The position numbers and the translations under genes are program-made. From contig NZ_CP051151.1 of NCBI RefSeq assembly GCF_013745115.1, positions 372,001 to 436,000 of the forward strand: a stretch of 64,000 nucleotides of DNA. The letters are read 5' to 3'. Source of the DNA: Hujiaoplasma nucleasis (GTDB taxonomy: Bacteria; Bacillota_I; Bacilli_A; Izemoplasmatales; Hujiaoplasmataceae). Of the stretch, positions 1 to 64,000 are shown piece after piece. The stretch's first letter is position 1; every line of letters begins with the position of its first letter. The notes beneath the pieces were generated by a model, which was not told the origin of the DNA, did not search any database, and saw nothing but the letters and a program-made list of their open reading frames with translations.

Positions 1-1290
1 TGGAAACAAGATGAAGATGTTTTAGATACTTGGTTTTCATCAGCTTTATGGCCTTTTTCAACCTTAGGTTGGCCAAATGAAACAGATGACCTTAAAAGAT
101 ATTATCCAAATGATTTAATGGTTACTGGACACGATATTATCTTTTTCTGGGTATCAAGAATGATTTTCCAGGCCATTGAATTTACTGGTGAAAGTCCATT
201 TAAACAATGCTTAATGCATGGATTAATACGTGATGACCAAGGTAGAAAGATGTCTAAATCATTAGATAATGGGGTTGATCCTATTGATGTTGTTAATCAA
301 TATGGAATCGATGCTTTAAGATATTTTATTACAACAAACTCGGCTCCAGGACTTGATTTAAGATATGAAGAAGAAAAAGTAGAGTCATCATGGAATTTCA
401 TTAATAAATTATGGAATATTAGCCGTTATGTAATCATGAATACACAGGATTTGGAAGATGAAAGCTTAGAGATTAATGCCTTTGAGTTAAACTTTGCAGA
501 CCAATGGATTTTAACTAAATTAAATACTATGATTCAGTCTACACAAGGCTTTTTCGATCGCTATGAATTTAATGAAGCTGCTCGTTTAATTTATAATTTC
601 ACTTGGAACGATTTTGCTTCATGGTATATAGAAATGGCAAAAATATCGGATGATTTATCAACTAAAAAAGTACTCATCTATGTCTTAGATAAGATTATTA
701 AATTGTTACATCCATTTATGCCATTTGTTACAGAAGAGATTTACCAACAATTACCTCAACATGGTTTATCAATTATGATTGCTAAGTGGCCAGAACCAAC
801 AGATTTACATTATGAAGATACAATGTCAAAAGAATGGTTCTTTGAGTTAATTAAAAGAGTTAGAAATGTTCGTAATGAATACCATGTATCATGGTCAAAA
901 CCTATTGATTTAATGATTAAAACTTCAAAAGAGAATGAAAAATTCATTTCAGAAAATCGTCATTATATTAATAAGTTCTTAAATCCTAGTTCTATCTTAA
1001 TTAATCAAGAAAATAATGAACTTGATCAAAGTGTAGCAATCATATTAGCGGATATACAAGTTCATATACCACTTGGTTCCTTAGTTAATATCGAAGAAGA
1101 GATCACTAGAATAGAAAATGAAATTAAGGCTTTAGCTGGAGAAATTAAACGTTGTCAAGGCATGTTGAATAATAGTAATTTTATGAATAAAGCACCTCAA
1201 TCAAAAATTGATGAGGAAAAAGAGAAATTATCATCTTATCAAGAACAATATTCTGAAGCTAAAAAAAGATTAGCGGAGTTAAGTGATTAA
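1..1290 (+). CDS. valS: valine--tRNA ligase, C-terminal part (5' end outside window)
   Basis: Class I aminoacyl-tRNA synthetase that charges tRNA-Val. The reading frame is open from base 1, so the gene starts upstream and about 430 C-terminal residues are present. The KMSKS motif lies in GRKMSKSLDNGVDP at 241-282. It is followed by the anticodon-binding helical domain and a charged coiled-coil tail from about 1090 that contains repeated Glu-Ile and Lys residues, the tRNA-binding arm typical of ValRS. The stop at 1288-1290 overlaps the GTG form of the folC start, so the two genes are probably co-transcribed. Confidence 0.96.
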   Translation, partial: WKQDEDVLDTWFSSALWPFSTLGWPNETDDLKRYYPNDLMVTGHDIIFFWVSRMIFQAIEFTGESPFKQCLMHGLIRDDQGRKMSKSLDNGVDPIDVVNQYGIDALRYFITTNSAPGLDLRYEEEKVESSWNFINKLWNISRYVIMNTQDLEDESLEINAFELNFADQWILTKLNTMIQSTQGFFDRYEFNEAARLIYNFTWNDFASWYIEMAKISDDLSTKKVLIYVLDKIIKLLHPFMPFVTEEIYQQLPQHGLSIMIAKWPEPTDLHYEDTMSKEWFFELIKRVRNVRNEYHVSWSKPIDLMIKTSKENEKFISENRHYINKFLNPSSILINQENNELDQSVAIILADIQVHIPLGSLVNIEEEITRIENEIKALAGEIKRCQGMLNNSNFMNKAPQSKIDEEKEKLSSYQEQYSEAKKRLAELSD

Positions 1291-2557
1291 AATGTTTACT
1301 AGCAAAGAGCAAGCTCAAAATTGGATAGAAAACATTAAAAGATTTGGGTCTCGTCTTGACTTATCAAGAATTAGTAAAGCCTTAGAAATCTTAGGCAATC
1401 CTCACAAAGAGTTTAAATCAATTCACGTTGCAGGAACTAATGGTAAAGGATCAACGACTAATTATATTAAGAATATATTAGTAGAATCTGGATTTAAAGT
1501 GGGTTTGTACACTTCTCCTTATGTGGTTGATTTTAATGAACGCATTAAAATCAATCATCATAACATATCTGATGAGTCTTTAGTCTATTACACAAATATA
1601 TTACATGACGTTTCTAATAAGCTTATTGAAGAAGACGAAGAAAATATTATTACTTTTTTTGAAGTATTAACGGTAATTTCTTTTCTATATTTTCGGGATG
1701 AGAAAGTTGATTTTGCAGTCATAGAAGTTGGTTTAGGCGGTCTATTAGATGCGACAAATGTAATCATTCCTGAAGTTTCAGTGATTACTAATGTTAGCTA
1801 TGATCACATGAAACAACTAGGGAATTCTTTGGAGTCAATAGCTTTAAATAAACTTGGCATTGTTAAGGAAAATGTACCTTTAATCACTGCCATTGAAGAT
1901 ATGCATTTGTTTCCTTTAATCTATGAAGTCGCTGCAAGTAAGAATGCTAGAGTCAAGATTATTAACCATGATTTAGTGACTGATAAAGTCATCGGTGAAG
2001 AAACCACCTTTAAATATCAGGAAGAAACTTATGTTTTAGGTCTACCAGGTTATCATCAAATTAAAAATGCCTGTTTAGCTATTGAGACTATTCGTTTATT
2101 ACGTTTACATTTAAACTTAGATATAAGTGAAAAAGATATTAAAGTTGGTTTAAAATCAACCAAATGGCCAGGAAGATTTGAAATTTTTGACCATAGGATT
2201 GTCATTGATGGTGCACATAACATAGGTGGTATTCAAGCATTAAAAAAATCGATGAGAGCTATTTTTAAAGATAAAAACATCTTATGTTTATTCTCTGTTA
2301 TGAAAGATAAACAACATAAACAAATGATTGAAGAACTGGATAATTTTTGTGATGAACTCTACTTCACTGAGTTTGATTACCAACGTAGGGCAGATGCAGA
2401 AGATTTATTCTTTGAGTCCACATCTTATAAAAAATCATATCATCATGATTATAAAGAAATTTTTTATCAGCTTAAGTCTAATTTAAAGGCTAATGATGTA
2501 CTATTGGTTACTGGTTCCTTGTACTTTATATCAGAAATTAGAAAATTGTTAGTATAA
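1283..2557 (+). CDS. folC: bifunctional folylpolyglutamate / dihydrofolate synthase
   Basis: Mur-ligase-family enzyme that adds glutamate to folates (and in some species makes dihydrofolate). The P-loop GTNGKGST is near residue 50, and a Mur-like central domain (HYD..ATNVI, NVSYDHM) and a C-terminal domain (DGAHN) follow. The length of about 420 residues is normal. Two starts are possible: GTG at 1283, overlapping valS, or ATG at 1292. The GGAG at 1275-1278 is 4 nt from the GTG and 13 nt from the ATG, so the choice is not settled. The valS-folC order is common in Bacilli. It links with thyA and folA further on (9711-11038) in folate metabolism. Confidence 0.93.
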   Translation: MIKMFTSKEQAQNWIENIKRFGSRLDLSRISKALEILGNPHKEFKSIHVAGTNGKGSTTNYIKNILVESGFKVGLYTSPYVVDFNERIKINHHNISDESLVYYTNILHDVSNKLIEEDEENIITFFEVLTVISFLYFRDEKVDFAVIEVGLGGLLDATNVIIPEVSVITNVSYDHMKQLGNSLESIALNKLGIVKENVPLITAIEDMHLFPLIYEVAASKNARVKIINHDLVTDKVIGEETTFKYQEETYVLGLPGYHQIKNACLAIETIRLLRLHLNLDISEKDIKVGLKSTKWPGRFEIFDHRIVIDGAHNIGGIQALKKSMRAIFKDKNILCLFSVMKDKQHKQMIEELDNFCDELYFTEFDYQRRADAEDLFFESTSYKKSYHHDYKEIFYQLKSNLKANDVLLVTGSLYFISEIRKLLV

Positions 2558-2565
2558 TAAAGAAA

Positions 2566-2605
2566 AAAACATCACCTTAAGTATTATTGTTTAGGGTGAT
2601 GTTTT
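2566..2605 (+). terminator. hairpin between folC and radC, ending at the radC start codon
   Basis: An 11-bp perfect stem, AAAACATCACC (2566-2576) with GGTGATGTTTT (2595-2605), has an 18-nt loop. It sits directly after folC. Only four T follow before the radC ATG, so termination may be weak. The 3' arm contains the radC ribosome binding site, so the hairpin could also control radC translation. Confidence 0.6.
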
Positions 2606-3292
2606 ATGTATATGATTAAAGATATGCCGAAATTTGAAAGACCAAGAGAAAAAGTAAGGAAATATGGAGTGACCAGTCTGAATACTTATGAACTTTTGGC
2701 GATTATTCTCAGGGCTGGAACACATGAGGAATCAGCCATTGATATTTCAAGAAAAGTAATAAGAGAATTATCTTCCTTAGGCGAACTAAGAGAAAAAACA
2801 ATTGATGAATTAACATCCATTAAGGGTATTGGGCAGACAAAAGCTATTACTATTCTTTCTGCTTTAGAATTGGGAAAGAGAGTCTTAGAAAATAAACGTG
2901 ATAAAATCCAAATTACTTGTCCTGAAACAGTCTTTGATTTATTAAATTATGATCTGAAAGATTTAAAACAAGAAGTATTGATAGCCTTATATTTAGATTT
3001 AAAAACAAATTTAATAGCTAAAAAAGAAATTTTTAGAGGTTCTCTTAATCAAAGCTTGGTTCATCCAAGAGAGATATTTAAATATGCTGTAAAATATTCT
3101 GCATATCAATTGATTTTGGTACATAACCATCCTTCAGGGGATCCTTATCCTTCAAAACACGATATAGAGCTAACAAATATCATCGAAAAAGCCGGTCAAA
3201 TGATGCAAATATATTTGCTAGACCATATCATCATTGGCGACCAAAATTACTTATCCATTAATGCTCACCAAAAGAAAAGGAAATCCTATTAA
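2606..3292 (+). CDS. radC: RadC family protein (JAMM/MPN domain)
   Basis: The protein has the usual RadC layout: an N-terminal helix-hairpin-helix region (SIKGIGQTKAITILSALELG, about residues 70-90) and a C-terminal MPN domain with the JAMM metal site HNHPSGDPYPSKHD near residue 171. It is 228 residues, the family length. The biochemical role of RadC is unsettled; it is a predicted metalloprotease or DNA-related protein. Start: ATG at 2606 is 9 nt after AGGG (2593-2596); MIKD at 2612 is an alternative. The likely ribosome site lies inside the 3' arm of the preceding hairpin. Confidence 0.93.
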   Translation: MYMIKDMPKFERPREKVRKYGVTSLNTYELLAIILRAGTHEESAIDISRKVIRELSSLGELREKTIDELTSIKGIGQTKAITILSALELGKRVLENKRDKIQITCPETVFDLLNYDLKDLKQEVLIALYLDLKTNLIAKKEIFRGSLNQSLVHPREIFKYAVKYSAYQLILVHNHPSGDPYPSKHDIELTNIIEKAGQMMQIYLLDHIIIGDQNYLSINAHQKKRKSY

Positions 3293-3307
3293 TAATTTTT
3301 ATTATCA

Positions 3308-3336
3308 TTGACTTATATGGTTTATTTGTTTATAAT
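3308..3336 (+). promoter_or_regulatory. promoter of the cobalamin-riboswitch operon
   Basis: The -35 is TTGACT (3308-3313) and the -10 is TATAAT (3331-3336), with a 17-bp spacer. It is placed to start transcription just upstream of the riboswitch P1 stem at 3353. This is a near-consensus sigma-A promoter. Confidence 0.75.
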
Positions 3337-3352
3337 TATATTAATTGAATAG

Positions 3353-3498
3353 ATTATAGGTGTAGCAATACATAACAGGGAATTGAGTAATCTCAAGCTG
3401 TCCCAGCAACCGTGATACAGACGAAATGCAATAATCCACTGCAATAGCGGGAAGGATGCAAATTAGGATGAAGTTAAGCCGGTAGACCTACCTATAAT
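3353..3498 (+). ncRNA. cobalamin (vitamin B12) riboswitch
   Basis: The conserved core is readable: an ACAGGGAA block, the TTGAG/CTCAA hairpin, GCTGTCCC-AGCAACCGT, then AAGCCGGTAGACCTACC at the 3' end. P1 is a 9-bp stem, ATTATAGGT (3353-3361) with ACCTATAAT (3490-3498). A switching segment AGACCTA (3484-3490) is complementary to TAGGTCT (3556-3562) in the downstream terminator. This suggests a transcriptional off switch: ligand holds P1 and the core, and the terminator forms. It controls the DUF4430/ECF operon that follows. Confidence 0.9.
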
Positions 3499-3545
3499 TA
3501 AATGTTTTCTCCTGGGTAATGAGAAAGAAAAGCATTGCTTTTTTT

Positions 3546-3569
3546 AGACCTGGGATAGGTCTTTTTTTT
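3546..3569 (+). terminator. riboswitch expression-platform terminator
   Basis: The stem AGACCT (3546-3551) / AGGTCT (3557-3562) is followed by a run of T. The 3' arm can instead pair with 3484-3490 of the riboswitch, giving the antiterminated form. A small AAAGCA/TGCTTT element lies just before it. Confidence 0.8.
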
Positions 3570-3614
3570 ATTTTCGGGAGAACAGTTCAAAATACACTTT
3601 ACTGAGGAGAAAGT

Positions 3615-5516
3615 ATGAAAAATTTTAAGGTTTTACTGTTATTTGTTTTTATTTTTGTAGGTTTTTTTGCATGTTCGGAAGATTTAAGCACAGACATTCC
3701 TTCAATCGAAGTCACTATTGGTGAAGAAACTCATTTGCTTGAAATTGATGATTTTGATGGTTCCTTACTTGACTTAATTGAGAATTCAAGTATTGAAGTA
3801 ACATATGAAAGCACTAATTATGGGGCTATGATTACAGCGATTGGTTCCTTATCTCAAGATCAGTTTCACTGGATAGGTTTTACAAAAAATAATGAAACTG
3901 CGGACCAAGGCGTGGATACTATAGATTTTGTTGATGGAGATATCTTTGAATTCACTGAAAATTTATCAACCTGGTCACTATCTTTAACATTAAATTATCA
4001 AGATATTAATCAAGATTCTTATATCTTTGTTTTTGAAGATACATCTATATATGTTCCTAAAGATCAAATGAGTCAATTTGATTTAATACAGGGTGAGGAT
4101 TATCATGTTACCCTAACTCCTACTTCTGAAGATCAATCTATTATTTATGCTAGTGTTAGTGAGATTAGTCCTATTTATGATGGTTCTATTGATATTAAAA
4201 TTGGTGAAAATATAAGTGAAATTTTTTATACCAATGAAATGAAATCAACTATGTCATTAATGGATTTAATTGAATCAAGTCCAATTCAATTAAATTATAT
4301 TGAAACAACATATGGCCCTATGCTTACACAAATTGGAGAATATCAACAAGATGATTTTCATTGGATTGGATTTATGAAAAATAATGAATTTGCTAGTTTA
4401 GGCTTAGATCAAATAGAATATTCAAATGGGGATGTCTTTGAATTCACTGAGAACTTATCAACTTGGACACAAGAATTGACAATGACTTATGATGTGATGG
4501 AGGAAGATCATTATATTTTCCTTATTAATGACACAAGTGTATATGTAGAAGTTAGTCAGGTTAATGATTTAGAATTAATAAGTGGTGAAGAATACCATCT
4601 TATTGGAAGTGCATTAGAAGAAGGTATCGAAGGTGTTCAATTTTCAATTACTCAAATCTCTCCAGCATATGATGGCGTTGTAGATATTATATTAGAAGAT
4701 GAAACCTATAAACTTACATTTACTAATGAGATGCAAGATCAAATGTCATTATTAGATTTAATCGAAACGTATGAAATAGATTTAAAATACACTGATACAA
4801 CTTATGGACCTATGGTGACTAAAATAGGTTCTTTGCAAGCAGATGACTTTCATTGGATTGGTTTTACTAAAAATGGTGAATTTGCTATGGAAGGCTTGGA
4901 TCAAATAAATTATATGGATGCAGATGTATTTACATTTTCTGAAAATCTATTATTTTCTACTAATTTAAGTGCTGAACTTGTCAGTAAAGCAGATGATTAC
5001 TATGTTTTTGAAAACCAAAATCAAGCATTCAAAGTGTATCATGAAGATCTTCCACAGGCATATTTAGAAGATTATTTACATCTTGGATTTTTCTATAGAT
5101 TATCTGGTGAAATTGATCAAAGTCATGAAAACGAAAATGTCTTGTTGGTTGACGAAATCAATATAGATTATATAGAGGATTTTAGAGAACTTTTCGAGAT
5201 TGAAGAGGGAGAAATTTTTATATTGAAATTTAAGGTAACTTATCAAGTAGAGAGTTCAGAATTTGGTATTGAAATTTTTGCAGAAGATATTAATGGCTTA
5301 TCAAGTACAGACATTTCAAATCAAATGAAATATCCAAGTACAACCAATTATATTTTTTATACCATACCAGATGGATATGATTTAAATCTTGACCAAGTCT
5401 ATGTAGGTAAATTTATTTATCAAGTTAATGCTCCAAGTTCTATTCCTCAAATCACTTTATATGAGTTTGATTTATATGGTAATCCTTTAGATCAAGCTAT
5501 CTATTTAAGTGAGTAA
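3615..5516 (+). CDS. surface lipoprotein with three DUF4430 (transcobalamin-like) repeats
   Basis: Predicted lipoprotein: the signal peptide ends in the lipobox FFAC (Cys at about residue 20). Three repeats of about 164 residues start near residues 26, 190 and 354. Each carries a DUF4430-like core with the pattern LLDLIE, YG.M.T.IG, FHWIGF.KNNE.A, GD.FEFTENL. DUF4430 is the family related to the C-terminal cobalamin-capping domain of transcobalamin and intrinsic factor. Between the cores are OB-like beta segments. The last 190 residues are a further beta-rich region of unknown family. GGAG (3606-3609) supports the ATG. Its place directly under a B12 riboswitch and ahead of an ECF S component suggests it binds cobalamin or an analogue at the cell surface. 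The ligand is inferred, not shown. Confidence 0.8.
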   Translation: MKNFKVLLLFVFIFVGFFACSEDLSTDIPSIEVTIGEETHLLEIDDFDGSLLDLIENSSIEVTYESTNYGAMITAIGSLSQDQFHWIGFTKNNETADQGVDTIDFVDGDIFEFTENLSTWSLSLTLNYQDINQDSYIFVFEDTSIYVPKDQMSQFDLIQGEDYHVTLTPTSEDQSIIYASVSEISPIYDGSIDIKIGENISEIFYTNEMKSTMSLMDLIESSPIQLNYIETTYGPMLTQIGEYQQDDFHWIGFMKNNEFASLGLDQIEYSNGDVFEFTENLSTWTQELTMTYDVMEEDHYIFLINDTSVYVEVSQVNDLELISGEEYHLIGSALEEGIEGVQFSITQISPAYDGVVDIILEDETYKLTFTNEMQDQMSLLDLIETYEIDLKYTDTTYGPMVTKIGSLQADDFHWIGFTKNGEFAMEGLDQINYMDADVFTFSENLLFSTNLSAELVSKADDYYVFENQNQAFKVYHEDLPQAYLEDYLHLGFFYRLSGEIDQSHENENVLLVDEINIDYIEDFRELFEIEEGEIFILKFKVTYQVESSEFGIEIFAEDINGLSSTDISNQMKYPSTTNYIFYTIPDGYDLNLDQVYVGKFIYQVNAPSSIPQITLYEFDLYGNPLDQAIYLSE

Positions 5517-5517
5517 A

Positions 5518-5970
5518 ATGAATATTAGTTTAAAAATTAAAATATTATTATCTGTCATTATGGCTGGATTACTAGTTATAGTGATGGTCTTTTTACTTGA
5601 TTTAGGTCCTGATCAAGAAATAGAAACTGAAAATTCAATTGGCCAAATTGCTTTTATACTCTATGATGAATCAAATTCTGTTGTTCTTGCAGATGATTTA
5701 AAATTCTATGAAAATGACACTTTATTTACACTATTAAAAAGACATTACACTTTGGTCTGTGCCAATCAATTTTATAAAGCAGACCCATCATGCTCCCACA
5801 AATTTCCTAATGGGTATGTATTATTAGCCATTGAAGATATAGAGTCGGATTGGTATAATACTGTCTTAACTATTTATGTTAACCATGAACGAGCAAATTA
5901 TGGTGTATCTATGCTGAATTTGAATGATGGGGACATCATTGAAATCAAAAGGACTGATTATGATGAATAA
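5518..5970 (+). CDS. membrane-anchored single DUF4430 protein
   Basis: Small protein of 150 residues with one N-terminal membrane segment (about residues 7-28) and one extracellular DUF4430-like domain: LFTLLKRHY, a central LLAIEDIESDWYNTVL block, then VNHERANYGVS and LNDGDIIEI. It is a divergent partner of the three-domain lipoprotein before it. ATG at 5518 follows that gene's stop by one base; an in-frame GTG at 5509 would give an 8-base overlap. No strong ribosome site is seen for either, so translation is probably coupled. It overlaps the next gene by 11 bases. Likely role: passing the captured ligand to the transporter (inference). Confidence 0.7.
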   Translation: MNISLKIKILLSVIMAGLLVIVMVFLLDLGPDQEIETENSIGQIAFILYDESNSVVLADDLKFYENDTLFTLLKRHYTLVCANQFYKADPSCSHKFPNGYVLLAIEDIESDWYNTVLTIYVNHERANYGVSMLNLNDGDIIEIKRTDYDE

Positions 5971-6475
5971 TCATGTGAAAGAAATAAGCTTATTGGCCAT
6001 ATCAACAAGTATATTGATAGTACAAGAATATGTCTTACAATTTTTACCAAACATTCAGCTTACAACATTATTAATCTTGGTATATACCTATGTTTTTGGG
6101 TTAAAGAAAACATCTATGATTGTCTTAGTTCATGTTTTTATAGATAATTTATTGTTGGGTTCTATTGGTATGATACACGTATGGTTACCTATGCTTTTGG
6201 CATGGTTACTGATAACATTTTTATTTTCTTTACTAATTAAGAAAAGTCATAATCTATTGGTATATGCTTTTTCAGCTTACTTGTTTGGACATTTATATGG
6301 TCTTATCTTTGCACCGTTTCAAGCATTATTACTAAATGTTCCAATGACGCCTTACCTAATTGCTGATATTCCATTTCAACTCATTATGGGTATTACTAAT
6401 TTTCTTACTATTTTATGGTTTTTTCCAGTTTTATCTAAATTTTTATCTGATTTATATAAACATTATCAACATTAA
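5960..6475 (+). CDS. ECF transporter S component, probably for cobalamin or a precursor
   Basis: Very hydrophobic protein of about 171 residues with five or six membrane segments, the size and character of ECF S components (substrate-binding subunits). The start is set at ATG 5960 because AAAGGA (5947-5952) lies 7-8 nt upstream; the longer frame from 5924 has no ribosome site. It overlaps the preceding DUF4430 gene by 11 bases. No EcfA, EcfA' or EcfT gene is in the window, so it would use a shared energizing module (group II arrangement). Specificity for cobalamin rests on the riboswitch and on the DUF4430 partners; it resembles CbrT-type context rather than a sequence I can name with certainty. 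Confidence 0.7.
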   Translation: MMNNHVKEISLLAISTSILIVQEYVLQFLPNIQLTTLLILVYTYVFGLKKTSMIVLVHVFIDNLLLGSIGMIHVWLPMLLAWLLITFLFSLLIKKSHNLLVYAFSAYLFGHLYGLIFAPFQALLLNVPMTPYLIADIPFQLIMGITNFLTILWFFPVLSKFLSDLYKHYQH

Positions 6476-6500
6476 AAAAGGAGACTTAGTCTCCTTTTAA
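6476..6500. terminator. bidirectional terminator of the B12 operon and the hydrolase gene
   Basis: The perfect 10-bp stem AAAAGGAGAC / GTCTCCTTTT has a 3-nt loop. It lies between convergent genes with T-runs on both strands. Confidence 0.85.
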
Positions 6501-6504
6501 AAAT

Positions 6505-7425
6505 TTACGTTAACAAAAAATTTTTTACATCCTCATAAACTTCATTTTTATTAAGTTCATTCAATACTTCATGTCTTGATTTAGGATATATTTTGAATTG
6601 AACATTGGTGTAGCCAAAAGAAATCATTTTCTCAGATAAGGCTTGAATTTGCTTGCCATAATTACTCAGTGCATCATGACTTCCCGAGATCAGTAAGATG
6701 GGTTGATAATGATTACCCTTTTTTATTTTTTTATCATCATTAGACTCAATAATCCACTGGAACATATCTTTGTTGGCTTGGACAGTAAATGGTTGTCCAC
6801 ACATGGGTGAGTGTTTATAATAATCCTGAATATCTTTATCACGACTTAACCATTCTTCATTATCTCCTGAGATAATTCCATCTTTTCTCATTTTCTTTTG
6901 ATTGGCATCAATACTCATGTTTTGAATCAATTTTGATACATATTGAGGGCCTCTAAAAAATGATATAATTGATGTTAAAAATTTACCCATCAATAGCAAA
7001 GGTTTTGGTGGCATCGCGGAACCAGAAAATATTGCTTTTTTATATGCGTTTGGATAATCTAAGACAAGTTTTCTAGCCAAGAAAGATCCCATAGAATGCC
7101 CAAATACATAGTGATCTAAATCATGGTAGTTTTCTTTAATCCAATCTTTGACCAATACGATGGATTCATAAGCTAATTTATGACCAAACTTATCAGCAAA
7201 ATGAACTTTATTAAGGTTGTCTGTGGATAAACCATGTCCTAATATATCATGACCAACTACAATAAAACCTTGGGAATTTAAATATTGGGCGAATAAACCA
7301 TATCTTGCAAAATGCTCACTGGCACCATGGATGATTTGGAGAACACCTATAGGGCTCGTATCAGCTTCATAAAGATAAACATGGATATCATTATTTTGAG
7401 AATCATTTAAGACAAATTGTTTCAC
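6505..7425 (-). CDS. alpha/beta hydrolase, monoacylglycerol lipase / lysophospholipase-like
   Basis: Cytosolic serine hydrolase of the Hydrolase_4 (PldB-like) group, 306 residues, likely acting on monoacylglycerol or lysophospholipid. The nucleophile elbow is GHSMGS near residue 110, and the oxyanion segment is HGASEH. The likely acid is the Asp in GSHDALS and the base is the His in SRHEVL near the C-terminus. The start is GTG at 7425, four bases after GAGGTG; there is no better ATG. It is a single-gene unit, divergent from the DUF3137 gene and convergent with the B12 operon. The substrate is inferred from family membership only. Confidence 0.87.
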   Translation of the reverse strand: MKQFVLNDSQNNDIHVYLYEADTSPIGVLQIIHGASEHFARYGLFAQYLNSQGFIVVGHDILGHGLSTDNLNKVHFADKFGHKLAYESIVLVKDWIKENYHDLDHYVFGHSMGSFLARKLVLDYPNAYKKAIFSGSAMPPKPLLLMGKFLTSIISFFRGPQYVSKLIQNMSIDANQKKMRKDGIISGDNEEWLSRDKDIQDYYKHSPMCGQPFTVQANKDMFQWIIESNDDKKIKKGNHYQPILLISGSHDALSNYGKQIQALSEKMISFGYTNVQFKIYPKSRHEVLNELNKNEVYEDVKNFLLT

Positions 7426-7528
7426 TTTTCACCTCACTAACTATATTATAACATTTATGATTTATTTTTATGATAGCTTTTGGTATAATTAATTAAAGAA
7501 TATTCGCAATTTTTAAGAAGGAGTTACT

Positions 7529-8425
7529 ATGGATAATCAAAAAGCTATCGATTCATTTAATTTAAGAAAGAAAAAAGTTGAAAAGCAATACATGATTGCT
7601 TTCTTATTTATTGCTTTAGGGGGTATTGCTTTATTTTTAACCTATAATCAAAATTCCAATTTAAATTTTATTCCTATGATTTTATTTGCAGGTGGTATTA
7701 TATATTTTATTATTGGCGCTAGTGCTTTTTCAAAACTAAAGAAAGAATTTAAAAAGGATTTTCTTAAAAATATTTTTAGTGTTTTAATACCTGGTATTGA
7801 GTATTCACCTCATATAGGTTTAAATCCTATGGATGTATATGCAACTGAGTTTTTAAAAAAGGCTGATCGTTTTCATTCAGAAGATTATTTAAGTGGAAAA
7901 ATTGATGATATTGACTTTATTTCATCTGATGTTCGTTTAGAAGAAAGAAGAGTTAGACATACTAAAAACGGAACTCAAGTTTACTATGTACCTTATTTTG
8001 TTGGTAGAGTCTTTAAATTTGATTTTCATAAAGAACTTGTGGGACACATGCAAGTTTTAGAAAGTGGACGACCTTTATCTAGAAGACCTTTTAACAAAGT
8101 TGAGTTAGAATCTATTGATTTTAATAAGAAATTTAATGTTTTCGCTGAAGAAGAATTAACTGCTTTTTATATATTGACACCTGATATCATGGAAGCAATC
8201 TTTGCTTTAGAGCGTCGATATCCTGGTAATATAAGCTTTTCTTTTTCTGACCAACAAATGTACTTAGGTATTAATAATAATAAGAATACCTTTGAATTAC
8301 AGTTGTTTAAACCATTATCATTAGAAGCTATTCAAGAATTTGAGAAAGACTTATTGGTTGTTAAAGATGTCATTCATTCTTTAAAACTTAATAATAGTAT
8401 ATTTAAGAAAAGGGAGGATTTATAA
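7529..8425 (+). CDS. DUF3137 membrane protein
   Basis: 298-residue protein with two membrane segments near residues 22-40 and 46-66, then a cytosolic-looking region of about 230 residues that matches DUF3137 in size and order. AAGGAG (7518-7523) supports the ATG. A TATAAT box is at 7484-7489. The stop codon at 8423-8425 abuts the next gene, which encodes a LemA protein. DUF3137 and LemA genes are often neighbours, so the two products probably work together at the membrane. Their biochemical function is not known. Confidence 0.82.
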   Translation: MDNQKAIDSFNLRKKKVEKQYMIAFLFIALGGIALFLTYNQNSNLNFIPMILFAGGIIYFIIGASAFSKLKKEFKKDFLKNIFSVLIPGIEYSPHIGLNPMDVYATEFLKKADRFHSEDYLSGKIDDIDFISSDVRLEERRVRHTKNGTQVYYVPYFVGRVFKFDFHKELVGHMQVLESGRPLSRRPFNKVELESIDFNKKFNVFAEEELTAFYILTPDIMEAIFALERRYPGNISFSFSDQQMYLGINNNKNTFELQLFKPLSLEAIQEFEKDLLVVKDVIHSLKLNNSIFKKREDL

Positions 8426-9004
8426 ATGTTAGTGAACCAAATAGGTGGAGGAATTATCGCAATCATCATTATTGCAGTTATTATTTTAATGATTGTTGTA
8501 TGGTATATATCTACCATGAACAAATTAAGACAGTTAGAACTAAAAGTCCAAGAAGCAGAATCAGGAATTGATGTTGCATTAACTAAAAGATTTGATATGC
8601 TTTCTAAAATGCTTGATACAACCAAGGGTTATGCAAAGCATGAGGCTGAGACATTAGAAAAAATTGTCAAATGGAGATCCGGAGTTCCTGATAATGCTAC
8701 TTTAGAAGAGAAAGCTGAATTCCAAGCTCAAATGGACAGGGTTGCTCAAGGAATCAATGTCGTTGTAGAGAAATATCCTGATTTAAAAGCCAATACTGTC
8801 TTTATTGAGTTGCAACAATCAATTAGAAATGCTGAAGAACATTTGCAAGCTGCTAGAAGACTTTATAATGCTAATGTTACTAAAATTAATCATATTATTG
8901 TGACATTCCCTCAAAGTATTGTTGCTAATAAAATTAATATGACTAAAAAGCCATATTTTGAAGCAGAAGATCGCAAACGCGAAGATGTAAAGATGGATTT
9001 TTAA
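8426..9004 (+). CDS. lemA: LemA family protein
   Basis: 192-residue protein with an N-terminal membrane anchor (about residues 7-27) and a long helical-bundle domain with LemA landmarks: a NKLRQLE..V.EAESGIDVALTKR block after the membrane segment, then AEEHLQAARRLYN and VTKINHIIVTFPQSIVA near the end. AGGGAGG (8411-8417) lies 8 nt before the ATG, and the upstream gene ends at the preceding base. The function of LemA proteins is unsettled. It forms a two-gene unit with the DUF3137 gene and is followed by a strong terminator. Confidence 0.93.
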   Translation: MLVNQIGGGIIAIIIIAVIILMIVVWYISTMNKLRQLELKVQEAESGIDVALTKRFDMLSKMLDTTKGYAKHEAETLEKIVKWRSGVPDNATLEEKAEFQAQMDRVAQGINVVVEKYPDLKANTVFIELQQSIRNAEEHLQAARRLYNANVTKINHIIVTFPQSIVANKINMTKKPYFEAEDRKREDVKMDF

Positions 9005-9040
9005 AAAAGATAATTATTCATAAAAATTGATAAAATATTG

Positions 9041-9070
9041 AGAAAGAGATCAAGTATCTCTTTCTTTTTC
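9041..9070 (+). terminator. terminator after lemA
   Basis: The 10-bp stem AGAAAGAGAT (9041-9050) / ATCTCTTTCT (9056-9065) is followed by T-rich sequence. Confidence 0.85.
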
Positions 9071-9125
9071 ATTGTATTTTAAGAAAAGAGCAATTTTAAT
9101 ATTATTAAATGATTATAATAGACTA

Positions 9126-9164
9126 TTTATAAGCTTATGCTTATAAAACTAGAACTGCTATAAT
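9126..9164 (+). promoter_or_regulatory. inverted repeat and -10 box upstream of ssb
   Basis: A perfect 9-bp inverted repeat TTTATAAGC (9126-9134) / GCTTATAAA (9139-9147) has a 4-base spacer. The -10 TATAAT is at 9159-9164. A -35 17 bases upstream (9136-9141) is poor and lies inside the repeat. With no T-run it is not a terminator; an operator or an RNA hairpin from an upstream start are both possible. Confidence 0.5.
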
Positions 9165-9183
9165 GCTTACAGGAGGAAATTGC

Positions 9184-9519
9184 ATGAATCAATTAATATT
9201 AGTTGGAAGAATTGTTGAAGATCCAGAACTTACTGTTTTGGATAATGGAACCAAAGTATCTACTGTAACATTGGCTGTAAAAAGAGGTTTTAAAAGTGGT
9301 GAAAACAACCAATATGAAACAGATTTCTTTAAATGTACTTTGTGGAGTGGTATTGCAGAAGCTACAGTTAATTATTGTAAAAAGGGCCATACTGTAGGTG
9401 TTAAGGCAAGAATTCAACAAACCCATTTTGTACAAAATGAGAAAAAAGTATTTTCATATCCAGAAATCATTGTAGAAAAGATAACATTTATAAACAAGCC
9501 TAAAAATCAAGAAGAATAA
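9184..9519 (+). CDS. ssb: single-stranded DNA-binding protein, short form
   Basis: OB-fold SSB that coats single-stranded DNA during replication and repair. MNQLILVGRIVEDPEL opens the OB fold, and a KCTLW block and a C-terminal ITFI strand are present. The chosen start is ATG 9184, seven bases after AGGAGG (9172-9177); upstream in-frame codons lack a ribosome site. At 111 residues it ends KNQEE shortly after the OB fold and has no acidic DDDIPF-type tail, so it lacks the usual docking site for partner proteins. A second, full-length SSB probably exists elsewhere. It is a single-gene unit between terminators. Confidence 0.92.
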   Translation: MNQLILVGRIVEDPELTVLDNGTKVSTVTLAVKRGFKSGENNQYETDFFKCTLWSGIAEATVNYCKKGHTVGVKARIQQTHFVQNEKKVFSYPEIIVEKITFINKPKNQEE

Positions 9520-9575
9520 GACATAAAAAAAATATATCTAAAAGATTTACTGGATAAAAATTATATATTTAAAAA

Positions 9576-9606
9576 TGCATCGGTAATTAATTACTGATGT
9601 TTTTTT
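9576..9606 (+). terminator. terminator after ssb
   Basis: The stem CATCGGTAAT / ATTACTGATG (one G-U pair) is followed by a run of seven T. Confidence 0.8.
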
Positions 9607-9710
9607 ATATAAAGTAAATTAGGATTAAAATATAGAGTAATTTGTGGTAAAATAATGAAGTAAGTATGAATAAAGAACTAGTTTGTATAAGGTTATATTT
9701 GGAGGCAAAG

Positions 9711-10577
9711 ATGAAAGAATATTTAAATTTATTATCATATATACTTGAAAACGGTAGACAGAAAGAAGATCGTACCAATACAGGTATAATTTCTACATTT
9801 GGATATCAAATGCGTTTTGATTTAAATAAAGGTTTTCCTTTGGTTACAACAAAAAAAATACATTTAAAATCAGTTATCCATGAGTTGTTATGGTTTATTA
9901 ACGGTGACACCAATATTCAATATTTAGTAAAAAATGGTGTTAGAATTTGGAATGATTGGCCTTATCAAATTTTTAAAGATTCTAGTGAATACCAAGGCGA
10001 ATCAATGAAAGAATTTATTGATAAAATTATTTCTGATAATAGTTTTGCAAGAAATTATGGTGATTTAGGTCCTGTATACGGTAAACAATGGCGTGATTTT
10101 AATGGTGTTGACCAATTGTATAATGTTATCGACTCTATTAAAAATAATCCAAATTCAAGAAGACATATCGTAACAAGTTGGAATCCTGAAGATATAGATA
10201 AAATGGCTTTACCTCCGTGCCACATGATTTATCAATTCTACGTAGTTGATGATCAACTTTCTCTTCATTTATATCAAAGAAGCGCAGATGCTTTTTTAGG
10301 TGTTCCTTTTAATATTGCATCTTATGCGCTCTTATTAATGATGGTTGCTAAAATTACAGGTTTGAAGGCTCATGAATTTGTTCATACGATTGGTGATGCT
10401 CATATATATTTGAACCATGTTGATCAAGTTAAAGAACAAATTAGTAGGGAACCATTTGAATTGCCTCAGATGCTAATTCATAGGACTCCTAGTCATATTG
10501 AAGATTTCAAATATGATGATTTTGAGTTGGTAAATTATAAACATCATCCTCATATTAAGGGTAAGGTAGCAGTATAA
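9711..10577 (+). CDS. thyA: thymidylate synthase
   Basis: Makes dTMP from dUMP with methylene-tetrahydrofolate. 288 residues with the full ThyA pattern: DRTNTG near the start, VTTKK, the catalytic Cys in [24 protein letters not shown] and [12 protein letters not shown] 9711 is chosen because GGAGG (9701-9705) lies just upstream; the frame extends to 9666 without a ribosome site. The last base of the stop codon is the first base of the folA ATG, so the dTMP cycle enzymes are coupled. It is the first gene of a run that reaches 13510. Confidence 0.97.
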
Positions 10578-11038
10578 TGATTGCTTTAGTCTTAGCCATG
10601 GATGTTCATGGACTTATTGGTCAAAATAATGATTTGCCTTGGCATTATCCCGAAGATTTAAAGTATTTTAAAGAACTTACTCTAAATAAGAATGTTCTAA
10701 TGGGAAGAAAAACTTATGATTCTATTTTTAATAGACTTGGAAAAGCTTTGCCAAATAGACAAAACTATGTAGCTAGCAGGCATAATAAACCTATTAAAGA
10801 TGTTCAACTGGTTAATGATATTCATTCTTTTATAAAAGATTTTAAAGATGATTTATATATAATTGGTGGCAAAGAAATATTTGAGCAAAGCAAGGAATAC
10901 GCTGAATATATTTATATTACTTACATTAAACATTTGTATCAAGGAGATACTTTCATTAACTTTGATTATAGTCAGTTTAATATGAAGATTATTAAAGAAA
11001 CTAGTGATTTAATTTTCACTGTCTATGAAAGGAACTAA
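10577..11038 (+). CDS. folA: dihydrofolate reductase
   Basis: Reduces dihydrofolate, regenerating the cofactor oxidized by ThyA. 153 residues. The start [23 protein letters not shown] holds the substrate-binding LPWH motif. The NADPH-binding LMGRKTYDSI and the later YIIGGKEIF are both present. It overlaps thyA by one base, a classic thyA-folA pair. The downstream acyltransferase starts one base after its stop. Confidence 0.96.
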   Translation: MIALVLAMDVHGLIGQNNDLPWHYPEDLKYFKELTLNKNVLMGRKTYDSIFNRLGKALPNRQNYVASRHNKPIKDVQLVNDIHSFIKDFKDDLYIIGGKEIFEQSKEYAEYIYITYIKHLYQGDTFINFDYSQFNMKIIKETSDLIFTVYERN

Positions 11039-11039
11039 T

Positions 11040-11867
11040 ATGATAGCTATTTTTCAGATAATACTTAGTCTCTTATTATCACTTTTATATACTATAGTCT
11101 ATGTTGATTTTCAATCAATAATATCTATTATTAGTATTATTGGTGCTTATTTGGCTATAAACATAATTTATATTCTATTGGTCATTATAATCTTCATTAT
11201 ATTAGTATATACCACAGAAAAAGTAGATAAAGCTTCTATTTGGAAACATAATCTCTTAATGACTTTTTCTAATTATTTCTTTTGTTCTTTATTAAGAGTT
11301 AAACCCATAGTCAAAGGTTTAGAAAATCTACCTAAGAATTCAAATTTCGTATTATATGCTAACCATATTGAATACAATGATCCTTTTTATATTAAAATGT
11401 TTTATAAAAACTCATCATTAACCTATGTTTCTAAAGAACCCTTATTTAAATATCCTGTTTTAAAGAATTTATTACATGGTATTGGGGCTATTCCTATAGG
11501 GAAGTTAGCTGATCGGAAGTCTTTAGAAGCCATTCTTCAAGCCATAAAAACAGTTAAATCTGGTCAACCGATTGGAATTTTTCCTGAAGGTAAAAGATCC
11601 TACTCCAACAACATGGGTGCCTTTAAGCCTGGTGCTTTCAAAGTGGCACAAAAGGCTGAAGCTGATATTTCTTTGGTTGCTATATACAATTTTCATGAAA
11701 TTAATCGTAGAAAAATTAGAATTAAGAAAGTTAAAGTCTATTTAACAATATTACCTTTAATTAAGTATGAAGATATTAAAGGATTAGATACTGTGACTAT
11801 ATCGGATATGGCTTATCAATTAATTAATCAAGAGTTAGATAATTATAAAAGAACTTTTAAAGAATAG
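11040..11867 (+). CDS. plsC: 1-acyl-sn-glycerol-3-phosphate acyltransferase (PlsC family)
   Basis: Membrane acyltransferase of phospholipid synthesis, likely adding the second acyl chain to lysophosphatidate. It has two N-terminal membrane segments within residues 1-58. The acyltransferase block carries H(X4)D in NHIEYND near residue 108, and the glycerophosphate-binding FPEGKRS is near residue 181. The start is ATG 11040, with AAAGGA upstream; the frame start at 11025 lies inside folA without support. 275 residues is close to the family norm. The symbol rests on domain family, and the exact acyl acceptor is not proven. Confidence 0.88.
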   Translation: MIAIFQIILSLLLSLLYTIVYVDFQSIISIISIIGAYLAINIIYILLVIIIFIILVYTTEKVDKASIWKHNLLMTFSNYFFCSLLRVKPIVKGLENLPKNSNFVLYANHIEYNDPFYIKMFYKNSSLTYVSKEPLFKYPVLKNLLHGIGAIPIGKLADRKSLEAILQAIKTVKSGQPIGIFPEGKRSYSNNMGAFKPGAFKVAQKAEADISLVAIYNFHEINRRKIRIKKVKVYLTILPLIKYEDIKGLDTVTISDMAYQLINQELDNYKRTFKE

Positions 11868-11875
11868 GAGACAGC

Positions 11876-12430
11876 ATGTACTTAACATTATTTTGGACAT
11901 TTTTTAAGATTGGCTTGTTCACCTTTGGTGGTGGTTATGCCATGATACCATTTATTCATCGATTTGGCGTAGATAAATATCAATGGATTACTGAAGATGA
12001 ATTTTTAAATATTATTACGATTGCTGAATCTACGCCTGGGCCTATAGCAATAAATTCAGCCACTTATATTGGCCATAAGGTCAAAGGTATAAGAGGTAGT
12101 ATTGCGGCTACTATTGGTGTAGCATTACCATCTGTAATTATTATTATTTTAATTGCTGCTTTTTTTATGCAGTTCAAAGAAAATCCTCATGTAGAATATG
12201 CTTTTAAAGGGGTTAGAATTGGCGTTTCAGTCCTTGTTTTAAATGCAGCAATAAGAATGTATAAAAAGTTGGATAAACATTGGATAAGTTACTTTTTAAT
12301 TGGAGTAGGATTTATAATACTCTTATTCCATTTCTTTTCTGTGATTTATGTTATTATGATTGGTGGTGCTGTAGGCATCATCTACCAATTACTTACAGTT
12401 CGAGGTGATACTAATGGAAATCTTTCTTAA
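11876..12430 (+). CDS. chrA: chromate transporter family protein, first half-size subunit
   Basis: 184-residue membrane protein of the CHR family with five or six membrane segments. The signature FKIGLFTFGGGYAMIPF is at residues 6-22, and ESTPGPIAINSATYIG follows. Short CHR proteins come in adjacent pairs that together equal one full ChrA. The substrate may be chromate, sulfate or another anion; family naming does not prove chromate export. AGGAG lies 7 nt before the ATG. The gene overlaps its partner by 17 bases. Confidence 0.88.
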   Translation: MYLTLFWTFFKIGLFTFGGGYAMIPFIHRFGVDKYQWITEDEFLNIITIAESTPGPIAINSATYIGHKVKGIRGSIAATIGVALPSVIIIILIAAFFMQFKENPHVEYAFKGVRIGVSVLVLNAAIRMYKKLDKHWISYFLIGVGFIILLFHFFSVIYVIMIGGAVGIIYQLLTVRGDTNGNLS

Positions 12431-12992
12431 GTTACTTGAACTACTTTTCACATTTTTTAAAATAGGATTATTTACTTTTGGTGGTGGCTACGCAATGATT
12501 CCTCTAATCACTGAGGAAGTTATCAGTAAAGGATGGGAAACACACCAAACTCTTATTGACTTTATTGCTATTGCAGAGTCTACACCAGGACCATTTGCTA
12601 TTAATATAGCTACATTTATTGGTTATGAGCAATTGTTTATTATAGGAGCAGTTTTCACTACATTGGGGGTCATATTACCATCATTCATCATTATAGTGAT
12701 TATCGCAAAGATATTTAAACACTTTGCTGATAATAAATATGTGGTCGGTTTCTTAAATGGTGCAAAACCAGTGATAGTAGGGGTTATATTTTCAGTAGGT
12801 GTGAATTTTATACTACTTAATGTATTTAGCACTAAGAAAGTTACACTAATTAAGGATTTTGTTTTTGATTGGAAAACTGTTACTATTTTAGTATCAATAT
12901 TTTTATTAAGCAAAATAAAAGATAGAATTCACCCAGTAGTTATAGTACTTGCTTCAGGAGTGATGGGCTATATTTTATTTGGTATATTATAA
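12414..12992 (+). CDS. chrA: chromate transporter family protein, second half-size subunit
   Basis: 192-residue CHR protein homologous to the preceding one: FFKIGLFTFGGGYAMIPL near the N-terminus and AIAESTPGPFAINIATFIG, then four further membrane segments. ATG 12414 is favoured by GAGGTG eight bases upstream, inside the end of the first subunit gene; the GTG at 12405 lacks a ribosome site. The 17-base overlap implies coupled translation of the two half transporters. Confidence 0.88.
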   Translation: MEIFLKLLELLFTFFKIGLFTFGGGYAMIPLITEEVISKGWETHQTLIDFIAIAESTPGPFAINIATFIGYEQLFIIGAVFTTLGVILPSFIIIVIIAKIFKHFADNKYVVGFLNGAKPVIVGVIFSVGVNFILLNVFSTKKVTLIKDFVFDWKTVTILVSIFLLSKIKDRIHPVVIVLASGVMGYILFGIL

Positions 12993-13009
12993 AAGAAGGA
13001 GGAATTTAA

Positions 13010-13510
13010 ATGGATATTCATATATTAAATACTACAAAGTATAATAAGGACTTAATCATTAAATACAATCAGTTTTTTTCGAGAGGCTATATAAAGAAGA
13101 ATTTCATTATAATGACTTTGGTTGCAATAGGCTTTATCATATATATGTTAGCAAACCAAGAATATCTTTATGCATTATTATTGGTTGCTTTAATTATCAT
13201 ATACTTTTTATTGACATTGGTATTACAAAAGTTTACCATTAAAAGAATGTTAGCTAAATCACCTTTAGTGGAAAAACCGATCAAACAAACTTATGAGTTT
13301 TTTAATGATAAGGTCTTAGTAAAAAATCCACAAAAGACTTATGAAGTACCCTATGATTCTATATTTTCAGTAAAAAAAGGGAAAGACTTCTTTTTAATTA
13401 AGGCCGGCCAAAATAAATCATTAATTGTAGATTTTAAAGGATTTTCAACAGAAGAAGACTCTAGAAAATTAGAAGAGTTCTTTATTATCAGATTCAATAT
13501 GAAAGACTAG
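13010..13510 (+). CDS. YcxB-like membrane protein
   Basis: 166-residue protein with two adjacent membrane segments (about residues 32-50 and 52-72) followed by a soluble beta-rich domain of about 90 residues, the layout of the YcxB-like family of unknown function. GAAGGAGG lies just before the ATG. It closes the run that starts at thyA and is followed by a strong terminator. No catalytic motif is seen. Confidence 0.68.
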   Translation: MDIHILNTTKYNKDLIIKYNQFFSRGYIKKNFIIMTLVAIGFIIYMLANQEYLYALLLVALIIIYFLLTLVLQKFTIKRMLAKSPLVEKPIKQTYEFFNDKVLVKNPQKTYEVPYDSIFSVKKGKDFFLIKAGQNKSLIVDFKGFSTEEDSRKLEEFFIIRFNMKD

Positions 13511-13540
13511 AAGATTCTTAAGAATCTTCTTTTATTTTAT
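13509..13540 (+). terminator. terminator after the thyA-to-YcxB gene run
   Basis: The perfect palindrome AGAAGATTCTT / AAGAATCTTCT (13509-13530) is followed by T-rich DNA. Confidence 0.85.
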
Positions 13541-13572
13541 CATTTTAACTTTACAATTTTTGATATCAGTTA

Positions 13573-13590
13573 TATAATAAACTTATAAGT
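13573..13590 (+). promoter_or_regulatory. -10 box with adjoining palindrome, candidate TetR operator
   Basis: TATAAT (13573-13578) is followed after two bases by the exact palindrome ACTTATAAGT (13581-13590), about 25 bases before the TetR-type gene. The position just after the -10 suits autorepression. Confidence 0.45.
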
Positions 13591-13614
13591 CTAAACTATA
13601 TGGTAGGTTATGAT

Positions 13615-14913
13615 ATGAGTAAAGATAAAACACAATTATTATTGGAAAATAAGAAGGTTTTTGAAGAAACACTTAATGAATTTAGTTCAAAACCTTATGA
13701 ATTGGCTTCAGTCAATGAGATTATTAAAAGAAGTCATTATAATAAAGGGAGTTTTTACTATAGATTTAAGGATAAGTATGAATTATATGTATCAATATTA
13801 GATTATGTTTTTGTCCAGCAAATCGATTTGTTTAATAAAACTTCTTTTGATTTAACAACCAATAATCACATTAACGCTATTCTGCATGCCTTGTTTAATA
13901 ATCTATTAAATCTTTATAAACTTGATTCTAGATTTTACCATTTGGTTATTAGGTTTTATAATGAGAAAACTGATTTTGTTTCTTCAACTCTTGAAGTCTC
14001 AGTGCCTTCATTGTATGAGCGATTTATAAAAAAATTGAATCATATAGGTTCTTTTAATGATTCTCAAATGATTATCATTGAATCTATATATAAAAACCTT
14101 CCTATTGAGAAATTACTTAATCAAGATATTAGATTAGAAGAAATGATTAATCAATTATCCAATGACAAGTATAAAAATGATAAAATTGAAATAGACAGTG
14201 AAGACAAATATCTTGATTTACACCACTTTAAAGACAAATTTAATTATTTTATCACTGATAATGATTTTAATAATTCTTTAAATGAAGTATTTATTGTAAA
14301 TGATTTCTTATTTGAGGAAAGCAAGATAAAAAGACTGATCAAAAGAAAGACTTTTCAATTAAAATTTGATGTTAGAAGAATATTAAAGAAATATATAAAT
14401 AAACCTATTTTTAATGGTATATTTTTAAAAAACATACTTGAATCTGAAGATTATGTCAATATTGTTAAAGATGATACCTTAAGGAATATCTTTTATACTC
14501 TGATTTATGGTATTATTGATTTAAATGAAATTCTTGTTATAAATCATATGATTAGTGATTTAAACGATAAGCAAAGAGATATCTTATTCAATAAAATTTT
14601 ACCTATAAATGGGCAACTAACAAAGATACTAATAATTGATAAAGTCCTAGTGTTTAATGGTTGTCTAAATTCATTTTATATGAAAGATGATCTTACAGGC
14701 GTTAAGAAGTATCATATGAATGATTTATCAGTTCAATATCAAAACAAGTATTATATTAAATATATAATAGATGGTGTATATTCTTCAGATTATTTTGATT
14801 CTATTGACGGTTTTGTTAAAAATCATACAAATAGTGAAATAAAAATACTTGAGGTAAAGACCGTACATGAACTTGCTTATCATCAAATTAAAGAGCTGGT
14901 GAATAAAATATGA
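13615..14913 (+). CDS. TetR-type regulator with long C-terminal domain (possible decayed ABC ATPase)
   Basis: The N-terminal 60 residues form a TetR DNA-binding domain (KPYELASVNEIIKRSHYNKGSFYYRFKDKYELY, with the recognition helix at KGSFYYRFKDK). A typical ligand domain follows to about residue 195. A further region of about 230 residues is not part of standard TetR proteins, which are about 200 long. One stretch (VINHMISDLNDKQRDILFNKI) lines up by eye with the Walker B / D-loop pattern LDEP..GLD..QR of ABC ATPases, but the acidic catalytic pair, Walker A and LSGG are absent. The start is ATG 13615 with AGG eight bases upstream. It overlaps by 4 bases the membrane protein gene that follows, as an ABC ATPase gene often does with its permease. 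Confidence 0.6.
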   Translation: MSKDKTQLLLENKKVFEETLNEFSSKPYELASVNEIIKRSHYNKGSFYYRFKDKYELYVSILDYVFVQQIDLFNKTSFDLTTNNHINAILHALFNNLLNLYKLDSRFYHLVIRFYNEKTDFVSSTLEVSVPSLYERFIKKLNHIGSFNDSQMIIIESIYKNLPIEKLLNQDIRLEEMINQLSNDKYKNDKIEIDSEDKYLDLHHFKDKFNYFITDNDFNNSLNEVFIVNDFLFEESKIKRLIKRKTFQLKFDVRRILKKYINKPIFNGIFLKNILESEDYVNIVKDDTLRNIFYTLIYGIIDLNEILVINHMISDLNDKQRDILFNKILPINGQLTKILIIDKVLVFNGCLNSFYMKDDLTGVKKYHMNDLSVQYQNKYYIKYIIDGVYSSDYFDSIDGFVKNHTNSEIKILEVKTVHELAYHQIKELVNKI

Positions 14914-15623
14914 AAAAATTAACTGATATCATTAAAAACGATTTATATATTTATTATGAGTATCATATTATACATATCATCACTGCTGTATCGATAATTT
15001 TCGCTTTTACCATTGGTTTGACTAATTTTTTACCACCAATGATTTATATATACATGGCTGTATTTATTGTTCCTGTATTAACATTTTCAATTTCATTATT
15101 CATTGGTGAAAACCATAAAAGTGATAAGTTAAATCAATGTCCTCCTGGGATTTATTCCATAGGCAAAATTATTTCAGCTGTTTTTCTACAACTCATTCCT
15201 TTGATATCTTTCCTCATTGTCTTAATAGGCGTTTTATCATATGAATTTAATGTTCTTTTATTTCTATTAGTTTACTTATTGGGTTCTGTATTACATATAG
15301 TAATTGGTTTAACATTATCCATCATTGCTAAATCTCAATTTTCTTTATCAATGGCATATTTAGTATATTTAATTGTGTTTTCTGTTATACCTATTTTTTA
15401 TTCTGTAGATATGATTCCAAACGATATTAATTACATTTTAATTATTTCACCTGCATATTTATCGGGGGTACTATTTGAAGCTATTGTCCATCCTTCACAG
15501 CAGTTTGAACACTGGTTTGCATATCTATCTGTTTTTTTACAGTTAGCATATCTATTAATTCTCTACTATTTTGTTATAAGACCTTTTTCAGATCAATATT
15601 TAAAATCTCAAAAAAAACCTTAA
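14910..15623 (+). CDS. six-span membrane protein, ABC-2-type permease-like
   Basis: 237-residue protein with about six membrane segments spaced as in ABC-2-type permeases: one near residue 22, one near 45, and four more between about residues 88 and 225. The start ATGA overlaps the stop of the regulator gene. No ABC ATPase gene with intact motifs lies next to it; the decayed domain in the upstream protein is the only candidate partner. The assignment is by topology and context, not by a clear motif. Confidence 0.5.
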   Translation: MKKLTDIIKNDLYIYYEYHIIHIITAVSIIFAFTIGLTNFLPPMIYIYMAVFIVPVLTFSISLFIGENHKSDKLNQCPPGIYSIGKIISAVFLQLIPLISFLIVLIGVLSYEFNVLLFLLVYLLGSVLHIVIGLTLSIIAKSQFSLSMAYLVYLIVFSVIPIFYSVDMIPNDINYILIISPAYLSGVLFEAIVHPSQQFEHWFAYLSVFLQLAYLLILYYFVIRPFSDQYLKSQKKP

Positions 15624-15652
15624 GAATTTTACGGAATTCTTAAGGTTTTTTT
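15611..15652. terminator. bidirectional terminator between convergent genes
   Basis: A long stem of 16 bp, AAAAACCTTAAGAATT (15613-15628) / AATTCTTAAGGTTTTT (15635-15650), is flanked by A and T runs. It overlaps the stop codon of the membrane protein gene. Confidence 0.85.
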
Positions 15653-15663
15653 ATTTATGTTAG

Positions 15664-16512
15664 TTACTCATTAATTAGATTATTAGAAGATATAAAATTG
15701 TAAAGAACAAAGCTTGGAATAGCAAATGATTTGGTTCCATCGTCAGATCCCCAGGTATTAATACCTATTAAATTCCCATCCACATCGACAAGGGCACCAC
15801 CACTTGATCCTTCATCAATTTCAGCATTATGTTCTATAACAATAAAATCAACATTTTCTATCAAAGAAATTCGAACAAACTTCCCTATCGATACATTATT
15901 GTAAAATCTTAATGGATTACCAACAGCCATTACAAGCTCATCAGCTTTCATTCTATAGCCAAGTCTTTGAGAAATATTTATAAATTCAACACTTTGTCGA
16001 TTGTTTTTTTCAAATCTCAAGATTGCTAAATCAAGATCTTTATTTGATATTAAGACTTCAGCTTCATGATAAGAAGTATCCTCGTAAGTTTTAACTTCGA
16101 ATTTTATGGTTGCAAAACTTGGAGATGAAACATTAGAATTTTCAATAACATGATGATTCGTGACTGCATAATAATATGATTCATCAGCTTGATATATAAA
16201 GCCTGAACCAGAAATAATATCATCATTAAAACCTGTAGATATAGTTGTTTTAATTGAAATGGTTGATTTCACAACATGTTCTTTAGTATTTAATAATATT
16301 TGATTATATTGATCAATACTATTTAAGCTGTATGTTTCTGAAACATATATTGGTAATTGACTGTAATCTTCGTAACTATAAAATTCTCCTGAATAAGTAG
16401 CATTGAGAATCTGTTGGTTGGTTTGGGGAATAAAATAAGAACACGATCCCATAAATAAGGTGAAGAAGAGTGTTAAAATTAGCAATATTGATTTAATCTT
16501 CTTATTAGTCAT
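15664..16512 (-). CDS. HtrA/DegP-like trypsin-fold serine protease, lipoprotein
   Basis: Surface lipoprotein with a signal peptide and lipobox MGSC (Cys at about residue 24). The protease domain has the full triad: His in VTNHHVIE, Asp in NKDLDLAILRF, and Ser in EGSSGGALVD. It ends soon after the second beta barrel, so there is no PDZ domain; total length is 282 residues. The start is ATG 16512, about 11 nt after AGGA; the GTG at 16521 sits too close to that site. It diverges from the giant repeat-protein gene across 136 bp. A role in surface protein quality control or processing is plausible. Confidence 0.86.
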   Translation of the reverse strand: MTNKKIKSILLILTLFFTLFMGSCSYFIPQTNQQILNATYSGEFYSYEDYSQLPIYVSETYSLNSIDQYNQILLNTKEHVVKSTISIKTTISTGFNDDIISGSGFIYQADESYYYAVTNHHVIENSNVSSPSFATIKFEVKTYEDTSYHEAEVLISNKDLDLAILRFEKNNRQSVEFINISQRLGYRMKADELVMAVGNPLRFYNNVSIGKFVRISLIENVDFIVIEHNAEIDEGSSGGALVDVDGNLIGINTWGSDDGTKSFAIPSFVLYNFISSNNLINE

Positions 16513-16621
16513 ACTATTCACATCCTACAATTTCTGTTTTTATATATTCATTATACTATATAAAATTAAAAAAAATTAAAAAGATAATCACATATTTCTT
16601 TATATTTATAAAAAATAAAGA

Positions 16622-16627
16622 TATAAT
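16622..16627 (+). promoter_or_regulatory. -10 box for the giant repeat-protein gene
   Basis: TATAAT lies 21 bases before the start codon at 16649, followed by the ribosome site GGGGGT. No clear -35 is seen in the very AT-rich upstream stretch. Confidence 0.45.
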
Positions 16628-16648
16628 TATAACAAATGGGGGTAATTT

Positions 16649-19600
16649 ATGGGAATTGATATACAAGATATGGGATTGTATTTAAATATTGCCTTTTTCT
16701 CAGTCTTAGCTATTGGATTTATTTTTGGACTGATTAAGGGTTTTAGAAGGTCCTTGTATACATTTATAATTACACTGATATTTCTTGCGGTGTTCTTTTT
16801 GACTGTTAATACAGTTGTTTCATGGTTTTACGAAGCTGAAATTAGTTTTTTAAATAACCTTTATCAACAATACTTGCCTGTTGAGGGAACGCCTCAAAGT
16901 GTTAGGGATATTGTTCATTTAATGTTACAAGAATCAGCTGGAGAATATTTTAATGCTAGTGAATCTAGCGCTCAAGTGATTGCGTTTATCGATTCTCTAG
17001 GTACTTTTATCTTAAAAATTGTATATACTATATTATATTTCACAGTATTCCAAATCATTTATAGATTTTTATTCTTTATTATTGGTTTATTCATATTTGC
17101 TAAAGGAAGAGCAAAGAACAAGAAAGGTAAAAGAAGTAGACCTCTTGGTGGTGTCTTTGGAACCTTAACGGCCGCTTTAAATCTATTTGTGATGATTATT
17201 GTTTTAAGTGGTGTAATCAGTATCGCAGAGAGCTTATCTTCTTTGGATTTAATCCAGGGTCAAGAAGTAAGTTTAACTTCTCAAGCTAAACCAAAAATCA
17301 CAGATTTTAATCAATCTTTAAATAAAGTAGGAAGACTTCAATATAATGAGTTAGCTGAGGCTGATCAACAATTAAATGAAGCTTTAGAATCTCTTAACGG
17401 TATCATCGACGCCTATAATAGCAATATAATTATTCAAGTTGTTGATAGTTACAAGGTCGAAGATGAATTCACTGGCGAAGAGAAGAATATGGCCATAGTT
17501 TTATTTGATGAAGTTTTATCAATGAATTATAAGGACCAGCAAATAGGTATTAGAGAGGATTTAAAAGTTTTTGTAAGTGTTGCTAACACCTATTTAAGTT
17601 CTGATTATTATGATAGTGGGAATTTGAATGATATTAAATCAGAAGAAGTAACTAGTATCTTTACCGATTTATCAAAATCAAAATTATTGACTTCACTTAT
17701 TCCTGTAGGTATTGAAGTAGGTGTTGATTCATTTGATGTGGATGGTTTTGAAATTGATGATGAATTTAGAGAATTAATTTATAATGACATTGATTGGCAA
17801 GATGAGATTCAACAACTAGGTGGTGTAGTGACTGCTGGGATAATGATTCTTGAAAACGCTAATCCAACGGGTGAAGAAATAGATTATACAACTGTTCCAT
17901 TTGATGGAGATTTAACTGAAACAATGTTCACTGAACTATCTAATTCTAAACTTGCTGAATATGGTGCTTTTATTGCTTTTGATTATGTTTTAACAAATAA
18001 CGAAGACGTAGGTTCAGTTTTTATTACTGTTCCTGAAAATATTGACTGGGTAAAAGAATTTAAAGCCTTCGGTATGATAGCCAATGAGATTTTAAGCACA
18101 GGAATTACAGTGTCAGATTTTGAAAACACAGAAGGACAAGATTTATTGTTGCTATTTTCTGGTGTTGATTTAACTGTCTTAATGGAATCAGATTTAACAA
18201 CTAGAGCTTTGGTCAATATATTAAGTGGAAAGACAAATATTAGTCTTAACATCGAGTTTTTAAAGATACCTACTTTAACAGATGCTGAGTGGTTAGATAC
18301 ATTGGATCAAGATGGTGATCTCTTAGCTTCTGGTGAGTTAAGACTTATACTAGAAAGTCTAAACATTATGGTCCAATATTTAGAAGAAATTGATTTTGAT
18401 AATCTTGATCCAGCACAACTATCTTCATTTACCGATAGTGATATAGACAACATGTTTAATTCATTAATTTTAGTCGCATCAATTACTGAAGTCATTAAAA
18501 CTTTAGATACTGGTGGCATTGAACTCATTATTCCTGACTCAGTTTTGGATAATGATGGATACATCACTAAAACTGAAGTTAAGACTTTATTTAAATCTAT
18601 TAAACTAATTGCAAGTGAAACAGCGTGTGATCCTGATGATGACCAATGCGCTACTGAAGGTTTTGATATCGATAAAGCCTTTGCCCTTGAACCAAATCAA
18701 ATTGGTCAGTTGTTTGAATCTGAGATTCTTTATGCGTCTTCTGCAAAAATGCTTATTGATTTTGAACAACTTATAGTTCCTGAAGATGTTAAAGAAACTA
18801 TTTTGGTTGAAGCCAATGATGTAATTATCATTTCTAGAGAAGAACTAATCTCTGCCTTTATTGCTGTTGGCGCTATGGATATTAGCATTGATGAAGAGTT
18901 AGTTTTTGATGAAAGTATCTTGCTAAACTTATCTAAAGATCCTGATAATGATCCGACCACACTGGATACTAGTAAGACTGATAAACTATTTGCTTCAAAG
19001 GTCTTACATGCAACCATATCAGATTTCTTATTAAAACAAGCTAATCCTACACCTCCTGAAACTTCAAATATAATCATTCCATACTTTTCATCTGAAAATT
19101 ATGAAGTTCCTGAAGGAGAAGACCCAACAAACCTTGTTATCATTGAAGACGCTATTGGTGATGTTACTTATGTTTCTTCATATGAATTGGTTGAAATTCT
19201 TCAAGCAGTTTTGATACTTGATATAACTGATTTTTCTACCATAGATGACTTTGATTTAGGCTTAATTATTGAAAACACTGATGAATTATTAGATTCTGCT
19301 ATATTACATGCGACTATTTCTGATCAATTAAAAAATTCATCAACATCTGAGTCTTTAGTTGTTCCAAGTCAAGATATTGATGGTTTTTCAATTGAAATCA
19401 CTGTTGGTGAAGATGAAGAAGCAACAACATATATTAAAAAAACTGAATTATCTGCAATCTTTAATTCACTGGATATTTTAGGTATAGAAGATTTAAATAA
19501 TATTACTGTTGAAACTCTTGATTTTGCTTTAATTATTGATAATATTGATGATTTGTTGGCTTCAGCGATATTACACGCGACTATTTCTAGTGAGATATTT

Positions 19601-22600
19601 GCACAAACTGATAACGAAGCCTTAGTATTACCTTCATTAGATTTAAATAATAGTCCTGTTATTAAGAATGTAGATCAAACTGATTATATTGTAAAAGCTG
19701 AAATTTCTAATACTTTACAAGCTTTACAAGTCTTTGGTATCGAAGATTTTGATGATTTTAATACTATGACTTTTGACTCATCTTTAATACAAAAACTATC
19801 TGTTGATCCAATTACTGATCCGACAAGCTTAGATCAAAATAAGTCAAGCAAAATATTCTCTTCAAAGATTATTCATGCAAGTTTATCTAAAGTATTGTTT
19901 GATGCTGGTGCACCTGATGAAATTACTGGTGAAAGTGATTTAATTGTGCCATATGTAGCCGCAGTAAACTATACAGGAACTAGTTCTGATTTAGTTAGAT
20001 TTGTTACAGATGATGGTGATGAGTACATTATTGAAGCCGAGCTAACAGAATTATTTAAATCTGTTTTAGCTTTAGATATAGAAGATTTTAATGAAGTTGA
20101 TACCTTATTCTTATCTGATATTTTACCTCATAGAAATATCATCTTTAATTCTGCAATTTTACAAGCAACCATTTCTGATAAAATTATTGAACTAGGTAAT
20201 GATGGTAATTTAACTGTTCCTAGTTTGGATTTAAATAATGATCTAATTATTATGAGTAAAGGTGATGTTTCAAAAAATCAAAACACTGAATATATAGATA
20301 AAGATGAATTAATTAATACATTAGAAGCATTAGATGCTTTAGGTATTAATGATTTTAATAATATTGAAGTCGATGCATCTATTATTAAAGAAATGTCTGT
20401 TGATCCGATCAATGATCCTACAACATTAGATGAATCAAAAGCAGATACGGTCCTTTCATCTAAGATTGTTCACGCAACAATATCACAAGTATTATTTGAT
20501 GCTGGTGAACCTGATGAAATCACTGGAGAAAGCGACTTAATTATTCCTTATGTTGCTGCTAGTAATTATTCTAGTACAAGTAGCAGTTTGGTTAGATTTG
20601 TTAGCAATGATTCTGATACTTATATCATTGAAGAAGAATTAACTGAATTGTTTAGAGCGGTATTGGCTTTAGATATTGCTGATTTTAATCAAGTAGATTC
20701 CTTGTTCTTGTCTGATATATTACCTCATCGCTTTATAATCTTTAATTCAGCTATATTACAAGCTACAATTTCAGATAAAATAATTGAACTAGGTAATGAC
20801 GGTAATTTAACTGTTCCTAATTTGGATTTAAGTAACCAAGAAATTTTAACGACCAAGGGTGATGCTTTATTAAATGAAGATACAACTTATATTATTGAAA
20901 ATGAGTTAATTAATACCTTAGAAGCATTAGATGTACTTGGTATTAATGATTTTAATAATGTTGAAGTTGATGCATCTATTATTAAAGAAATGGGAACTGA
21001 CGCTGATAACACTATTTTAGATGAAACTAAATCCAATACTGTTTTATCTTCAAAGATTGTCCATGCGACGATCTCTCAAGTTTTATTTGACGCTGGTGCT
21101 CCTGATGAAATCACTGGTGAAAGTGACTTAATTATTCCTTATGTTGCAGCAATAAATTACTCAAGTACAAGTAGTGATTTAGTTAGATTTATTAGCAATG
21201 ATTCTGATACTTATATTATAGAAGAGGAATTAACTGAATTGTTTAGAGCTGTTTTAGCTTTAGATATTGATGATTTTAATCAAGTAGATTCTTTACTCTT
21301 ATCTGATATTTTACCTCACAGAAATTTCATCTTTAATTCAGCTATTTTACAAGCTACAATTTCAGATAAAATTATTGAATTAGGTAATGATGGTGATTTA
21401 ACTGTTCCAAGCCTTGATCTTAGTAATGAAGAAGTACTAACAACTAAGGGTGATACTTTATTAAATGAAGATACAACTTACATTATTGAGGATGAATTAA
21501 TCAATACTTTAGAGGCTCTTGATGTTCTTGGTATTAATGATTTTAACAATGTAGTGGTTGATGCTTCGATTATTAAAGAAATGGGTACTGATGCTGATAA
21601 TACTGTTCTAGATGAATCTAAATCTGCTACTGTCTTATCTTCAAAGATTGTTCATGCAACCATTTCACAAGTACTATTTGATGCAGCCACACCAGATGAA
21701 ATCACTGGTGAAAGTGATTTAATAGTTCCATTTGAAGCAACTGAAATCTATTCATCAACATCTAATGCAGAGGTTAGATTCATCACAAGTGATACAGATA
21801 CTTATATTGTTGAAGATGAATTAACTGAATTATTTAGAGCTGTATTGGCTTTAGATATTGATGACTTCGGTCAAGTAGATACTTTATTATTATCAGATAT
21901 TATTCCTCATAAAGATTTTATCTTTGATTCAGCGATTATTCATGCGACTATTTCGGATAAGATCATTGAATTGGGAAATGATGGTGATTTAACTGTTCCA
22001 AGTCTTGATTTAAGCAATCAAGAAGTCTTAACAACCAAAGGTGATGCTTTATTAGAAGAAGACACTGATTATGTTGTTAAAGTAGAGCTTATTAATACTT
22101 TGTTAGCTCTACAAGTATTAAATATAAATGATTTTAATAATGTTGAAGTTGATGCTTCTATAATAAAAGAAATGGGAACTGATGCAGATAACACTATTCT
22201 AGATGAAACTAAATCTAATACTGTCTTATCTTCAAAGATTGTTCATGCAACTTTAACAAAGATTATTTTAGATTCAAATGAACCAGATGAACTTACTGGT
22301 GAAAGAGACTTAATTGTTCCATTTATTGCTTCTGAGGTTTATACAGATTTAACTGATGAAGTTAGATTTGTAAGCAATGATTCTGATAAATATATTGTAG
22401 AGTTAGAATTAACTGAGTTATTTAGAGCCATTTTAGCTTTAGATATTGAAGATTTTAACCAAGTTGATTCTTTATTATTATCAGATATTATTCCTCACAA
22501 AGATTTTATCTTTGATTCAGCGATTATTCATGCGACTATTTCTGATAAGATTATTGAATTGGGTAATGATGGTGATTTGACAGTTCCTAGTTTAGACTTA

Positions 22601-25474
22601 AGTAACATTGATGTCACTATTTCAAAAGGGGACGTTTTATTAGAAGAAGATACTGATTATATTATAAAAACAGAACTTATCAATACCTTATTAGCTCTAC
22701 AAGTTCTTAAAATCAATGATTTTAATAATGTTCTTGTTACAACAGCAATTATTAAAGAAATGGGAACTGACGTAGATAATACTGTTTTAGATGAAACAAA
22801 ATCTTCTACTGTATTAGCTTCTAAGATTGTTCATGCAACATTATCAAAAATTATTTTAGATTCAAATGAACCTGATGAAATCACTGGCGAAAGAGATTTA
22901 ATTGTACCGTTTATAGCAGCTAGTGATTATAGCGATATGACTGATGAAGTTAGATTTGTAAGTAATGATTTGGATAAATATATAGTTGAACTAGAGTTAA
23001 CTGAGTTATTTAGAGCTGTATTGGCCTTAGATATTGAAGATTTTAATCAAATTGATGCTTTATTATTGGATGATATTATTCCTCATAAAGACTATATCTT
23101 TAATTCTTCTATTATTCATGCGACCATTTCTGATACGATTATTCAATTAGGTGTTGATGGGGACTTAACAGTGCCTAGCATGGATTTAAATAATGATGAT
23201 ATTACATTTATTAAGGGTGATATTTTATTAGAAGAAGATACTGAATATATTTTGGTAGACGAGTTAAAAAATACTTTGGATGCATTAAAAGTTTTAGGTA
23301 TACAAGACTTTAATAACGTTATAATTGATGCTGGTATACTTCAAAATTTATCTGTTGATCCAATCAATGATCCAACGACTTTAGATAATCTTAAAAAAGA
23401 TACAGTATTATCTTCTAAAATAGTTCATGCTTCATTATCCAATATGATTATTGACTCTGGCGAACCAGATGAAATTACTGGTATTAGAACCTTAATTGTA
23501 CCGTTTATTGCTGCTGTAGATTATGTGGATTTAACAGATGAAGTTAGATTTGTAACTAGTGACTCAGACAAGTATATCGTTGAAGTTGAGTTAACTGAGT
23601 TCTTCCAAGCTATCTTGGCATTAAATATTGATGATTTTAATGATGTAGATACTCTAACCTTACAAGATATTATTAATAATCAAGATGATTTATTAGATTC
23701 AGCAATTCTACATGCTACTATTTCAAAACAAGTTTTAGATTTAGAAGTATCAAATACTAGTATTAGTATTCCTGAATATAATGATGCTGGACAAAGCATT
23801 ACTATTATAGATAATACTGATATTGGTCACGTGATTACTTATTTACAAAAAGATGAATTAACCAATTTCTTTGCATCTGTAAACTTGCTAGGAGATGTGA
23901 CTACCATTGATTCATTTAATGGTACGGTTTCTTTAGATTTATTCTTAAAGTCAAACAACCCTACAACTTACGAAGACAATCAAGACACATTATTGGCTTC
24001 ATCAATTATGCAAGCTACTATTTCATTAAAAGTATCTGATTTAGATGTTCAAGGAAAAGTATTTATTCCTAGTGTTACGATTAATGAACAAGCAGTAGAA
24101 GTCACACATGCAACAGATTACTTTATATATAAAAACGAATTAAAGGCTTTAATTAATGTTATGGATGTTGTTGGTTTAACAAGTATTGAAAGTTTTGGTG
24201 GAGATTTTACTTTAAGTTCATTCTCTACAGAAGCAAGCCAAAATACTTTAATTGCTTCAGCCATTATGCATAGAACCTTGTCTCAACAATTATTAGATAA
24301 TACATCTATTATTGTTCCAAGAGAGTCATTAGAAGAAAACTTGACAAGTGAAGATATCCATATTACTACAACTATCGCTAGTGAAGATTACATTATTGGT
24401 GATGAAATAAAAGCCTTAATTACTGTAATGAATATTATTTCAAGTCCTGAAGCCAGTATTGATTCAATCTCAAGTGATATTGACTTTAGTAAATTTGATG
24501 AAGACCTATATCCTGGAAATCAAGATATTTTATTAGCTTCAGCGATTATGCATGCTTCTTTAAGTGATGAAATGATTAGTTTAAATGATGATGTCTTATT
24601 TGTTCCAAAATATAGTGAATTAAGTCAAACTCAAACTGATCAAATTAGATTTGATGATGTAAGTGGTACTGATTTTATTAAGAAGTCAGAGATTAAACAT
24701 ATTCTTAATGCCTTCCTAGAAATGGGTTATAATGATTTATCTGCATTTGATAATAACCCTACATTAGAACCAAGTAAATTCTTTGATAATATTACTTTAT
24801 ACTTAGAATCAGCATCATTCCATGCGACTATCTCTAATAAGATTCTTGCTGGAACAAGTCCTAACTTGATTATTCCTTCTAGGGATATTGATGATACTTA
24901 TGACATTAAGATTGTTCATGCAGAACTTACTTACGTAGAAAGCAATGAAACGATTGCTTTAGTCAATGCTTTAAATGAGTTAAGCATTAGTGATTTCAAC
25001 TCTGCTATCTCAGGATCAGCAATGACTTCTTTAACAGATGGTCAGTTAGACACCATATTAACTTCTGGTTCAATGCATTTATCTATTGATGATATCATTC
25101 AGGCTAACTCTAATATCAATACAAATATTCCTGACAAAGCATTGGCTGATATATTTGCCTTAAGTGATATATTGATCAAAGATGAAGTTAAAAACTTTAT
25201 CTTAGCCGCAAAAGCATTTAGTGGTGAAGGTTCAGATATTCAATCTGTAGATTTCACGACATTAGATATGGTAACCTTATCGAACATGCCTGAAGGCCAA
25301 AGAACAACTATCTTATCATCTATGATTGTAAGAAATATTCTTACACCACAAGTAGAACAAGCAGATACTTTTGATCCTACATTTACCTTAACTGCAAGTG
25401 ACTACGAAGATGGTTTAACTAATACATTCTTAACATTGGCTGGATTCAATCGATATATTGCACATATAAGTTAA
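16649..25474 (+). CDS. giant CvpA-like membrane-anchored tandem-repeat protein (2941 residues)
   Basis: The N-terminal 200 residues are a CvpA-like membrane domain: four hydrophobic segments near residues 10-32, 36-58, 116-150 and 172-192, with GLIKGFRRSLYTF after the first and a basic loop KNKKGKRSR. The rest is an acidic, Asp/Asn/Ile-rich region made of about 24 copies of a unit of about 85-105 residues. Each has the core S-[AK]-I-[LIV]-H-A-[TS]-[IL]-S, a VP strand, an acidic loop and a helix ..ELI..L.AL..L.I.DFN. In the middle, two unit types alternate to give a 196-199 residue dimer repeat. The C-terminal 140 residues closely match the end of the next gene. No enzyme motif is seen. The repeat region is probably outside the cell (inference). 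A large scaffold or adhesin is possible. Confidence 0.75.
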   Translation: MGIDIQDMGLYLNIAFFSVLAIGFIFGLIKGFRRSLYTFIITLIFLAVFFLTVNTVVSWFYEAEISFLNNLYQQYLPVEGTPQSVRDIVHLMLQESAGEYFNASESSAQVIAFIDSLGTFILKIVYTILYFTVFQIIYRFLFFIIGLFIFAKGRAKNKKGKRSRPLGGVFGTLTAALNLFVMIIVLSGVISIAESLSSLDLIQGQEVSLTSQAKPKITDFNQSLNKVGRLQYNELAEADQQLNEALESLNGIIDAYNSNIIIQVVDSYKVEDEFTGEEKNMAIVLFDEVLSMNYKDQQIGIREDLKVFVSVANTYLSSDYYDSGNLNDIKSEEVTSIFTDLSKSKLLTSLIPVGIEVGVDSFDVDGFEIDDEFRELIYNDIDWQDEIQQLGGVVTAGIMILENANPTGEEIDYTTVPFDGDLTETMFTELSNSKLAEYGAFIAFDYVLTNNEDVGSVFITVPENIDWVKEFKAFGMIANEILSTGITVSDFENTEGQDLLLLFSGVDLTVLMESDLTTRALVNILSGKTNISLNIEFLKIPTLTDAEWLDTLDQDGDLLASGELRLILESLNIMVQYLEEIDFDNLDPAQLSSFTDSDIDNMFNSLILVASITEVIKTLDTGGIELIIPDSVLDNDGYITKTEVKTLFKSIKLIASETACDPDDDQCATEGFDIDKAFALEPNQIGQLFESEILYASSAKMLIDFEQLIVPEDVKETILVEANDVIIISREELISAFIAVGAMDISIDEELVFDESILLNLSKDPDNDPTTLDTSKTDKLFASKVLHATISDFLLKQANPTPPETSNIIIPYFSSENYEVPEGEDPTNLVIIEDAIGDVTYVSSYELVEILQAVLILDITDFSTIDDFDLGLIIENTDELLDSAILHATISDQLKNSSTSESLVVPSQDIDGFSIEITVGEDEEATTYIKKTELSAIFNSLDILGIEDLNNITVETLDFALIIDNIDDLLASAILHATISSEIFAQTDNEALVLPSLDLNNSPVIKNVDQTDYIVKAEISNTLQALQVFGIEDFDDFNTMTFDSSLIQKLSVDPITDPTSLDQNKSSKIFSSKIIHASLSKVLFDAGAPDEITGESDLIVPYVAAVNYTGTSSDLVRFVTDDGDEYIIEAELTELFKSVLALDIEDFNEVDTLFLSDILPHRNIIFNSAILQATISDKIIELGNDGNLTVPSLDLNNDLIIMSKGDVSKNQNTEYIDKDELINTLEALDALGINDFNNIEVDASIIKEMSVDPINDPTTLDESKADTVLSSKIVHATISQVLFDAGEPDEITGESDLIIPYVAASNYSSTSSSLVRFVSNDSDTYIIEEELTELFRAVLALDIADFNQVDSLFLSDILPHRFIIFNSAILQATISDKIIELGNDGNLTVPNLDLSNQEILTTKGDALLNEDTTYIIENELINTLEALDVLGINDFNNVEVDASIIKEMGTDADNTILDETKSNTVLSSKIVHATISQVLFDAGAPDEITGESDLIIPYVAAINYSSTSSDLVRFISNDSDTYIIEEELTELFRAVLALDIDDFNQVDSLLLSDILPHRNFIFNSAILQATISDKIIELGNDGDLTVPSLDLSNEEVLTTKGDTLLNEDTTYIIEDELINTLEALDVLGINDFNNVVVDASIIKEMGTDADNTVLDESKSATVLSSKIVHATISQVLFDAATPDEITGESDLIVPFEATEIYSSTSNAEVRFITSDTDTYIVEDELTELFRAVLALDIDDFGQVDTLLLSDIIPHKDFIFDSAIIHATISDKIIELGNDGDLTVPSLDLSNQEVLTTKGDALLEEDTDYVVKVELINTLLALQVLNINDFNNVEVDASIIKEMGTDADNTILDETKSNTVLSSKIVHATLTKIILDSNEPDELTGERDLIVPFIASEVYTDLTDEVRFVSNDSDKYIVELELTELFRAILALDIEDFNQVDSLLLSDIIPHKDFIFDSAIIHATISDKIIELGNDGDLTVPSLDLSNIDVTISKGDVLLEEDTDYIIKTELINTLLALQVLKINDFNNVLVTTAIIKEMGTDVDNTVLDETKSSTVLASKIVHATLSKIILDSNEPDEITGERDLIVPFIAASDYSDMTDEVRFVSNDLDKYIVELELTELFRAVLALDIEDFNQIDALLLDDIIPHKDYIFNSSIIHATISDTIIQLGVDGDLTVPSMDLNNDDITFIKGDILLEEDTEYILVDELKNTLDALKVLGIQDFNNVIIDAGILQNLSVDPINDPTTLDNLKKDTVLSSKIVHASLSNMIIDSGEPDEITGIRTLIVPFIAAVDYVDLTDEVRFVTSDSDKYIVEVELTEFFQAILALNIDDFNDVDTLTLQDIINNQDDLLDSAILHATISKQVLDLEVSNTSISIPEYNDAGQSITIIDNTDIGHVITYLQKDELTNFFASVNLLGDVTTIDSFNGTVSLDLFLKSNNPTTYEDNQDTLLASSIMQATISLKVSDLDVQGKVFIPSVTINEQAVEVTHATDYFIYKNELKALINVMDVVGLTSIESFGGDFTLSSFSTEASQNTLIASAIMHRTLSQQLLDNTSIIVPRESLEENLTSEDIHITTTIASEDYIIGDEIKALITVMNIISSPEASIDSISSDIDFSKFDEDLYPGNQDILLASAIMHASLSDEMISLNDDVLFVPKYSELSQTQTDQIRFDDVSGTDFIKKSEIKHILNAFLEMGYNDLSAFDNNPTLEPSKFFDNITLYLESASFHATISNKILAGTSPNLIIPSRDIDDTYDIKIVHAELTYVESNETIALVNALNELSISDFNSAISGSAMTSLTDGQLDTILTSGSMHLSIDDIIQANSNINTNIPDKALADIFALSDILIKDEVKNFILAAKAFSGEGSDIQSVDFTTLDMVTLSNMPEGQRTTILSSMIVRNILTPQVEQADTFDPTFTLTASDYEDGLTNTFLTLAGFNRYIAHIS
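19573..23400 (+). repeat. higher-order tandem repeat inside the giant gene, period about 590 bp
   Basis: The equivalent of the codons for HATIS (or QATIS) recurs at 19573, 20161, 20758, 21349, 21940, 22528 and 23116, spacings of 588, 597, 591, 591, 588 and 588 bases. All are multiples of three. Each period holds two related half units (the SAI.HATISDKII type and the SKIVHATISQVLF type). Copies between about 20,400 and 22,900 are the most alike at DNA level, which suggests recent amplification by unequal recombination. Confidence 0.88.
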
Positions 25475-25490
25475 AAAGACTATAAAAATA

Positions 25491-25522
25491 GAGGCTGATT
25501 TATAATCAGCTTCTTTTTTTTT
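25491..25522 (+). terminator. terminator after the giant gene
   Basis: The stem GAGGCTGATT (25491-25500) / AATCAGCTTC (25504-25513) is followed by nine T. Confidence 0.85.
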
Positions 25523-25580
25523 CCATTATTTGCTTGAAATTTACTAATTTATAGTATAATGAAAAAAAAGGAGGGGCTTT

Positions 25581-28448
25581 ATGTTTTTAAATGTTTTTGC
25601 ATCTATTGACATTGTTTTTTATATTATTATAGGAATTGCTGTATTCTTTGGTTTTTTAAGAGGATTTAAAAAGTCATTGTTTACTTTTATTGTGATGGCT
25701 ATTTTCTATATTGTTTTCTTTATTACATTAGATTTAATGGTAGATGTCTTATGGAAAATGGAATTATCATTTTTAGGAAATGTTTTATCCAATTTAGATT
25801 CAAGTTTGGCAAACTTTCAATCTTTTGAAAATGATTATCAAGCCATTATACAAGTCTTGTTTAATGATAGTTTTGATTTTTCACAGGCAGATATGAATGC
25901 TTTAGCTATTGGATTGGTTCAGTTTGCTGTAAAGATCATTTGGGCTATTGCTTACTTTACTGTTATTTTAATTTTATATAAAATTATTACTGGTATTATT
26001 AGACTTATTGTTGTTAGAAAGAAAGGTAAGAAAAGACATTTGCTTGGTGCTGTTGTTGGTGCTTTAAACGGGGCTATGGCTGTTTTTGTATCTCTTATTG
26101 TCTTGGGTGGGGGTATTTCCTTTATTGAGTCTGCGACACTGATTATGCCAGATGATGAGGCAAGCAACACTGAAACCTTATCCCTAGTATCTAGACCCAA
26201 TATTTTAGAACTTAACCGGTCAATTATACAAGATCAAATGAATACCTTGGCTGAAAGTAATTCTGATCCATTAATTCCAAGTGAAACTAGGGAAATGATG
26301 GATGAACTTGTTGAGAACTATAATAATAATGTTATTGTTAAAATTGCCAATAGCATTAAAGTATCTTCAACCTATGATGAATCTGTAGAAGTTCCTTTAC
26401 ATATCAATTTATTTGATTCAGTCTTATCCTTTGAATATAAAGAGACAAATATTGCTTTAAGACATGAATTATCTATGTTTTCTAAGGCTTACAATGTGAT
26501 ATTAAATTCTGATTATGCTGATTCTAATGAAATCACAGATATTAAAGGTGAAGATATTAGGTTAGCTTTTTCATACCTAGAGTCTTCAGCTATTCTTCCA
26601 ACTTCATTACCAATTATTATAAAGTATCTAGCTGAAGAAAATGAGATTACTCTATCCGTGTCTGATGAAGAACTATATAATTATGATTATAAGGCTGAAC
26701 TTGGGCGCTTATCTAATATTATTGCTGGTTTATTTGATATTTTAAATGAACAAGCTGTATCTATAGATGCTGATGGTAATGAAGTTACCATTGATGGTGC
26801 TTGGGTCAAAGGGATCTTTGATGATGTGTCTGAATCAAGAATTATATTATTGGCCACTGAAGCTTTCTTAGTGCCTATGATAGAAGAAGGTGAAGGCGGT
26901 TTATCATCAATGCTTGATATACCTAGTAACTTTTCTTGGGAAAATGAATATCTTGCTTTAGGTAATATTCTAGCTGAGTTCGTGGATAATGATATATCAA
27001 TTAAATCCATAGAGTCTAGTGATTTTAATACCTTGATTGAATCCTTCGCACAAATTGATATCACAGTATTACTAGATTCTGAATTATTAACTTCGGCTTT
27101 AATCAATATTCTTAGTCAAGAAACTGATGTTGAGGGTGTAGATTTCTTAACCGTTCCTCAAAATATTACTTGGCGATCTACAGAACTTCAAACTGGTGAG
27201 TTGGAATACTTATTAGTCGCTATCAAAAATATCATTATTGATAATGATGGTCTTGATTTAGAAAACTTTGATATGGATGTTTTGACATCTTTATCAGAAA
27301 CTACCATTGATTCAATCTTAGATTCTTATATCATGCGTGCTACCATAACTACTGAAATCAACGCTCTAGAGCTTGGGGATTCAATATTGGTTATTCCTGA
27401 TGAAACCTTGGATAGTCAAAATTATTATAGTAAAACAGCTTTAAATAATTTAATTAATGCAATTGAGTTAATCTATGATGATATTGATAATTTCTCATTA
27501 GATACACTCTTTGCGATGGATTCATCTGAGTATGATGTTTTATTTGAATCTAAAATTATTCGAGCTACCGTGACTTCTGAGTTAGAAAATCTTGACTTAG
27601 GTTCATTTACTTTGATTATTCCAGATAATACTTATGAAAATGATGATTATTTATATAAAAACGAAATTGTTGAGTTAATGACATCGATTCAAGTGATCTC
27701 TGATGATATATCAACTTTTTCTATTGAAACTTTATATACTTTAACCGACCAAGAACTCGATGATTTATTGGCTTCTAAAGTGATTCAAGCAACAGTATCA
27801 GATATCATATTAGCCAATGCAGTTCTAACACCAAGTGCTGGAAGTATTGTATTTATTGTTCCATCTATTTTTAGAGAAAATATTCAAGTCAATAACCTAA
27901 GTGCAGAACAAATAGAAAGCACAGAGTTAAAGGCAATTATTAAATCATTCAATGCCTTAGGAATTACAGATTATGATGGTGGCTTAGATCCATCTTCTTT
28001 AGGTTCAAATTTAGATTATGCTTTAATCTTAAACAGTGGATCAATGCATTTAACCATTGACCATATGATTCAAAGTAATAGTGAAATTAACAGTGGAATT
28101 CCTGATAAGGCAAAAGCTGATATTTATGGCTTTAATGATATATTAATTAAAGATGAAATTACCAATTTTATATTAGCTTCACAAGCCTTTACAGGCGAAG
28201 GTTCTGATGTTCAAACTGTTGATTTTGATTCTTTAGATATAGTGAGTTTATCTCAAATGCCAGAAGCTCAAAGAACTACAATCTTATCTTCTATGATTGT
28301 AAGAAATATTCTTACACCTAAAGTAGAAGATGCAGATGATATTGATCCTACATTTGCTTTAACTGCTGGCGATTACGAAGATGGAGATATTAATTCATTC
28401 TTAACATTGGCAGGTTTCAATCGCTATATTGATCATTTAAATAATTAA
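25581..28448 (+). CDS. CvpA-like membrane-anchored repeat protein, short paralogue of the giant protein
   Basis: 955-residue protein with the same plan as the 2941-residue neighbour: a CvpA-like domain with four hydrophobic segments (FGFLRGFKKSLFTF after the first, then a KKGKKRH basic loop), an acidic repeat region, and a near-identical C-terminal segment (about 70% alike by eye over 140 residues, ending LTLAGFNRYI). Only about five repeat units occur (cores SYIMRATIT, SKIIRATVT, SKVIQATVS, SGSMHLTID, SSMIVRNIL). It may represent the basic form from which the giant expanded. AAGGAGGGG supports the ATG. It has its own terminator, and a terminator also separates it from the giant gene. Function unknown. 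Confidence 0.75.
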   Translation: MFLNVFASIDIVFYIIIGIAVFFGFLRGFKKSLFTFIVMAIFYIVFFITLDLMVDVLWKMELSFLGNVLSNLDSSLANFQSFENDYQAIIQVLFNDSFDFSQADMNALAIGLVQFAVKIIWAIAYFTVILILYKIITGIIRLIVVRKKGKKRHLLGAVVGALNGAMAVFVSLIVLGGGISFIESATLIMPDDEASNTETLSLVSRPNILELNRSIIQDQMNTLAESNSDPLIPSETREMMDELVENYNNNVIVKIANSIKVSSTYDESVEVPLHINLFDSVLSFEYKETNIALRHELSMFSKAYNVILNSDYADSNEITDIKGEDIRLAFSYLESSAILPTSLPIIIKYLAEENEITLSVSDEELYNYDYKAELGRLSNIIAGLFDILNEQAVSIDADGNEVTIDGAWVKGIFDDVSESRIILLATEAFLVPMIEEGEGGLSSMLDIPSNFSWENEYLALGNILAEFVDNDISIKSIESSDFNTLIESFAQIDITVLLDSELLTSALINILSQETDVEGVDFLTVPQNITWRSTELQTGELEYLLVAIKNIIIDNDGLDLENFDMDVLTSLSETTIDSILDSYIMRATITTEINALELGDSILVIPDETLDSQNYYSKTALNNLINAIELIYDDIDNFSLDTLFAMDSSEYDVLFESKIIRATVTSELENLDLGSFTLIIPDNTYENDDYLYKNEIVELMTSIQVISDDISTFSIETLYTLTDQELDDLLASKVIQATVSDIILANAVLTPSAGSIVFIVPSIFRENIQVNNLSAEQIESTELKAIIKSFNALGITDYDGGLDPSSLGSNLDYALILNSGSMHLTIDHMIQSNSEINSGIPDKAKADIYGFNDILIKDEITNFILASQAFTGEGSDVQTVDFDSLDIVSLSQMPEAQRTTILSSMIVRNILTPKVEDADDIDPTFALTAGDYEDGDINSFLTLAGFNRYIDHLNN

Positions 28449-28490
28449 TATTATTAATAGATTTTGATAGCTTTAATCTTTAACAGTATT

Positions 28491-28527
28491 GGAGGCAATT
28501 ATCTTTTCGGTAATTGCCTCTTTTTTT
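28491..28527 (+). terminator. terminator after the second CvpA-like gene
   Basis: The 10-bp stem GAGGCAATTA (28492-28501) / TAATTGCCTC (28511-28520) is followed by seven T. Confidence 0.85.
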
Positions 28528-28587
28528 CTTTTTCTTTTTTTTAAAAAGCGTGTATAATAAATAAGACACATTGAATAGGAGAAAAAC

Positions 28588-30318
28588 ATGAAAAAGAAAA
28601 TTTTATCAATCATAATGATGGTTATATCATTCTTTGTATTAATAGCTTGTAACACTGTCATCAATGATACAAATACCACTAATGAATTTACAAATGAAAA
28701 TACGACTGAATTAGTTACAAGTGAAGAACCTACAAGTCTTCAGCCAACAACTGAAGAGATTAGTACTGATATCCCTACTAATCTACCAACTGACCCTACT
28801 ACTGAGGAAGTAACTGAAGAACCTACAACAGAAGTACCAACAGAAGAACCAACGACTCTTCAACCTACAACAAGTGAACCGACAACTGAGTTTCCTACAG
28901 AAGAGCCTACTCAAGTAACAACAGAAGAACCAACAAGTTCAGATCCTATCGTTGAAATTAACTTATTTTCTATTAATGATTTTCATGGAGGAGCTTATAC
29001 TGGCATGGATATGATGTCAAGAGTTGGTTATTATCTTAAAAATTTTGAGGGTAATCATCTTGAAATATCAAATGGCGATATATTTCAAGGTTCTGCTTTA
29101 AGTAACTATTATCAAGGAAGAATATTAGTTGATATATTAAATGAAGCTGGTTTTGATGGTTTTACCATAGGTAACCATGAATTTGATTGGGGCATTGATA
29201 TCATTGGTAATTATCAAGATAATGATGATACTAATGGCGAGTTAAATCATCCGATTTTAGCAGCTAATATTGTTTATGAAGATACAGGACTACCTCTAGA
29301 ATTTACCCTTCCATATATGATTGAAGAATTTGAAGGCGTACGTGTAGGTGTTATTGGTCTAATTGGTTCAGTTATGAATTCAATTGCTGCTTCAAGAACT
29401 GAAAACATTTTATTTTTAGATCCTGTAGATACCGCAGCTCAATATGCAAGTGAGTTAAGAGAAAATCATGATGTTGATATTGTGGTAGTATATATTCATC
29501 AAGGCTCTGAAGAAAACACTGAATTTGCTAATCTATCGGGTTCATCTAGAATAGACGCTATGTTTAATGCCCATACCCATCAATTAGAAGCATCATATGT
29601 TAGTCGTGCATTAACAGATATGCCTTATGCACAAATGAACAATTATGATTCATCTTTAGTACATATTTCATTAACTTATGATAAAAATTTGAATAGAATT
29701 ATAGATTTTTCATCAAATATTATAGAGAATGACCAAATGATTATATCAGATTCTATTATTGATCAAATTATTCTAGAATATTCTACCAATACCGAATATA
29801 CAACTTATATTAACGAAGTCTTAACCATTTCTGAAGGTAATTATTATCGTAACGATATGGCCCAATGGGGAGCTTCAGTTATCAGAGACTATGCAGGCGT
29901 AGATGTTGGAGCAACCAATGCAGGTGGCTTTAGAGTATCTATGGAAGCTGGTCAAGTAACTATGGGGGATTTAATGACAATATATCCATTTGATAATGTT
30001 ATTAAAACTTCAGAAATGACTGGTCAACAATTAACTGATTTTTATCTGGAAGTTATTCAATATAACTCTGATGTCGTTTTCGATGATGGTTTATATTATA
30101 ATTATGCTTCTAATCAATTATTTATTGATGGTGGTCCAATTGTATTAAACCAATATTATACCGTTGGGGCTGTAGATTATATTTTCGATAAGACTTATTA
30201 TGATTTTCTTGAAGGTCAAAATATTAGACAAACAATTTATTTTATGAGAGATTTATTGGTTTTAGATTTAAAGAATGCAACTGATGGTTTTAATCCTTCA
30301 GATGGTTCACATTATTAG
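28588..30318 (+). CDS. surface 5'-nucleotidase / metallophosphatase lipoprotein (UshA-like)
   Basis: Lipoprotein with lipobox LIAC (Cys near residue 21), then about 90 residues of Thr/Glu/Pro-rich linker. The metallophosphatase domain carries NDFHGG near residue 130, NGDIFQGS, the metal-binding and catalytic GNHEFDWG near residue 194, and NAHTHQ near residue 327. The 5'-nucleotidase C-terminal substrate domain starts near residue 405 and includes NAGGFR. It likely strips phosphate from external nucleotides so nucleosides can enter; a pyrimidine-nucleoside phosphorylase lies 1.9 kb downstream. AGGAG before the ATG and TATAAT at 28553-28558 suggest a single-gene unit. Confidence 0.92.
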   Translation: MKKKILSIIMMVISFFVLIACNTVINDTNTTNEFTNENTTELVTSEEPTSLQPTTEEISTDIPTNLPTDPTTEEVTEEPTTEVPTEEPTTLQPTTSEPTTEFPTEEPTQVTTEEPTSSDPIVEINLFSINDFHGGAYTGMDMMSRVGYYLKNFEGNHLEISNGDIFQGSALSNYYQGRILVDILNEAGFDGFTIGNHEFDWGIDIIGNYQDNDDTNGELNHPILAANIVYEDTGLPLEFTLPYMIEEFEGVRVGVIGLIGSVMNSIAASRTENILFLDPVDTAAQYASELRENHDVDIVVVYIHQGSEENTEFANLSGSSRIDAMFNAHTHQLEASYVSRALTDMPYAQMNNYDSSLVHISLTYDKNLNRIIDFSSNIIENDQMIISDSIIDQIILEYSTNTEYTTYINEVLTISEGNYYRNDMAQWGASVIRDYAGVDVGATNAGGFRVSMEAGQVTMGDLMTIYPFDNVIKTSEMTGQQLTDFYLEVIQYNSDVVFDDGLYYNYASNQLFIDGGPIVLNQYYTVGAVDYIFDKTYYDFLEGQNIRQTIYFMRDLLVLDLKNATDGFNPSDGSHY

Positions 30319-30322
30319 ATAA

Positions 30323-30352
30323 AAAAAACAAGGAAATTATTCCTTGTTTTCT
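30323..30352. terminator. bidirectional terminator between nucleotidase and GGDEF genes
   Basis: The stem AAAACAAGGAA / TTCCTTGTTTT has a short ATTA loop, with an A-run on the 5' side. It overlaps the stop codon of the minus-strand gene. Confidence 0.8.
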
Positions 30353-31422
30353 TTATCTTTATACATTAACACATCAGCGTAATTCAATAATTCATCTAAA
30401 TTACGACCATTTTTAGGATATATTGCAAGACCAATACTTACCCCTATAAACGGATGTTCATAAAAATAGTGCTTATTGATTTCTTTTTTCATATGATCGA
30501 CATTAAACATCGTTGTTTGACTAGTGACTATAAATTCATCTCCAGATATTCGATAAACTTGCCCCTTGTCTTTGACTGTTTTCTCTAAGGCTTTAGAAAA
30601 CTCAATTAAATAAGCGTCACCTTTAATATGACCATATTTGTCATTAATGGTTTTTAATTGATTTAAATCAAGATAGTATAAGAAAAATTCTTTGCTTGTT
30701 AAATCTAGTTTATCGAAATCATTGAATAAAGCCAATCGGTTATTTAACTTAGTTAATGGATCATAATAAACTAGATCAGTAAGTTCTTGAACATTTGTAG
30801 ATGTTTGTGTTAGTCTATAAATTAAGTAGTAAGTAATAATCATCATAAAAAATAAAACACCATAAAAAAGTAAAATATCAAATATATGATTAAAATTCAA
30901 TATAAATCTTGATAAATACATCAATAGAAAGTTCATAAGAAGAAGTAGGGTTGTAATTTTTTGTAAGTTTTCTTTATATGAAGGTAATGCTTTTAATAAG
31001 GTATTCTTTAGAAGATATAATATAATAGGTGTAGAAATAAGAAAGAAAGCTATTTCAAATAATAAAAAACCAATAACACGGTAATCATTATAATAAATAC
31101 TAAATATATGGTAGGCTAAACCATTAACAAACAAAGTATGCGAAAAAGAAAAGCCCATCACTGCTAGTATTGTTTTTAAAGAATCATTATAGATGAAAAT
31201 ATATACAAGTATGTAGAGCCATGATACAAAAGTAATCATATATACTGGCATGTCTTGACCTATTAAGAGCGGAATAAACCATCTAGTTAAGCCAAGCATT
31301 AAAAGCGTAAATAAGATTAAAAATAAGATGCGATAAAGTCTTTTCATACGGCTTTTAATTAGATATTCTGATGTGGTGATATTCACAACTAAGATTAAAA
31401 GTGAAGATATTAAGGGAATCAT
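30337..31422 (-). CDS. membrane diguanylate cyclase (GGDEF domain)
   Basis: 361 residues with about seven N-terminal membrane helices (residues 1-205) and a C-terminal GGDEF domain. YYDPLTKLNNR marks the domain start, YLDLNQLKTINDKYGH follows, and the active-site loop reads RISGDEFIV, an SGDEF variant of GGDEF that is often active. No RxxD inhibitory site is obvious just before it. It likely makes cyclic di-GMP in response to a membrane signal. AGGAGG before the ATG supports the start. With the altered GGDEF protein at 40774 it points to second-messenger signalling in this organism. Confidence 0.88.
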   Translation of the reverse strand: MIPLISSLLILVVNITTSEYLIKSRMKRLYRILFLILFTLLMLGLTRWFIPLLIGQDMPVYMITFVSWLYILVYIFIYNDSLKTILAVMGFSFSHTLFVNGLAYHIFSIYYNDYRVIGFLLFEIAFFLISTPIILYLLKNTLLKALPSYKENLQKITTLLLLMNFLLMYLSRFILNFNHIFDILLFYGVLFFMMIITYYLIYRLTQTSTNVQELTDLVYYDPLTKLNNRLALFNDFDKLDLTSKEFFLYYLDLNQLKTINDKYGHIKGDAYLIEFSKALEKTVKDKGQVYRISGDEFIVTSQTTMFNVDHMKKEINKHYFYEHPFIGVSIGLAIYPKNGRNLDELLNYADVLMYKDKENKE

Positions 31423-31471
31423 AGGACCTCCTTTTCAAAAGTATTATATCACTAAAAGGTTTAATAAAAAT

Positions 31472-31498
31472 AAAAAAACACAAATTTTGTGTTTTTTA
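31472..31498 (-). terminator. terminator after the histidine phosphatase gene
   Basis: The stem AAAAAACACAAA / TTTTGTGTTTTTT overlaps the gene's stop codon and gives a U-run on the minus strand. Confidence 0.75.
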
Positions 31499-32071
31499 TT
31501 CCTGATTAATTGGATCAATATTATATTCTATGACCTTAATTTTATCCTTATACTCAATAATATTGATGGAACAGTTAACTAAGTATTCATCATATGAAAA
31601 ACCTTTTAAATTTTGAACCAATAAAGCTTTTAAAACATGAGCATGTGTAATCATAAGTACGTTTTCATAGTGGTTGTTTTTAAAGAATTTATTAAAGAAA
31701 TCAGCCACTCTTTTTTCAATCATTTGGTCTGTTTCTAAGCCGGGAACTGAGTGACCATGAACTGCTTCTTGGTAAGTATCATCAATTACACGTCCATCAT
31801 AGGCTCCAAAATCTCTTTCAATAATATCTTTCTCGATGTGGGTTTCTAAATTTAGATTAAGTTCTTTTTTGATAATATCAGCTGTATGTATGGCTCTATC
31901 TAAAGGAGAAGTCATACAATAATCAAAAGGAATTTGAAGTGATTTCAAATATTGTCCTGTTTTTTTTGCTTGCATTATACCAGTCTTATTTAAGGGGTTA
32001 TTGGTTCTTCCTTGTATAATCATTTGCTTATTAGCATCTGTTTCACCGTGTCTAATCATGTATACTTTCAT
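31496..32071 (-). CDS. histidine phosphatase family protein (phosphoglycerate mutase-like)
   Basis: 191-residue phosphatase of the broad PhoE/GpmB group. The catalytic RHGETDAN is at residues 7-14, IQGRTNNPLNKTG follows, then an acidic E.DFG (ERDFGAYDG) and the second catalytic His in ITHAHVLKAL. The start is ATG 32071, seven bases after AGGTG; the upstream GTG at 32080 has no ribosome site. The substrate cannot be told from sequence. It is a single gene, divergent from the nucleoside phosphorylase gene. Confidence 0.9.
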   Translation of the reverse strand: MKVYMIRHGETDANKQMIIQGRTNNPLNKTGIMQAKKTGQYLKSLQIPFDYCMTSPLDRAIHTADIIKKELNLNLETHIEKDIIERDFGAYDGRVIDDTYQEAVHGHSVPGLETDQMIEKRVADFFNKFFKNNHYENVLMITHAHVLKALLVQNLKGFSYDEYLVNCSINIIEYKDKIKVIEYNIDPINQE

Positions 32072-32196
32072 TTTTATCACCTATTACATTATACATAAAA
32101 GCATAGATTTAGCAAAGAAAATTAGCTTATATTGATTTACTATTAAGGATAATTATTGTATAATTGATATGATAAATATAGAAGAGGTGAGTTTTT

Positions 32197-33489
32197 ATGA
32201 GAATGGTTGACATCATAGAAAAAAAACGTGAGGCAATAGAACTTACAGAAAAAGAGATAGAATTTGTTATACAAGGTTATACTAAGGGAGACATTCCAGA
32301 TTATCAAGTTTCTGCTTTATTAATGGCCATATATTTTAATGGGATGACCAATGATGAAGCATCACATTTAACCAAAGCCATGTTACATAGTGGAGATATT
32401 ATTGATTTAAGTCAAATTAAAGGTGTTAAAGTTGATAAACACTCGACTGGTGGTGTTGGCGATAAGACAACTCTAGTTTTAGGACCTTTAGTGGCATCTA
32501 TGGGTTGTAAATTGGCTAAATTATCAGGAAGAGGTCTTGGCCATACAGGGGGAACTCTAGATAAGTTAGAATCTATTGATGGCTTTAATATTTCTTTATC
32601 AGAAGAAGATTTTATCAAACAAGTCAATGATATTAATATAGCAGTTGCTGGACAAACGAAGAAATTAGTTCCAGCTGATAAACTATTGTATGCCTTAAGG
32701 GATGTGACTGCGACAGTACCATCAATTCCTTTAATTGCTTCAAGCATCATGTCAAAAAAATTAGCTTCAGGAGCTGATGTCATTTGTTTAGATGTTAAAA
32801 TCGGTGACGGCGCTTTTATGAAAACCATTGAAGATGCAAGAAAATTATCTGAAATTATGGTTTCTATTGGTGAATCATTGGGTAAAAAGGTTTCTGCTTT
32901 TATCACTTCTATGGATCAACCTTTAGGCTATGCTGTTGGTAATCGTTTAGAAGTTAAGGAAGTAATTGATACTTTAGAAGGACATGGTCCCAAAGATTTA
33001 GAAGAATTATGTGTTGAAATAGCTGCTTATATGGCAATGTATGCTGGTCTTGTTAGCGATATTGAGGCAGGTAAAAATTTAGCATATGATCATTTGAATA
33101 ATGGCTTAGCCTTGAAAAAGTTTTATGAATTTATAGAAGCCCAAGGTGGTCATATAGATGATTTAGATCATTTTATTCAAGTTCAAGAAATTTATGAGTT
33201 TAAGGCTGATAAAGCAGGTTATATTAAAAATATTAAAGCATTAAATATCGGTTTAGCTTCCATGAAAATTGGTGGGGGTCGTGAAACAAAAGAAGATAAT
33301 ATTGATCCTTCTGTTGGTATTGTTTTAGAGAAGAAAATTGGGGATTTTGTTCATAAGAATGATGTTTTAGCTAAAGTATACTTAAATTCTAAATTAGGGG
33401 ATAATGTATTGGATGATCTAAAACAAGCATTTATAATTAGTGAAGATAAACAAGAAATATCTCCAGTCATTAAAGAGATCATTCAATAA
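32197..33489 (+). CDS. pdp: pyrimidine-nucleoside phosphorylase
   Basis: Cleaves uridine, deoxyuridine and thymidine to base plus (deoxy)ribose 1-phosphate. 430 residues. The family signature KLSGRGLGHTGGTLDKLE is present, and the phosphate-binding KHSTGGVGDKTTL is near residue 81. The C-terminal domain carries GGGRETKED. The length is that of Bacillus Pdp. GAGGTG precedes the ATG, and TATAAT is at 32159-32164. Together with the surface nucleotidase upstream it fits nucleoside scavenging. A TPP riboswitch follows 40 bases after the stop. Confidence 0.94.
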   Translation: MRMVDIIEKKREAIELTEKEIEFVIQGYTKGDIPDYQVSALLMAIYFNGMTNDEASHLTKAMLHSGDIIDLSQIKGVKVDKHSTGGVGDKTTLVLGPLVASMGCKLAKLSGRGLGHTGGTLDKLESIDGFNISLSEEDFIKQVNDINIAVAGQTKKLVPADKLLYALRDVTATVPSIPLIASSIMSKKLASGADVICLDVKIGDGAFMKTIEDARKLSEIMVSIGESLGKKVSAFITSMDQPLGYAVGNRLEVKEVIDTLEGHGPKDLEELCVEIAAYMAMYAGLVSDIEAGKNLAYDHLNNGLALKKFYEFIEAQGGHIDDLDHFIQVQEIYEFKADKAGYIKNIKALNIGLASMKIGGGRETKEDNIDPSVGIVLEKKIGDFVHKNDVLAKVYLNSKLGDNVLDDLKQAFIISEDKQEISPVIKEIIQ

Positions 33490-33491
33490 AC

Positions 33492-33519
33492 TAGACAAGA
33501 CAAAAAAATATGTTATAAT
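33492..33519 (+). promoter_or_regulatory. promoter of the TPP riboswitch / thiT unit
   Basis: -35 TAGACA (33492-33497), 16-bp spacer, -10 TATAAT (33514-33519), placed just before the riboswitch. Confidence 0.65.
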
Positions 33520-33526
33520 ATATAAA

Positions 33527-33610
33527 CAAGGGGAGCTTAGTAAACTAGGCTGAGAGTATAACTGTGAGTTATAGACCTTACCTGATCTGGATAATGCCAG
33601 CGTAGGATAA
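33527..33610 (+). ncRNA. TPP (thiamine pyrophosphate) riboswitch
   Basis: The THI-box core is readable: GGGGAGC, GGCTGAGAGT, then ACCTTACCTGATCTGGATAATGCCAGCGTAGGA (split across 33574-33608). GACCT (33574-33578) can pair with AGGTC (33622-33626), which could disrupt the downstream terminator. It controls thiT, expected to be off when TPP is plentiful. Confidence 0.94.
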
Positions 33611-33622
33611 TATCGTACGATA

Positions 33623-33648
33623 GGTCCCTTAATCAGGGACTTTTTTTG
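33623..33648 (+). terminator. TPP riboswitch expression-platform terminator
   Basis: The stem GTCCCT (33624-33629) / AGGGAC (33635-33640) is followed by seven T, between the riboswitch and thiT. Confidence 0.85.
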
Positions 33649-33671
33649 TCCCAAAATAGAGGAGAAGATTT

Positions 33672-34304
33672 ATGAAAGATAGAGAAAAAATTGTTATTAT
33701 TGTTGAAGTTGCTATTCTTGTTGGTATAGCGACTGTCCTTGATGTGGTCTTTGGTATTTTATCAAAGGGCATATTCCCTTGGGGAGGTAGTATCTCTCCA
33801 GCCATGTTACCCATATTCATCATTGCCTATAGAAGAGGTTTAAAAACTGGCTTGTTTTCTGGTTTTATATTCGCTATCTTGCAATTGATGACCACAGGTA
33901 TGTTTTCTGCTTCAGTCATCGCTGCCATACCTGAATCAACATTCTTTGGGCCAAAATGGGTGAATATCATCTTAGTATACTTACTTGATTATATTATTCC
34001 ATTTACCCTTTTAGGACTTGCTGGAATCTTTAAAAATGGTCTTAAAGAATTAAAACCATTCTTTTTAGGAATGATACTAGCTTCAAGTATTCGTTATGTC
34101 ATGCATGGTTTATCAGGTGTAATGATATGGAGTGGTTATGCAGAATGGTTTAATGAAGAATTTAATATGAATGTAAGTCCCTTTGTATATTCTTTTATCA
34201 TCTATAATTTGCCATACATGTTGGCTTCACTCATTTTATGTTTGTTTGCTGGCTATGTCTTATTTAAAAGAAAACTACTGCTTGTTAATTTAGAAGAAAA
34301 TTAG
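33672..34304 (+). CDS. thiT: energy-coupled thiamine transporter S component ThiT
   Basis: Membrane S component that binds thiamine and works with a shared ECF energizing module. 210 residues with about six membrane helices. The ThiT landmark after the first helices is FPWGGSISPAMLPIFIIAYRRG, followed by a G-rich helix and conserved aromatic residues near the C-terminus (YAEWF). AGGAG lies before the ATG. The TPP riboswitch upstream confirms the thiamine link. No ECF ATPase genes lie nearby. Confidence 0.94.
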   Translation: MKDREKIVIIVEVAILVGIATVLDVVFGILSKGIFPWGGSISPAMLPIFIIAYRRGLKTGLFSGFIFAILQLMTTGMFSASVIAAIPESTFFGPKWVNIILVYLLDYIIPFTLLGLAGIFKNGLKELKPFFLGMILASSIRYVMHGLSGVMIWSGYAEWFNEEFNMNVSPFVYSFIIYNLPYMLASLILCLFAGYVLFKRKLLLVNLEEN

Positions 34305-34330
34305 AAAGAGAAATCTTTCTATTTTTTTTA
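34303..34330 (+). terminator. terminator after thiT
   Basis: The stem AGAAAGA (34303-34309) / TCTTTCT (34314-34320) has a GAAA-type loop and is followed by eight T. Confidence 0.75.
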
Positions 34331-34338
34331 AGATTAAT

Positions 34339-34380
34339 TTAGCACTCAATCCTTGACTGTGCTAATAAACATGGTATAAT
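34339..34380 (+). promoter_or_regulatory. CIRCE-like HrcA operator overlapping the htpG promoter
   Basis: TTAGCACTC (34339-34347), nine bases, then CTGTGCTAA (34357-34365). The left arm is a perfect CIRCE half; the right differs from GAGTGCTAA at two positions. The -35 TTGACT (34353-34358) lies inside the operator, and the -10 TATAAT is at 34375-34380 after a 16-bp spacer. Heat-shock repression by HrcA is expected. Confidence 0.85.
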
Positions 34381-34411
34381 GTTAATGATAAAACATTTTA
34401 GGAGGACAATT

Positions 34412-36337
34412 ATGAGTAAGAAAAACATTGAATTTAAAACGGAATCAAAAAGATTATTAGACTTAATGATTCATTCAATTTACACGAACAAAGAAATTTT
34501 CTTAAGAGAACTGATTTCAAATGCATCTGATGCTATTGATAAGTATCATTTTAAAAGCTTAACTGAAGAAGGCTTAGAAAATCGTAATGATTATGAAATT
34601 CATATTGATATTGATAAGAAACATCGTCTTTTAACCATTACAGATAATGGTATCGGGATGACTTATGATGAACTTATTGATAATATTGGGACTATTGCTA
34701 AAAGTGGTACTTTAGAATTTTTAAAAACCATGAAGGGTAAAGACCTTAAGAATACAGACTTAATTGGCCAATTTGGTGTAGGTTTTTATTCTGCATTTAT
34801 GGTCAGTGATAAGGTTGAAGTTGTGACTAAATCACCTTTTAGTGATAAGGCTTATAAGTGGGTTTCATCAGGAGAAGAAGGTTATAGTGTTGAAGAAACT
34901 CAAAAAGATAGTATTGGTACTGAAATTACCCTAAAGATTAGAAAGAATCATGATGATGAGAATTATGATGAGTTTTTAGAAGACTATAAAATTGAACAAT
35001 TGGTTAAAAAGTATTCTAATTATGTTCGATATCCAATCACTATGGAAAAGGAAAGAGAAGTACCTAAATTAGATGATGAAGGAAATGAAATAGAAGATAA
35101 GTTTGATACCATTGTTGAAAACCAAACCTTAAATGAAATGACACCTATTTGGGAGAAGAATAAATCTCAAGTGACTGATGAAGAATTAAATGAGTTTTAT
35201 AAGAATCAATATTATGATTATACAGATCCTTTATTAAACATTTGGACTAATGTTGAAGGAAAACTAACTTACAAATCTATTATTTATATACCTGCTAAAG
35301 CACCAGCAAATTTATATTCAGAGAAATATGAAAAAGGCTTACAATTATATGCTAAAGGTGTCTTTATCATGGATAAATGTAAAGAATTAGTTCCTGATTA
35401 TTTAAGATTCATCAAAGGTATGGTTGTATCACCGGATTTAAACCTTAATATATCTAGAGAAATTCTTCAAAAAAATACACAATTAACTAAAATTCAACAG
35501 AATTTAGAAAAGAAAATCGTAAAAAGATTAGAAAAATTATTAGAAAACGAAAGAGAAACATACATTAAATTTTGGAAAGAGTTTGGTGTGAATATCAAAT
35601 ATGGTGTTTATGATAATTTCGGTTTAAATAAGGATTTATTACAAGATTTAGTCTTGTTTGAAACGGTTAATGAAGATGCTTATATAACCTTAAATGAGTA
35701 TGTAGAAAAAATGCCAAAAGACCAAAAAGAAATCTATTTTGGTTCTGCCAACTCCAAATCAGCAATCAAAGCTTCACCTCAAATGGATCGATTAAAATCT
35801 AAAGGTTATGATGTTTTAGTTTTAACTGATGAAATTGATGAATTTATGCTTTCTATTATGAATGAATATAAGAAATTTAAATTCAAGTCTATTAATCAAG
35901 GTGATTTAGATTTGGTCGATGAATCTGAAAAAGAAACGATAAAAAAACAAGAAACAGAAAATAAAGATTTATTGGAAAAAATTAAAGAATCTCTTAAAGG
36001 TCAAGTAGATGATGTTAAATTATCAACTAGATTAACAGATTCTCCAGTTTGTTTGGTTAGCGGTGAAGGCATGTCTTTTGAAATGGAAAAGCTCATGGAA
36101 CAAATGCCAGGTGACAAGACTAACCAACAAAAAGCACAAAAAATATTAGAAATCAATCCTAAACACGAGTTGTTCCAAGCCATTCATGATTTATATGATC
36201 AAAATTCAGAGGATTTAAATGATTATGCATCTGTTTTGTATAACCAAGCTCTTTTAATAGAAGGTTTAAAAATTGAAGATCCTGTTGAATTTTCTAATAA
36301 AATGGTTAAAATATTAGTAAAGGCCGCAAAAAAATAA
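34412..36337 (+). CDS. htpG: molecular chaperone HtpG (Hsp90)
   Basis: Cytosolic ATP-driven chaperone, 641 residues. The N-terminal GHKL ATPase carries ELISNASDAIDK, DNGIGMT, GTIAKSGT and GQFGVGFYSAFMV. The middle domain has YIPAKAP and ISREILQ; a C-terminal dimerization domain follows. The start is ATG 34412 after GGAGGA (34401-34406); the frame from 34379 lacks a ribosome site. A CIRCE-like operator lies at its promoter. The next gene follows after 10 bases with no terminator between, so it is probably co-transcribed. Confidence 0.96.
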   Translation: MSKKNIEFKTESKRLLDLMIHSIYTNKEIFLRELISNASDAIDKYHFKSLTEEGLENRNDYEIHIDIDKKHRLLTITDNGIGMTYDELIDNIGTIAKSGTLEFLKTMKGKDLKNTDLIGQFGVGFYSAFMVSDKVEVVTKSPFSDKAYKWVSSGEEGYSVEETQKDSIGTEITLKIRKNHDDENYDEFLEDYKIEQLVKKYSNYVRYPITMEKEREVPKLDDEGNEIEDKFDTIVENQTLNEMTPIWEKNKSQVTDEELNEFYKNQYYDYTDPLLNIWTNVEGKLTYKSIIYIPAKAPANLYSEKYEKGLQLYAKGVFIMDKCKELVPDYLRFIKGMVVSPDLNLNISREILQKNTQLTKIQQNLEKKIVKRLEKLLENERETYIKFWKEFGVNIKYGVYDNFGLNKDLLQDLVLFETVNEDAYITLNEYVEKMPKDQKEIYFGSANSKSAIKASPQMDRLKSKGYDVLVLTDEIDEFMLSIMNEYKKFKFKSINQGDLDLVDESEKETIKKQETENKDLLEKIKESLKGQVDDVKLSTRLTDSPVCLVSGEGMSFEMEKLMEQMPGDKTNQQKAQKILEINPKHELFQAIHDLYDQNSEDLNDYASVLYNQALLIEGLKIEDPVEFSNKMVKILVKAAKK

Positions 36338-36347
36338 GGAGATTAAA

Positions 36348-36812
36348 GTGGATAAGACTCTAAAAACCATTGAAGATGAGTTAAGTTGGTTGATAAAAGA
36401 TTATAAGGCAACCACTGATTATAAATTCAATAAATATTTAGAAACCTTAAATTATCATATAGTTTACGAGAAAAAGAAAATTAAACTCATTTTTCAATTT
36501 TTAATGATGCAAAAAGAAGAGTCTTTGGTTTTAAAAATTATCTATGATGTAAAAGATGCTCAAAGAGAGAATCACTTATATGAGTTTCCTTTATCCAAAA
36601 TTCGTTCAAATATTGAATTACCGATGATTAACGATTATGATTGTCAAAGAATTCATGATGTTATGGATTATGAAGTGATTGATGGGCAAATAAAATCTAC
36701 AGTATCTCAATTAACTCAAGGTCTTACCTATACGGAAGTTATTCGTAGAAATATTAAAGACATAATTAAATATGGTCGAGAATTAAGAAAAAAAGAAGCA
36801 AAATCAGCATAA
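36348..36812 (+). CDS. hypothetical protein downstream of htpG
   Basis: 154-residue soluble, charged protein that I do not recognise. It starts with GTG, six bases after GGAG, 10 bases after htpG ends, and a terminator follows it. There is no membrane segment, signal peptide or metal motif. It is rich in Lys and Glu/Asp, with a likely alpha/beta core and a helical Arg/Lys-rich C-terminus. Its position in the htpG transcript suggests heat-induced expression. A link to chaperone function is only a guess from position. Confidence 0.7.
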   Translation: MDKTLKTIEDELSWLIKDYKATTDYKFNKYLETLNYHIVYEKKKIKLIFQFLMMQKEESLVLKIIYDVKDAQRENHLYEFPLSKIRSNIELPMINDYDCQRIHDVMDYEVIDGQIKSTVSQLTQGLTYTEVIRRNIKDIIKYGRELRKKEAKSA

Positions 36813-36821
36813 AATTTATGT

Positions 36822-36850
36822 AAACGGTGACATTGTCACCGTTTTTCTTT
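36822..36850 (+). terminator. terminator after the htpG unit
   Basis: The 10-bp stem AAACGGTGAC / GTCACCGTTT has a 3-nt loop and is followed by T-rich sequence. Confidence 0.85.
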
Positions 36851-36857
36851 TATCTTC

Positions 36858-36886
36858 TTGCAAATATAAAAAAAAATATATATAAT
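36858..36886 (+). promoter_or_regulatory. glnA promoter
   Basis: -35 TTGCAA (36858-36863), 17-bp spacer, -10 TATAAT (36881-36886), 31 bases before the glnA start. No GlnR-type operator was recognised. Confidence 0.55.
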
Positions 36887-36916
36887 AAATCAAAAATAAG
36901 AATTGAGAGGTCCCAT

Positions 36917-38254
36917 ATGAAATATACCAAAGAAGCCATCTTAGACCATGCAAAAAAAGAAAATGTAAGATACATACGTTTAATGTTTAGTGATATTATT
37001 GGAACAATTAAATCTGTTGAGATTCCTATAGGTCAGTTAGAATCTGCTCTTGATGGAGAAATTATGTTTGATGGTTCAAGTATTGAAGGTTTTGTAAGAA
37101 TCATGGAAGCTGATATGTTCTTAAGACCTGATTTTGATACTTGGATGATTCTTAGTTGGGAAGAAACTAAATATGGTAAAGTCGCAAGACTTATCTGTGA
37201 TGTTTATACACCTGAAGGTAATCCTTCAGAGGCAGATCCTAGATCTAATTTAAAGAAAACCATTAAAAAAATGGAGAAATTAGGATTTTCAACCTTAAAA
37301 ATTGGTTTTGAGCCTGAATTTTTCTTATTTAAACTTGATGATAAGGGACAAGTGAAACTAGATGTAGCCGATCACGGTGGTTATTTTGATTTATCACCGA
37401 TTGATGGTGCAGAAGATTGTCGTAGAGATATAGTTTTAGAATTAGAAAAAATCGGATTTAAAATTGAAGCTTCACATCATGAAGTAGCCCCTGGCCAAAA
37501 TGAAATTAATTTTGAATTTGCCGATGTTGTTGAGGCTTGTGACAATTTACAAACCTTTAAACTTGTGGTTAAAAATATCGCAAGAAGACATAATTTACAC
37601 GCAACCTTTATGCCTAAACCTATTGCTAGTGTTAATGGTTCTGGTATGCATACCAATTGTTCTTTGGCTGATGAGTTTGGAAAGAATGCCTTCTATGATC
37701 CAAAAGATGAAATGGGCTTATCTGTGACTGCTAGACAATGGATTACTGGTATTTTAATACATTCTAAGGAATTTTGTGCCATTACCAATCCAACAGTAAA
37801 CTCATACAAACGTCTTGTTCCAGGCTATGAAGCGCCTTGCTACATGTCTTGGTCAGAACATAACCGTTCAGTAATGATTCGAATTCCTGCCACAAGAGGA
37901 AGAGGAACTAGGGCGGAGATACGCTCTGTTGATACTTCAGCCAATCCATACTTAGCAATGTCTGTGCTTTTGGCTTCAGGTTTAGATGCTATAGAAAAGA
38001 ATTATCCGTTAATTAACCCAATCAATGAAAATTTATTTGCATTAACCAATGAACAACGTAAGGAAATGGGTGTTGAAAACTTGCCAGATAATCTCAAAGA
38101 AGCTATTGATTTCTTTAAAGGGTCACCTTTAATGAAAGAAGTACTAGGCAACCATATTTTTAATAAATTCATTGAGTTAAAAACAAAAGAATGGGATGAA
38201 TTTAGAAAAACTGTTACTGAGTGGGAAATTAAAAGGTACATTAATATTATATAA
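36917..38254 (+). CDS. glnA: glutamine synthetase, type I
   Basis: Makes glutamine from glutamate, ammonia and ATP. 445 residues, the length of the GSI-alpha enzymes of Bacilli. Motifs: [10 protein letters not shown], the metal-binding [23 protein letters not shown], and the [17 protein letters not shown] block with SWSEHNRS and RIPATRG. The start is ATG 36917 behind GAGAGG; the frame opens 90 bases earlier with no support and overlaps the terminator. The long adenylylation-site extension of the beta type is absent. It is a single-gene unit with a strong terminator. Confidence 0.97.
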
Positions 38255-38281
38255 AAAAAAGTCCATTTTGGACTTTTTTTG
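38255..38281. terminator. bidirectional terminator between glnA and recU
   Basis: The stem AAAAAAGTCCA / TGGACTTTTTT (38255-38276) has T-runs for both strands; the recU stop lies just beyond it. Confidence 0.8.
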
Positions 38282-38284
38282 AAT

Positions 38285-38854
38285 TTATAAGTAATGTTCA
38301 TCAATTACTTTTAAATAATCTACTGGTTTTCGATAACCTTCAGTAATTTCTATACCATATTTTTCAATTTCTGCTAAAGTGATTGACTTTCTTGAATTTT
38401 TAGCTCGATGATAATATTCAGATACATACTTTTGGTCTAAGAAGAAAATTCTATCTAAAAGTGAAAAATAGATGATGATGAAAGCTATTGCGCCATGTTT
38501 AGCACACTGTTCTAAATGAATAACTTGGTGTTCATGGATGTTTTTAATGGGAAAAGAAGTTTTATTTTTGGTTTCTTTTGCTTCGAAATCAATATATCTA
38601 CCTTTGTAAATGCCATTATAATCAGTGGTTGAAGGTAACTTGTAATAAGCTTCAACTATTTTGGCAGCTGATCTTTGTTTATAATCAACTTTAACTATTT
38701 GAATTGGAATGGGTTTCTTATGAATGATGGCCAAATCATTATTAAGATAAAACTCATTGGTTTGGTTTATCATATTTTCAAAATTCATACCACGATTGGC
38801 GGTAGATACAATTTTTCGATCTTGCCTTCTTTTTTTATTAGGATAGTTTATCAT
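38285..38854 (-). CDS. recU: Holliday junction resolvase RecU
   Basis: Cuts Holliday junctions in recombination and chromosome segregation. 189 residues beginning MINYPNKK like Bacillus RecU. NRGMNFEN, the central KKPIPIQIVKVDY, and the catalytic PSTTDYNGIYKGRYIDFEAKET (Asp, Glu and Lys of the nuclease site) are all present. ATG 38854 is chosen because GGTGA lies five bases upstream and the N-terminus matches the family; the ATG at 38866 is less supported. RuvA is encoded at 51235, so branch migration and resolution functions are both in this window. Confidence 0.95.
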   Translation of the reverse strand: MINYPNKKRRQDRKIVSTANRGMNFENMINQTNEFYLNNDLAIIHKKPIPIQIVKVDYKQRSAAKIVEAYYKLPSTTDYNGIYKGRYIDFEAKETKNKTSFPIKNIHEHQVIHLEQCAKHGAIAFIIIYFSLLDRIFFLDQKYVSEYYHRAKNSRKSITLAEIEKYGIEITEGYRKPVDYLKVIDEHYL

Positions 38855-38990
38855 TTTAATCACCATAAGTATTTTACCATATTCACATAGCTTTAGTAAG
38901 ATAAATAAGGATTAAAAACATAACCTTTTAAAAAAGCTTAAAAATGTTGTATAATAGATATGAAATTTTTTTTAGAAAAGAGCGGATAAA

Positions 38991-40685
38991 ATGAGTAAAA
39001 TTAGATTTTTTGCCTTAGGTGGCTTAGGAGATTCAGGCAAGAACCTTTATGTTCTTGATATTAATGAAAAACTAATTATTTTAGATAGTGGTTTACAACA
39101 CCCTTCAGGTGATTTGTTGGGTGTTGATGCATTGGTCCCTGATATTTCCTATTTAGAATCAAGAAAAAAAGATATTATTGGCATCTTTTTATCACATGCC
39201 CATGATAAAAACATTGGTGCTTTACCAAAACTTTTACAAAGTTTTAAAAAACCAGTTTATGCAACAAATTACACAGCAGAAATGGCTAAAGATTTGTTAA
39301 AAGAAAATGAAATGAATCCAAATGATTTTGATTTTAAGATTGTTGATTTTAATAAAGCTATAAAATTTAAAGATTTTAAAATAGAATATGTACAAACAAC
39401 CCATTCAGTTCCTTTAAGTGCAGCTATCGTTGTTTATACTCAAGATGGGGCTATTGTCTATGCGACGGATTATACATTTGATCAAAATGTAGGTCAGTAT
39501 TTTAAAACTGATTTTCAAAAATTAGCAAGAGTTGCTGATACAGGTGTTCTTGCTTTCTTGGGTGAATCAAATGGAGCCATACATATTGGCCATTCTTCGA
39601 CAGATGGTAATTTAAAAAGATCCATCAGATCGGTATTTAAAAAAGCAAAACACCGTATTTTAGTTAATATGTACTCCACAGCTGTTTCAACCATTCAAAT
39701 GGTGGTTAATGAAGCAGTCTTAGCCAACAAAAAATTAGCCATCATTGGTCGTAAGGCTCAAAGACTAGTTTTTATTGCTGAACAAATGGGTTATATTCAA
39801 ATACCAGAAGAATCATTGGTTAATTTAAAATTCATTGATCAAAATAATAAAAATGAATTTGATGATGTAGTATTCTTGGTTACTGGAGAACGACATGAAC
39901 CGTTTTTTATGTTGCAACGTATGGCTAAAGGCTATGATCGATTGGTTAATTTGATTGAAACAGATACCATCTTAGCCATGGCTCCACCGGTCATCGGAAC
40001 AGAAAAAATAGCTGCCAAAACCTTTAATATTCTTTCTGAAATTGGTTGTGAAGTTGTAAAAATTGATAAAAACTACTTATCTCAATTCCATGCTGCTAGT
40101 GAAGATATTAAGTTAATGTATGCTTTATTAAAACCAAAATACATCATTCCTATCAATGGCGAATATAGGATGTTGAATGCTCAAGTAAATATCGCTAGAG
40201 AATATGGCTATAAAGATGATTCGATTCTATTATTAGATAATGGTGAAGTAATTACCTTTACTGATGGTCAAGTTGAAAAACATCATGATATGGTTGAAAA
40301 TGGAACTGTTATGGTTGACGGAAATTTTGAAAGCGACTTGAATGCTATCGTTTTAAAAGAAAGAGAACTCTTATCTCAAGATGGTTTCTTAATTGTCACA
40401 GCTAATGTTGATGCCAATGAGAAGGTCATGTTAAATAAAGCAGAAATCGTCTCTAGAGGTTATTTGTTTATGAAAGATAACGAAGAGATTGTTAAACAAA
40501 TACAAATTATCTATGAGTTAGAAACTAAAAAACAGTTTTCAAAAAGAAAAATAGATTGGAAAGAATATAAAGATAACTTAAGACATCAAATTGAACGCTA
40601 TTTGATACAAACAACAAAAAGAAAACCAATCATTATTCCTGTGATTATTGATACATCAAAGGATCATGTTTGCCGTATACTATAA
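38991..40685 (+). CDS. RNase J family protein with altered active site (RNase J2-like)
   Basis: 564-residue metallo-beta-lactamase / beta-CASP protein over the full length of RNase J (FALGGLGDSGKNLYV start, beta-CASP centre, C-terminal domain ending PIIIPVII). Several metal ligands are replaced. The HxHxDH motif reads SHAHDKN, so Asp and the third His are lost. The usual PIHGEYR reads PINGEYR. The HTSGH region reads YLSQFH. The THS and ATDYTFD positions are kept. It is probably catalytically weak or inactive and may act as the partner of a true RNase J1 elsewhere, as RNase J2 does in Bacillus. TATAAT is at 38951-38956. A terminator follows. Confidence 0.85.
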   Translation: MSKIRFFALGGLGDSGKNLYVLDINEKLIILDSGLQHPSGDLLGVDALVPDISYLESRKKDIIGIFLSHAHDKNIGALPKLLQSFKKPVYATNYTAEMAKDLLKENEMNPNDFDFKIVDFNKAIKFKDFKIEYVQTTHSVPLSAAIVVYTQDGAIVYATDYTFDQNVGQYFKTDFQKLARVADTGVLAFLGESNGAIHIGHSSTDGNLKRSIRSVFKKAKHRILVNMYSTAVSTIQMVVNEAVLANKKLAIIGRKAQRLVFIAEQMGYIQIPEESLVNLKFIDQNNKNEFDDVVFLVTGERHEPFFMLQRMAKGYDRLVNLIETDTILAMAPPVIGTEKIAAKTFNILSEIGCEVVKIDKNYLSQFHAASEDIKLMYALLKPKYIIPINGEYRMLNAQVNIAREYGYKDDSILLLDNGEVITFTDGQVEKHHDMVENGTVMVDGNFESDLNAIVLKERELLSQDGFLIVTANVDANEKVMLNKAEIVSRGYLFMKDNEEIVKQIQIIYELETKKQFSKRKIDWKEYKDNLRHQIERYLIQTTKRKPIIIPVIIDTSKDHVCRIL

Positions 40686-40691
40686 ACTTTT

Positions 40692-40718
40692 AGATGGAGA
40701 AATCCATCTTTTTTTTTA
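40692..40718 (+). terminator. terminator after the RNase J-like gene
   Basis: The stem AGATGGA / TCCATCT (40692-40709) with a GAAA loop is followed by eight T. Confidence 0.8.
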
Positions 40719-40773
40719 TAAATATCTATTTTTACATTCAATTTACGTGATATAATAAAATAAAGGTGGTTAT

Positions 40774-42750
40774 ATGATTAAAAAATTATCTGAATCAGTT
40801 TATTTAATTACTAAATCAAGTCTTGAAAAACATATAAATTCTATATCTTATTTAATTCTTGACCAAGAAGAAGCTATTTTCATTGAACCAGGTTCTTTGA
40901 GTGATTTTGATGAGGTTTTTTTTGATGTTCAAACTATAACTCCTATAAAGAATATTAAATATGTGATCATCAGTCATCCAGATCCTGACTTAACATCTTC
41001 TTTGCCTTTATTTGAAGAAAAAGGGCTCCATGCAAAAATTGTGACAGAATGGCGAACTAAAGAAATATTAGATTTCTATAATTTGAAATCTTCATTTTAT
41101 TTAATCAAAGAAAATAACTATCAATTAACTCTAAAATCTACTAGAAAATTTACCTTTATAATGACACCTTTTTTACATTATTCAGGATCTTTTGTGACCT
41201 ATGATAATAAAGCAAAAATTCTTTTTTCTGGTGATTTATTCGGAGGAATGTCTAAAGATAATAACTTAGTAGCAAAAGAAGATTATCTTGATTCTATGGC
41301 TGTTTTTCATGAAAATTATATGCCAAGCAGTGAGTTTTTAAGACCCATCATGAAAGATTTTCTTTCTATGGACATTAGTCTTATTTGTCCTCAACATGGA
41401 AAAATTATTGCTAAAGAATTAATCAAGAAAAGCATTAAATTTTTATATACTTTAGATTTTTATAATACACCAAAACAAATCTATAATGTATCTGCTAAAG
41501 CAGAAGAAATAGATTTTTTATCGCATCTAGTCCAAGTTTCTATAAGACTTAAGCAATTATATTCTATTGAACTAATAAATCATACCTTTAGAGAATCACC
41601 CATCACGATTACTTGGGATCCGGTTGATGTCCATTCTCAATTAAGTGGTTATGCTTTATGGAATCGTTTCTTTGATATTATCTATGCTCAAGGTGGAGAC
41701 GCTTGGTTAAATGCATTAGAAACCTTGATTAATCGTATATCCTTAACTTATAAAATAGCCAAGCCACAGATATATGAATTAAGGTCAAGAAAACTAGAAG
41801 AACAAAATCAAGAAATGCTTGAAAAATATACTAACCTTGAATCATCTATTCAAAAGATGAATGATGAAATCTCAAAAACCAAAGATCAGTTAATGCGTTG
41901 TCCAGTAACGGGACTATATAATAAAGAAATGGCTAAACAGTATTTATTAGACCATATTGATATAGAAAATGCTTATTTAATCAATTTTGATATAGACCAA
42001 ATGATAGAAATTAATCGCGAATTTTCTGTAAAAATAGGCGATGATACTATGAATACTCTCAAGTACATCATTAGTAATCAACTTGTTAAAAACGAATTAT
42101 TATTTAGGGGTAAAGGTTCTAGCTTTATACTAATCAAATCAAAGTCTAACGATCAAGAAGTCTTAAAAAGAGCTGAGAATCTTAGAAATTTAGTCCTAAA
42201 AAATGATCAATTTATCAAAGCTGTTACCATAAGCATGGGTATTATTAATTTAAGCAAAGAGGATTTTATTCAACCTATGCAAAAAATTAATGATTGGTTT
42301 CATGATTTAGAAATGAAACTTGAACTTGCTAAAAACAAAGGACAGGGCTCCATTGTTTTTAAAGATATTAAGAAGGCAGTTTTTTATAAAAATAATATTT
42401 TATTGGTTGATGAAGAACAAGTTAATATCAACTTAATTACCCATTATTTTCAAGATCATTCATATCGGGTCTACCATGCGAGAAACCCTTTGGAGGCCTT
42501 AAGTGTTATTGAAAAATATCATATTGATTTAATCGTATCAGAGATTAATTTATCTAAACTTGACGGCTTTTCATTAAAAAAATCATTAAATGAATCTTCA
42601 TATTATGCAAATATTCCTTTTATTTTCTTATCTCACATGAAAAATGAAGCCTTAATTGAAAGGGCCAACCGTTTAAAAGTTAATTATTTTCTTAAAAAAC
42701 CATTTTATATGGTTGAACTCTTAGGTTTGGTTGAAAGGTCTATTCGATGA
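40774..42750 (+). CDS. flavodiiron-type MBL / degenerate GGDEF / receiver fusion protein
   Basis: Three domains in 658 residues. Residues 1-230 are a metallo-beta-lactamase domain like the di-iron domain of FprA/ROO proteins: SHPDPDLTSSLP (H-x-D-x-D ligands), FLHYSGSFVTYD, LFSGDLFGG and CPQHGKI, so it may sense O2 or NO. Residues 340-385 are coiled coil. Residues 372-535 are a GGDEF fold whose signature is RGKGSSF, so no cyclase activity is expected. Residues 540-658 are a receiver domain with the acid pair (VDEEQ) and Lys (LKKPF), but Glu (VSEIN) replaces the phospho-acceptor Asp. It overlaps the next gene by 4 bases, suggesting it regulates that glycosyltransferase. Confidence 0.82.
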   Translation: MIKKLSESVYLITKSSLEKHINSISYLILDQEEAIFIEPGSLSDFDEVFFDVQTITPIKNIKYVIISHPDPDLTSSLPLFEEKGLHAKIVTEWRTKEILDFYNLKSSFYLIKENNYQLTLKSTRKFTFIMTPFLHYSGSFVTYDNKAKILFSGDLFGGMSKDNNLVAKEDYLDSMAVFHENYMPSSEFLRPIMKDFLSMDISLICPQHGKIIAKELIKKSIKFLYTLDFYNTPKQIYNVSAKAEEIDFLSHLVQVSIRLKQLYSIELINHTFRESPITITWDPVDVHSQLSGYALWNRFFDIIYAQGGDAWLNALETLINRISLTYKIAKPQIYELRSRKLEEQNQEMLEKYTNLESSIQKMNDEISKTKDQLMRCPVTGLYNKEMAKQYLLDHIDIENAYLINFDIDQMIEINREFSVKIGDDTMNTLKYIISNQLVKNELLFRGKGSSFILIKSKSNDQEVLKRAENLRNLVLKNDQFIKAVTISMGIINLSKEDFIQPMQKINDWFHDLEMKLELAKNKGQGSIVFKDIKKAVFYKNNILLVDEEQVNINLITHYFQDHSYRVYHARNPLEALSVIEKYHIDLIVSEINLSKLDGFSLKKSLNESSYYANIPFIFLSHMKNEALIERANRLKVNYFLKKPFYMVELLGLVERSIR

Positions 42751-45581
42751 TTGAATTATTAAGAGTCATCTATATATTAGCTTTTATATTCATTATTATT
42801 ATTTTAGTTTTTATTTTTAATCAAAAAAGAAAACACATAAGAAAACAAGTCAATGAACCTATCATCAGAGATTATGTCTTTAATGTTTTAGAAAACTACC
42901 AACATCAACCTCTCAATTTTCCACAAAGACGTTTATTTGACTCTATTCAAGAAATAGAAGAGCAGTTAAACTTATCTAAGGATGCCTTAAATAAAGTAAG
43001 AAGAAATTTATTTACTGAAAAATACATTGAAAGTTTAAAAAAACAATGTCAAAGCCCTTATAAATTAAAACGGCTTTTAGCTGCCCATAAGTTAACCTAT
43101 ATATTGAGTGATCATGATTTTTTAACTCCTATGATTATTAGAGAAAAGAATCCTGTTATTTTGTTTTATTTGCTCTATTTTTCTATCAATCAAATGAATC
43201 AAGAGATTTTTGATCAAGTCTTGATGAAGGTTCAAGGAATCAACCATGTTGTTTTAGAGCGTATAGCCATTCTTATCGCCAATCATTTCTCTGTCTTTAA
43301 AGCTTATGTTCATAAACAAGAAACATCTTTTATCTATGAACATATATTTATTCAAGTTATGGTCGCTAGGAAGCAATTATCTTATGATTTACCAGATGAA
43401 ATCGATCATTATATGCGAGATTTGTTTACTTCTAAGCAAAGTGATTCTTATCGTAAACTAATGACTCTTTATTTATCATACTTAGAGACGATTAATGATC
43501 CTTTTTTATTAGATGAACTGGTGATTAATCATGATTTCATTGATATTAAAAACTATGGTTATCGAGCTTATGCCAATAAGAAGCAGTGGTTATTTATCGA
43601 AAAATTATTTAAGGTACTTTCTCATCACCAACAGGAGAACCAACTTATTATTGAAGCTATTTCAAATATTAGTCAGGAACCAATGATTTTAAATAAACTT
43701 TTTTATTATGAGACTGTTTTAAGTGATGATAATCAAAGGAAGGCATTGGCTAAAATTTTATCTGAGAAAATTGATTATATTTTATTAAAGTTAAATTCAA
43801 ATGAACAAAGTATGGCTGAAAAAAATATTTCTTTGATTTTAGAACATAAGTATTTATCTGGTTTTATTGCTTTTATCAATCAAAATCGTGATATTGATTT
43901 AGAAAGAAAAATATTTAATATTATTGAAAGTACTATAAAAAATCATCCTGATATTTTAGATGAAATTTTAATTTATGTTGATGAAGAAATTTTAAATAGG
44001 TATGATTATCATTCTAAAACACCTGAAGTTGTCAAAAAAGAAGTACAAGCCCCTGAGTTATCAAAAATTATTTGGTTAAGCATTATGTTTGTTATTGCCA
44101 TAATATTTTATCCTTTATTATCAATTTTGAGTCATTTAGGTGAATTTGGACAATTAAGTTTCTATGAAATTATTAAAAACTTTGTTTTAGATACAAATAG
44201 AAACCTTATTTATTATTTCGTGGCTGCTAATATTATCTATTTAATGTTAATGTTTGTTTCATTAAGAGGTTCATATAAGCAAAATGAGTTATGGTTTTTA
44301 AAATCATTGGATTTATTATATGAAGATGAACTTTTACCAGCTATTTCTATCATAGCTCCAGCTTATAATGAAGAAGTCAATATCATTACCAGTGTTAGGT
44401 CTTTACTTAACTTAAAATATCCTAAGTATGAGGTGATTGTGGTCAATGATGGTTCTAAAGATCAAACACTTAATGTTTTAATTAAACATTTTAACTTAAA
44501 AAGACATCATCCTTTCTTCTTAACGGCTTTAAAAACCAAGGCAGTTAGGGGTATTTATAAGAATCCAGAGTATCCTCATTTAATTGTAGTCAATAAAGCC
44601 AATGGTGGTAAAGCTGATGCTTTAAATGTTGGTATCAATGTTGCTCATTATCCTTATATTTGCGGAATTGACGCTGATAGTGTATTAGAACAAGATGCCT
44701 TATTAAGGTTGATGTCATCTTCTTTAGATTATAGTCATAGGCCAGTTGCTTTGGGGGGAAATATTGTTCCAGCCAATGGTTGTAAGATTGATCATGGTTA
44801 TATAGAAGATAAACAGTTACCTAAGGAATCTATCACTCGCTTTCAAGCCATTGAGTATGTCAGGGCTTTTACAACTGGGCGTATTGGGTGGTCTGAAGCT
44901 AAGTCATTATTAATTATTTCGGGTGCTTTTGGTTTATTTTATAAAAAAGATATTATCAGGATTGGTGGTTATATTACTTCTTCAGGTTTGCTGAAAAAAG
45001 ATTCTGTTGGTGAAGACATGGAACTGGTGGTTCGTTTAACTTATGAACGAATGAAAGAAAAGAAGAAGCAATATATTGGTTATGTCTATCATGCCAATTG
45101 TTATACTGAATTACCTAGTGATATGAAAACTTTATTGAAACAAAGAAACCGATGGCATCGAGGTTTATTAGATATATTGAGTTATCATCGGCAAATATTG
45201 TTTAATCCAAAATACAAGCAAATTGGTTTTTTAGCCACTCCATATTTCTATATATTTGAAGTTTTAGGACCGTTTTTTGAATGGATTGGCTATTTAATGT
45301 TAATTTTAAGCTTCATTTTTGGTTTCTTATCACCGACAATCGTCTTAGCAATCTTTGGTTTATCTATTATTTTAGGAATAATCATTTCTTTGTTTTCAGT
45401 CCTTATTCAAGAAAGTCAATCTGAATATATGAAGAAAAAAGATTTATGGGTTTTAATTGTCTTTGCTATACTTGAAAATTTTGGCTATAGACAATTATTA
45501 TCCTTACATAGAATCTATTCATTCTTTAGTGCTTTATTTGAAAAAGGCCAATGGGGTGAACAAAAAAGAAAAGGCATTTAA
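42747..45581 (+). CDS. membrane family-2 glycosyltransferase with large helical N-terminal region
   Basis: Processive-type glycosyltransferase of the cellulose/poly-GlcNAc/hyaluronan synthase kind, 944 residues. It has one N-terminal membrane helix, then about 400 helical residues that look like HEAT-type repeats, and two membrane helices near 440-505. The GT-A domain starts near residue 529 (APAYNEEVNI, VNDGSKDQT, NGGKADALN, DADS), with the acceptor motif GEDMEL near 754 and QRNRW near 797. Membrane helices finish the protein at about 825-905. The missing c-di-GMP-binding PilZ domain may be made up for by the coupled sensor protein upstream. The sugar is not known. It is likely to make an extracellular or capsular polysaccharide. 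Confidence 0.85.
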   Translation: MIELLRVIYILAFIFIIIILVFIFNQKRKHIRKQVNEPIIRDYVFNVLENYQHQPLNFPQRRLFDSIQEIEEQLNLSKDALNKVRRNLFTEKYIESLKKQCQSPYKLKRLLAAHKLTYILSDHDFLTPMIIREKNPVILFYLLYFSINQMNQEIFDQVLMKVQGINHVVLERIAILIANHFSVFKAYVHKQETSFIYEHIFIQVMVARKQLSYDLPDEIDHYMRDLFTSKQSDSYRKLMTLYLSYLETINDPFLLDELVINHDFIDIKNYGYRAYANKKQWLFIEKLFKVLSHHQQENQLIIEAISNISQEPMILNKLFYYETVLSDDNQRKALAKILSEKIDYILLKLNSNEQSMAEKNISLILEHKYLSGFIAFINQNRDIDLERKIFNIIESTIKNHPDILDEILIYVDEEILNRYDYHSKTPEVVKKEVQAPELSKIIWLSIMFVIAIIFYPLLSILSHLGEFGQLSFYEIIKNFVLDTNRNLIYYFVAANIIYLMLMFVSLRGSYKQNELWFLKSLDLLYEDELLPAISIIAPAYNEEVNIITSVRSLLNLKYPKYEVIVVNDGSKDQTLNVLIKHFNLKRHHPFFLTALKTKAVRGIYKNPEYPHLIVVNKANGGKADALNVGINVAHYPYICGIDADSVLEQDALLRLMSSSLDYSHRPVALGGNIVPANGCKIDHGYIEDKQLPKESITRFQAIEYVRAFTTGRIGWSEAKSLLIISGAFGLFYKKDIIRIGGYITSSGLLKKDSVGEDMELVVRLTYERMKEKKKQYIGYVYHANCYTELPSDMKTLLKQRNRWHRGLLDILSYHRQILFNPKYKQIGFLATPYFYIFEVLGPFFEWIGYLMLILSFIFGFLSPTIVLAIFGLSIILGIIISLFSVLIQESQSEYMKKKDLWVLIVFAILENFGYRQLLSLHRIYSFFSALFEKGQWGEQKRKGI

Positions 45582-45590
45582 ATATAGATT

Positions 45591-45630
45591 AAAACACCTG
45601 TTAGTATTCTAATTACAGGTGTTTTTTACA
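45591..45630 (+). terminator. terminator after the glycosyltransferase gene
   Basis: The 11-bp stem AAAACACCTGT (45591-45601) / ACAGGTGTTTT (45615-45625) is followed by T. Confidence 0.85.
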
Positions 45631-45766
45631 TTTTATATAGATTAATATGAAATCTATTTTAAATTTTATTTATAATAACCAATTTGATTGAAAAATGATA
45701 TTGATGTTCATTATTTCTGTAATATAAATAAAATTAGGTATAAATGAATTTAAAGGGGAGGATAGT

Positions 45767-47503
45767 ATGAAGAAACTGTTGCGTTTATGTTGTTTAATAT
45801 TGCTTACAATGGCTTTAACAGCATGTGATGGTTTTCCAGGTGTGACTGATTTAACAGGAGACACCAATGTGGTTGATACTTCAACAGAATTAACAGGAGA
45901 AACAACCACTGAATCAATTATTGAGATCAATGAAAGAATTTATGAAATTTATGAGTTGGCGGTGACTTCAAGTGCTTTTACCGAATCTTATGAAGATTGG
46001 TTAGAATCTATCAGAGGTCCACAAGGTTTACCAGGTGAAAATGGCAAAGAAGTTCAATTACAGGTTTTTGAAGGTTATATTCAATGGCAACATGTAGGAG
46101 ATGAAACTTGGTCAAATTTGATTTCTTTATTAGATTTGACTGGATCAGATGGTCGTGAGGTCGTTTTAAGACTACATGAAGGTTTTATTGAATGGCAATA
46201 TAGTGGTGATGAAACTTGGTTGACAGTGATCAATCTTCAAACCATCATAGGTGATATGACTAAAGTCATCACTCTACAGGTTTTTGAGGGTTATATCCAA
46301 TGGCAATATCTTGGAGATACAACTTGGAATAACTTGCTTGAATTATCGACCATGATTGGTAGTGATGGACATGAGGTTGTTTTACAAGTGGCTAATGGTT
46401 TTGTTCAATGGCAGTATATTGGGGATGAAACTTGGAATGATTTGCTTGATTTATCGACCATGACAGGTAGTGATGGTAATAACGGTAAAAAAATCACTCT
46501 TCAAGTTTTAGATGGTTTTGATCAATGGCAATATATCGGTGATTCAACTTGGAATAACTTACTTGACTTATCAACCATGACAGGTAGTGATGGTAGCGAT
46601 GGTCAAGAAATTATATTACAAGTGGCTGATGGTTATGTTCAATGGAAATATGAAGCTGAAAATGAATGGCATAATCTTATTGAGTTATTAACTTTGGTTG
46701 GTACCAATGGTATTGATGGGGCCAATGGTTTATCTGCTTATGAAATTTTAGAAGGTGATGAAGAAACTGTCAATAATTATATGATTTCTTATCCTACAGA
46801 TACTTATAATTTTAAGCAAATTCCTGACACAAGTGTCTATGTAACTGACTTATTAAGTTTATATAATATCTTCATGGGAGATGTTATTGCCTATGGTGGT
46901 AATTTCTATTCAAATGATATGACTCGAATTATACGTTATATGACTAATGATCCCGAAGTTACTATCTCAAGTACAATCACCAAGATTGGTTCTTATGCTT
47001 TCTTTGGAAACATTAATGTAGATATGGTATATATTCCTTTAAATGTTACGGAAATAGGAATAATGGCTTTTGGTGAAATGGGCATTGAGCATATAGTAGA
47101 AATCATGACAGAATATAGTGTACAACCTGCAGGATGGAGTGATTATGCATTCTTTGATAACGTGATTGTCCATTGGGCAAACGATTTGGATTATCCAATC
47201 ATAAATGAAAATACTGAGACTTTAGCCAATATTAGCATTGGTGGAGATTCAATCATCTATGAATTCGTTCCTCAAACAACTGGATATTATGAAATATATT
47301 CAGTAGGAACCTACGATACTTACGCTTATTTATATGATTCATATTTTGACTATATTATTGATAGTGATGATGATGGTGAAGCAAGTAATTTCTATATTAA
47401 TTATTACTTTGAAGCCGGTGTAACTTACTATATTCAAGTAGAGTTTTGGTCAACCATTGATACTGGTACATTTAGTTTGTTTGTAATGAATGTTCCTGCA
47501 TAA
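45767..47503 (+). CDS. repeat lipoprotein with six QWQY units, LRR-like segment and PPC-like end
   Basis: Surface lipoprotein: lipobox LTAC (Cys near residue 20), then a Thr-rich linker and one GPQGLPGENG collagen-like stretch. Six tandem units of about 38-45 residues follow (about 85-325), each with V.LQV..G[FY].QWQY.GD.TW..LL.L followed by GSDG. Next is a BspA-like leucine-rich piece (TKIGSYAFFGNINVDMVYIP, near residue 405) and a C-terminal beta domain that fits the pre-peptidase C-terminal (PPC) type. GGGGAGG lies before the ATG. Likely an adhesin or carbohydrate-binding surface protein. No enzyme motif. Confidence 0.75.
   Translation: MKKLLRLCCLILLTMALTACDGFPGVTDLTGDTNVVDTSTELTGETTTESIIEINERIYEIYELAVTSSAFTESYEDWLESIRGPQGLPGENGKEVQLQVFEGYIQWQHVGDETWSNLISLLDLTGSDGREVVLRLHEGFIEWQYSGDETWLTVINLQTIIGDMTKVITLQVFEGYIQWQYLGDTTWNNLLELSTMIGSDGHEVVLQVANGFVQWQYIGDETWNDLLDLSTMTGSDGNNGKKITLQVLDGFDQWQYIGDSTWNNLLDLSTMTGSDGSDGQEIILQVADGYVQWKYEAENEWHNLIELLTLVGTNGIDGANGLSAYEILEGDEETVNNYMISYPTDTYNFKQIPDTSVYVTDLLSLYNIFMGDVIAYGGNFYSNDMTRIIRYMTNDPEVTISSTITKIGSYAFFGNINVDMVYIPLNVTEIGIMAFGEMGIEHIVEIMTEYSVQPAGWSDYAFFDNVIVHWANDLDYPIINENTETLANISIGGDSIIYEFVPQTTGYYEIYSVGTYDTYAYLYDSYFDYIIDSDDDGEASNFYINYYFEAGVTYYIQVEFWSTIDTGTFSLFVMNVPA
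46060..46720 (+). repeat. tandem repeats coding for the QWQY units
   Basis: Six diverged copies of about 115-135 bases, each containing the codons for G-F/Y-x-Q-W-Q-Y followed by GD-x-TW. The copies between 46,350 and 46,600 are most alike (for example the TTGCTTGATTTATCGACCATG-type segment). Confidence 0.8.
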
Positions 47504-47514
47504 GGCATAAATAT

Positions 47515-47552
47515 AAAAAACGAGTCAATTCACTTTGACTCGTTTTTTTTAA
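47515..47552. terminator. bidirectional terminator between repeat lipoprotein and rarA
   Basis: The stem AAAAAACGAGTCAA / TTGACTCGTTTTTT has T-runs on both strands. Confidence 0.85.
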
Positions 47553-48773
47553 TTATTTAATTATTTTTTCATTCTTTTCATATTCTTCAGCATAAGCTTT
47601 TTCAATTTTTGTATGAGTTTGAGGCTTATAGTAAGTCTTACCTTGTAGTTCTTTAGGTAGATAATCTTGTTTTACGATATGATTTGGATAATCATGAGCG
47701 TATTTATAGTCTTTAGCATTATCATAGGTAGGATTATTGATTAAATGGCTTGGTACAGGATAGGTTTTTCCTGATGAAACATCTTGTAAGGCTTCATTAA
47801 TGGCTAAATGAGCTGCATTTGATTTAGGAGATATACACATATCTATGACAATGGCAGATAAGGCATTCACAGCTTCAGGAAAGCCAATACTTTCAGCAAT
47901 CTCACATGCAGCATTTACCTTGACACCCATCATAGGGTTTGCTAATCCGATATCTTCGTATACGATGGCTTTAATCCTTCTTACAAGTGATTTCAAATCA
48001 TTGGCTTGAATGAGTCTAGCTAGGTAATATAATGCTGCATTAACATCTGATCCCCTTACTGATTTATGAAATGCACTTAAAACATCGTAATAATCATCAC
48101 CTGTTTTAAAGGCGGAAATTTGAGCTTGTGGTAAATATTTTTCTAATTCAATAAGGTCAATATGCAAAGAAGTAGATGCGTTTAGGACAAGTTCGAGCAT
48201 ATTTATTCCAGATCTGACCTCATTATTTGCCGCTACAGCGATTTTTTTGAAGACGTCTTCATCAATAGTCGAATTTGGATATAAATCGCTTAAATCAAGA
48301 TTTTTTAAGTATTTTTCAATTTCTTCAGTAGATGGTTTGGTTAATTTATAAATAGATACCCGACTTCTAATGGCAGGATTGACAGATATATATGGATTTT
48401 CTGTGGTTAAACCGATCATAATAATATTGCCTTTTTCAACATAGGGTAAAAGATAGTCTTGAATATCACGGTTCATCCGATGAATTTCATCAATAAATAG
48501 GATGGTGTGATTATAATTTTTAGCAGCATCAATGATATCTCTTAAAGAATGTTTATTATCAGTAGATGCATTAAAATTAAAATGATTTAAAGGGTAATAA
48601 GAGGCTATAATCCTAGCGATTGTGGTTTTACCAACACCAGTAGGACCATATAGTATTAAAGATGATAATTGGTCTTTACTAATTAAGTTTTCTAGGAGTA
48701 TTTTTAATTTTTCATTACCTATGACCCCTTCAAATGTTGTTGGTCTTAATCTATCAGCTAATGGTTGGCTCAT
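47553..48773 (-). CDS. rarA: replication-associated recombination protein A (AAA+ ATPase)
   Basis: Clamp-loader-like ATPase acting at stalled replication forks. 407 residues. Motifs: the N-terminal PLADRLRP, Walker A GPTGVGKTT near residue 43, Walker B LFIDEIHR, the sensor GLTTENPY, and the C-terminal MgsA domain with SVRGSDVNAALYYLARL and YEDIGLANP. The start is ATG 48773 immediately downstream of GGAGGTTCAT; a longer frame to 48836 has no support. It diverges from the PHP phosphatase gene. Confidence 0.95.
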   Translation of the reverse strand: MSQPLADRLRPTTFEGVIGNEKLKILLENLISKDQLSSLILYGPTGVGKTTIARIIASYYPLNHFNFNASTDNKHSLRDIIDAAKNYNHTILFIDEIHRMNRDIQDYLLPYVEKGNIIMIGLTTENPYISVNPAIRSRVSIYKLTKPSTEEIEKYLKNLDLSDLYPNSTIDEDVFKKIAVAANNEVRSGINMLELVLNASTSLHIDLIELEKYLPQAQISAFKTGDDYYDVLSAFHKSVRGSDVNAALYYLARLIQANDLKSLVRRIKAIVYEDIGLANPMMGVKVNAACEIAESIGFPEAVNALSAIVIDMCISPKSNAAHLAINEALQDVSSGKTYPVPSHLINNPTYDNAKDYKYAHDYPNHIVKQDYLPKELQGKTYYKPQTHTKIEKAYAEEYEKNEKIIK

Positions 48774-48868
48774 ATGAACCTCCTTTATGATATAATTATA
48801 ACATAAAGTCATGTTCATGGGTATAAATCGTCCCACGAATATTAAAGAACTTAGCCCCAGGAGGTACT

Positions 48869-49654
48869 ATGAGAACATATAAAGCTAATTATCACACCCA
48901 TTGTGATTTATGTAAACATGCTAAAGGCAGTATTGAAGATTATGTATTAAAGGCTATAGAACATGGTTTTGATGCTATTGGTATTACAGACCATGCGCCT
49001 TTTGACTTTTTAAATGAACGTTCAGTGAGAATGACTTCAGAGGAATATCCTGAGTATATTAGGCAATTGAAACATGCTATTGTCCATTATTTAGATTTCA
49101 TATTAATCTATCGAGGTCTAGAAATAGAGTATTTTAATGGTTATCATAAGCATTATGAGTCGCTTTTAGAACACTTAGATTATCTTATATTAGGCCAACA
49201 CTATATTGAAAAAGAAGGTGAGTTGCTATCTGTCTATAAAATTAAAAGTATTGAAGATATGCAAATATATAAAGAAACACTGATTAAAGCCATGCATACA
49301 GGTTATTTTAAAATCATAGCTCATCCAGACATTTTTTTAATTAATCAAGGGCAAATAAGTGATGAAATGAAGGCAATTTCTCGTGAAATCATCCAAACTG
49401 CTAAAAAAACCGACACAATTTTAGAAATTAATGCCAATGGCTTTAGAAAGAAGAAACATCAAGTAGATGGTCAATATTATATGGCTTATCCTCGAATAGA
49501 GTTTTGGAAAATCGTAAAAGAAGAAAATGCAAGGGCCATGATTAATGCAGATGCTCATGATCCAAATCAATTAGTTGACCAAGCTATCGAATTGGCATAT
49601 GAATTTGCAAGACATCTCTCCATAGCAGTAGAAGAAGAATTGGTTTTAGACTGA
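48869..49654 (+). CDS. PHP-domain histidinol-phosphatase-like protein
   Basis: 261 residues of the HisJ/HisK type PHP phosphatase family. Metal-binding motifs: YHTHCDLCKHAKG, GITDHAPF, YRGLEIEYF, GQHYIE, IAHPDIFL and NADAHDP. AGGAGG precedes the ATG. No other histidine-biosynthesis genes are in the window, so it may act on another phosphate ester rather than histidinol phosphate. It ends in TGA at 49652-49654, evidence that TGA is a stop here. Confidence 0.85.
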   Translation: MRTYKANYHTHCDLCKHAKGSIEDYVLKAIEHGFDAIGITDHAPFDFLNERSVRMTSEEYPEYIRQLKHAIVHYLDFILIYRGLEIEYFNGYHKHYESLLEHLDYLILGQHYIEKEGELLSVYKIKSIEDMQIYKETLIKAMHTGYFKIIAHPDIFLINQGQISDEMKAISREIIQTAKKTDTILEINANGFRKKKHQVDGQYYMAYPRIEFWKIVKEENARAMINADAHDPNQLVDQAIELAYEFARHLSIAVEEELVLD

Positions 49655-50171
<517 letters not shown>

Positions 50172-51149
50172 ATGAAAAAACTTTTTATGATATTTACTGG
50201 CGGGACGATTTCTATGAAGATAGACGATGTCTCTCACTCAGTTAAACCTGCTTTACATGCCCATGAAATTATGAAAAATTTTCTTGGTCCTGAACTTACT
50301 GAGGGAACTGAAGTTATAGAATTCTCTGAGATACCTTCTCCATCGATGACACCTGACATGATGCTTGAAATTTCAAGAATTATCAAAAAAATCATCCGTG
50401 AGGATGATCCAATAGGGTTTATTGTTGTTCATGGCACGGATACTTTAGAGGAAACTGCTTTTTTTCTTGATACAGCAATTGAAACTGATTTACCTATTAT
50501 TGTGACAGGTTCTATGAAATCATCGTCTGATTTAGGTTTTGATGGTGTAAATAACCTAGTTTCATCAATTTTGGTTGCTAAAAGTCCTAGTTCAAAGGGT
50601 CGTGGTGTCTTAGTCGTCATGAATGATCAGATAAACGCTGCTTCTGAAGTTACAAAAAGTAATACTTTGTCCTTAGATACCTTTAAATCATTAGATTATG
50701 GCCCTGTAGGCATCGTAGATAATAAAGAGGTACTTTATCATAGGTTAGTCACTGTTGTTCGAAATAAGCTAGAAATTGACGCTTTAGTGGATAAAGTCTA
50801 TTTGCTTAAAGCTGTAGCTGGTGAAGATTCATTGATAATTAACTATTTAATTGATCAAGGAGCCAATGGATTCGTGATTGAAGCCTTGGGTAGGGGTAAT
50901 GTTCCACCAAAGATGATTGATGGTATTCAAAGAGCTTTAGACAATGATATTCCTGTAATTATTGCTTCTAGATGTCCTAGTGGTCGTACTTTAGATTCAT
51001 ATGGCTATGTTGGTGGTGGTAAATTCCTTACGGAAATGGGTTGTATCATGTCTACTTCATTAAATGGTCAAAAAGCTAGAATATTATTAATGTTGGCTTT
51101 ATCTAAGTCAAAAGATAGAGATTTTCTTAAAGGATTATTTACCATATAA
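50172..51149 (+). CDS. ansA: type I L-asparaginase
   Basis: Cytosolic asparaginase converting asparagine to aspartate and ammonia. 325 residues, no signal peptide. The first catalytic motif is FTGGTISM near residue 10, and the second is VVHGTDTLEETAFF near residue 84. The C-terminal domain carries SRCPSGRT. ATG 50172 is chosen because GAGGTG lies nine bases upstream; the ATG at 50154 is inside the leader. It is the only gene between the gene-free stretch and a strong terminator. Confidence 0.93.
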   Translation: MKKLFMIFTGGTISMKIDDVSHSVKPALHAHEIMKNFLGPELTEGTEVIEFSEIPSPSMTPDMMLEISRIIKKIIREDDPIGFIVVHGTDTLEETAFFLDTAIETDLPIIVTGSMKSSSDLGFDGVNNLVSSILVAKSPSSKGRGVLVVMNDQINAASEVTKSNTLSLDTFKSLDYGPVGIVDNKEVLYHRLVTVVRNKLEIDALVDKVYLLKAVAGEDSLIINYLIDQGANGFVIEALGRGNVPPKMIDGIQRALDNDIPVIIASRCPSGRTLDSYGYVGGGKFLTEMGCIMSTSLNGQKARILLMLALSKSKDRDFLKGLFTI

Positions 51150-51174
51150 TAGTTCGTATTAAATTTATACAGTA

Positions 51175-51211
51175 AAAAAAGATGTTAGTTCAGTGAACTA
51201 GCATCTTTTTA
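51175..51211. terminator. bidirectional terminator between asparaginase and ruvA
   Basis: The long stem AAAAAAGATGTTAGTTC / GAACTAGCATCTTTTT (one mismatch) has a 3-nt loop and T-runs on both strands. Confidence 0.85.
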
Positions 51212-51234
51212 ATGAATAGACTATTCAATCTATC

Positions 51235-51786
51235 TTATTTAAGCATATAGGATAAAGCATCTTTAATTAAATCATTAATGGCTTTTGATTCGTCGAGTTT
51301 CGGAATAACCTTTGATATTTCTCTTGGACCATAACCTAAGGCTTTTAAGGCTTCTTCAACTTCTATGAATACTTGTGAAGTAATACTTGGCTCAATATCT
51401 AACTTACCTTGAAGGTCTAAAATGATTTGTTTTGATGATTTAGGACCAATACCAGGGAATTTTTGTAAATATTTAGCATCACCAGATTCAATTGCATCCG
51501 CAATTGAATTCACAGGTCCACTGGCTAAGATAGCCACAGCCGATTTTGGCCCAATACCTGAAACAGATATTAACTTAATAAACAATTCTCTTGCTTCTAT
51601 AGACTTAAAACCAAAAAGATTGATGGCGTCTTCAGAGACTTTCTGATAAAGATAAATAGTCACTTCTTCATCTTTTTTAAAATTAAAAGGGTTTGGTGTG
51701 ATGATTAAATAACCAATACCATGGTTCTCTAAAGTCACGTATTTAGGGTTTATTTCCTTGATAATTCCTTTTATATAAGAATACAT
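51235..51786 (-). CDS. ruvA: Holliday junction branch migration protein RuvA
   Basis: Tetrameric junction-binding protein that loads RuvB. 183 residues. The OB-fold N-terminus is MYSYIKGIIKEI, followed by two helix-hairpin-helix motifs (SVSGIGPKSAVAIL and KFPGIGPKSSKQIILDL), and a C-terminal domain III that binds RuvB (about residues 140-183). AGGAGG lies before the ATG. The ruvB gene is not next to it: the transcript ends at a terminator right after ruvA. It lies 120 bases downstream of obg, apparently as the last gene of the rplU-obg strand group. Confidence 0.95.
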   Translation of the reverse strand: MYSYIKGIIKEINPKYVTLENHGIGYLIITPNPFNFKKDEEVTIYLYQKVSEDAINLFGFKSIEARELFIKLISVSGIGPKSAVAILASGPVNSIADAIESGDAKYLQKFPGIGPKSSKQIILDLQGKLDIEPSITSQVFIEVEEALKALGYGPREISKVIPKLDESKAINDLIKDALSYMLK

Positions 51787-51905
51787 ATGGCCTCCTGTAC
51801 AAATTCACATCACATTAATAACATATAAAATATACTTTAAGAATATATTAACTTCATTTTTATTTCATTTAAAAAATATATTTTCAACATAATATTTTTT
51901 GAAAA

Positions 51906-53183
51906 TTATTCGACAAATTCGAATTCTAGATCATAGATAATGATTGTATCACCGTTTTTAGCACCAGATTCTCTTAATAATTGGTCTAAACCAGCCTTTC
52001 TTAACTTAGCTAAGAAGGCTTGAATGTTTTCATCAGTGGCTAAAGACCTTTGTCTATAGGTTTTTTCTATGAGTGCGCCGGTGACATTGTAAGTATCATC
52101 TTTTGTACGTCTAATTTCAATATCCTTTTCTTCCTCAAAATGATATTCAACGTATTCTTCAACAACTTCTTGTTTTTCATAGAAAAATGGTGTTTGGTCT
52201 AATAATGCTTTAGTTCCAAAGACAAGTTCTTTTAAATTTTGATTGGTCATGGCTGAAATTGGGTAAATTTTCGTATCTTTTGGAAGTTTATCTTTGAATT
52301 CTTTGAGTCTGGCTTCTGCCCCATCTTCATCCATTTTGCTTGCGACAATGATTTGTGGGCGTTTCAATAAGTCAAATTCATATTTTTCCAACTCATTATT
52401 AATGGTTTGATAATCTTGGTAAGGATCTCTTAGAGAACTTGGGCTCATATCCACCATATGAAGTAAGACCCTGGTTCTTTCAATATGTTTTAAAAACTGT
52501 ATTCCTAAGCCTGCTCCTTGGTGAGCGCCCTCAATTAATCCAGGCATATCCGCTAATACGAAGGGTTGAACACCTGCGTATTCAACAACACCTAAATTTG
52601 GGGTGATGGTTGTGAATGGATAGTCTCCTATTTTAGGACTGGCTTTTGATAAAATGGTTATCAGTGTTGATTTTCCTACTGAAGGAAAACCAATTAAACC
52701 AACATCTGCTAAAAGTTTTAGTTCTACTCTTAAATCTAGTTCTTGACCTAATTCTCCATTTTCTTGGAATTTAGGAGCCTTATTTCTAGAATTAGCAAAA
52801 GCGGTATTCCCTCTTCCGCCTCGTCCCCCTTTAGCGATAAGGCTTTGTTCACCATGTTTGGTTAAATCAGCCAATACTTCATTGGTTTTTTCATTGTATA
52901 TAATGGTACCTATGGGCACCATGACGATAACGTCTTCAGCGTCTTTACCCGCCATATTTTTGTTTTTGCCTGGTTCACCGTCTTTTGCAAAGACATGTTT
53001 TTGGTATTTAAGGTCAGTTAGGGTTGATTTACCTTCATCAGCTTGGAAAATGATGGAACCACCTTTTCCCCCATTACCACCAGCTGGACCACCTTTTGGC
53101 ACATACTTTTCACGTCTAAATGCGACTTTTCCATCGCCACCTTTGCCGGATCTTACTAGAATATTTACTTCATCTATAAACAT
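51906..53183 (-). CDS. obg: GTPase Obg
   Basis: Ribosome-assembly GTPase, 425 residues. The glycine-rich Obg domain (GPAGGNGGKGG, residues 1-160) comes first. The GTPase domain has the P-loop GFPSVGKST near residue 165, YPFTTITPNLG, ADMPGLIEGAH and ASKMD. The C-terminal OCT domain covers about residues 350-425. AGAGGTG precedes the ATG. The group rplU-rpmA-obg is widely conserved, but here two genes are inserted between rpmA and obg. Confidence 0.97.
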   Translation of the reverse strand: MFIDEVNILVRSGKGGDGKVAFRREKYVPKGGPAGGNGGKGGSIIFQADEGKSTLTDLKYQKHVFAKDGEPGKNKNMAGKDAEDVIVMVPIGTIIYNEKTNEVLADLTKHGEQSLIAKGGRGGRGNTAFANSRNKAPKFQENGELGQELDLRVELKLLADVGLIGFPSVGKSTLITILSKASPKIGDYPFTTITPNLGVVEYAGVQPFVLADMPGLIEGAHQGAGLGIQFLKHIERTRVLLHMVDMSPSSLRDPYQDYQTINNELEKYEFDLLKRPQIIVASKMDEDGAEARLKEFKDKLPKDTKIYPISAMTNQNLKELVFGTKALLDQTPFFYEKQEVVEEYVEYHFEEEKDIEIRRTKDDTYNVTGALIEKTYRQRSLATDENIQAFLAKLRKAGLDQLLRESGAKNGDTIIIYDLEFEFVE

Positions 53184-53212
53184 GTTTACACCTCTTTTTT
53201 ATTATAACATAG

Positions 53213-53689
53213 TTAGACAATTAATTCGTAAGCAAGTCTATTGATGGAAGATAAATAACCCATGTATTTAAAATTCATCTTTAATATTAGATTTTGCATC
53301 TTATGATTGTCAGGATGAGTATCTACTTTAAGACTTTGATAGCCTTTTTTTGTTTCTTCTATTGCTTTTTCAAACATAGCTTTACCTATGCCTTGTTTTT
53401 GATAATATGGATGGACAAGTAATCTGTGTATGACCAATGATTTGTCTTTTATCCATTGAATTTCCTTATAGGGTGGGTCATTTTCAGGTAAAATGGATAT
53501 AGAGGCAATAATTTGATTGTCTATCAGGTAGACATAAAGACCTGATTTTTGAAAATCAGATTGAAATATATCAATATCAGGATAATTACCCAACCATTGT
53601 TGGAGTCCACTATTTTGCATGTTTTCTCTAACCAATGCGGCTAGTTCTTTGATAACAACTAAATCTTCTTGATTGGCAAGTCTAATCAT
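53213..53689 (-). CDS. GNAT family N-acetyltransferase
   Basis: 158-residue GCN5-type acetyltransferase. The acetyl-CoA binding segment is VHPYYQKQGIGKAMFEKAI (Q/RxxGxG/A pattern), preceded by a typical beta-4 strand and followed by KVDTHPDNHKMQNLILKMNF. The substrate is unknown. It overlaps the upstream gene by 4 bases (ATGA), so it is coupled to the galactokinase-like gene, and obg follows 29 bases later. Confidence 0.9.
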   Translation of the reverse strand: MIRLANQEDLVVIKELAALVRENMQNSGLQQWLGNYPDIDIFQSDFQKSGLYVYLIDNQIIASISILPENDPPYKEIQWIKDKSLVIHRLLVHPYYQKQGIGKAMFEKAIEETKKGYQSLKVDTHPDNHKMQNLILKMNFKYMGYLSSINRLAYELIV

Positions 53690-54258
53690 ATAAGCCTCAA
53701 ATTATCATTATAAATTTGTTTGTAGTGTTGATTTATATCATAAAAAATCTTTTGTTTTTTTGATTTAGAAACCAATACAATTAAATGATTTCTATCGATA
53801 TTGGCACCTATTGAACCGAATTTTCTTGAAAATATGATTAGTTGATCTTGTTTTTGTGTGCTTTGCGTATAAAAATTCTTATTAGAATCATATGATTGGT
53901 TCATTAATTGACCCAAGGTCATATAATCATGATTTTCTAGTGATGCTTGTGCTTGTATCATTCGTTCTTTTTCATACAAATAATGATGACATCGGTTTTT
54001 CAGGTCATAATCATCTATTTTATCCATCATATGAAGATAATCTTTTAGAGATATAATAGAAATATCTATATCCAACTTCTGCATGGTGTCTTTGAATTCA
54101 GACAAAATTTTATTATCTTGTTTTTTATCTTTAAACTCAATGACAAGAAAGTCAAATTCATCTGGAATTTGATATATCTGTTGATGATATTGAATTGTAT
54201 TAGACTCTATTAATTGAATAGAATCGTCTAAATTTTGACCCATTATCTTTAAATTCAT
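53686..54258 (-). CDS. galactokinase-like C-terminal fragment (GHMP kinase fold remnant)
   Basis: 190 residues that follow the C-terminal half of galactokinases: a strand (FLVIEFKDK), the segment SLKDYLHMM...DYDLKNRCHHYLYEKERM matching the usual L.D....L..RA.HV..E..R, then LGQLMNQSYDSNKNFY matching LG.LM..SH.SL...Y, and a last GHMP_C part in which the G-rich motif is SIGANIDRNHLIVLV. The N-terminal sugar-binding and ATP-binding motifs of the full enzyme (about 390 residues) are absent, so kinase activity is unlikely. A ribosome site (GGTGA) five bases before the ATG and a clean frame suggest a maintained gene. Its function is unknown. Confidence 0.65.
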   Translation of the reverse strand: MNLKIMGQNLDDSIQLIESNTIQYHQQIYQIPDEFDFLVIEFKDKKQDNKILSEFKDTMQKLDIDISIISLKDYLHMMDKIDDYDLKNRCHHYLYEKERMIQAQASLENHDYMTLGQLMNQSYDSNKNFYTQSTQKQDQLIIFSRKFGSIGANIDRNHLIVLVSKSKKQKIFYDINQHYKQIYNDNLRLI

Positions 54259-54301
54259 AAGATCACCAATATTATTATATAATAAAATTATAAAAACCTA
54301 A

Positions 54302-54326
54302 AAAAAAACAGGAATTTTCCTGTTTT
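54302..54326 (-). terminator. terminator after rpmA
   Basis: The stem AAAACAGGAA / TTCCTGTTTT, read on the minus strand, is followed by a U-run. A TATAAT on the minus strand just downstream of it could start the galactokinase-like/GNAT/obg unit. Confidence 0.75.
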
Positions 54327-54330
54327 AAAT

Positions 54331-54618
54331 TTATGCTTGTGGATAAACACTAGCTTGTTTTTTACTTCTACCAATAGTTTCGTATTTTACGATTCCATTT
54401 ACTTTAGCAAATAATGTATCATCTTTTCCAATACCAACGTTTTCACCTGGATGGATTTTTGTACCTCTTTGACGGTAGATGATTGATCCAGCTGTGCAAA
54501 CTTGACCATCTGCTAATTTAGCACCTAGGCGACGACCCGCTGAGTCACGACCATTTTTAGTTGATCCAGTCCCCTTTTTAGAAGCCATCATCTCAAGTAT
54601 ATGTAGATTAAGTATCAC
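54331..54618 (-). CDS. rpmA: 50S ribosomal protein L27 with N-terminal extension
   Basis: 95 residues. The mature part [15 protein letters not shown] onwards is typical L27, whose N-terminus reaches the peptidyl-transferase centre. The best start is GTG 54618, seven bases after GGAGGT; it gives the 11-residue extension [11 protein letters not shown] before ASKKG. Bacilli have a similar extension (ending in FF) that the protease Prp removes. Here the residues before the cleavage point are MM, and the prp gene normally between rplU and rpmA is missing. ATG starts at 54591 or 54588 would give a mature form but lack a good ribosome site. Confidence 0.95.
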
Positions 54619-54649
54619 TTAAAACACCTCCATAATATATGTTTTTTTA

Positions 54650-54961
54650 TTATCCGACATTAATTTTTTCAATGGTAAGCTTTGTATAAGGTTGTCGATG
54701 ACCTTGTTTTTTATGGTAATCTTTTTTTGATTCGTATTTGTAAACTATAATTTTTTTCGCTTTACCATTTTTAACAACTTTCGCTGTAACAGTTGCACCT
54801 TTAACATAAGGTGTTCCAATTTTTGTTTTGTCTCCTCCGACCATTAATACTTTATCAAAAGTATATTCTTGATCAGCTTCAACGTTAAGTTTTTCAACAA
54901 AAATTTCTTGACCTACTTCAACTCTTACTTGTTTTCCGCCTGTTTCGATGATTGCATACAT
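54650..54961 (-). CDS. rplU: 50S ribosomal protein L21
   Basis: 103 residues from [15 protein letters not shown] to [10 protein letters not shown], the full length of L21. The start is ATG 54961, with GAGGGGGTG just upstream; the GTG at 54970 overlaps that site. rpmA follows after 31 bases without the prp gene that lies between them in most Bacilli. The leader upstream is about 80 nt and can fold, in line with the L21 leader of Bacilli. Confidence 0.96.
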
Positions 54962-55045
54962 GTTTCGCACCCCCTCTTTTTTTAAGACTCGCCATCGTTG
55001 GTAGTTCTAAGAACGTTTGTGACCAATTCTGTGCGGTATGCATAC
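54962..55045 (-). ncRNA. structured rplU leader, L21-leader-like
   Basis: The 80-nt 5' leader between the promoter and rplU holds TTGGT...ACCAA pairing around an inner GTTCT/AGAAC hairpin, and a CGTATGCATACCG element at its start. Position and size fit the L21 ribosomal leader known in Bacilli. The match was not checked against a model. Confidence 0.5.
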
Positions 55046-55051
55046 GAAAGT

Positions 55052-55080
55052 ATTATACACAATTTGTCTATTTAAGTCAA
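55052..55080 (-). promoter_or_regulatory. rplU promoter
   Basis: On the minus strand: -35 TTGACT (55080-55075), 17-bp spacer, -10 TATAAT (55057-55052). It is the only clear promoter for the ribosomal-protein unit. Confidence 0.8.
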
Positions 55081-55229
55081 CAAAAAACATTTGTTAATCA
55101 TTTAATAATTTTAAGGGCATCCTAAGTCTTTTCTATGTCTGCTTTAAAATACTTAAAATATTGTATTTTAGACTTGTAAATACTTTTTTTTGGGCTACTT
55201 TATGATAGAATATTTACGGAGGTATGTCA

Positions 55230-56177
55230 ATGAAAAATGAATATTATTTTTTAATTGGATTTACAATCATCATTGCTATCTATTGGTTTATTTCATATAA
55301 ATTATATCGTAGTATTTTTTTTGCTTATAAAAACAAGCCTATTGACCTAGTTAACCATGAAGATGAGTTTTATCAGGCCGCTTATCAATGGTTTGAAACC
55401 ATCCCTAAAGAGGATGAATACATTACTGCTTATGATTTCATTAAACTTCACGGTGTTTTTATTCCTTCACATGATAAAAAGTCACAAAAAGTCGCTATTG
55501 TCATCCATGGTTATCAGAGTAAGGCGACTGATATGATTATTATTGCTAAGATGTACTCTGATTTGGGTTTTAAAGTCTTAATCATTGACCAAAGAGGTCA
55601 TGGTTTATCTGAAGGTAATTTTACATCTGTTGGCTATTATGAAGCTTATGATTTGAAAAAATGGCTTCATTTTATCACAAGAAATCACGGGGCTGATAGT
55701 CAAATTTTATTACATGGTGTATCAATGGGGGCTTCAACTGCAGCTATGGCCATGAAATTTAGAGAAGCAAAACAAGTTAAAGCTCTTGTTTTAGATTCTT
55801 GTTTTACAAACTTTAGAGATTCATTAGCCTTATCCACACGACAACCAATTTTAAGATTGTTTTTACCAGGCATTACTTTTAATACTAAGCTATTTTTGAA
55901 ATTTTTCTTAAAAGAAGTTAATCCACTCAAGGCTATTAAAAAAACAGATATTCCTGTTTTACTTATCCATAGTGAAAATGATCGGGTTGTTACTCACGCA
56001 ATGACTGAAACTATCTATACGTCAATAAAGAATAAAGACAAGGATTTATTGATTATACTTGGGGCCAAACATGCTAAAGGATTTGAAGTGGAAAAGCAGA
56101 AATATATAGATAAAGTCGTTGATTTAACCAGTAAAGTATTTAATATCAAGAAATCAGATATAAAATATATTCAATAA
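55230..56177 (+). CDS. membrane-anchored alpha/beta hydrolase
   Basis: 315-residue serine hydrolase with one N-terminal membrane segment (about residues 5-26) and an alpha/beta fold: VIHGYQSKATDM oxyanion segment, IDQRGHGLSEG, nucleophile elbow HGVSMGAST, the acid in HSENDRVV, and His in GAKHAKGF. ATG 55230 is six bases after GGAGGT; the ATG at 55224 touches that site and is too close. It resembles YqkD/FrsA-type bacterial hydrolases. The substrate is unknown; surface or membrane ester substrates are likely. Confidence 0.87.
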   Translation: MKNEYYFLIGFTIIIAIYWFISYKLYRSIFFAYKNKPIDLVNHEDEFYQAAYQWFETIPKEDEYITAYDFIKLHGVFIPSHDKKSQKVAIVIHGYQSKATDMIIIAKMYSDLGFKVLIIDQRGHGLSEGNFTSVGYYEAYDLKKWLHFITRNHGADSQILLHGVSMGASTAAMAMKFREAKQVKALVLDSCFTNFRDSLALSTRQPILRLFLPGITFNTKLFLKFFLKEVNPLKAIKKTDIPVLLIHSENDRVVTHAMTETIYTSIKNKDKDLLIILGAKHAKGFEVEKQKYIDKVVDLTSKVFNIKKSDIKYIQ

Positions 56178-56197
56178 CCACTTCGGTGGTTATTTTA
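56173..56197 (+). terminator. terminator after the hydrolase gene
   Basis: The stem AATAACCAC / GTGGTTATT with a stable TTCG loop is followed by T-rich sequence. Confidence 0.8.
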
Positions 56198-56255
56198 CAG
56201 TGATATTGTTATCAATAATATAGGTGCTTTGCTATAATGTTAATAGGAGGTCATC

Positions 56256-58676
56256 ATGAAAAGACGATTTGTTGTAGAAGGCATGTCTTGCGCTTCATGT
56301 GTAAGTCATGTAAAAAAAGCTGTAGAAAAAATCGATGGAGTTAAAAATGTCGATATTAATTTAAATTTAAAAAAGATGGATGTTGAAATGGATGATTCTG
56401 TCAACAACGACAAAATCATTTCTGCAGTGAAGAGTGCAGGTTATCAGGCCACTTTAAAAATAGATACTAAAGATATTTCTATGAAAATTAAAGGCATTAC
56501 GTGCGCTAATTGCGTAAAAACTATTGAAAAAGCCTTATTAAAAACAGAAGGTGTTGAATCATGTAAGGTCAATATGCTTCAAAACACTGCTTTAATCTCT
56601 TATGATCAAGACAAAATATCAATAAATGATATCAAAAAAGTCATTAAATCAGCAGGTTATCAAACTGAAGACATTAGTCACCATGAAGATGATTATACTG
56701 ATGAAACTATTGAAAGAGAGAACAAAGCTAAACGTGTAGGCTTAATGGTTTCAATCGTTTTTACTTTGTTGCTATTATTTATTTCGATGGGAGAAATGAT
56801 TGGTTTGGTATTGCCAAAATTCATGGATCCTATGCATCATCCAATGGTATTTGCTATTGTTCAATTAATTTTAACCCTTCCACCTATATATATCGGTAGA
56901 GATTTTTATCTTAAGGGTTTTAAAATGTTATGGAAAAGAACCCCTAACATGGATTCTTTAATCGCATTAGGTACGAGTGCTTCTATTATTTATAGTTTAT
57001 ACGCTATGGTTATGATTGCAAATACTGGCAATATGCATCACTTGTATTTTGAAACGGCTGCCACCATCCTTACATTAATCTTGTTAGGTAAGTATTTAGA
57101 GAACTTGTCAAAAGGAAAAGCTTCTTCGGCTGTAAGAGATTTATTGAATTTAACGCCTGATAAGGCGATATTAATCAATGATGATCAAGAAAAGGAAATT
57201 CTTGTTGAGGAAATTAATGTTGGCGATTTATTATTGGTTAAGCCAGGATCTAAAGTTCCCATTGATGGGATTATTATTGAAGGTTCGACTTCTATTGATG
57301 AATCCATGATTACTGGTGAATCTTTACCTGTCAATAAAGATGTTAATCAAATGGTTATTCAAGGTAGTCTTAATAACTCTGGCTTGATTAAAATAAAAGC
57401 CAAACGTGTTGGCAAGGATACTTCTTTAGCAAAAATTATAGACTTGGTTGAAAAGGCTGAAATGTCTAAAGCGCCTATTGCTAAATTAGCCGATCGTATC
57501 TCAAGTATATTTGTTCCAGCCATATTGTTTATTGCTATATTATCCATGGTGATATGGTTAATCGCAGGTCAAAGTTTGATTTTCTCATTAACCATTGCTA
57601 TAACGGTTTTGGTCATCGCTTGTCCTTGTGCTTTAGGTTTAGCGACCCCTACTTCAATTATTGTTGGTACAGGCATGGCTGCTAAACATGGTATTATTTT
57701 TAAAGATGGTGAAACCATTGAGAACGCTCATAAAATTGATGCTATTGTTTTTGATAAAACTGGTACCCTAACAGAAAATAAACCGATTGTTAATGAGATC
57801 ATTCCTTTAAATATGGAAGAGGATCAATTATTATCATTGATTTACTCTGCTGAAAAGAATTCAAATCATCCCCTAGCTAAAGCCATTCAAACTTATGTAA
57901 ATACCCATCCAGTTCCAACTTTAGAATTTACTTTTCATAAAGAAACCCCAGGTAAAGGCATTGAATTTACTTATGAAAACAATAAATTCTATTTAGGAAG
58001 TAAGAAGTACTTAAAACAAATGGGTATTGATTTTAAGAAGTTACATATAAATGCCCCTAATAAATCTATTATTTATTTAGGGTCTTTGAATAAAGTTTTA
58101 GGATACATAACCATTAGTGATCAGGTGAAAGCTTCTGCTTTTGAAATGATTAAGAAAATTAATGAACTTGGCATTGAAACCCACATTTTATCAGGAGATA
58201 ATTATGAGGCTACTGCCATGGTGGCTAATCAGTTGAAAGTGAAGAGTATCCATGCTAATGTTTTACCTGAAGATAAGTATAAGGAAATCATGAAACTTCA
58301 AAAACTTGGAAAAAAAGTTGCTATGGTAGGTGATGGTATCAATGATTCTATTGCTTTAAAACAAGCTGACATTGGGATTTCGTTATCATCATCAACTGAT
58401 GTAGCCATTACTTCTTGTGATATTATCTTAATGAAAAATGATTTGTTAGATATTGTAAGAGTCTTAGAGATGAGTAAGAGAATCATTAGAAATATTAAGC
58501 AAAACCTATTTTGGGCTTTTGCTTACAACACTTTAGGAATCCCGTTTGCAGCTGGTATCGTATTTGCATTAGGAGGTCCACTATTAAATCCGATGATGGC
58601 TGCTGCGGCTATGTCACTAAGTTCAATCACTGTAGTCTTAAATGCACTGAGGATTAAAAAATATATTTATAAATAA
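56256..58676 (+). CDS. copA: copper-transporting P-type ATPase
   Basis: P1B-type ATPase that exports Cu(I). 806 residues. Two heavy-metal-binding domains carry GMSCASC (residues 9-15) and GITCANC (about 82-88). Eight membrane helices include the CPC metal site near residue 456. The actuator TGES is near 352, the phosphorylation motif DKTGTLT near 499, HP in SNHPLA, and GDGINDS near 691. AGGAGG lies before the ATG. The -10 TATAAT is at 56233-56238, and a short inverted repeat TGATA/TATCA lies at 56201-56214. No CsoR/CopY gene or CopZ is adjacent. Confidence 0.95.
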   Translation: MKRRFVVEGMSCASCVSHVKKAVEKIDGVKNVDINLNLKKMDVEMDDSVNNDKIISAVKSAGYQATLKIDTKDISMKIKGITCANCVKTIEKALLKTEGVESCKVNMLQNTALISYDQDKISINDIKKVIKSAGYQTEDISHHEDDYTDETIERENKAKRVGLMVSIVFTLLLLFISMGEMIGLVLPKFMDPMHHPMVFAIVQLILTLPPIYIGRDFYLKGFKMLWKRTPNMDSLIALGTSASIIYSLYAMVMIANTGNMHHLYFETAATILTLILLGKYLENLSKGKASSAVRDLLNLTPDKAILINDDQEKEILVEEINVGDLLLVKPGSKVPIDGIIIEGSTSIDESMITGESLPVNKDVNQMVIQGSLNNSGLIKIKAKRVGKDTSLAKIIDLVEKAEMSKAPIAKLADRISSIFVPAILFIAILSMVIWLIAGQSLIFSLTIAITVLVIACPCALGLATPTSIIVGTGMAAKHGIIFKDGETIENAHKIDAIVFDKTGTLTENKPIVNEIIPLNMEEDQLLSLIYSAEKNSNHPLAKAIQTYVNTHPVPTLEFTFHKETPGKGIEFTYENNKFYLGSKKYLKQMGIDFKKLHINAPNKSIIYLGSLNKVLGYITISDQVKASAFEMIKKINELGIETHILSGDNYEATAMVANQLKVKSIHANVLPEDKYKEIMKLQKLGKKVAMVGDGINDSIALKQADIGISLSSSTDVAITSCDIILMKNDLLDIVRVLEMSKRIIRNIKQNLFWAFAYNTLGIPFAAGIVFALGGPLLNPMMAAAAMSLSSITVVLNALRIKKYIYK

Positions 58677-58682
58677 TAGTTT

Positions 58683-58720
58683 AGCTGATTCTTCAAGTAA
58701 TGAAGCGTCAGCTTTTCTTA
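58683..58720 (+). terminator. terminator after copA
   Basis: Two-part stem: AGCTGA (58683-58688) / TCAGCT (58708-58713) enclosing CTTCA/TGAAG, followed by TTTTC. Confidence 0.65.
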
Positions 58721-58801
58721 TATTTACTTATATTATATAGGAATTTTAGGATAATTTGATATAATATAATAGTAAAATAAAATATTATATAGGAGGAAAA
58801 T

Positions 58802-61645
58802 ATGTTTAAAAAAATATTGACGGGAGCTTTCATGTTTACTTTAGCTTTTATGGTCTTGTCATGCTCTGTAGATCCTACGACGAATGAACCAACAACAAGT
58901 CTTAATACTACCGAAGAGCCAACAACAGAAGCTTTAACAGAAACGCCAACCACTCAAGTTACAACTGAAACACCAACCGATGAACCGACAACTGAACCTG
59001 TTTCAGCTATTAATAAAGTCATTGTCCATTATTATCGTTTTGATGATGATTATAGCCCTTGGTCACTTTGGATATGGCCTCATATTCCAGATAGTGGTGA
59101 TGGAAAACAATATAATTTAACTCAAACGGATGATTATGGAGTCTATTTAGAAATTGATTATGCAACTAGTCCTATTGCTGGTTCAACCACCATTGGTGTC
59201 ATTGTTGCTCAATTACCTTCTTGGTCGAAAAAAGATATTGGTATTGATCGGTTCATTGACTTAAGTAATGTCGATGAGGAAGGAAATGTTCACGTGTATT
59301 TAGTACAAAATACTGAAGAAATTTACTATGATGCTGATGAAGTTGATTTAGGCGATCGTATTAACTTTGTTCAATTTACAGATGAATCTGAAATCGAGTT
59401 TACATCAACAACAAGTGTTGTAGAATCACAAGTTAAAATTTTAAAGAACGATGTAGAAATAACCCTTTCTTCTTTCCAAATGTCTGGGACTGCTGGTGTC
59501 ATTATGATTGATGAAGTCGTAGATTTAAATCAAAGATATCATTTAGAAATTGATTTTGGTAATGGAAACATTAAAAAATCTTTAATACGTTTTGATGGTT
59601 TTTACGATAGCGAAACATTTGATGAAGCTTTCTATTACGATGGTGAATTAGGCGCTATTTATAGTCCTAGTCAAACGATATTTAGACTATGGGCACCTAT
59701 CTCTGAGTCAGTGACATTAAATCTATATTCTAAGGGTCATACAGCAAGTGAAATCGATTATGATGGTTTTGAAGGTGTCGATAACCCTTATGATTCGATT
59801 GCGATGACAAGAATTGAAAAAGGTGTTTTTGAAGTTACAGTTGAGGGAGATTTAGATGGTGTTTATTACACTTTCACTGTCAACAATGATGGATCAAGAT
59901 ATGAAGTTATGGATCCTTATGCTTATTCTGCAGGTGTTAACGGCAAGCGTGGTATGGTCGTTGATTTCTCTTCTACCAATCCTAATGGTTGGATTTATGG
60001 ATCTAGACCTAATACTATGAATTCATATACAGACGCTATTGTCTATGAACTCCATGTTAGGGACTTAACAAGTCATGAATCTTGGAATGGCACGGAAGCT
60101 TATAGGGGTAAATTCTTAGGATTGACTGAACGAGGAACGACCTATAGTGGTGTTACCACAGGTTTAGATCACATCATTGATTTAGGTGTTACCCATGTTC
60201 AATTTGTCCCAATATTTGACCACGGTATCATTGATGAAACAAGATTAAATGATGAATCTTATTATGGTATCCATGATGGTATCTTTAATTGGGGTTATAT
60301 GCCTGAAAACTTTAATGTTGTTGAAGGTTCTTATTCTACTGACCCATATAACGGTCATGTTAGAATTGAAGAGTTAAAAACAATGGTTCAAACCTTCCAT
60401 AACAATGATATTAGAGTCATTATGGATGTTGTTTATAATCATACAGGTAAATCAGCTGATTCTAATTTTGATTTAATTCTTCCTGGATATTATTTTAGAA
60501 TGAATTCTGATGGTACTTTCTCAAATGGTTCAGGTACCGGAAACGAAACTGCTTCGGAACGTTCTATGGTTAGAAAATATATGGTAGATTCACTTTTATT
60601 TTGGACTGAAGAATATAATATTGATGGTTTTAGATTTGACTTGATGAAACTTCATGATCTTGATACGATGAATGCCATTGTTGAGGCCTTACATGCCATT
60701 GATCCTACCATCATGATTTTTGGTGAACCATGGACTGGTGGAACCAGCTTGTTACCAGATAGCGAATCTGCATACAAAAACACTTTAAATCAAATGCCTG
60801 GTGTTGCTATCTTTAATGACAATACAAGAGATGCTATCAAAGGTACTGTATGGGGCGCTACTGCTCCTGGATTTGTCCAAGGATATTCTAACCCAAATGA
60901 TAATTATGATAATCGTATCATATATGCTGTTGTAGGAGGAGAAAATCGAATTCCTACACAAATGGTCAATTACGTTACAGCACATGATAATAATACGCTT
61001 TATGATAAGCTTATGTTAAGTACCGATGATTTAACCATTGATCAAATAGAAAGAATGCAAAGACAAGCTAATGGTATTATCCTTACATCTCAAGGTATTG
61101 CTTTCTTGCATTCGGGTGTTGAAATCATGAGAACTAAACCTTGTGTACTAGGTGGTAATACTTGTGACTACCAGAACCTATATGATCATAACTCTTACCG
61201 TTCACCTGATGAAACCAATCAAATTGATTGGCAATGGAAAGTAGATTATTTTGAAACCTTTGAATATTATCAAACAATGATTGCTTTAAGAAAAGCTAAA
61301 GATGTCTTTAGATTATCTACAAAGGCTGAAGTTGATAATCAAATCACTGTTTTGAATGATGGGCAAGATGGTATTGTTGCATTTATCTTAAGAGATCCTA
61401 ATGATTATTGGAAGACAACCTATGTCATCCATAATAATGGTAAAGAAGCTCGTACTTATAATTTACACGGAGATACGACTTGGAATTTAGTATTAGGTCT
61501 TGAAGCAGCTGAACTTAAAACAATTACAGATGACGGAAATACTTACTACACATTTGATATCTTAAATACTTATGCTGGTGGAACATCAATTGAACTTCAA
61601 GCAAATGATACTTTAATCTTATATAGCACTGAAATTGTAGAATAA
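58802..61645 (+). CDS. pulA: surface pullulanase, type I (GH13) lipoprotein
   Basis: Debranching enzyme that cuts alpha-1,6 bonds in pullulan and starch. 947 residues. Lipobox LSC (Cys near residue 21), then a Thr/Glu/Pro linker to about 75. A CBM41 starch-binding domain follows (VHYYRFDDDYSPWSLWIW, about 80-175), then a linker, a CBM48 (FRLWAPISESVTLNLY, about 285-370), and the GH13 catalytic domain: YELHVRD, VYNHTG near 544, nucleophile Asp in GFRFDLM near 609, acid Glu in FGEPW near 640, and AHDN near 726. AGGAGG precedes the ATG. With the amylase and the sugar permease that follow on the other strand it forms a starch-use locus. Confidence 0.94.
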   Translation: MFKKILTGAFMFTLAFMVLSCSVDPTTNEPTTSLNTTEEPTTEALTETPTTQVTTETPTDEPTTEPVSAINKVIVHYYRFDDDYSPWSLWIWPHIPDSGDGKQYNLTQTDDYGVYLEIDYATSPIAGSTTIGVIVAQLPSWSKKDIGIDRFIDLSNVDEEGNVHVYLVQNTEEIYYDADEVDLGDRINFVQFTDESEIEFTSTTSVVESQVKILKNDVEITLSSFQMSGTAGVIMIDEVVDLNQRYHLEIDFGNGNIKKSLIRFDGFYDSETFDEAFYYDGELGAIYSPSQTIFRLWAPISESVTLNLYSKGHTASEIDYDGFEGVDNPYDSIAMTRIEKGVFEVTVEGDLDGVYYTFTVNNDGSRYEVMDPYAYSAGVNGKRGMVVDFSSTNPNGWIYGSRPNTMNSYTDAIVYELHVRDLTSHESWNGTEAYRGKFLGLTERGTTYSGVTTGLDHIIDLGVTHVQFVPIFDHGIIDETRLNDESYYGIHDGIFNWGYMPENFNVVEGSYSTDPYNGHVRIEELKTMVQTFHNNDIRVIMDVVYNHTGKSADSNFDLILPGYYFRMNSDGTFSNGSGTGNETASERSMVRKYMVDSLLFWTEEYNIDGFRFDLMKLHDLDTMNAIVEALHAIDPTIMIFGEPWTGGTSLLPDSESAYKNTLNQMPGVAIFNDNTRDAIKGTVWGATAPGFVQGYSNPNDNYDNRIIYAVVGGENRIPTQMVNYVTAHDNNTLYDKLMLSTDDLTIDQIERMQRQANGIILTSQGIAFLHSGVEIMRTKPCVLGGNTCDYQNLYDHNSYRSPDETNQIDWQWKVDYFETFEYYQTMIALRKAKDVFRLSTKAEVDNQITVLNDGQDGIVAFILRDPNDYWKTTYVIHNNGKEARTYNLHGDTTWNLVLGLEAAELKTITDDGNTYYTFDILNTYAGGTSIELQANDTLILYSTEIVE

Positions 61646-61690
61646 GAATTTTCTAGCTTGATATATAATAATTAACAAAATCTTATAATT

Positions 61691-61729
61691 AAAAGAGATA
61701 AATTTCAAATTGAATTTATCTCTTTTTTC
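61691..61729 (+). terminator. terminator after the pullulanase gene
   Basis: The 14-bp stem AAAAGAGATAAATT / AATTTATCTCTTTT is followed by T-rich sequence. Confidence 0.85.
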
Positions 61730-61777
61730 TTTATTCCATAATATTCTTTTCTTTTTCAGAAGATAATACACATCAAT

Positions 61778-61806
61778 AAAAAGCAGCTAGATTGACTAGC
61801 TGCTTT
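61778..61806 (-). terminator. terminator after the amylase gene
   Basis: The stem AAAGCAGCTAG (61780-61790) / CTAGCTGCTTT (61796-61806); on the minus strand it is followed by a short T-run. Confidence 0.75.
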
Positions 61807-61841
61807 ATTAATGTATTTTCATTTTTCATGTATATTTTTGA

Positions 61842-63542
61842 CTATTTTAATACTACGGATGTTCTTGGTCCAATGGTTAATGTTTGTCCATCCAGTGATG
61901 CCTGTGCCTGGCCAAGATAAGCAGATAATTGAGAAAACTCATAATCTGTATATTGACTTAAATCAATAGTGACTTGACCAAAACCAGTATTATGAAAAAC
62001 ACCAACCGTGGAATCTCCATAAGTGCTTAAAAATCCCCCAAAAGTAATCAATTCACTGAAATCAATCAAGGTATATTGGCCTCTAGCGATTTCAGGGTGG
62101 GCATTTCTAACCATAATCAACTTCTTATAATGATTATATAATGAATTAGGATCACCTATTTGATCTTGGACTGAACCATTAATTTGTCTATCTACGGTCC
62201 AAGTTGAACCAATTGGGTTTGTAACACTATCACCATCACCCCAATACATGGCTAAACGACGATTAGCATCGGTATTTTCAGTTGATCTCGATCCTAACAT
62301 ACCTATTTCTTCACCATAATAAATAAAAGGTGTTCCATAAGTTAAGATATATAGATTAGCAGCCATATGCATGGCATATTCATCAACCATTAAGAAACCC
62401 GCAGCCCTATTCATGTCATGATTGGATATGAAGGGTTGTAAAATTGCTTGAGGATTGACTTTCAATACATTGTTTTTATAGCGGTCTAAATATCTTACAT
62501 AATCATTGACTGTTTCAAGGTTTTTAACTGTCATAGATACTGCACCATTTAATTGAGAAAAACCAAAATCAAAATTGTTAAAAGGCTCATAGTAAGGGTA
62601 AATATTTTCATCACTGTCCCACATTTCACCAACAACATAGGCATCTGATCTTTGCATATAGACTTGGTCCATAAACCAATTCCAAAAATCAATGTTCTTT
62701 TGGTGTTCTTCATAATATGGATATTTAACAGCATCTAGTCTAAAACCTTTGATTCCTTTATTAAACCAAAATTCAATAATTTGTTGAATTTCTTGTCTTA
62801 CCAATAGACTATCTAAATCAAGTTCTGGCATACTTGATGAAAAGTTACCTTCATAGTAAAGTTCTCCATAGAAATGATGATAGGTTCTATTTGGCAATTT
62901 TTCCTCTTCTGTAACTAAAACATAATACTCTAAATAAGGATTATCTAAATCACCCTCTTTATAAGCATTTAAAGCGTTTTTAAACCATGGGTGTTGATTA
63001 GACGTATGGTTTAATACCAAATCAATAATGATATCAATGCCTCTTTGATTGGCTTCTGATACTAGGTTTTCAAAATCATCCATATTTCCATAAACTGGAT
63101 CTATTGAAAGATAATTGGTTGTATCATACTTGTGATAACTTGGAGAAGGCATGATTGGCATCAGCCATAGGCCTGTTACACCAAGACTTACACCTGATGA
63201 AGCTTGACCATCATTTAGATAGTCTAATCGATTAATGACTCCTTGTATATCACCAAAGCCATCTTGATTACTATCAGAAAAAGAGCCAAGGAAAATTTCA
63301 TAGTAAACTCTGTAGTTATCTTCTATCATCTTTGGAACAAGCCCTTCTTCTAGGATGTATTCACCCATTTCATTGGTTAATATTTCCGTTGAGATGGGTT
63401 GAGTAGTCACTATTTCTGTGGTTGGAATGTCTGTGATTGGAATATCTGTGGTTTGCATATCCGTTATTATTTGGTCTTGCCCACAAGATATAAGGGTAAA
63501 TATCAAGATAAATAGACTTAAAATAAAAATCTTTTTTGTCAT
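61842..63542 (-). CDS. surface alpha-amylase (GH13) lipoprotein
   Basis: 566-residue lipoprotein (lipobox LISC, Cys near residue 20; Thr-rich linker to about 60) with a GH13 amylase domain: EIFLGSFSDSNQDGFGDIQGV, the calcium/substrate loop LVLNHTS, nucleophile Asp in GFRLDAVKYP, acid Glu in GEMWD, SNHD, and a C-terminal beta domain. It likely cuts starch or maltodextrins at the cell surface. The start ATG follows the end of the sugar permease gene by three bases, so it is the last gene of that operon. It faces the pullulanase gene on the other strand. Confidence 0.92.
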   Translation of the reverse strand: MTKKIFILSLFILIFTLISCGQDQIITDMQTTDIPITDIPTTEIVTTQPISTEILTNEMGEYILEEGLVPKMIEDNYRVYYEIFLGSFSDSNQDGFGDIQGVINRLDYLNDGQASSGVSLGVTGLWLMPIMPSPSYHKYDTTNYLSIDPVYGNMDDFENLVSEANQRGIDIIIDLVLNHTSNQHPWFKNALNAYKEGDLDNPYLEYYVLVTEEEKLPNRTYHHFYGELYYEGNFSSSMPELDLDSLLVRQEIQQIIEFWFNKGIKGFRLDAVKYPYYEEHQKNIDFWNWFMDQVYMQRSDAYVVGEMWDSDENIYPYYEPFNNFDFGFSQLNGAVSMTVKNLETVNDYVRYLDRYKNNVLKVNPQAILQPFISNHDMNRAAGFLMVDEYAMHMAANLYILTYGTPFIYYGEEIGMLGSRSTENTDANRRLAMYWGDGDSVTNPIGSTWTVDRQINGSVQDQIGDPNSLYNHYKKLIMVRNAHPEIARGQYTLIDFSELITFGGFLSTYGDSTVGVFHNTGFGQVTIDLSQYTDYEFSQLSAYLGQAQASLDGQTLTIGPRTSVVLK

Positions 63543-63545
63543 GAA

Positions 63546-64000
63546 TTAACCTTTAACAGATCCTGAAGTTACACCTTCAACATAATAGCGTTGTAATGAT
63601 AAGAATAATATTACAATTGGAATGGCAACAATAACCGATCCAGCAGCGAATAATGTAAAGGTGTTGGAGTCATTTTGTGAACTGTACATCCAATCGTACA
63701 AACCAATAGCCACAGTATGATTTTCAGTATTATCTATACCTAGAATTACTCTTGCAAAAATGAAGTCCATCCATGGTCCTATGAAAGTCATTAATGCTGT
63801 ATAGATAATGATTGGTTTTGAAATTGGTAAAATAATGCTTGTGAATATTCTTGCATTGGATGCTCCATCGATTTTAGCGGCTTCTACAAGAGAATTCGGA
63901 ATAATATCAAAAAACCCTTTAGCGATATAGAATCCTAAACCTGAACCTGCAGAATAGACAAGAACCAATGCATAAAGTGATCCTGTCAATCCAAATGCTT
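63546..64000 (-). CDS. ABC sugar transporter permease, MalG-like (5' end outside window)
   Basis: C-terminal part of an inner-membrane permease of the MalG type. The EAA loop EAAKIDGASNARIFTSIILPISKPI is present, with membrane segments around it, and the end reads LQRYYVEGVTSGSVKG, very close to MalG ends. The frame continues to the window edge on the minus strand, so the true start lies beyond 64000. With the surface amylase directly downstream, maltose/maltodextrin import is the likely role. Confidence 0.93.
   Translation of the reverse strand, partial: AFGLTGSLYALVLVYSAGSGLGFYIAKGFFDIIPNSLVEAAKIDGASNARIFTSIILPISKPIIIYTALMTFIGPWMDFIFARVILGIDNTENHTVAIGLYDWMYSSQNDSNTFTLFAAGSVIVAIPIVILFLSLQRYYVEGVTSGSVKG

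Follow-up and report, generated by a model that had tools for sequence, protein, structure and literature searches.

Two giant repeat proteins on predicted CvpA-type membrane anchors in Hujiaoplasma nucleasis and their relatives in Bacilli

Giant repeat-containing surface proteins are known from Gram-positive bacteria and mycoplasmas, Ebh and Gli349/Gli521 among them: proteins of thousands of residues, made of tandem structural units and exposed at the cell surface. The helices of another protein, the protease MarP, are assigned to CvpA. In MarP-type proteases (NF033740; M. tuberculosis Rv3671c), four helices make up the N-terminus, and the C-terminal domain, a trypsin-fold protease of about 200 amino acids, lies outside the membrane (PMC4992679). 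In E. coli, colicin V export and resistance to the bile salt deoxycholate both require CvpA, which has been proposed to be an exporter (PMC6705877). Here, we describe a locus of Hujiaoplasma nucleasis in which two adjacent genes, P1 and P2, join a CvpA-like membrane domain to an array of repeats. The two proteins share large size, tandem units and predicted surface exposure with Ebh and Gli349/Gli521, but they have other anchors and other repeat folds, with no sequence or fold relation in PDB searches. Anchored giant surface proteins are already known; a giant array on a CvpA-type anchor across much of Bacilli seems to be new. In the literature searched, on CvpA in Mollicutes, giant proteins in Tenericutes and the Haloplasma surface, we found no description of such an array and no experiments on P1, P2 or any homologue.

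The window, that is, the whole stretch of 64,000 nucleotides that was analysed, belongs to a genome assembled as a single contig of 1.81 Mb. The features of the locus are as follows.

15664-16521, minus strand: HtrA/DegP-like trypsin-fold protease with a lipoprotein-like N-terminus, divergent neighbour of P1
16649-25474, plus strand: P1, the long copy, 2941 amino acids, with CvpA-like anchor, 24 repeat units and tip
16649-17248, plus strand: CvpA-like membrane anchor of P1 with four helices, roughly residues 1-200, assigned from family-level PF02674 matches and positive-inside topology
17246-18442, plus strand: P1 membrane-proximal ectodomain, about residues 200-598, conserved in the family and resembling degenerate repeat units
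18443-25003, plus strand: P1 repeat array as far as residue 2785, with the first 23 units (the twenty-fourth belongs to the tip)
19862-23698, plus strand: six alternating A/B two-unit blocks of P1, 588-597 bp per block, plus an additional A unit
25066-25471, plus strand: P1 C-terminal tip, homogenised with that of P2
25490-25514, plus strand: terminator-like hairpin between the P1 and P2 genes
25581-28448, plus strand: P2, the short copy, 955 amino acids
25581-26144, plus strand: P2 four-helix CvpA-like anchor, residues 1-188
27306-27977, plus strand: first three repeat units of P2, residues 576-799 (the fourth belongs to the tip)
28037-28445, plus strand: P2 C-terminal tip, 77% identical in DNA to the P1 tip
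28491-28521, plus strand: terminator-like hairpin 3' of P2
28588-30318, plus strand: 5'-nucleotidase-family lipoprotein, downstream neighbour of P2

A first-pass annotation of this DNA had reported two giant reading frames, one of 2941 residues, and both proved free of internal stops under translation table 11; reading them with genetic code 4 brought no gain, as they are already open under table 11. Because a terminator-like hairpin sits between them, P1 and P2 are probably separate transcription units, and a single operon is unlikely. The arrangement recurs in the Izemoplasmatales family f1, where nearly all sufficiently complete loci that we read have the HtrA-like protease on the opposite strand, then the long copy, the short copy and, in those loci that reach far enough, the 5'-nucleotidase lipoprotein. 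The protease and the 5'-nucleotidase are surface neighbours of the giants, and perhaps their partners. Outside f1 we found no shared gene neighbourhood (the loci of f2, f3, f10 and f12 lie in differing surroundings), and no plasmid-borne relatives of P1 or P2 were found.

The roughly 190 N-terminal residues of P1 and P2 each hold four long hydrophobic helices, as the first-pass annotation had proposed, and the AlphaFold2 model of P2 places them at residues 3-27, 29-59, 103-144 and 153-188. The earlier assignment of this domain to the CvpA type holds up at the level of the family. Colicin_V (PF02674) is by far the commonest Pfam match, found at E<=0.01 in 28 of 58 family N-termini (best 6e-7; the next family reaches 6 of 58), and three relatives exceed its curated cut-off of 29.3 bits once neighbouring pieces are added. 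P1 and P2 themselves are too divergent for this cut-off: P1 has no match even at E<=1, and P2 scores 11.7 bits as a whole protein and 19.8 bits over its first 330 residues. A profile comparison (hhalign) of the family anchor with the canonical CvpA of the order gave 49.6% probability and an E-value of 1.7e-4 over only 32 columns, corresponding to helix 4; the controls, two membrane families without a relation to CvpA, reached 0.5% and 0.04%. Shared with PF02674 are the four-helix build, a basic loop with GF-x-RG after helix 1, and a basic loop with LG-x-x-x-G before helix 4; conservation in the anchor falls on glycines and aromatics and reveals no obvious motif for transport. Taken together, the sequence comparisons support, without proving, that the anchor of P1 and P2 is a remote CvpA homologue.

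In size the two proteins depart from the small stand-alone CvpA of about 160-250 amino acids, of which the host genome carries a canonical example elsewhere (243 amino acids; L100): the anchor here bears 770-2740 extra residues. The first-pass annotation had considered CvpA proteins to lack such extensions. This is not supported, because CvpA anchors with other ectodomains exist in the same order, and MarP carries its protease outside. A 780-amino-acid protein of family f2 (L101:1034-3373, minus strand, genome G079) has a CvpA domain above the Pfam cut-off and about 600 amino acids outside; it differs from P1 and P2 in having no HATIS repeats and in adjoining a secreted protein of 627 amino acids (L101:3494-5374, minus strand) without a Pfam match. 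Similar frames of 776-821 amino acids occur in many f2 genomes, several of which are without a giant. MarP also gives a precedent for the layout in which an outside domain follows a four-helix anchor, but P1 and P2 bear a giant, non-catalytic-looking repeat array in place of the protease. Searches of Pfam and NCBIfam matched no protease domain after the four helices of P1 or P2, and the trypsin-fold protease of this locus is encoded by a separate neighbouring gene.

Upon inspection of the charges around the helices, we noticed that loops 1-2 and 3-4 are net positive and that loop 2-3 and the segment after the fourth helix are net negative in 58 of 58 members. Because this pattern obeys the positive-inside rule, both ends of the anchor are predicted to lie outside the membrane and the repeats to face outward, in agreement with the orientation suggested earlier.

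We built an HMM of the repeat from P1 and refined it by iteration over relatives. It recognises 24 units within residues 599-2868 of P1 and 4 within residues 576-880 of P2, with best i-Evalues of about 1e-26, well outside what chance would give. The earlier estimate of about 24 units in P1 therefore stands, and that of about 5 in P2 is to be lowered to 4; homologous proteins have 2-27 units. Each unit spans about 100 amino acids, with the core LLxSxIxHATISxxL, a VP strand and then YIxxxELxxxxxALxxLGIxDF, so the acidic repeats around S-x-I-x-H-A-T-I-S described at first reading were recovered. Net charge in the ectodomain is about -14 per 100 amino acids, and cysteine is almost absent from it. 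Pairs of the A/B blocks of P1 are identical at 0.69-0.85 of their nucleotides, with dS of 0.8-1.1 and dN/dS of 0.07-0.34. With dS near 1 and such dN/dS ratios, the blocks are old duplications under purifying selection, and a recent expansion of the repeats in P1 is rejected.

No family in Pfam, NCBIfam or PHROGs, and no PDB sequence, explains the repeat, in keeping with the earlier view that it belongs to no known enzyme or S-layer family; Pfam and NCBIfam likewise place no S-layer homology or other known S-layer domain in P1 or P2. Matches of P1 to chlorophyll synthase, ATG5 and DUF6420 extend over 27-64 residues, lie far below or barely at their cut-offs, and are repeat-driven chance. Of 460 units, 60 carry the pattern D-x-[DN]-[GN] behind the VP strand, where 3 would be expected, and weak EF-hand matches were obtained (E 0.01-0.02, under the cut-off). 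The best EF-hand-like loops are without the Asp of position 1 in the canonical, helix-flanked D-x-D-x-D-G-x-I-x-x-x-E. Calcium binding by the repeats is a lead, not a finding.

Given a family alignment, AlphaFold2 modeled six P1 units with confidence (pLDDT 92.3, pTM 0.86), each unit forming a helix, a beta hairpin and then two to three helices. For the whole of P2, pLDDT was 84.9 and pTM only 0.64. In the six-unit model, from which its stiffness is read, the array is predicted to form a stiff, strongly acidic rod. Foldseek found nothing in the PDB at E<=0.001 for P2 (best 0.057) or for the six units (best 0.19), in a whole-array query that a match to a single unit could escape, and the fold of the repeat may be new to the PDB. 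The top non-significant matches of the P2 model were alpha-solenoids (FANCI, karyopherins; E of at least 0.057). The helix-rich repeat architecture resembles that of HEAT/karyopherin/FANCI solenoids, but the units of P1 and P2 are about 100 amino acids long and contain a beta hairpin, and the six-unit model is unmatched.

The two proteins are most alike at their C-terminal ends. A tract of 404 bp with 77% DNA identity (25066-25469 in P1, 28037-28440 in P2) begins abruptly at about residue 2803 of P1 and residue 816 of P2 and extends to the stop codon. The C-termini had been called near-identical; this is true of the last 60 or so residues, and over the last 138 residues the two are 72% identical, that is, strongly similar. 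Within the host genome, tip identity between the long and short copies is 72% and anchor identity 32%; for orthologues compared between species of the genus the order is reversed, the anchors keeping 56-62% identity and the tips 36-43%.

Phylogenetic trees of the two ends tell different histories. In the anchor tree, all short copies form a single clade inside f1 (support 100/99), so the duplication into long and short copies is old. In the tip tree, by contrast, the host's long tip is the sister of its own short tip (100/100) and the tips of genus g1 are intermixed; forcing the short tips into one clade is rejected with a p-AU of 1.6e-37. The concerted behavior is clear in the host genus and one or two others, and is absent from genus g2. 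Recombination or conversion between the tandem neighbours is the simplest explanation of these sequence patterns. A polymorphic toxin or CDI protein was considered and found no support: a single homologous tip domain is shared by f1, f2 and f10, and the adjacent gene encodes a 5'-nucleotidase, not an immunity protein. Nor are P1 and P2 likely to be phage or defence proteins: PHROGs matches of P1 are short and weak, PADLOC has none for P1 or P2, Foldseek of the P2 model against viral models returned no match, and a phage tail protein in particular finds no support in the PHROGs and viral-model searches.

We give an even chance to the reading that P1 and P2 are extracellular rods, held in the membrane by a CvpA-type domain and presenting a recombining tip, that serve envelope organisation or contact. 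In this model, the four-helix domain would sit in the membrane with both ends outside, and the membrane-proximal domain and then the array of units would project outward from the last helix. The number of units would set the length of the rod (24 versus 4 here), and each rod would end in the conserved, single-copy tip. One duplication in f1 would have given a long and a short copy with a common tip, which recombination between the tandem copies in several genera, that of the host included, would keep alike within a genome while tips diverge between species faster than anchors do. Rods of two heights would then show the same tip to one partner, for which candidates are the tip itself, borne by another molecule or cell (a homotypic contact), a shared surface ligand, or phage. 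Concerted evolution of the tip would mark where the function sits. The surface scaffold role proposed in the first-pass annotation is something we infer.

The same features could describe a stalk for adhesion or motility, with the rod a spacer for a tip that adheres to particles, DNA or cells, a role like that of giant adhesins or of the leg proteins found in gliding mycoplasmas. The great length and acidity of the outward array, its one conserved tip, the fact that this tip diverges fastest between species, and the wide range in unit number all fit such a stalk. We consider it unlikely, however: no known adhesin or ligand-binding domain was matched, carriers are free-living and host-associated alike, which leaves no common substrate, and those relatives from the order that have been cultured are reported to be non-motile cocci (PMC8397711, PMC10470597).

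A role in export or transport, in which the CvpA domain would be a transporter or channel and the ectodomain a chaperone- or bridge-like arm handling lipid, peptide or unfolded protein, is quite unlikely. The part played by E. coli CvpA in colicin V export and deoxycholate resistance, the faint resemblance of the P2 model to solenoids that bind proteins, and the adjoining HtrA-like protease point in this direction. Yet the anchor is only remotely CvpA-like and lacks an obvious transport motif, the fold matches are not significant, and the extreme variation in length suits a spacer better than a machine.

Returning to the rods, their relatives extend well beyond the host. Further proteins with a CvpA domain and repeats, which the first reading proposed to look for in Mollicutes-like Bacilli, were found: homologues occur in 65 of 90 Izemoplasmatales genomes (mostly in single copy in f2) and beyond the order. 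The repeat profile matches 94 of 395 Bacilli genomes; among the representative loci listed or read, the matches sit in giant frames, few of them shorter or truncated. The anchor profile, which includes distant members, matches 168 of the 395, most of the strong matches lying in frames of about 650-6056 amino acids. The pattern-based genome scan for relatives used the tip alignment, and named relatives of the tip domain come from Izemoplasmatales, from other Bacilli/Mollicutes MAGs and from one Haloplasma contractile MAG (B5_bin.1, f10). In genus g28, genome G080 is without the giant that G079 and G082 carry, a natural loss. The largest frame, of 6056 amino acids (L157, G198:C7, in a PBP-encoding genome), has a CvpA-like N-terminus and a helix-rich-looking ectodomain with no recognisable HATIS unit. 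The superfamily is thus united by its anchor, and the repeats mark only a narrower group. Such a class-wide kind of giant protein seems undescribed.

In the line that led to Mollicutes, Bacilli shed their wall more than once, which raises the question of how free-living wall-less cells keep their surface together. The host had been taken for a wall-less or near-wall-less cell, and its genome indeed encodes no PBP transpeptidase (PF00905), a lack shared by 89 of the order's 90 genomes. The sole PBP transpeptidase gene among the 90 (G013:C40:12172-13092) may be contamination or a rare retained gene. The cultured Izemoplasmatales zrk13 and zrk29 are wall-less by electron microscopy (PMC8397711, PMC10470597).

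The suggested tie of these proteins to wall-lessness did not survive a wider survey. PBPs are encoded by 44 of 148 strong carriers among the Bacilli (30%) and by 130 of 247 other genomes (53%; Fisher p 1e-5, on genomes that are not independent). All 5 strong carriers of f10, the Haloplasma lineage, and all 13 of f7, where frames reach 6056 amino acids, encode PBPs; all strong carriers of f12 and f16 are without them. A family confined to wall-less cells is rejected by the PBP-encoding carriers in f7 and f10, and with 44 such carriers in all, the giant predates wall loss or is independent of it. The f7 and f10 carriers would also fit an ancestral ruler or tether that arose in walled Bacilli to link the membrane to the outer surface and became the outermost layer in wall-less descendants, but this is improbable, as length does not track the presence of a wall in any way tested and many walled Bacilli families have no giant. 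The stalk, the transport arm and the wall-spanning tether overlap as readings.

A bolder version of the rod reading is doubtful as a whole: that an undescribed, class-wide superfamily of CvpA-anchored giants (about 650 to 6056 amino acids), with a repeat fold unseen in the PDB and present before or independently of wall loss, is a main envelope organiser, and that the two-height rods of f1 use their recombination-matched tips for self-recognition. With a conserved, large and predicted outward-facing protein on both sides of the wall-loss transition, the search for the wall's replacement would have a protein to test. Structural biology gains a confidently predicted repeat unit without a solved relative, possibly a new one.

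Several further features of the window deserve mention. The 5'-nucleotidase (28588-30318) and two alpha-amylase-like proteins (58802-61645 and 61842-63542) are surface enzymes with T/E/P-rich linkers after the lipobox. A probable locus for B12-related uptake lies at 3341-6475, where a cobalamin riboswitch precedes a lipoprotein with repeats, a small protein anchored in the membrane and a membrane protein of ECF type. A lipoprotein at 45767-47503 holds five to six similar GYIQWQYIGDxTWNNLLDLSTMTGSDG units, and a ribosomal protein L21 leader lies at 54975-55049 on the minus strand, as expected ahead of rplU.
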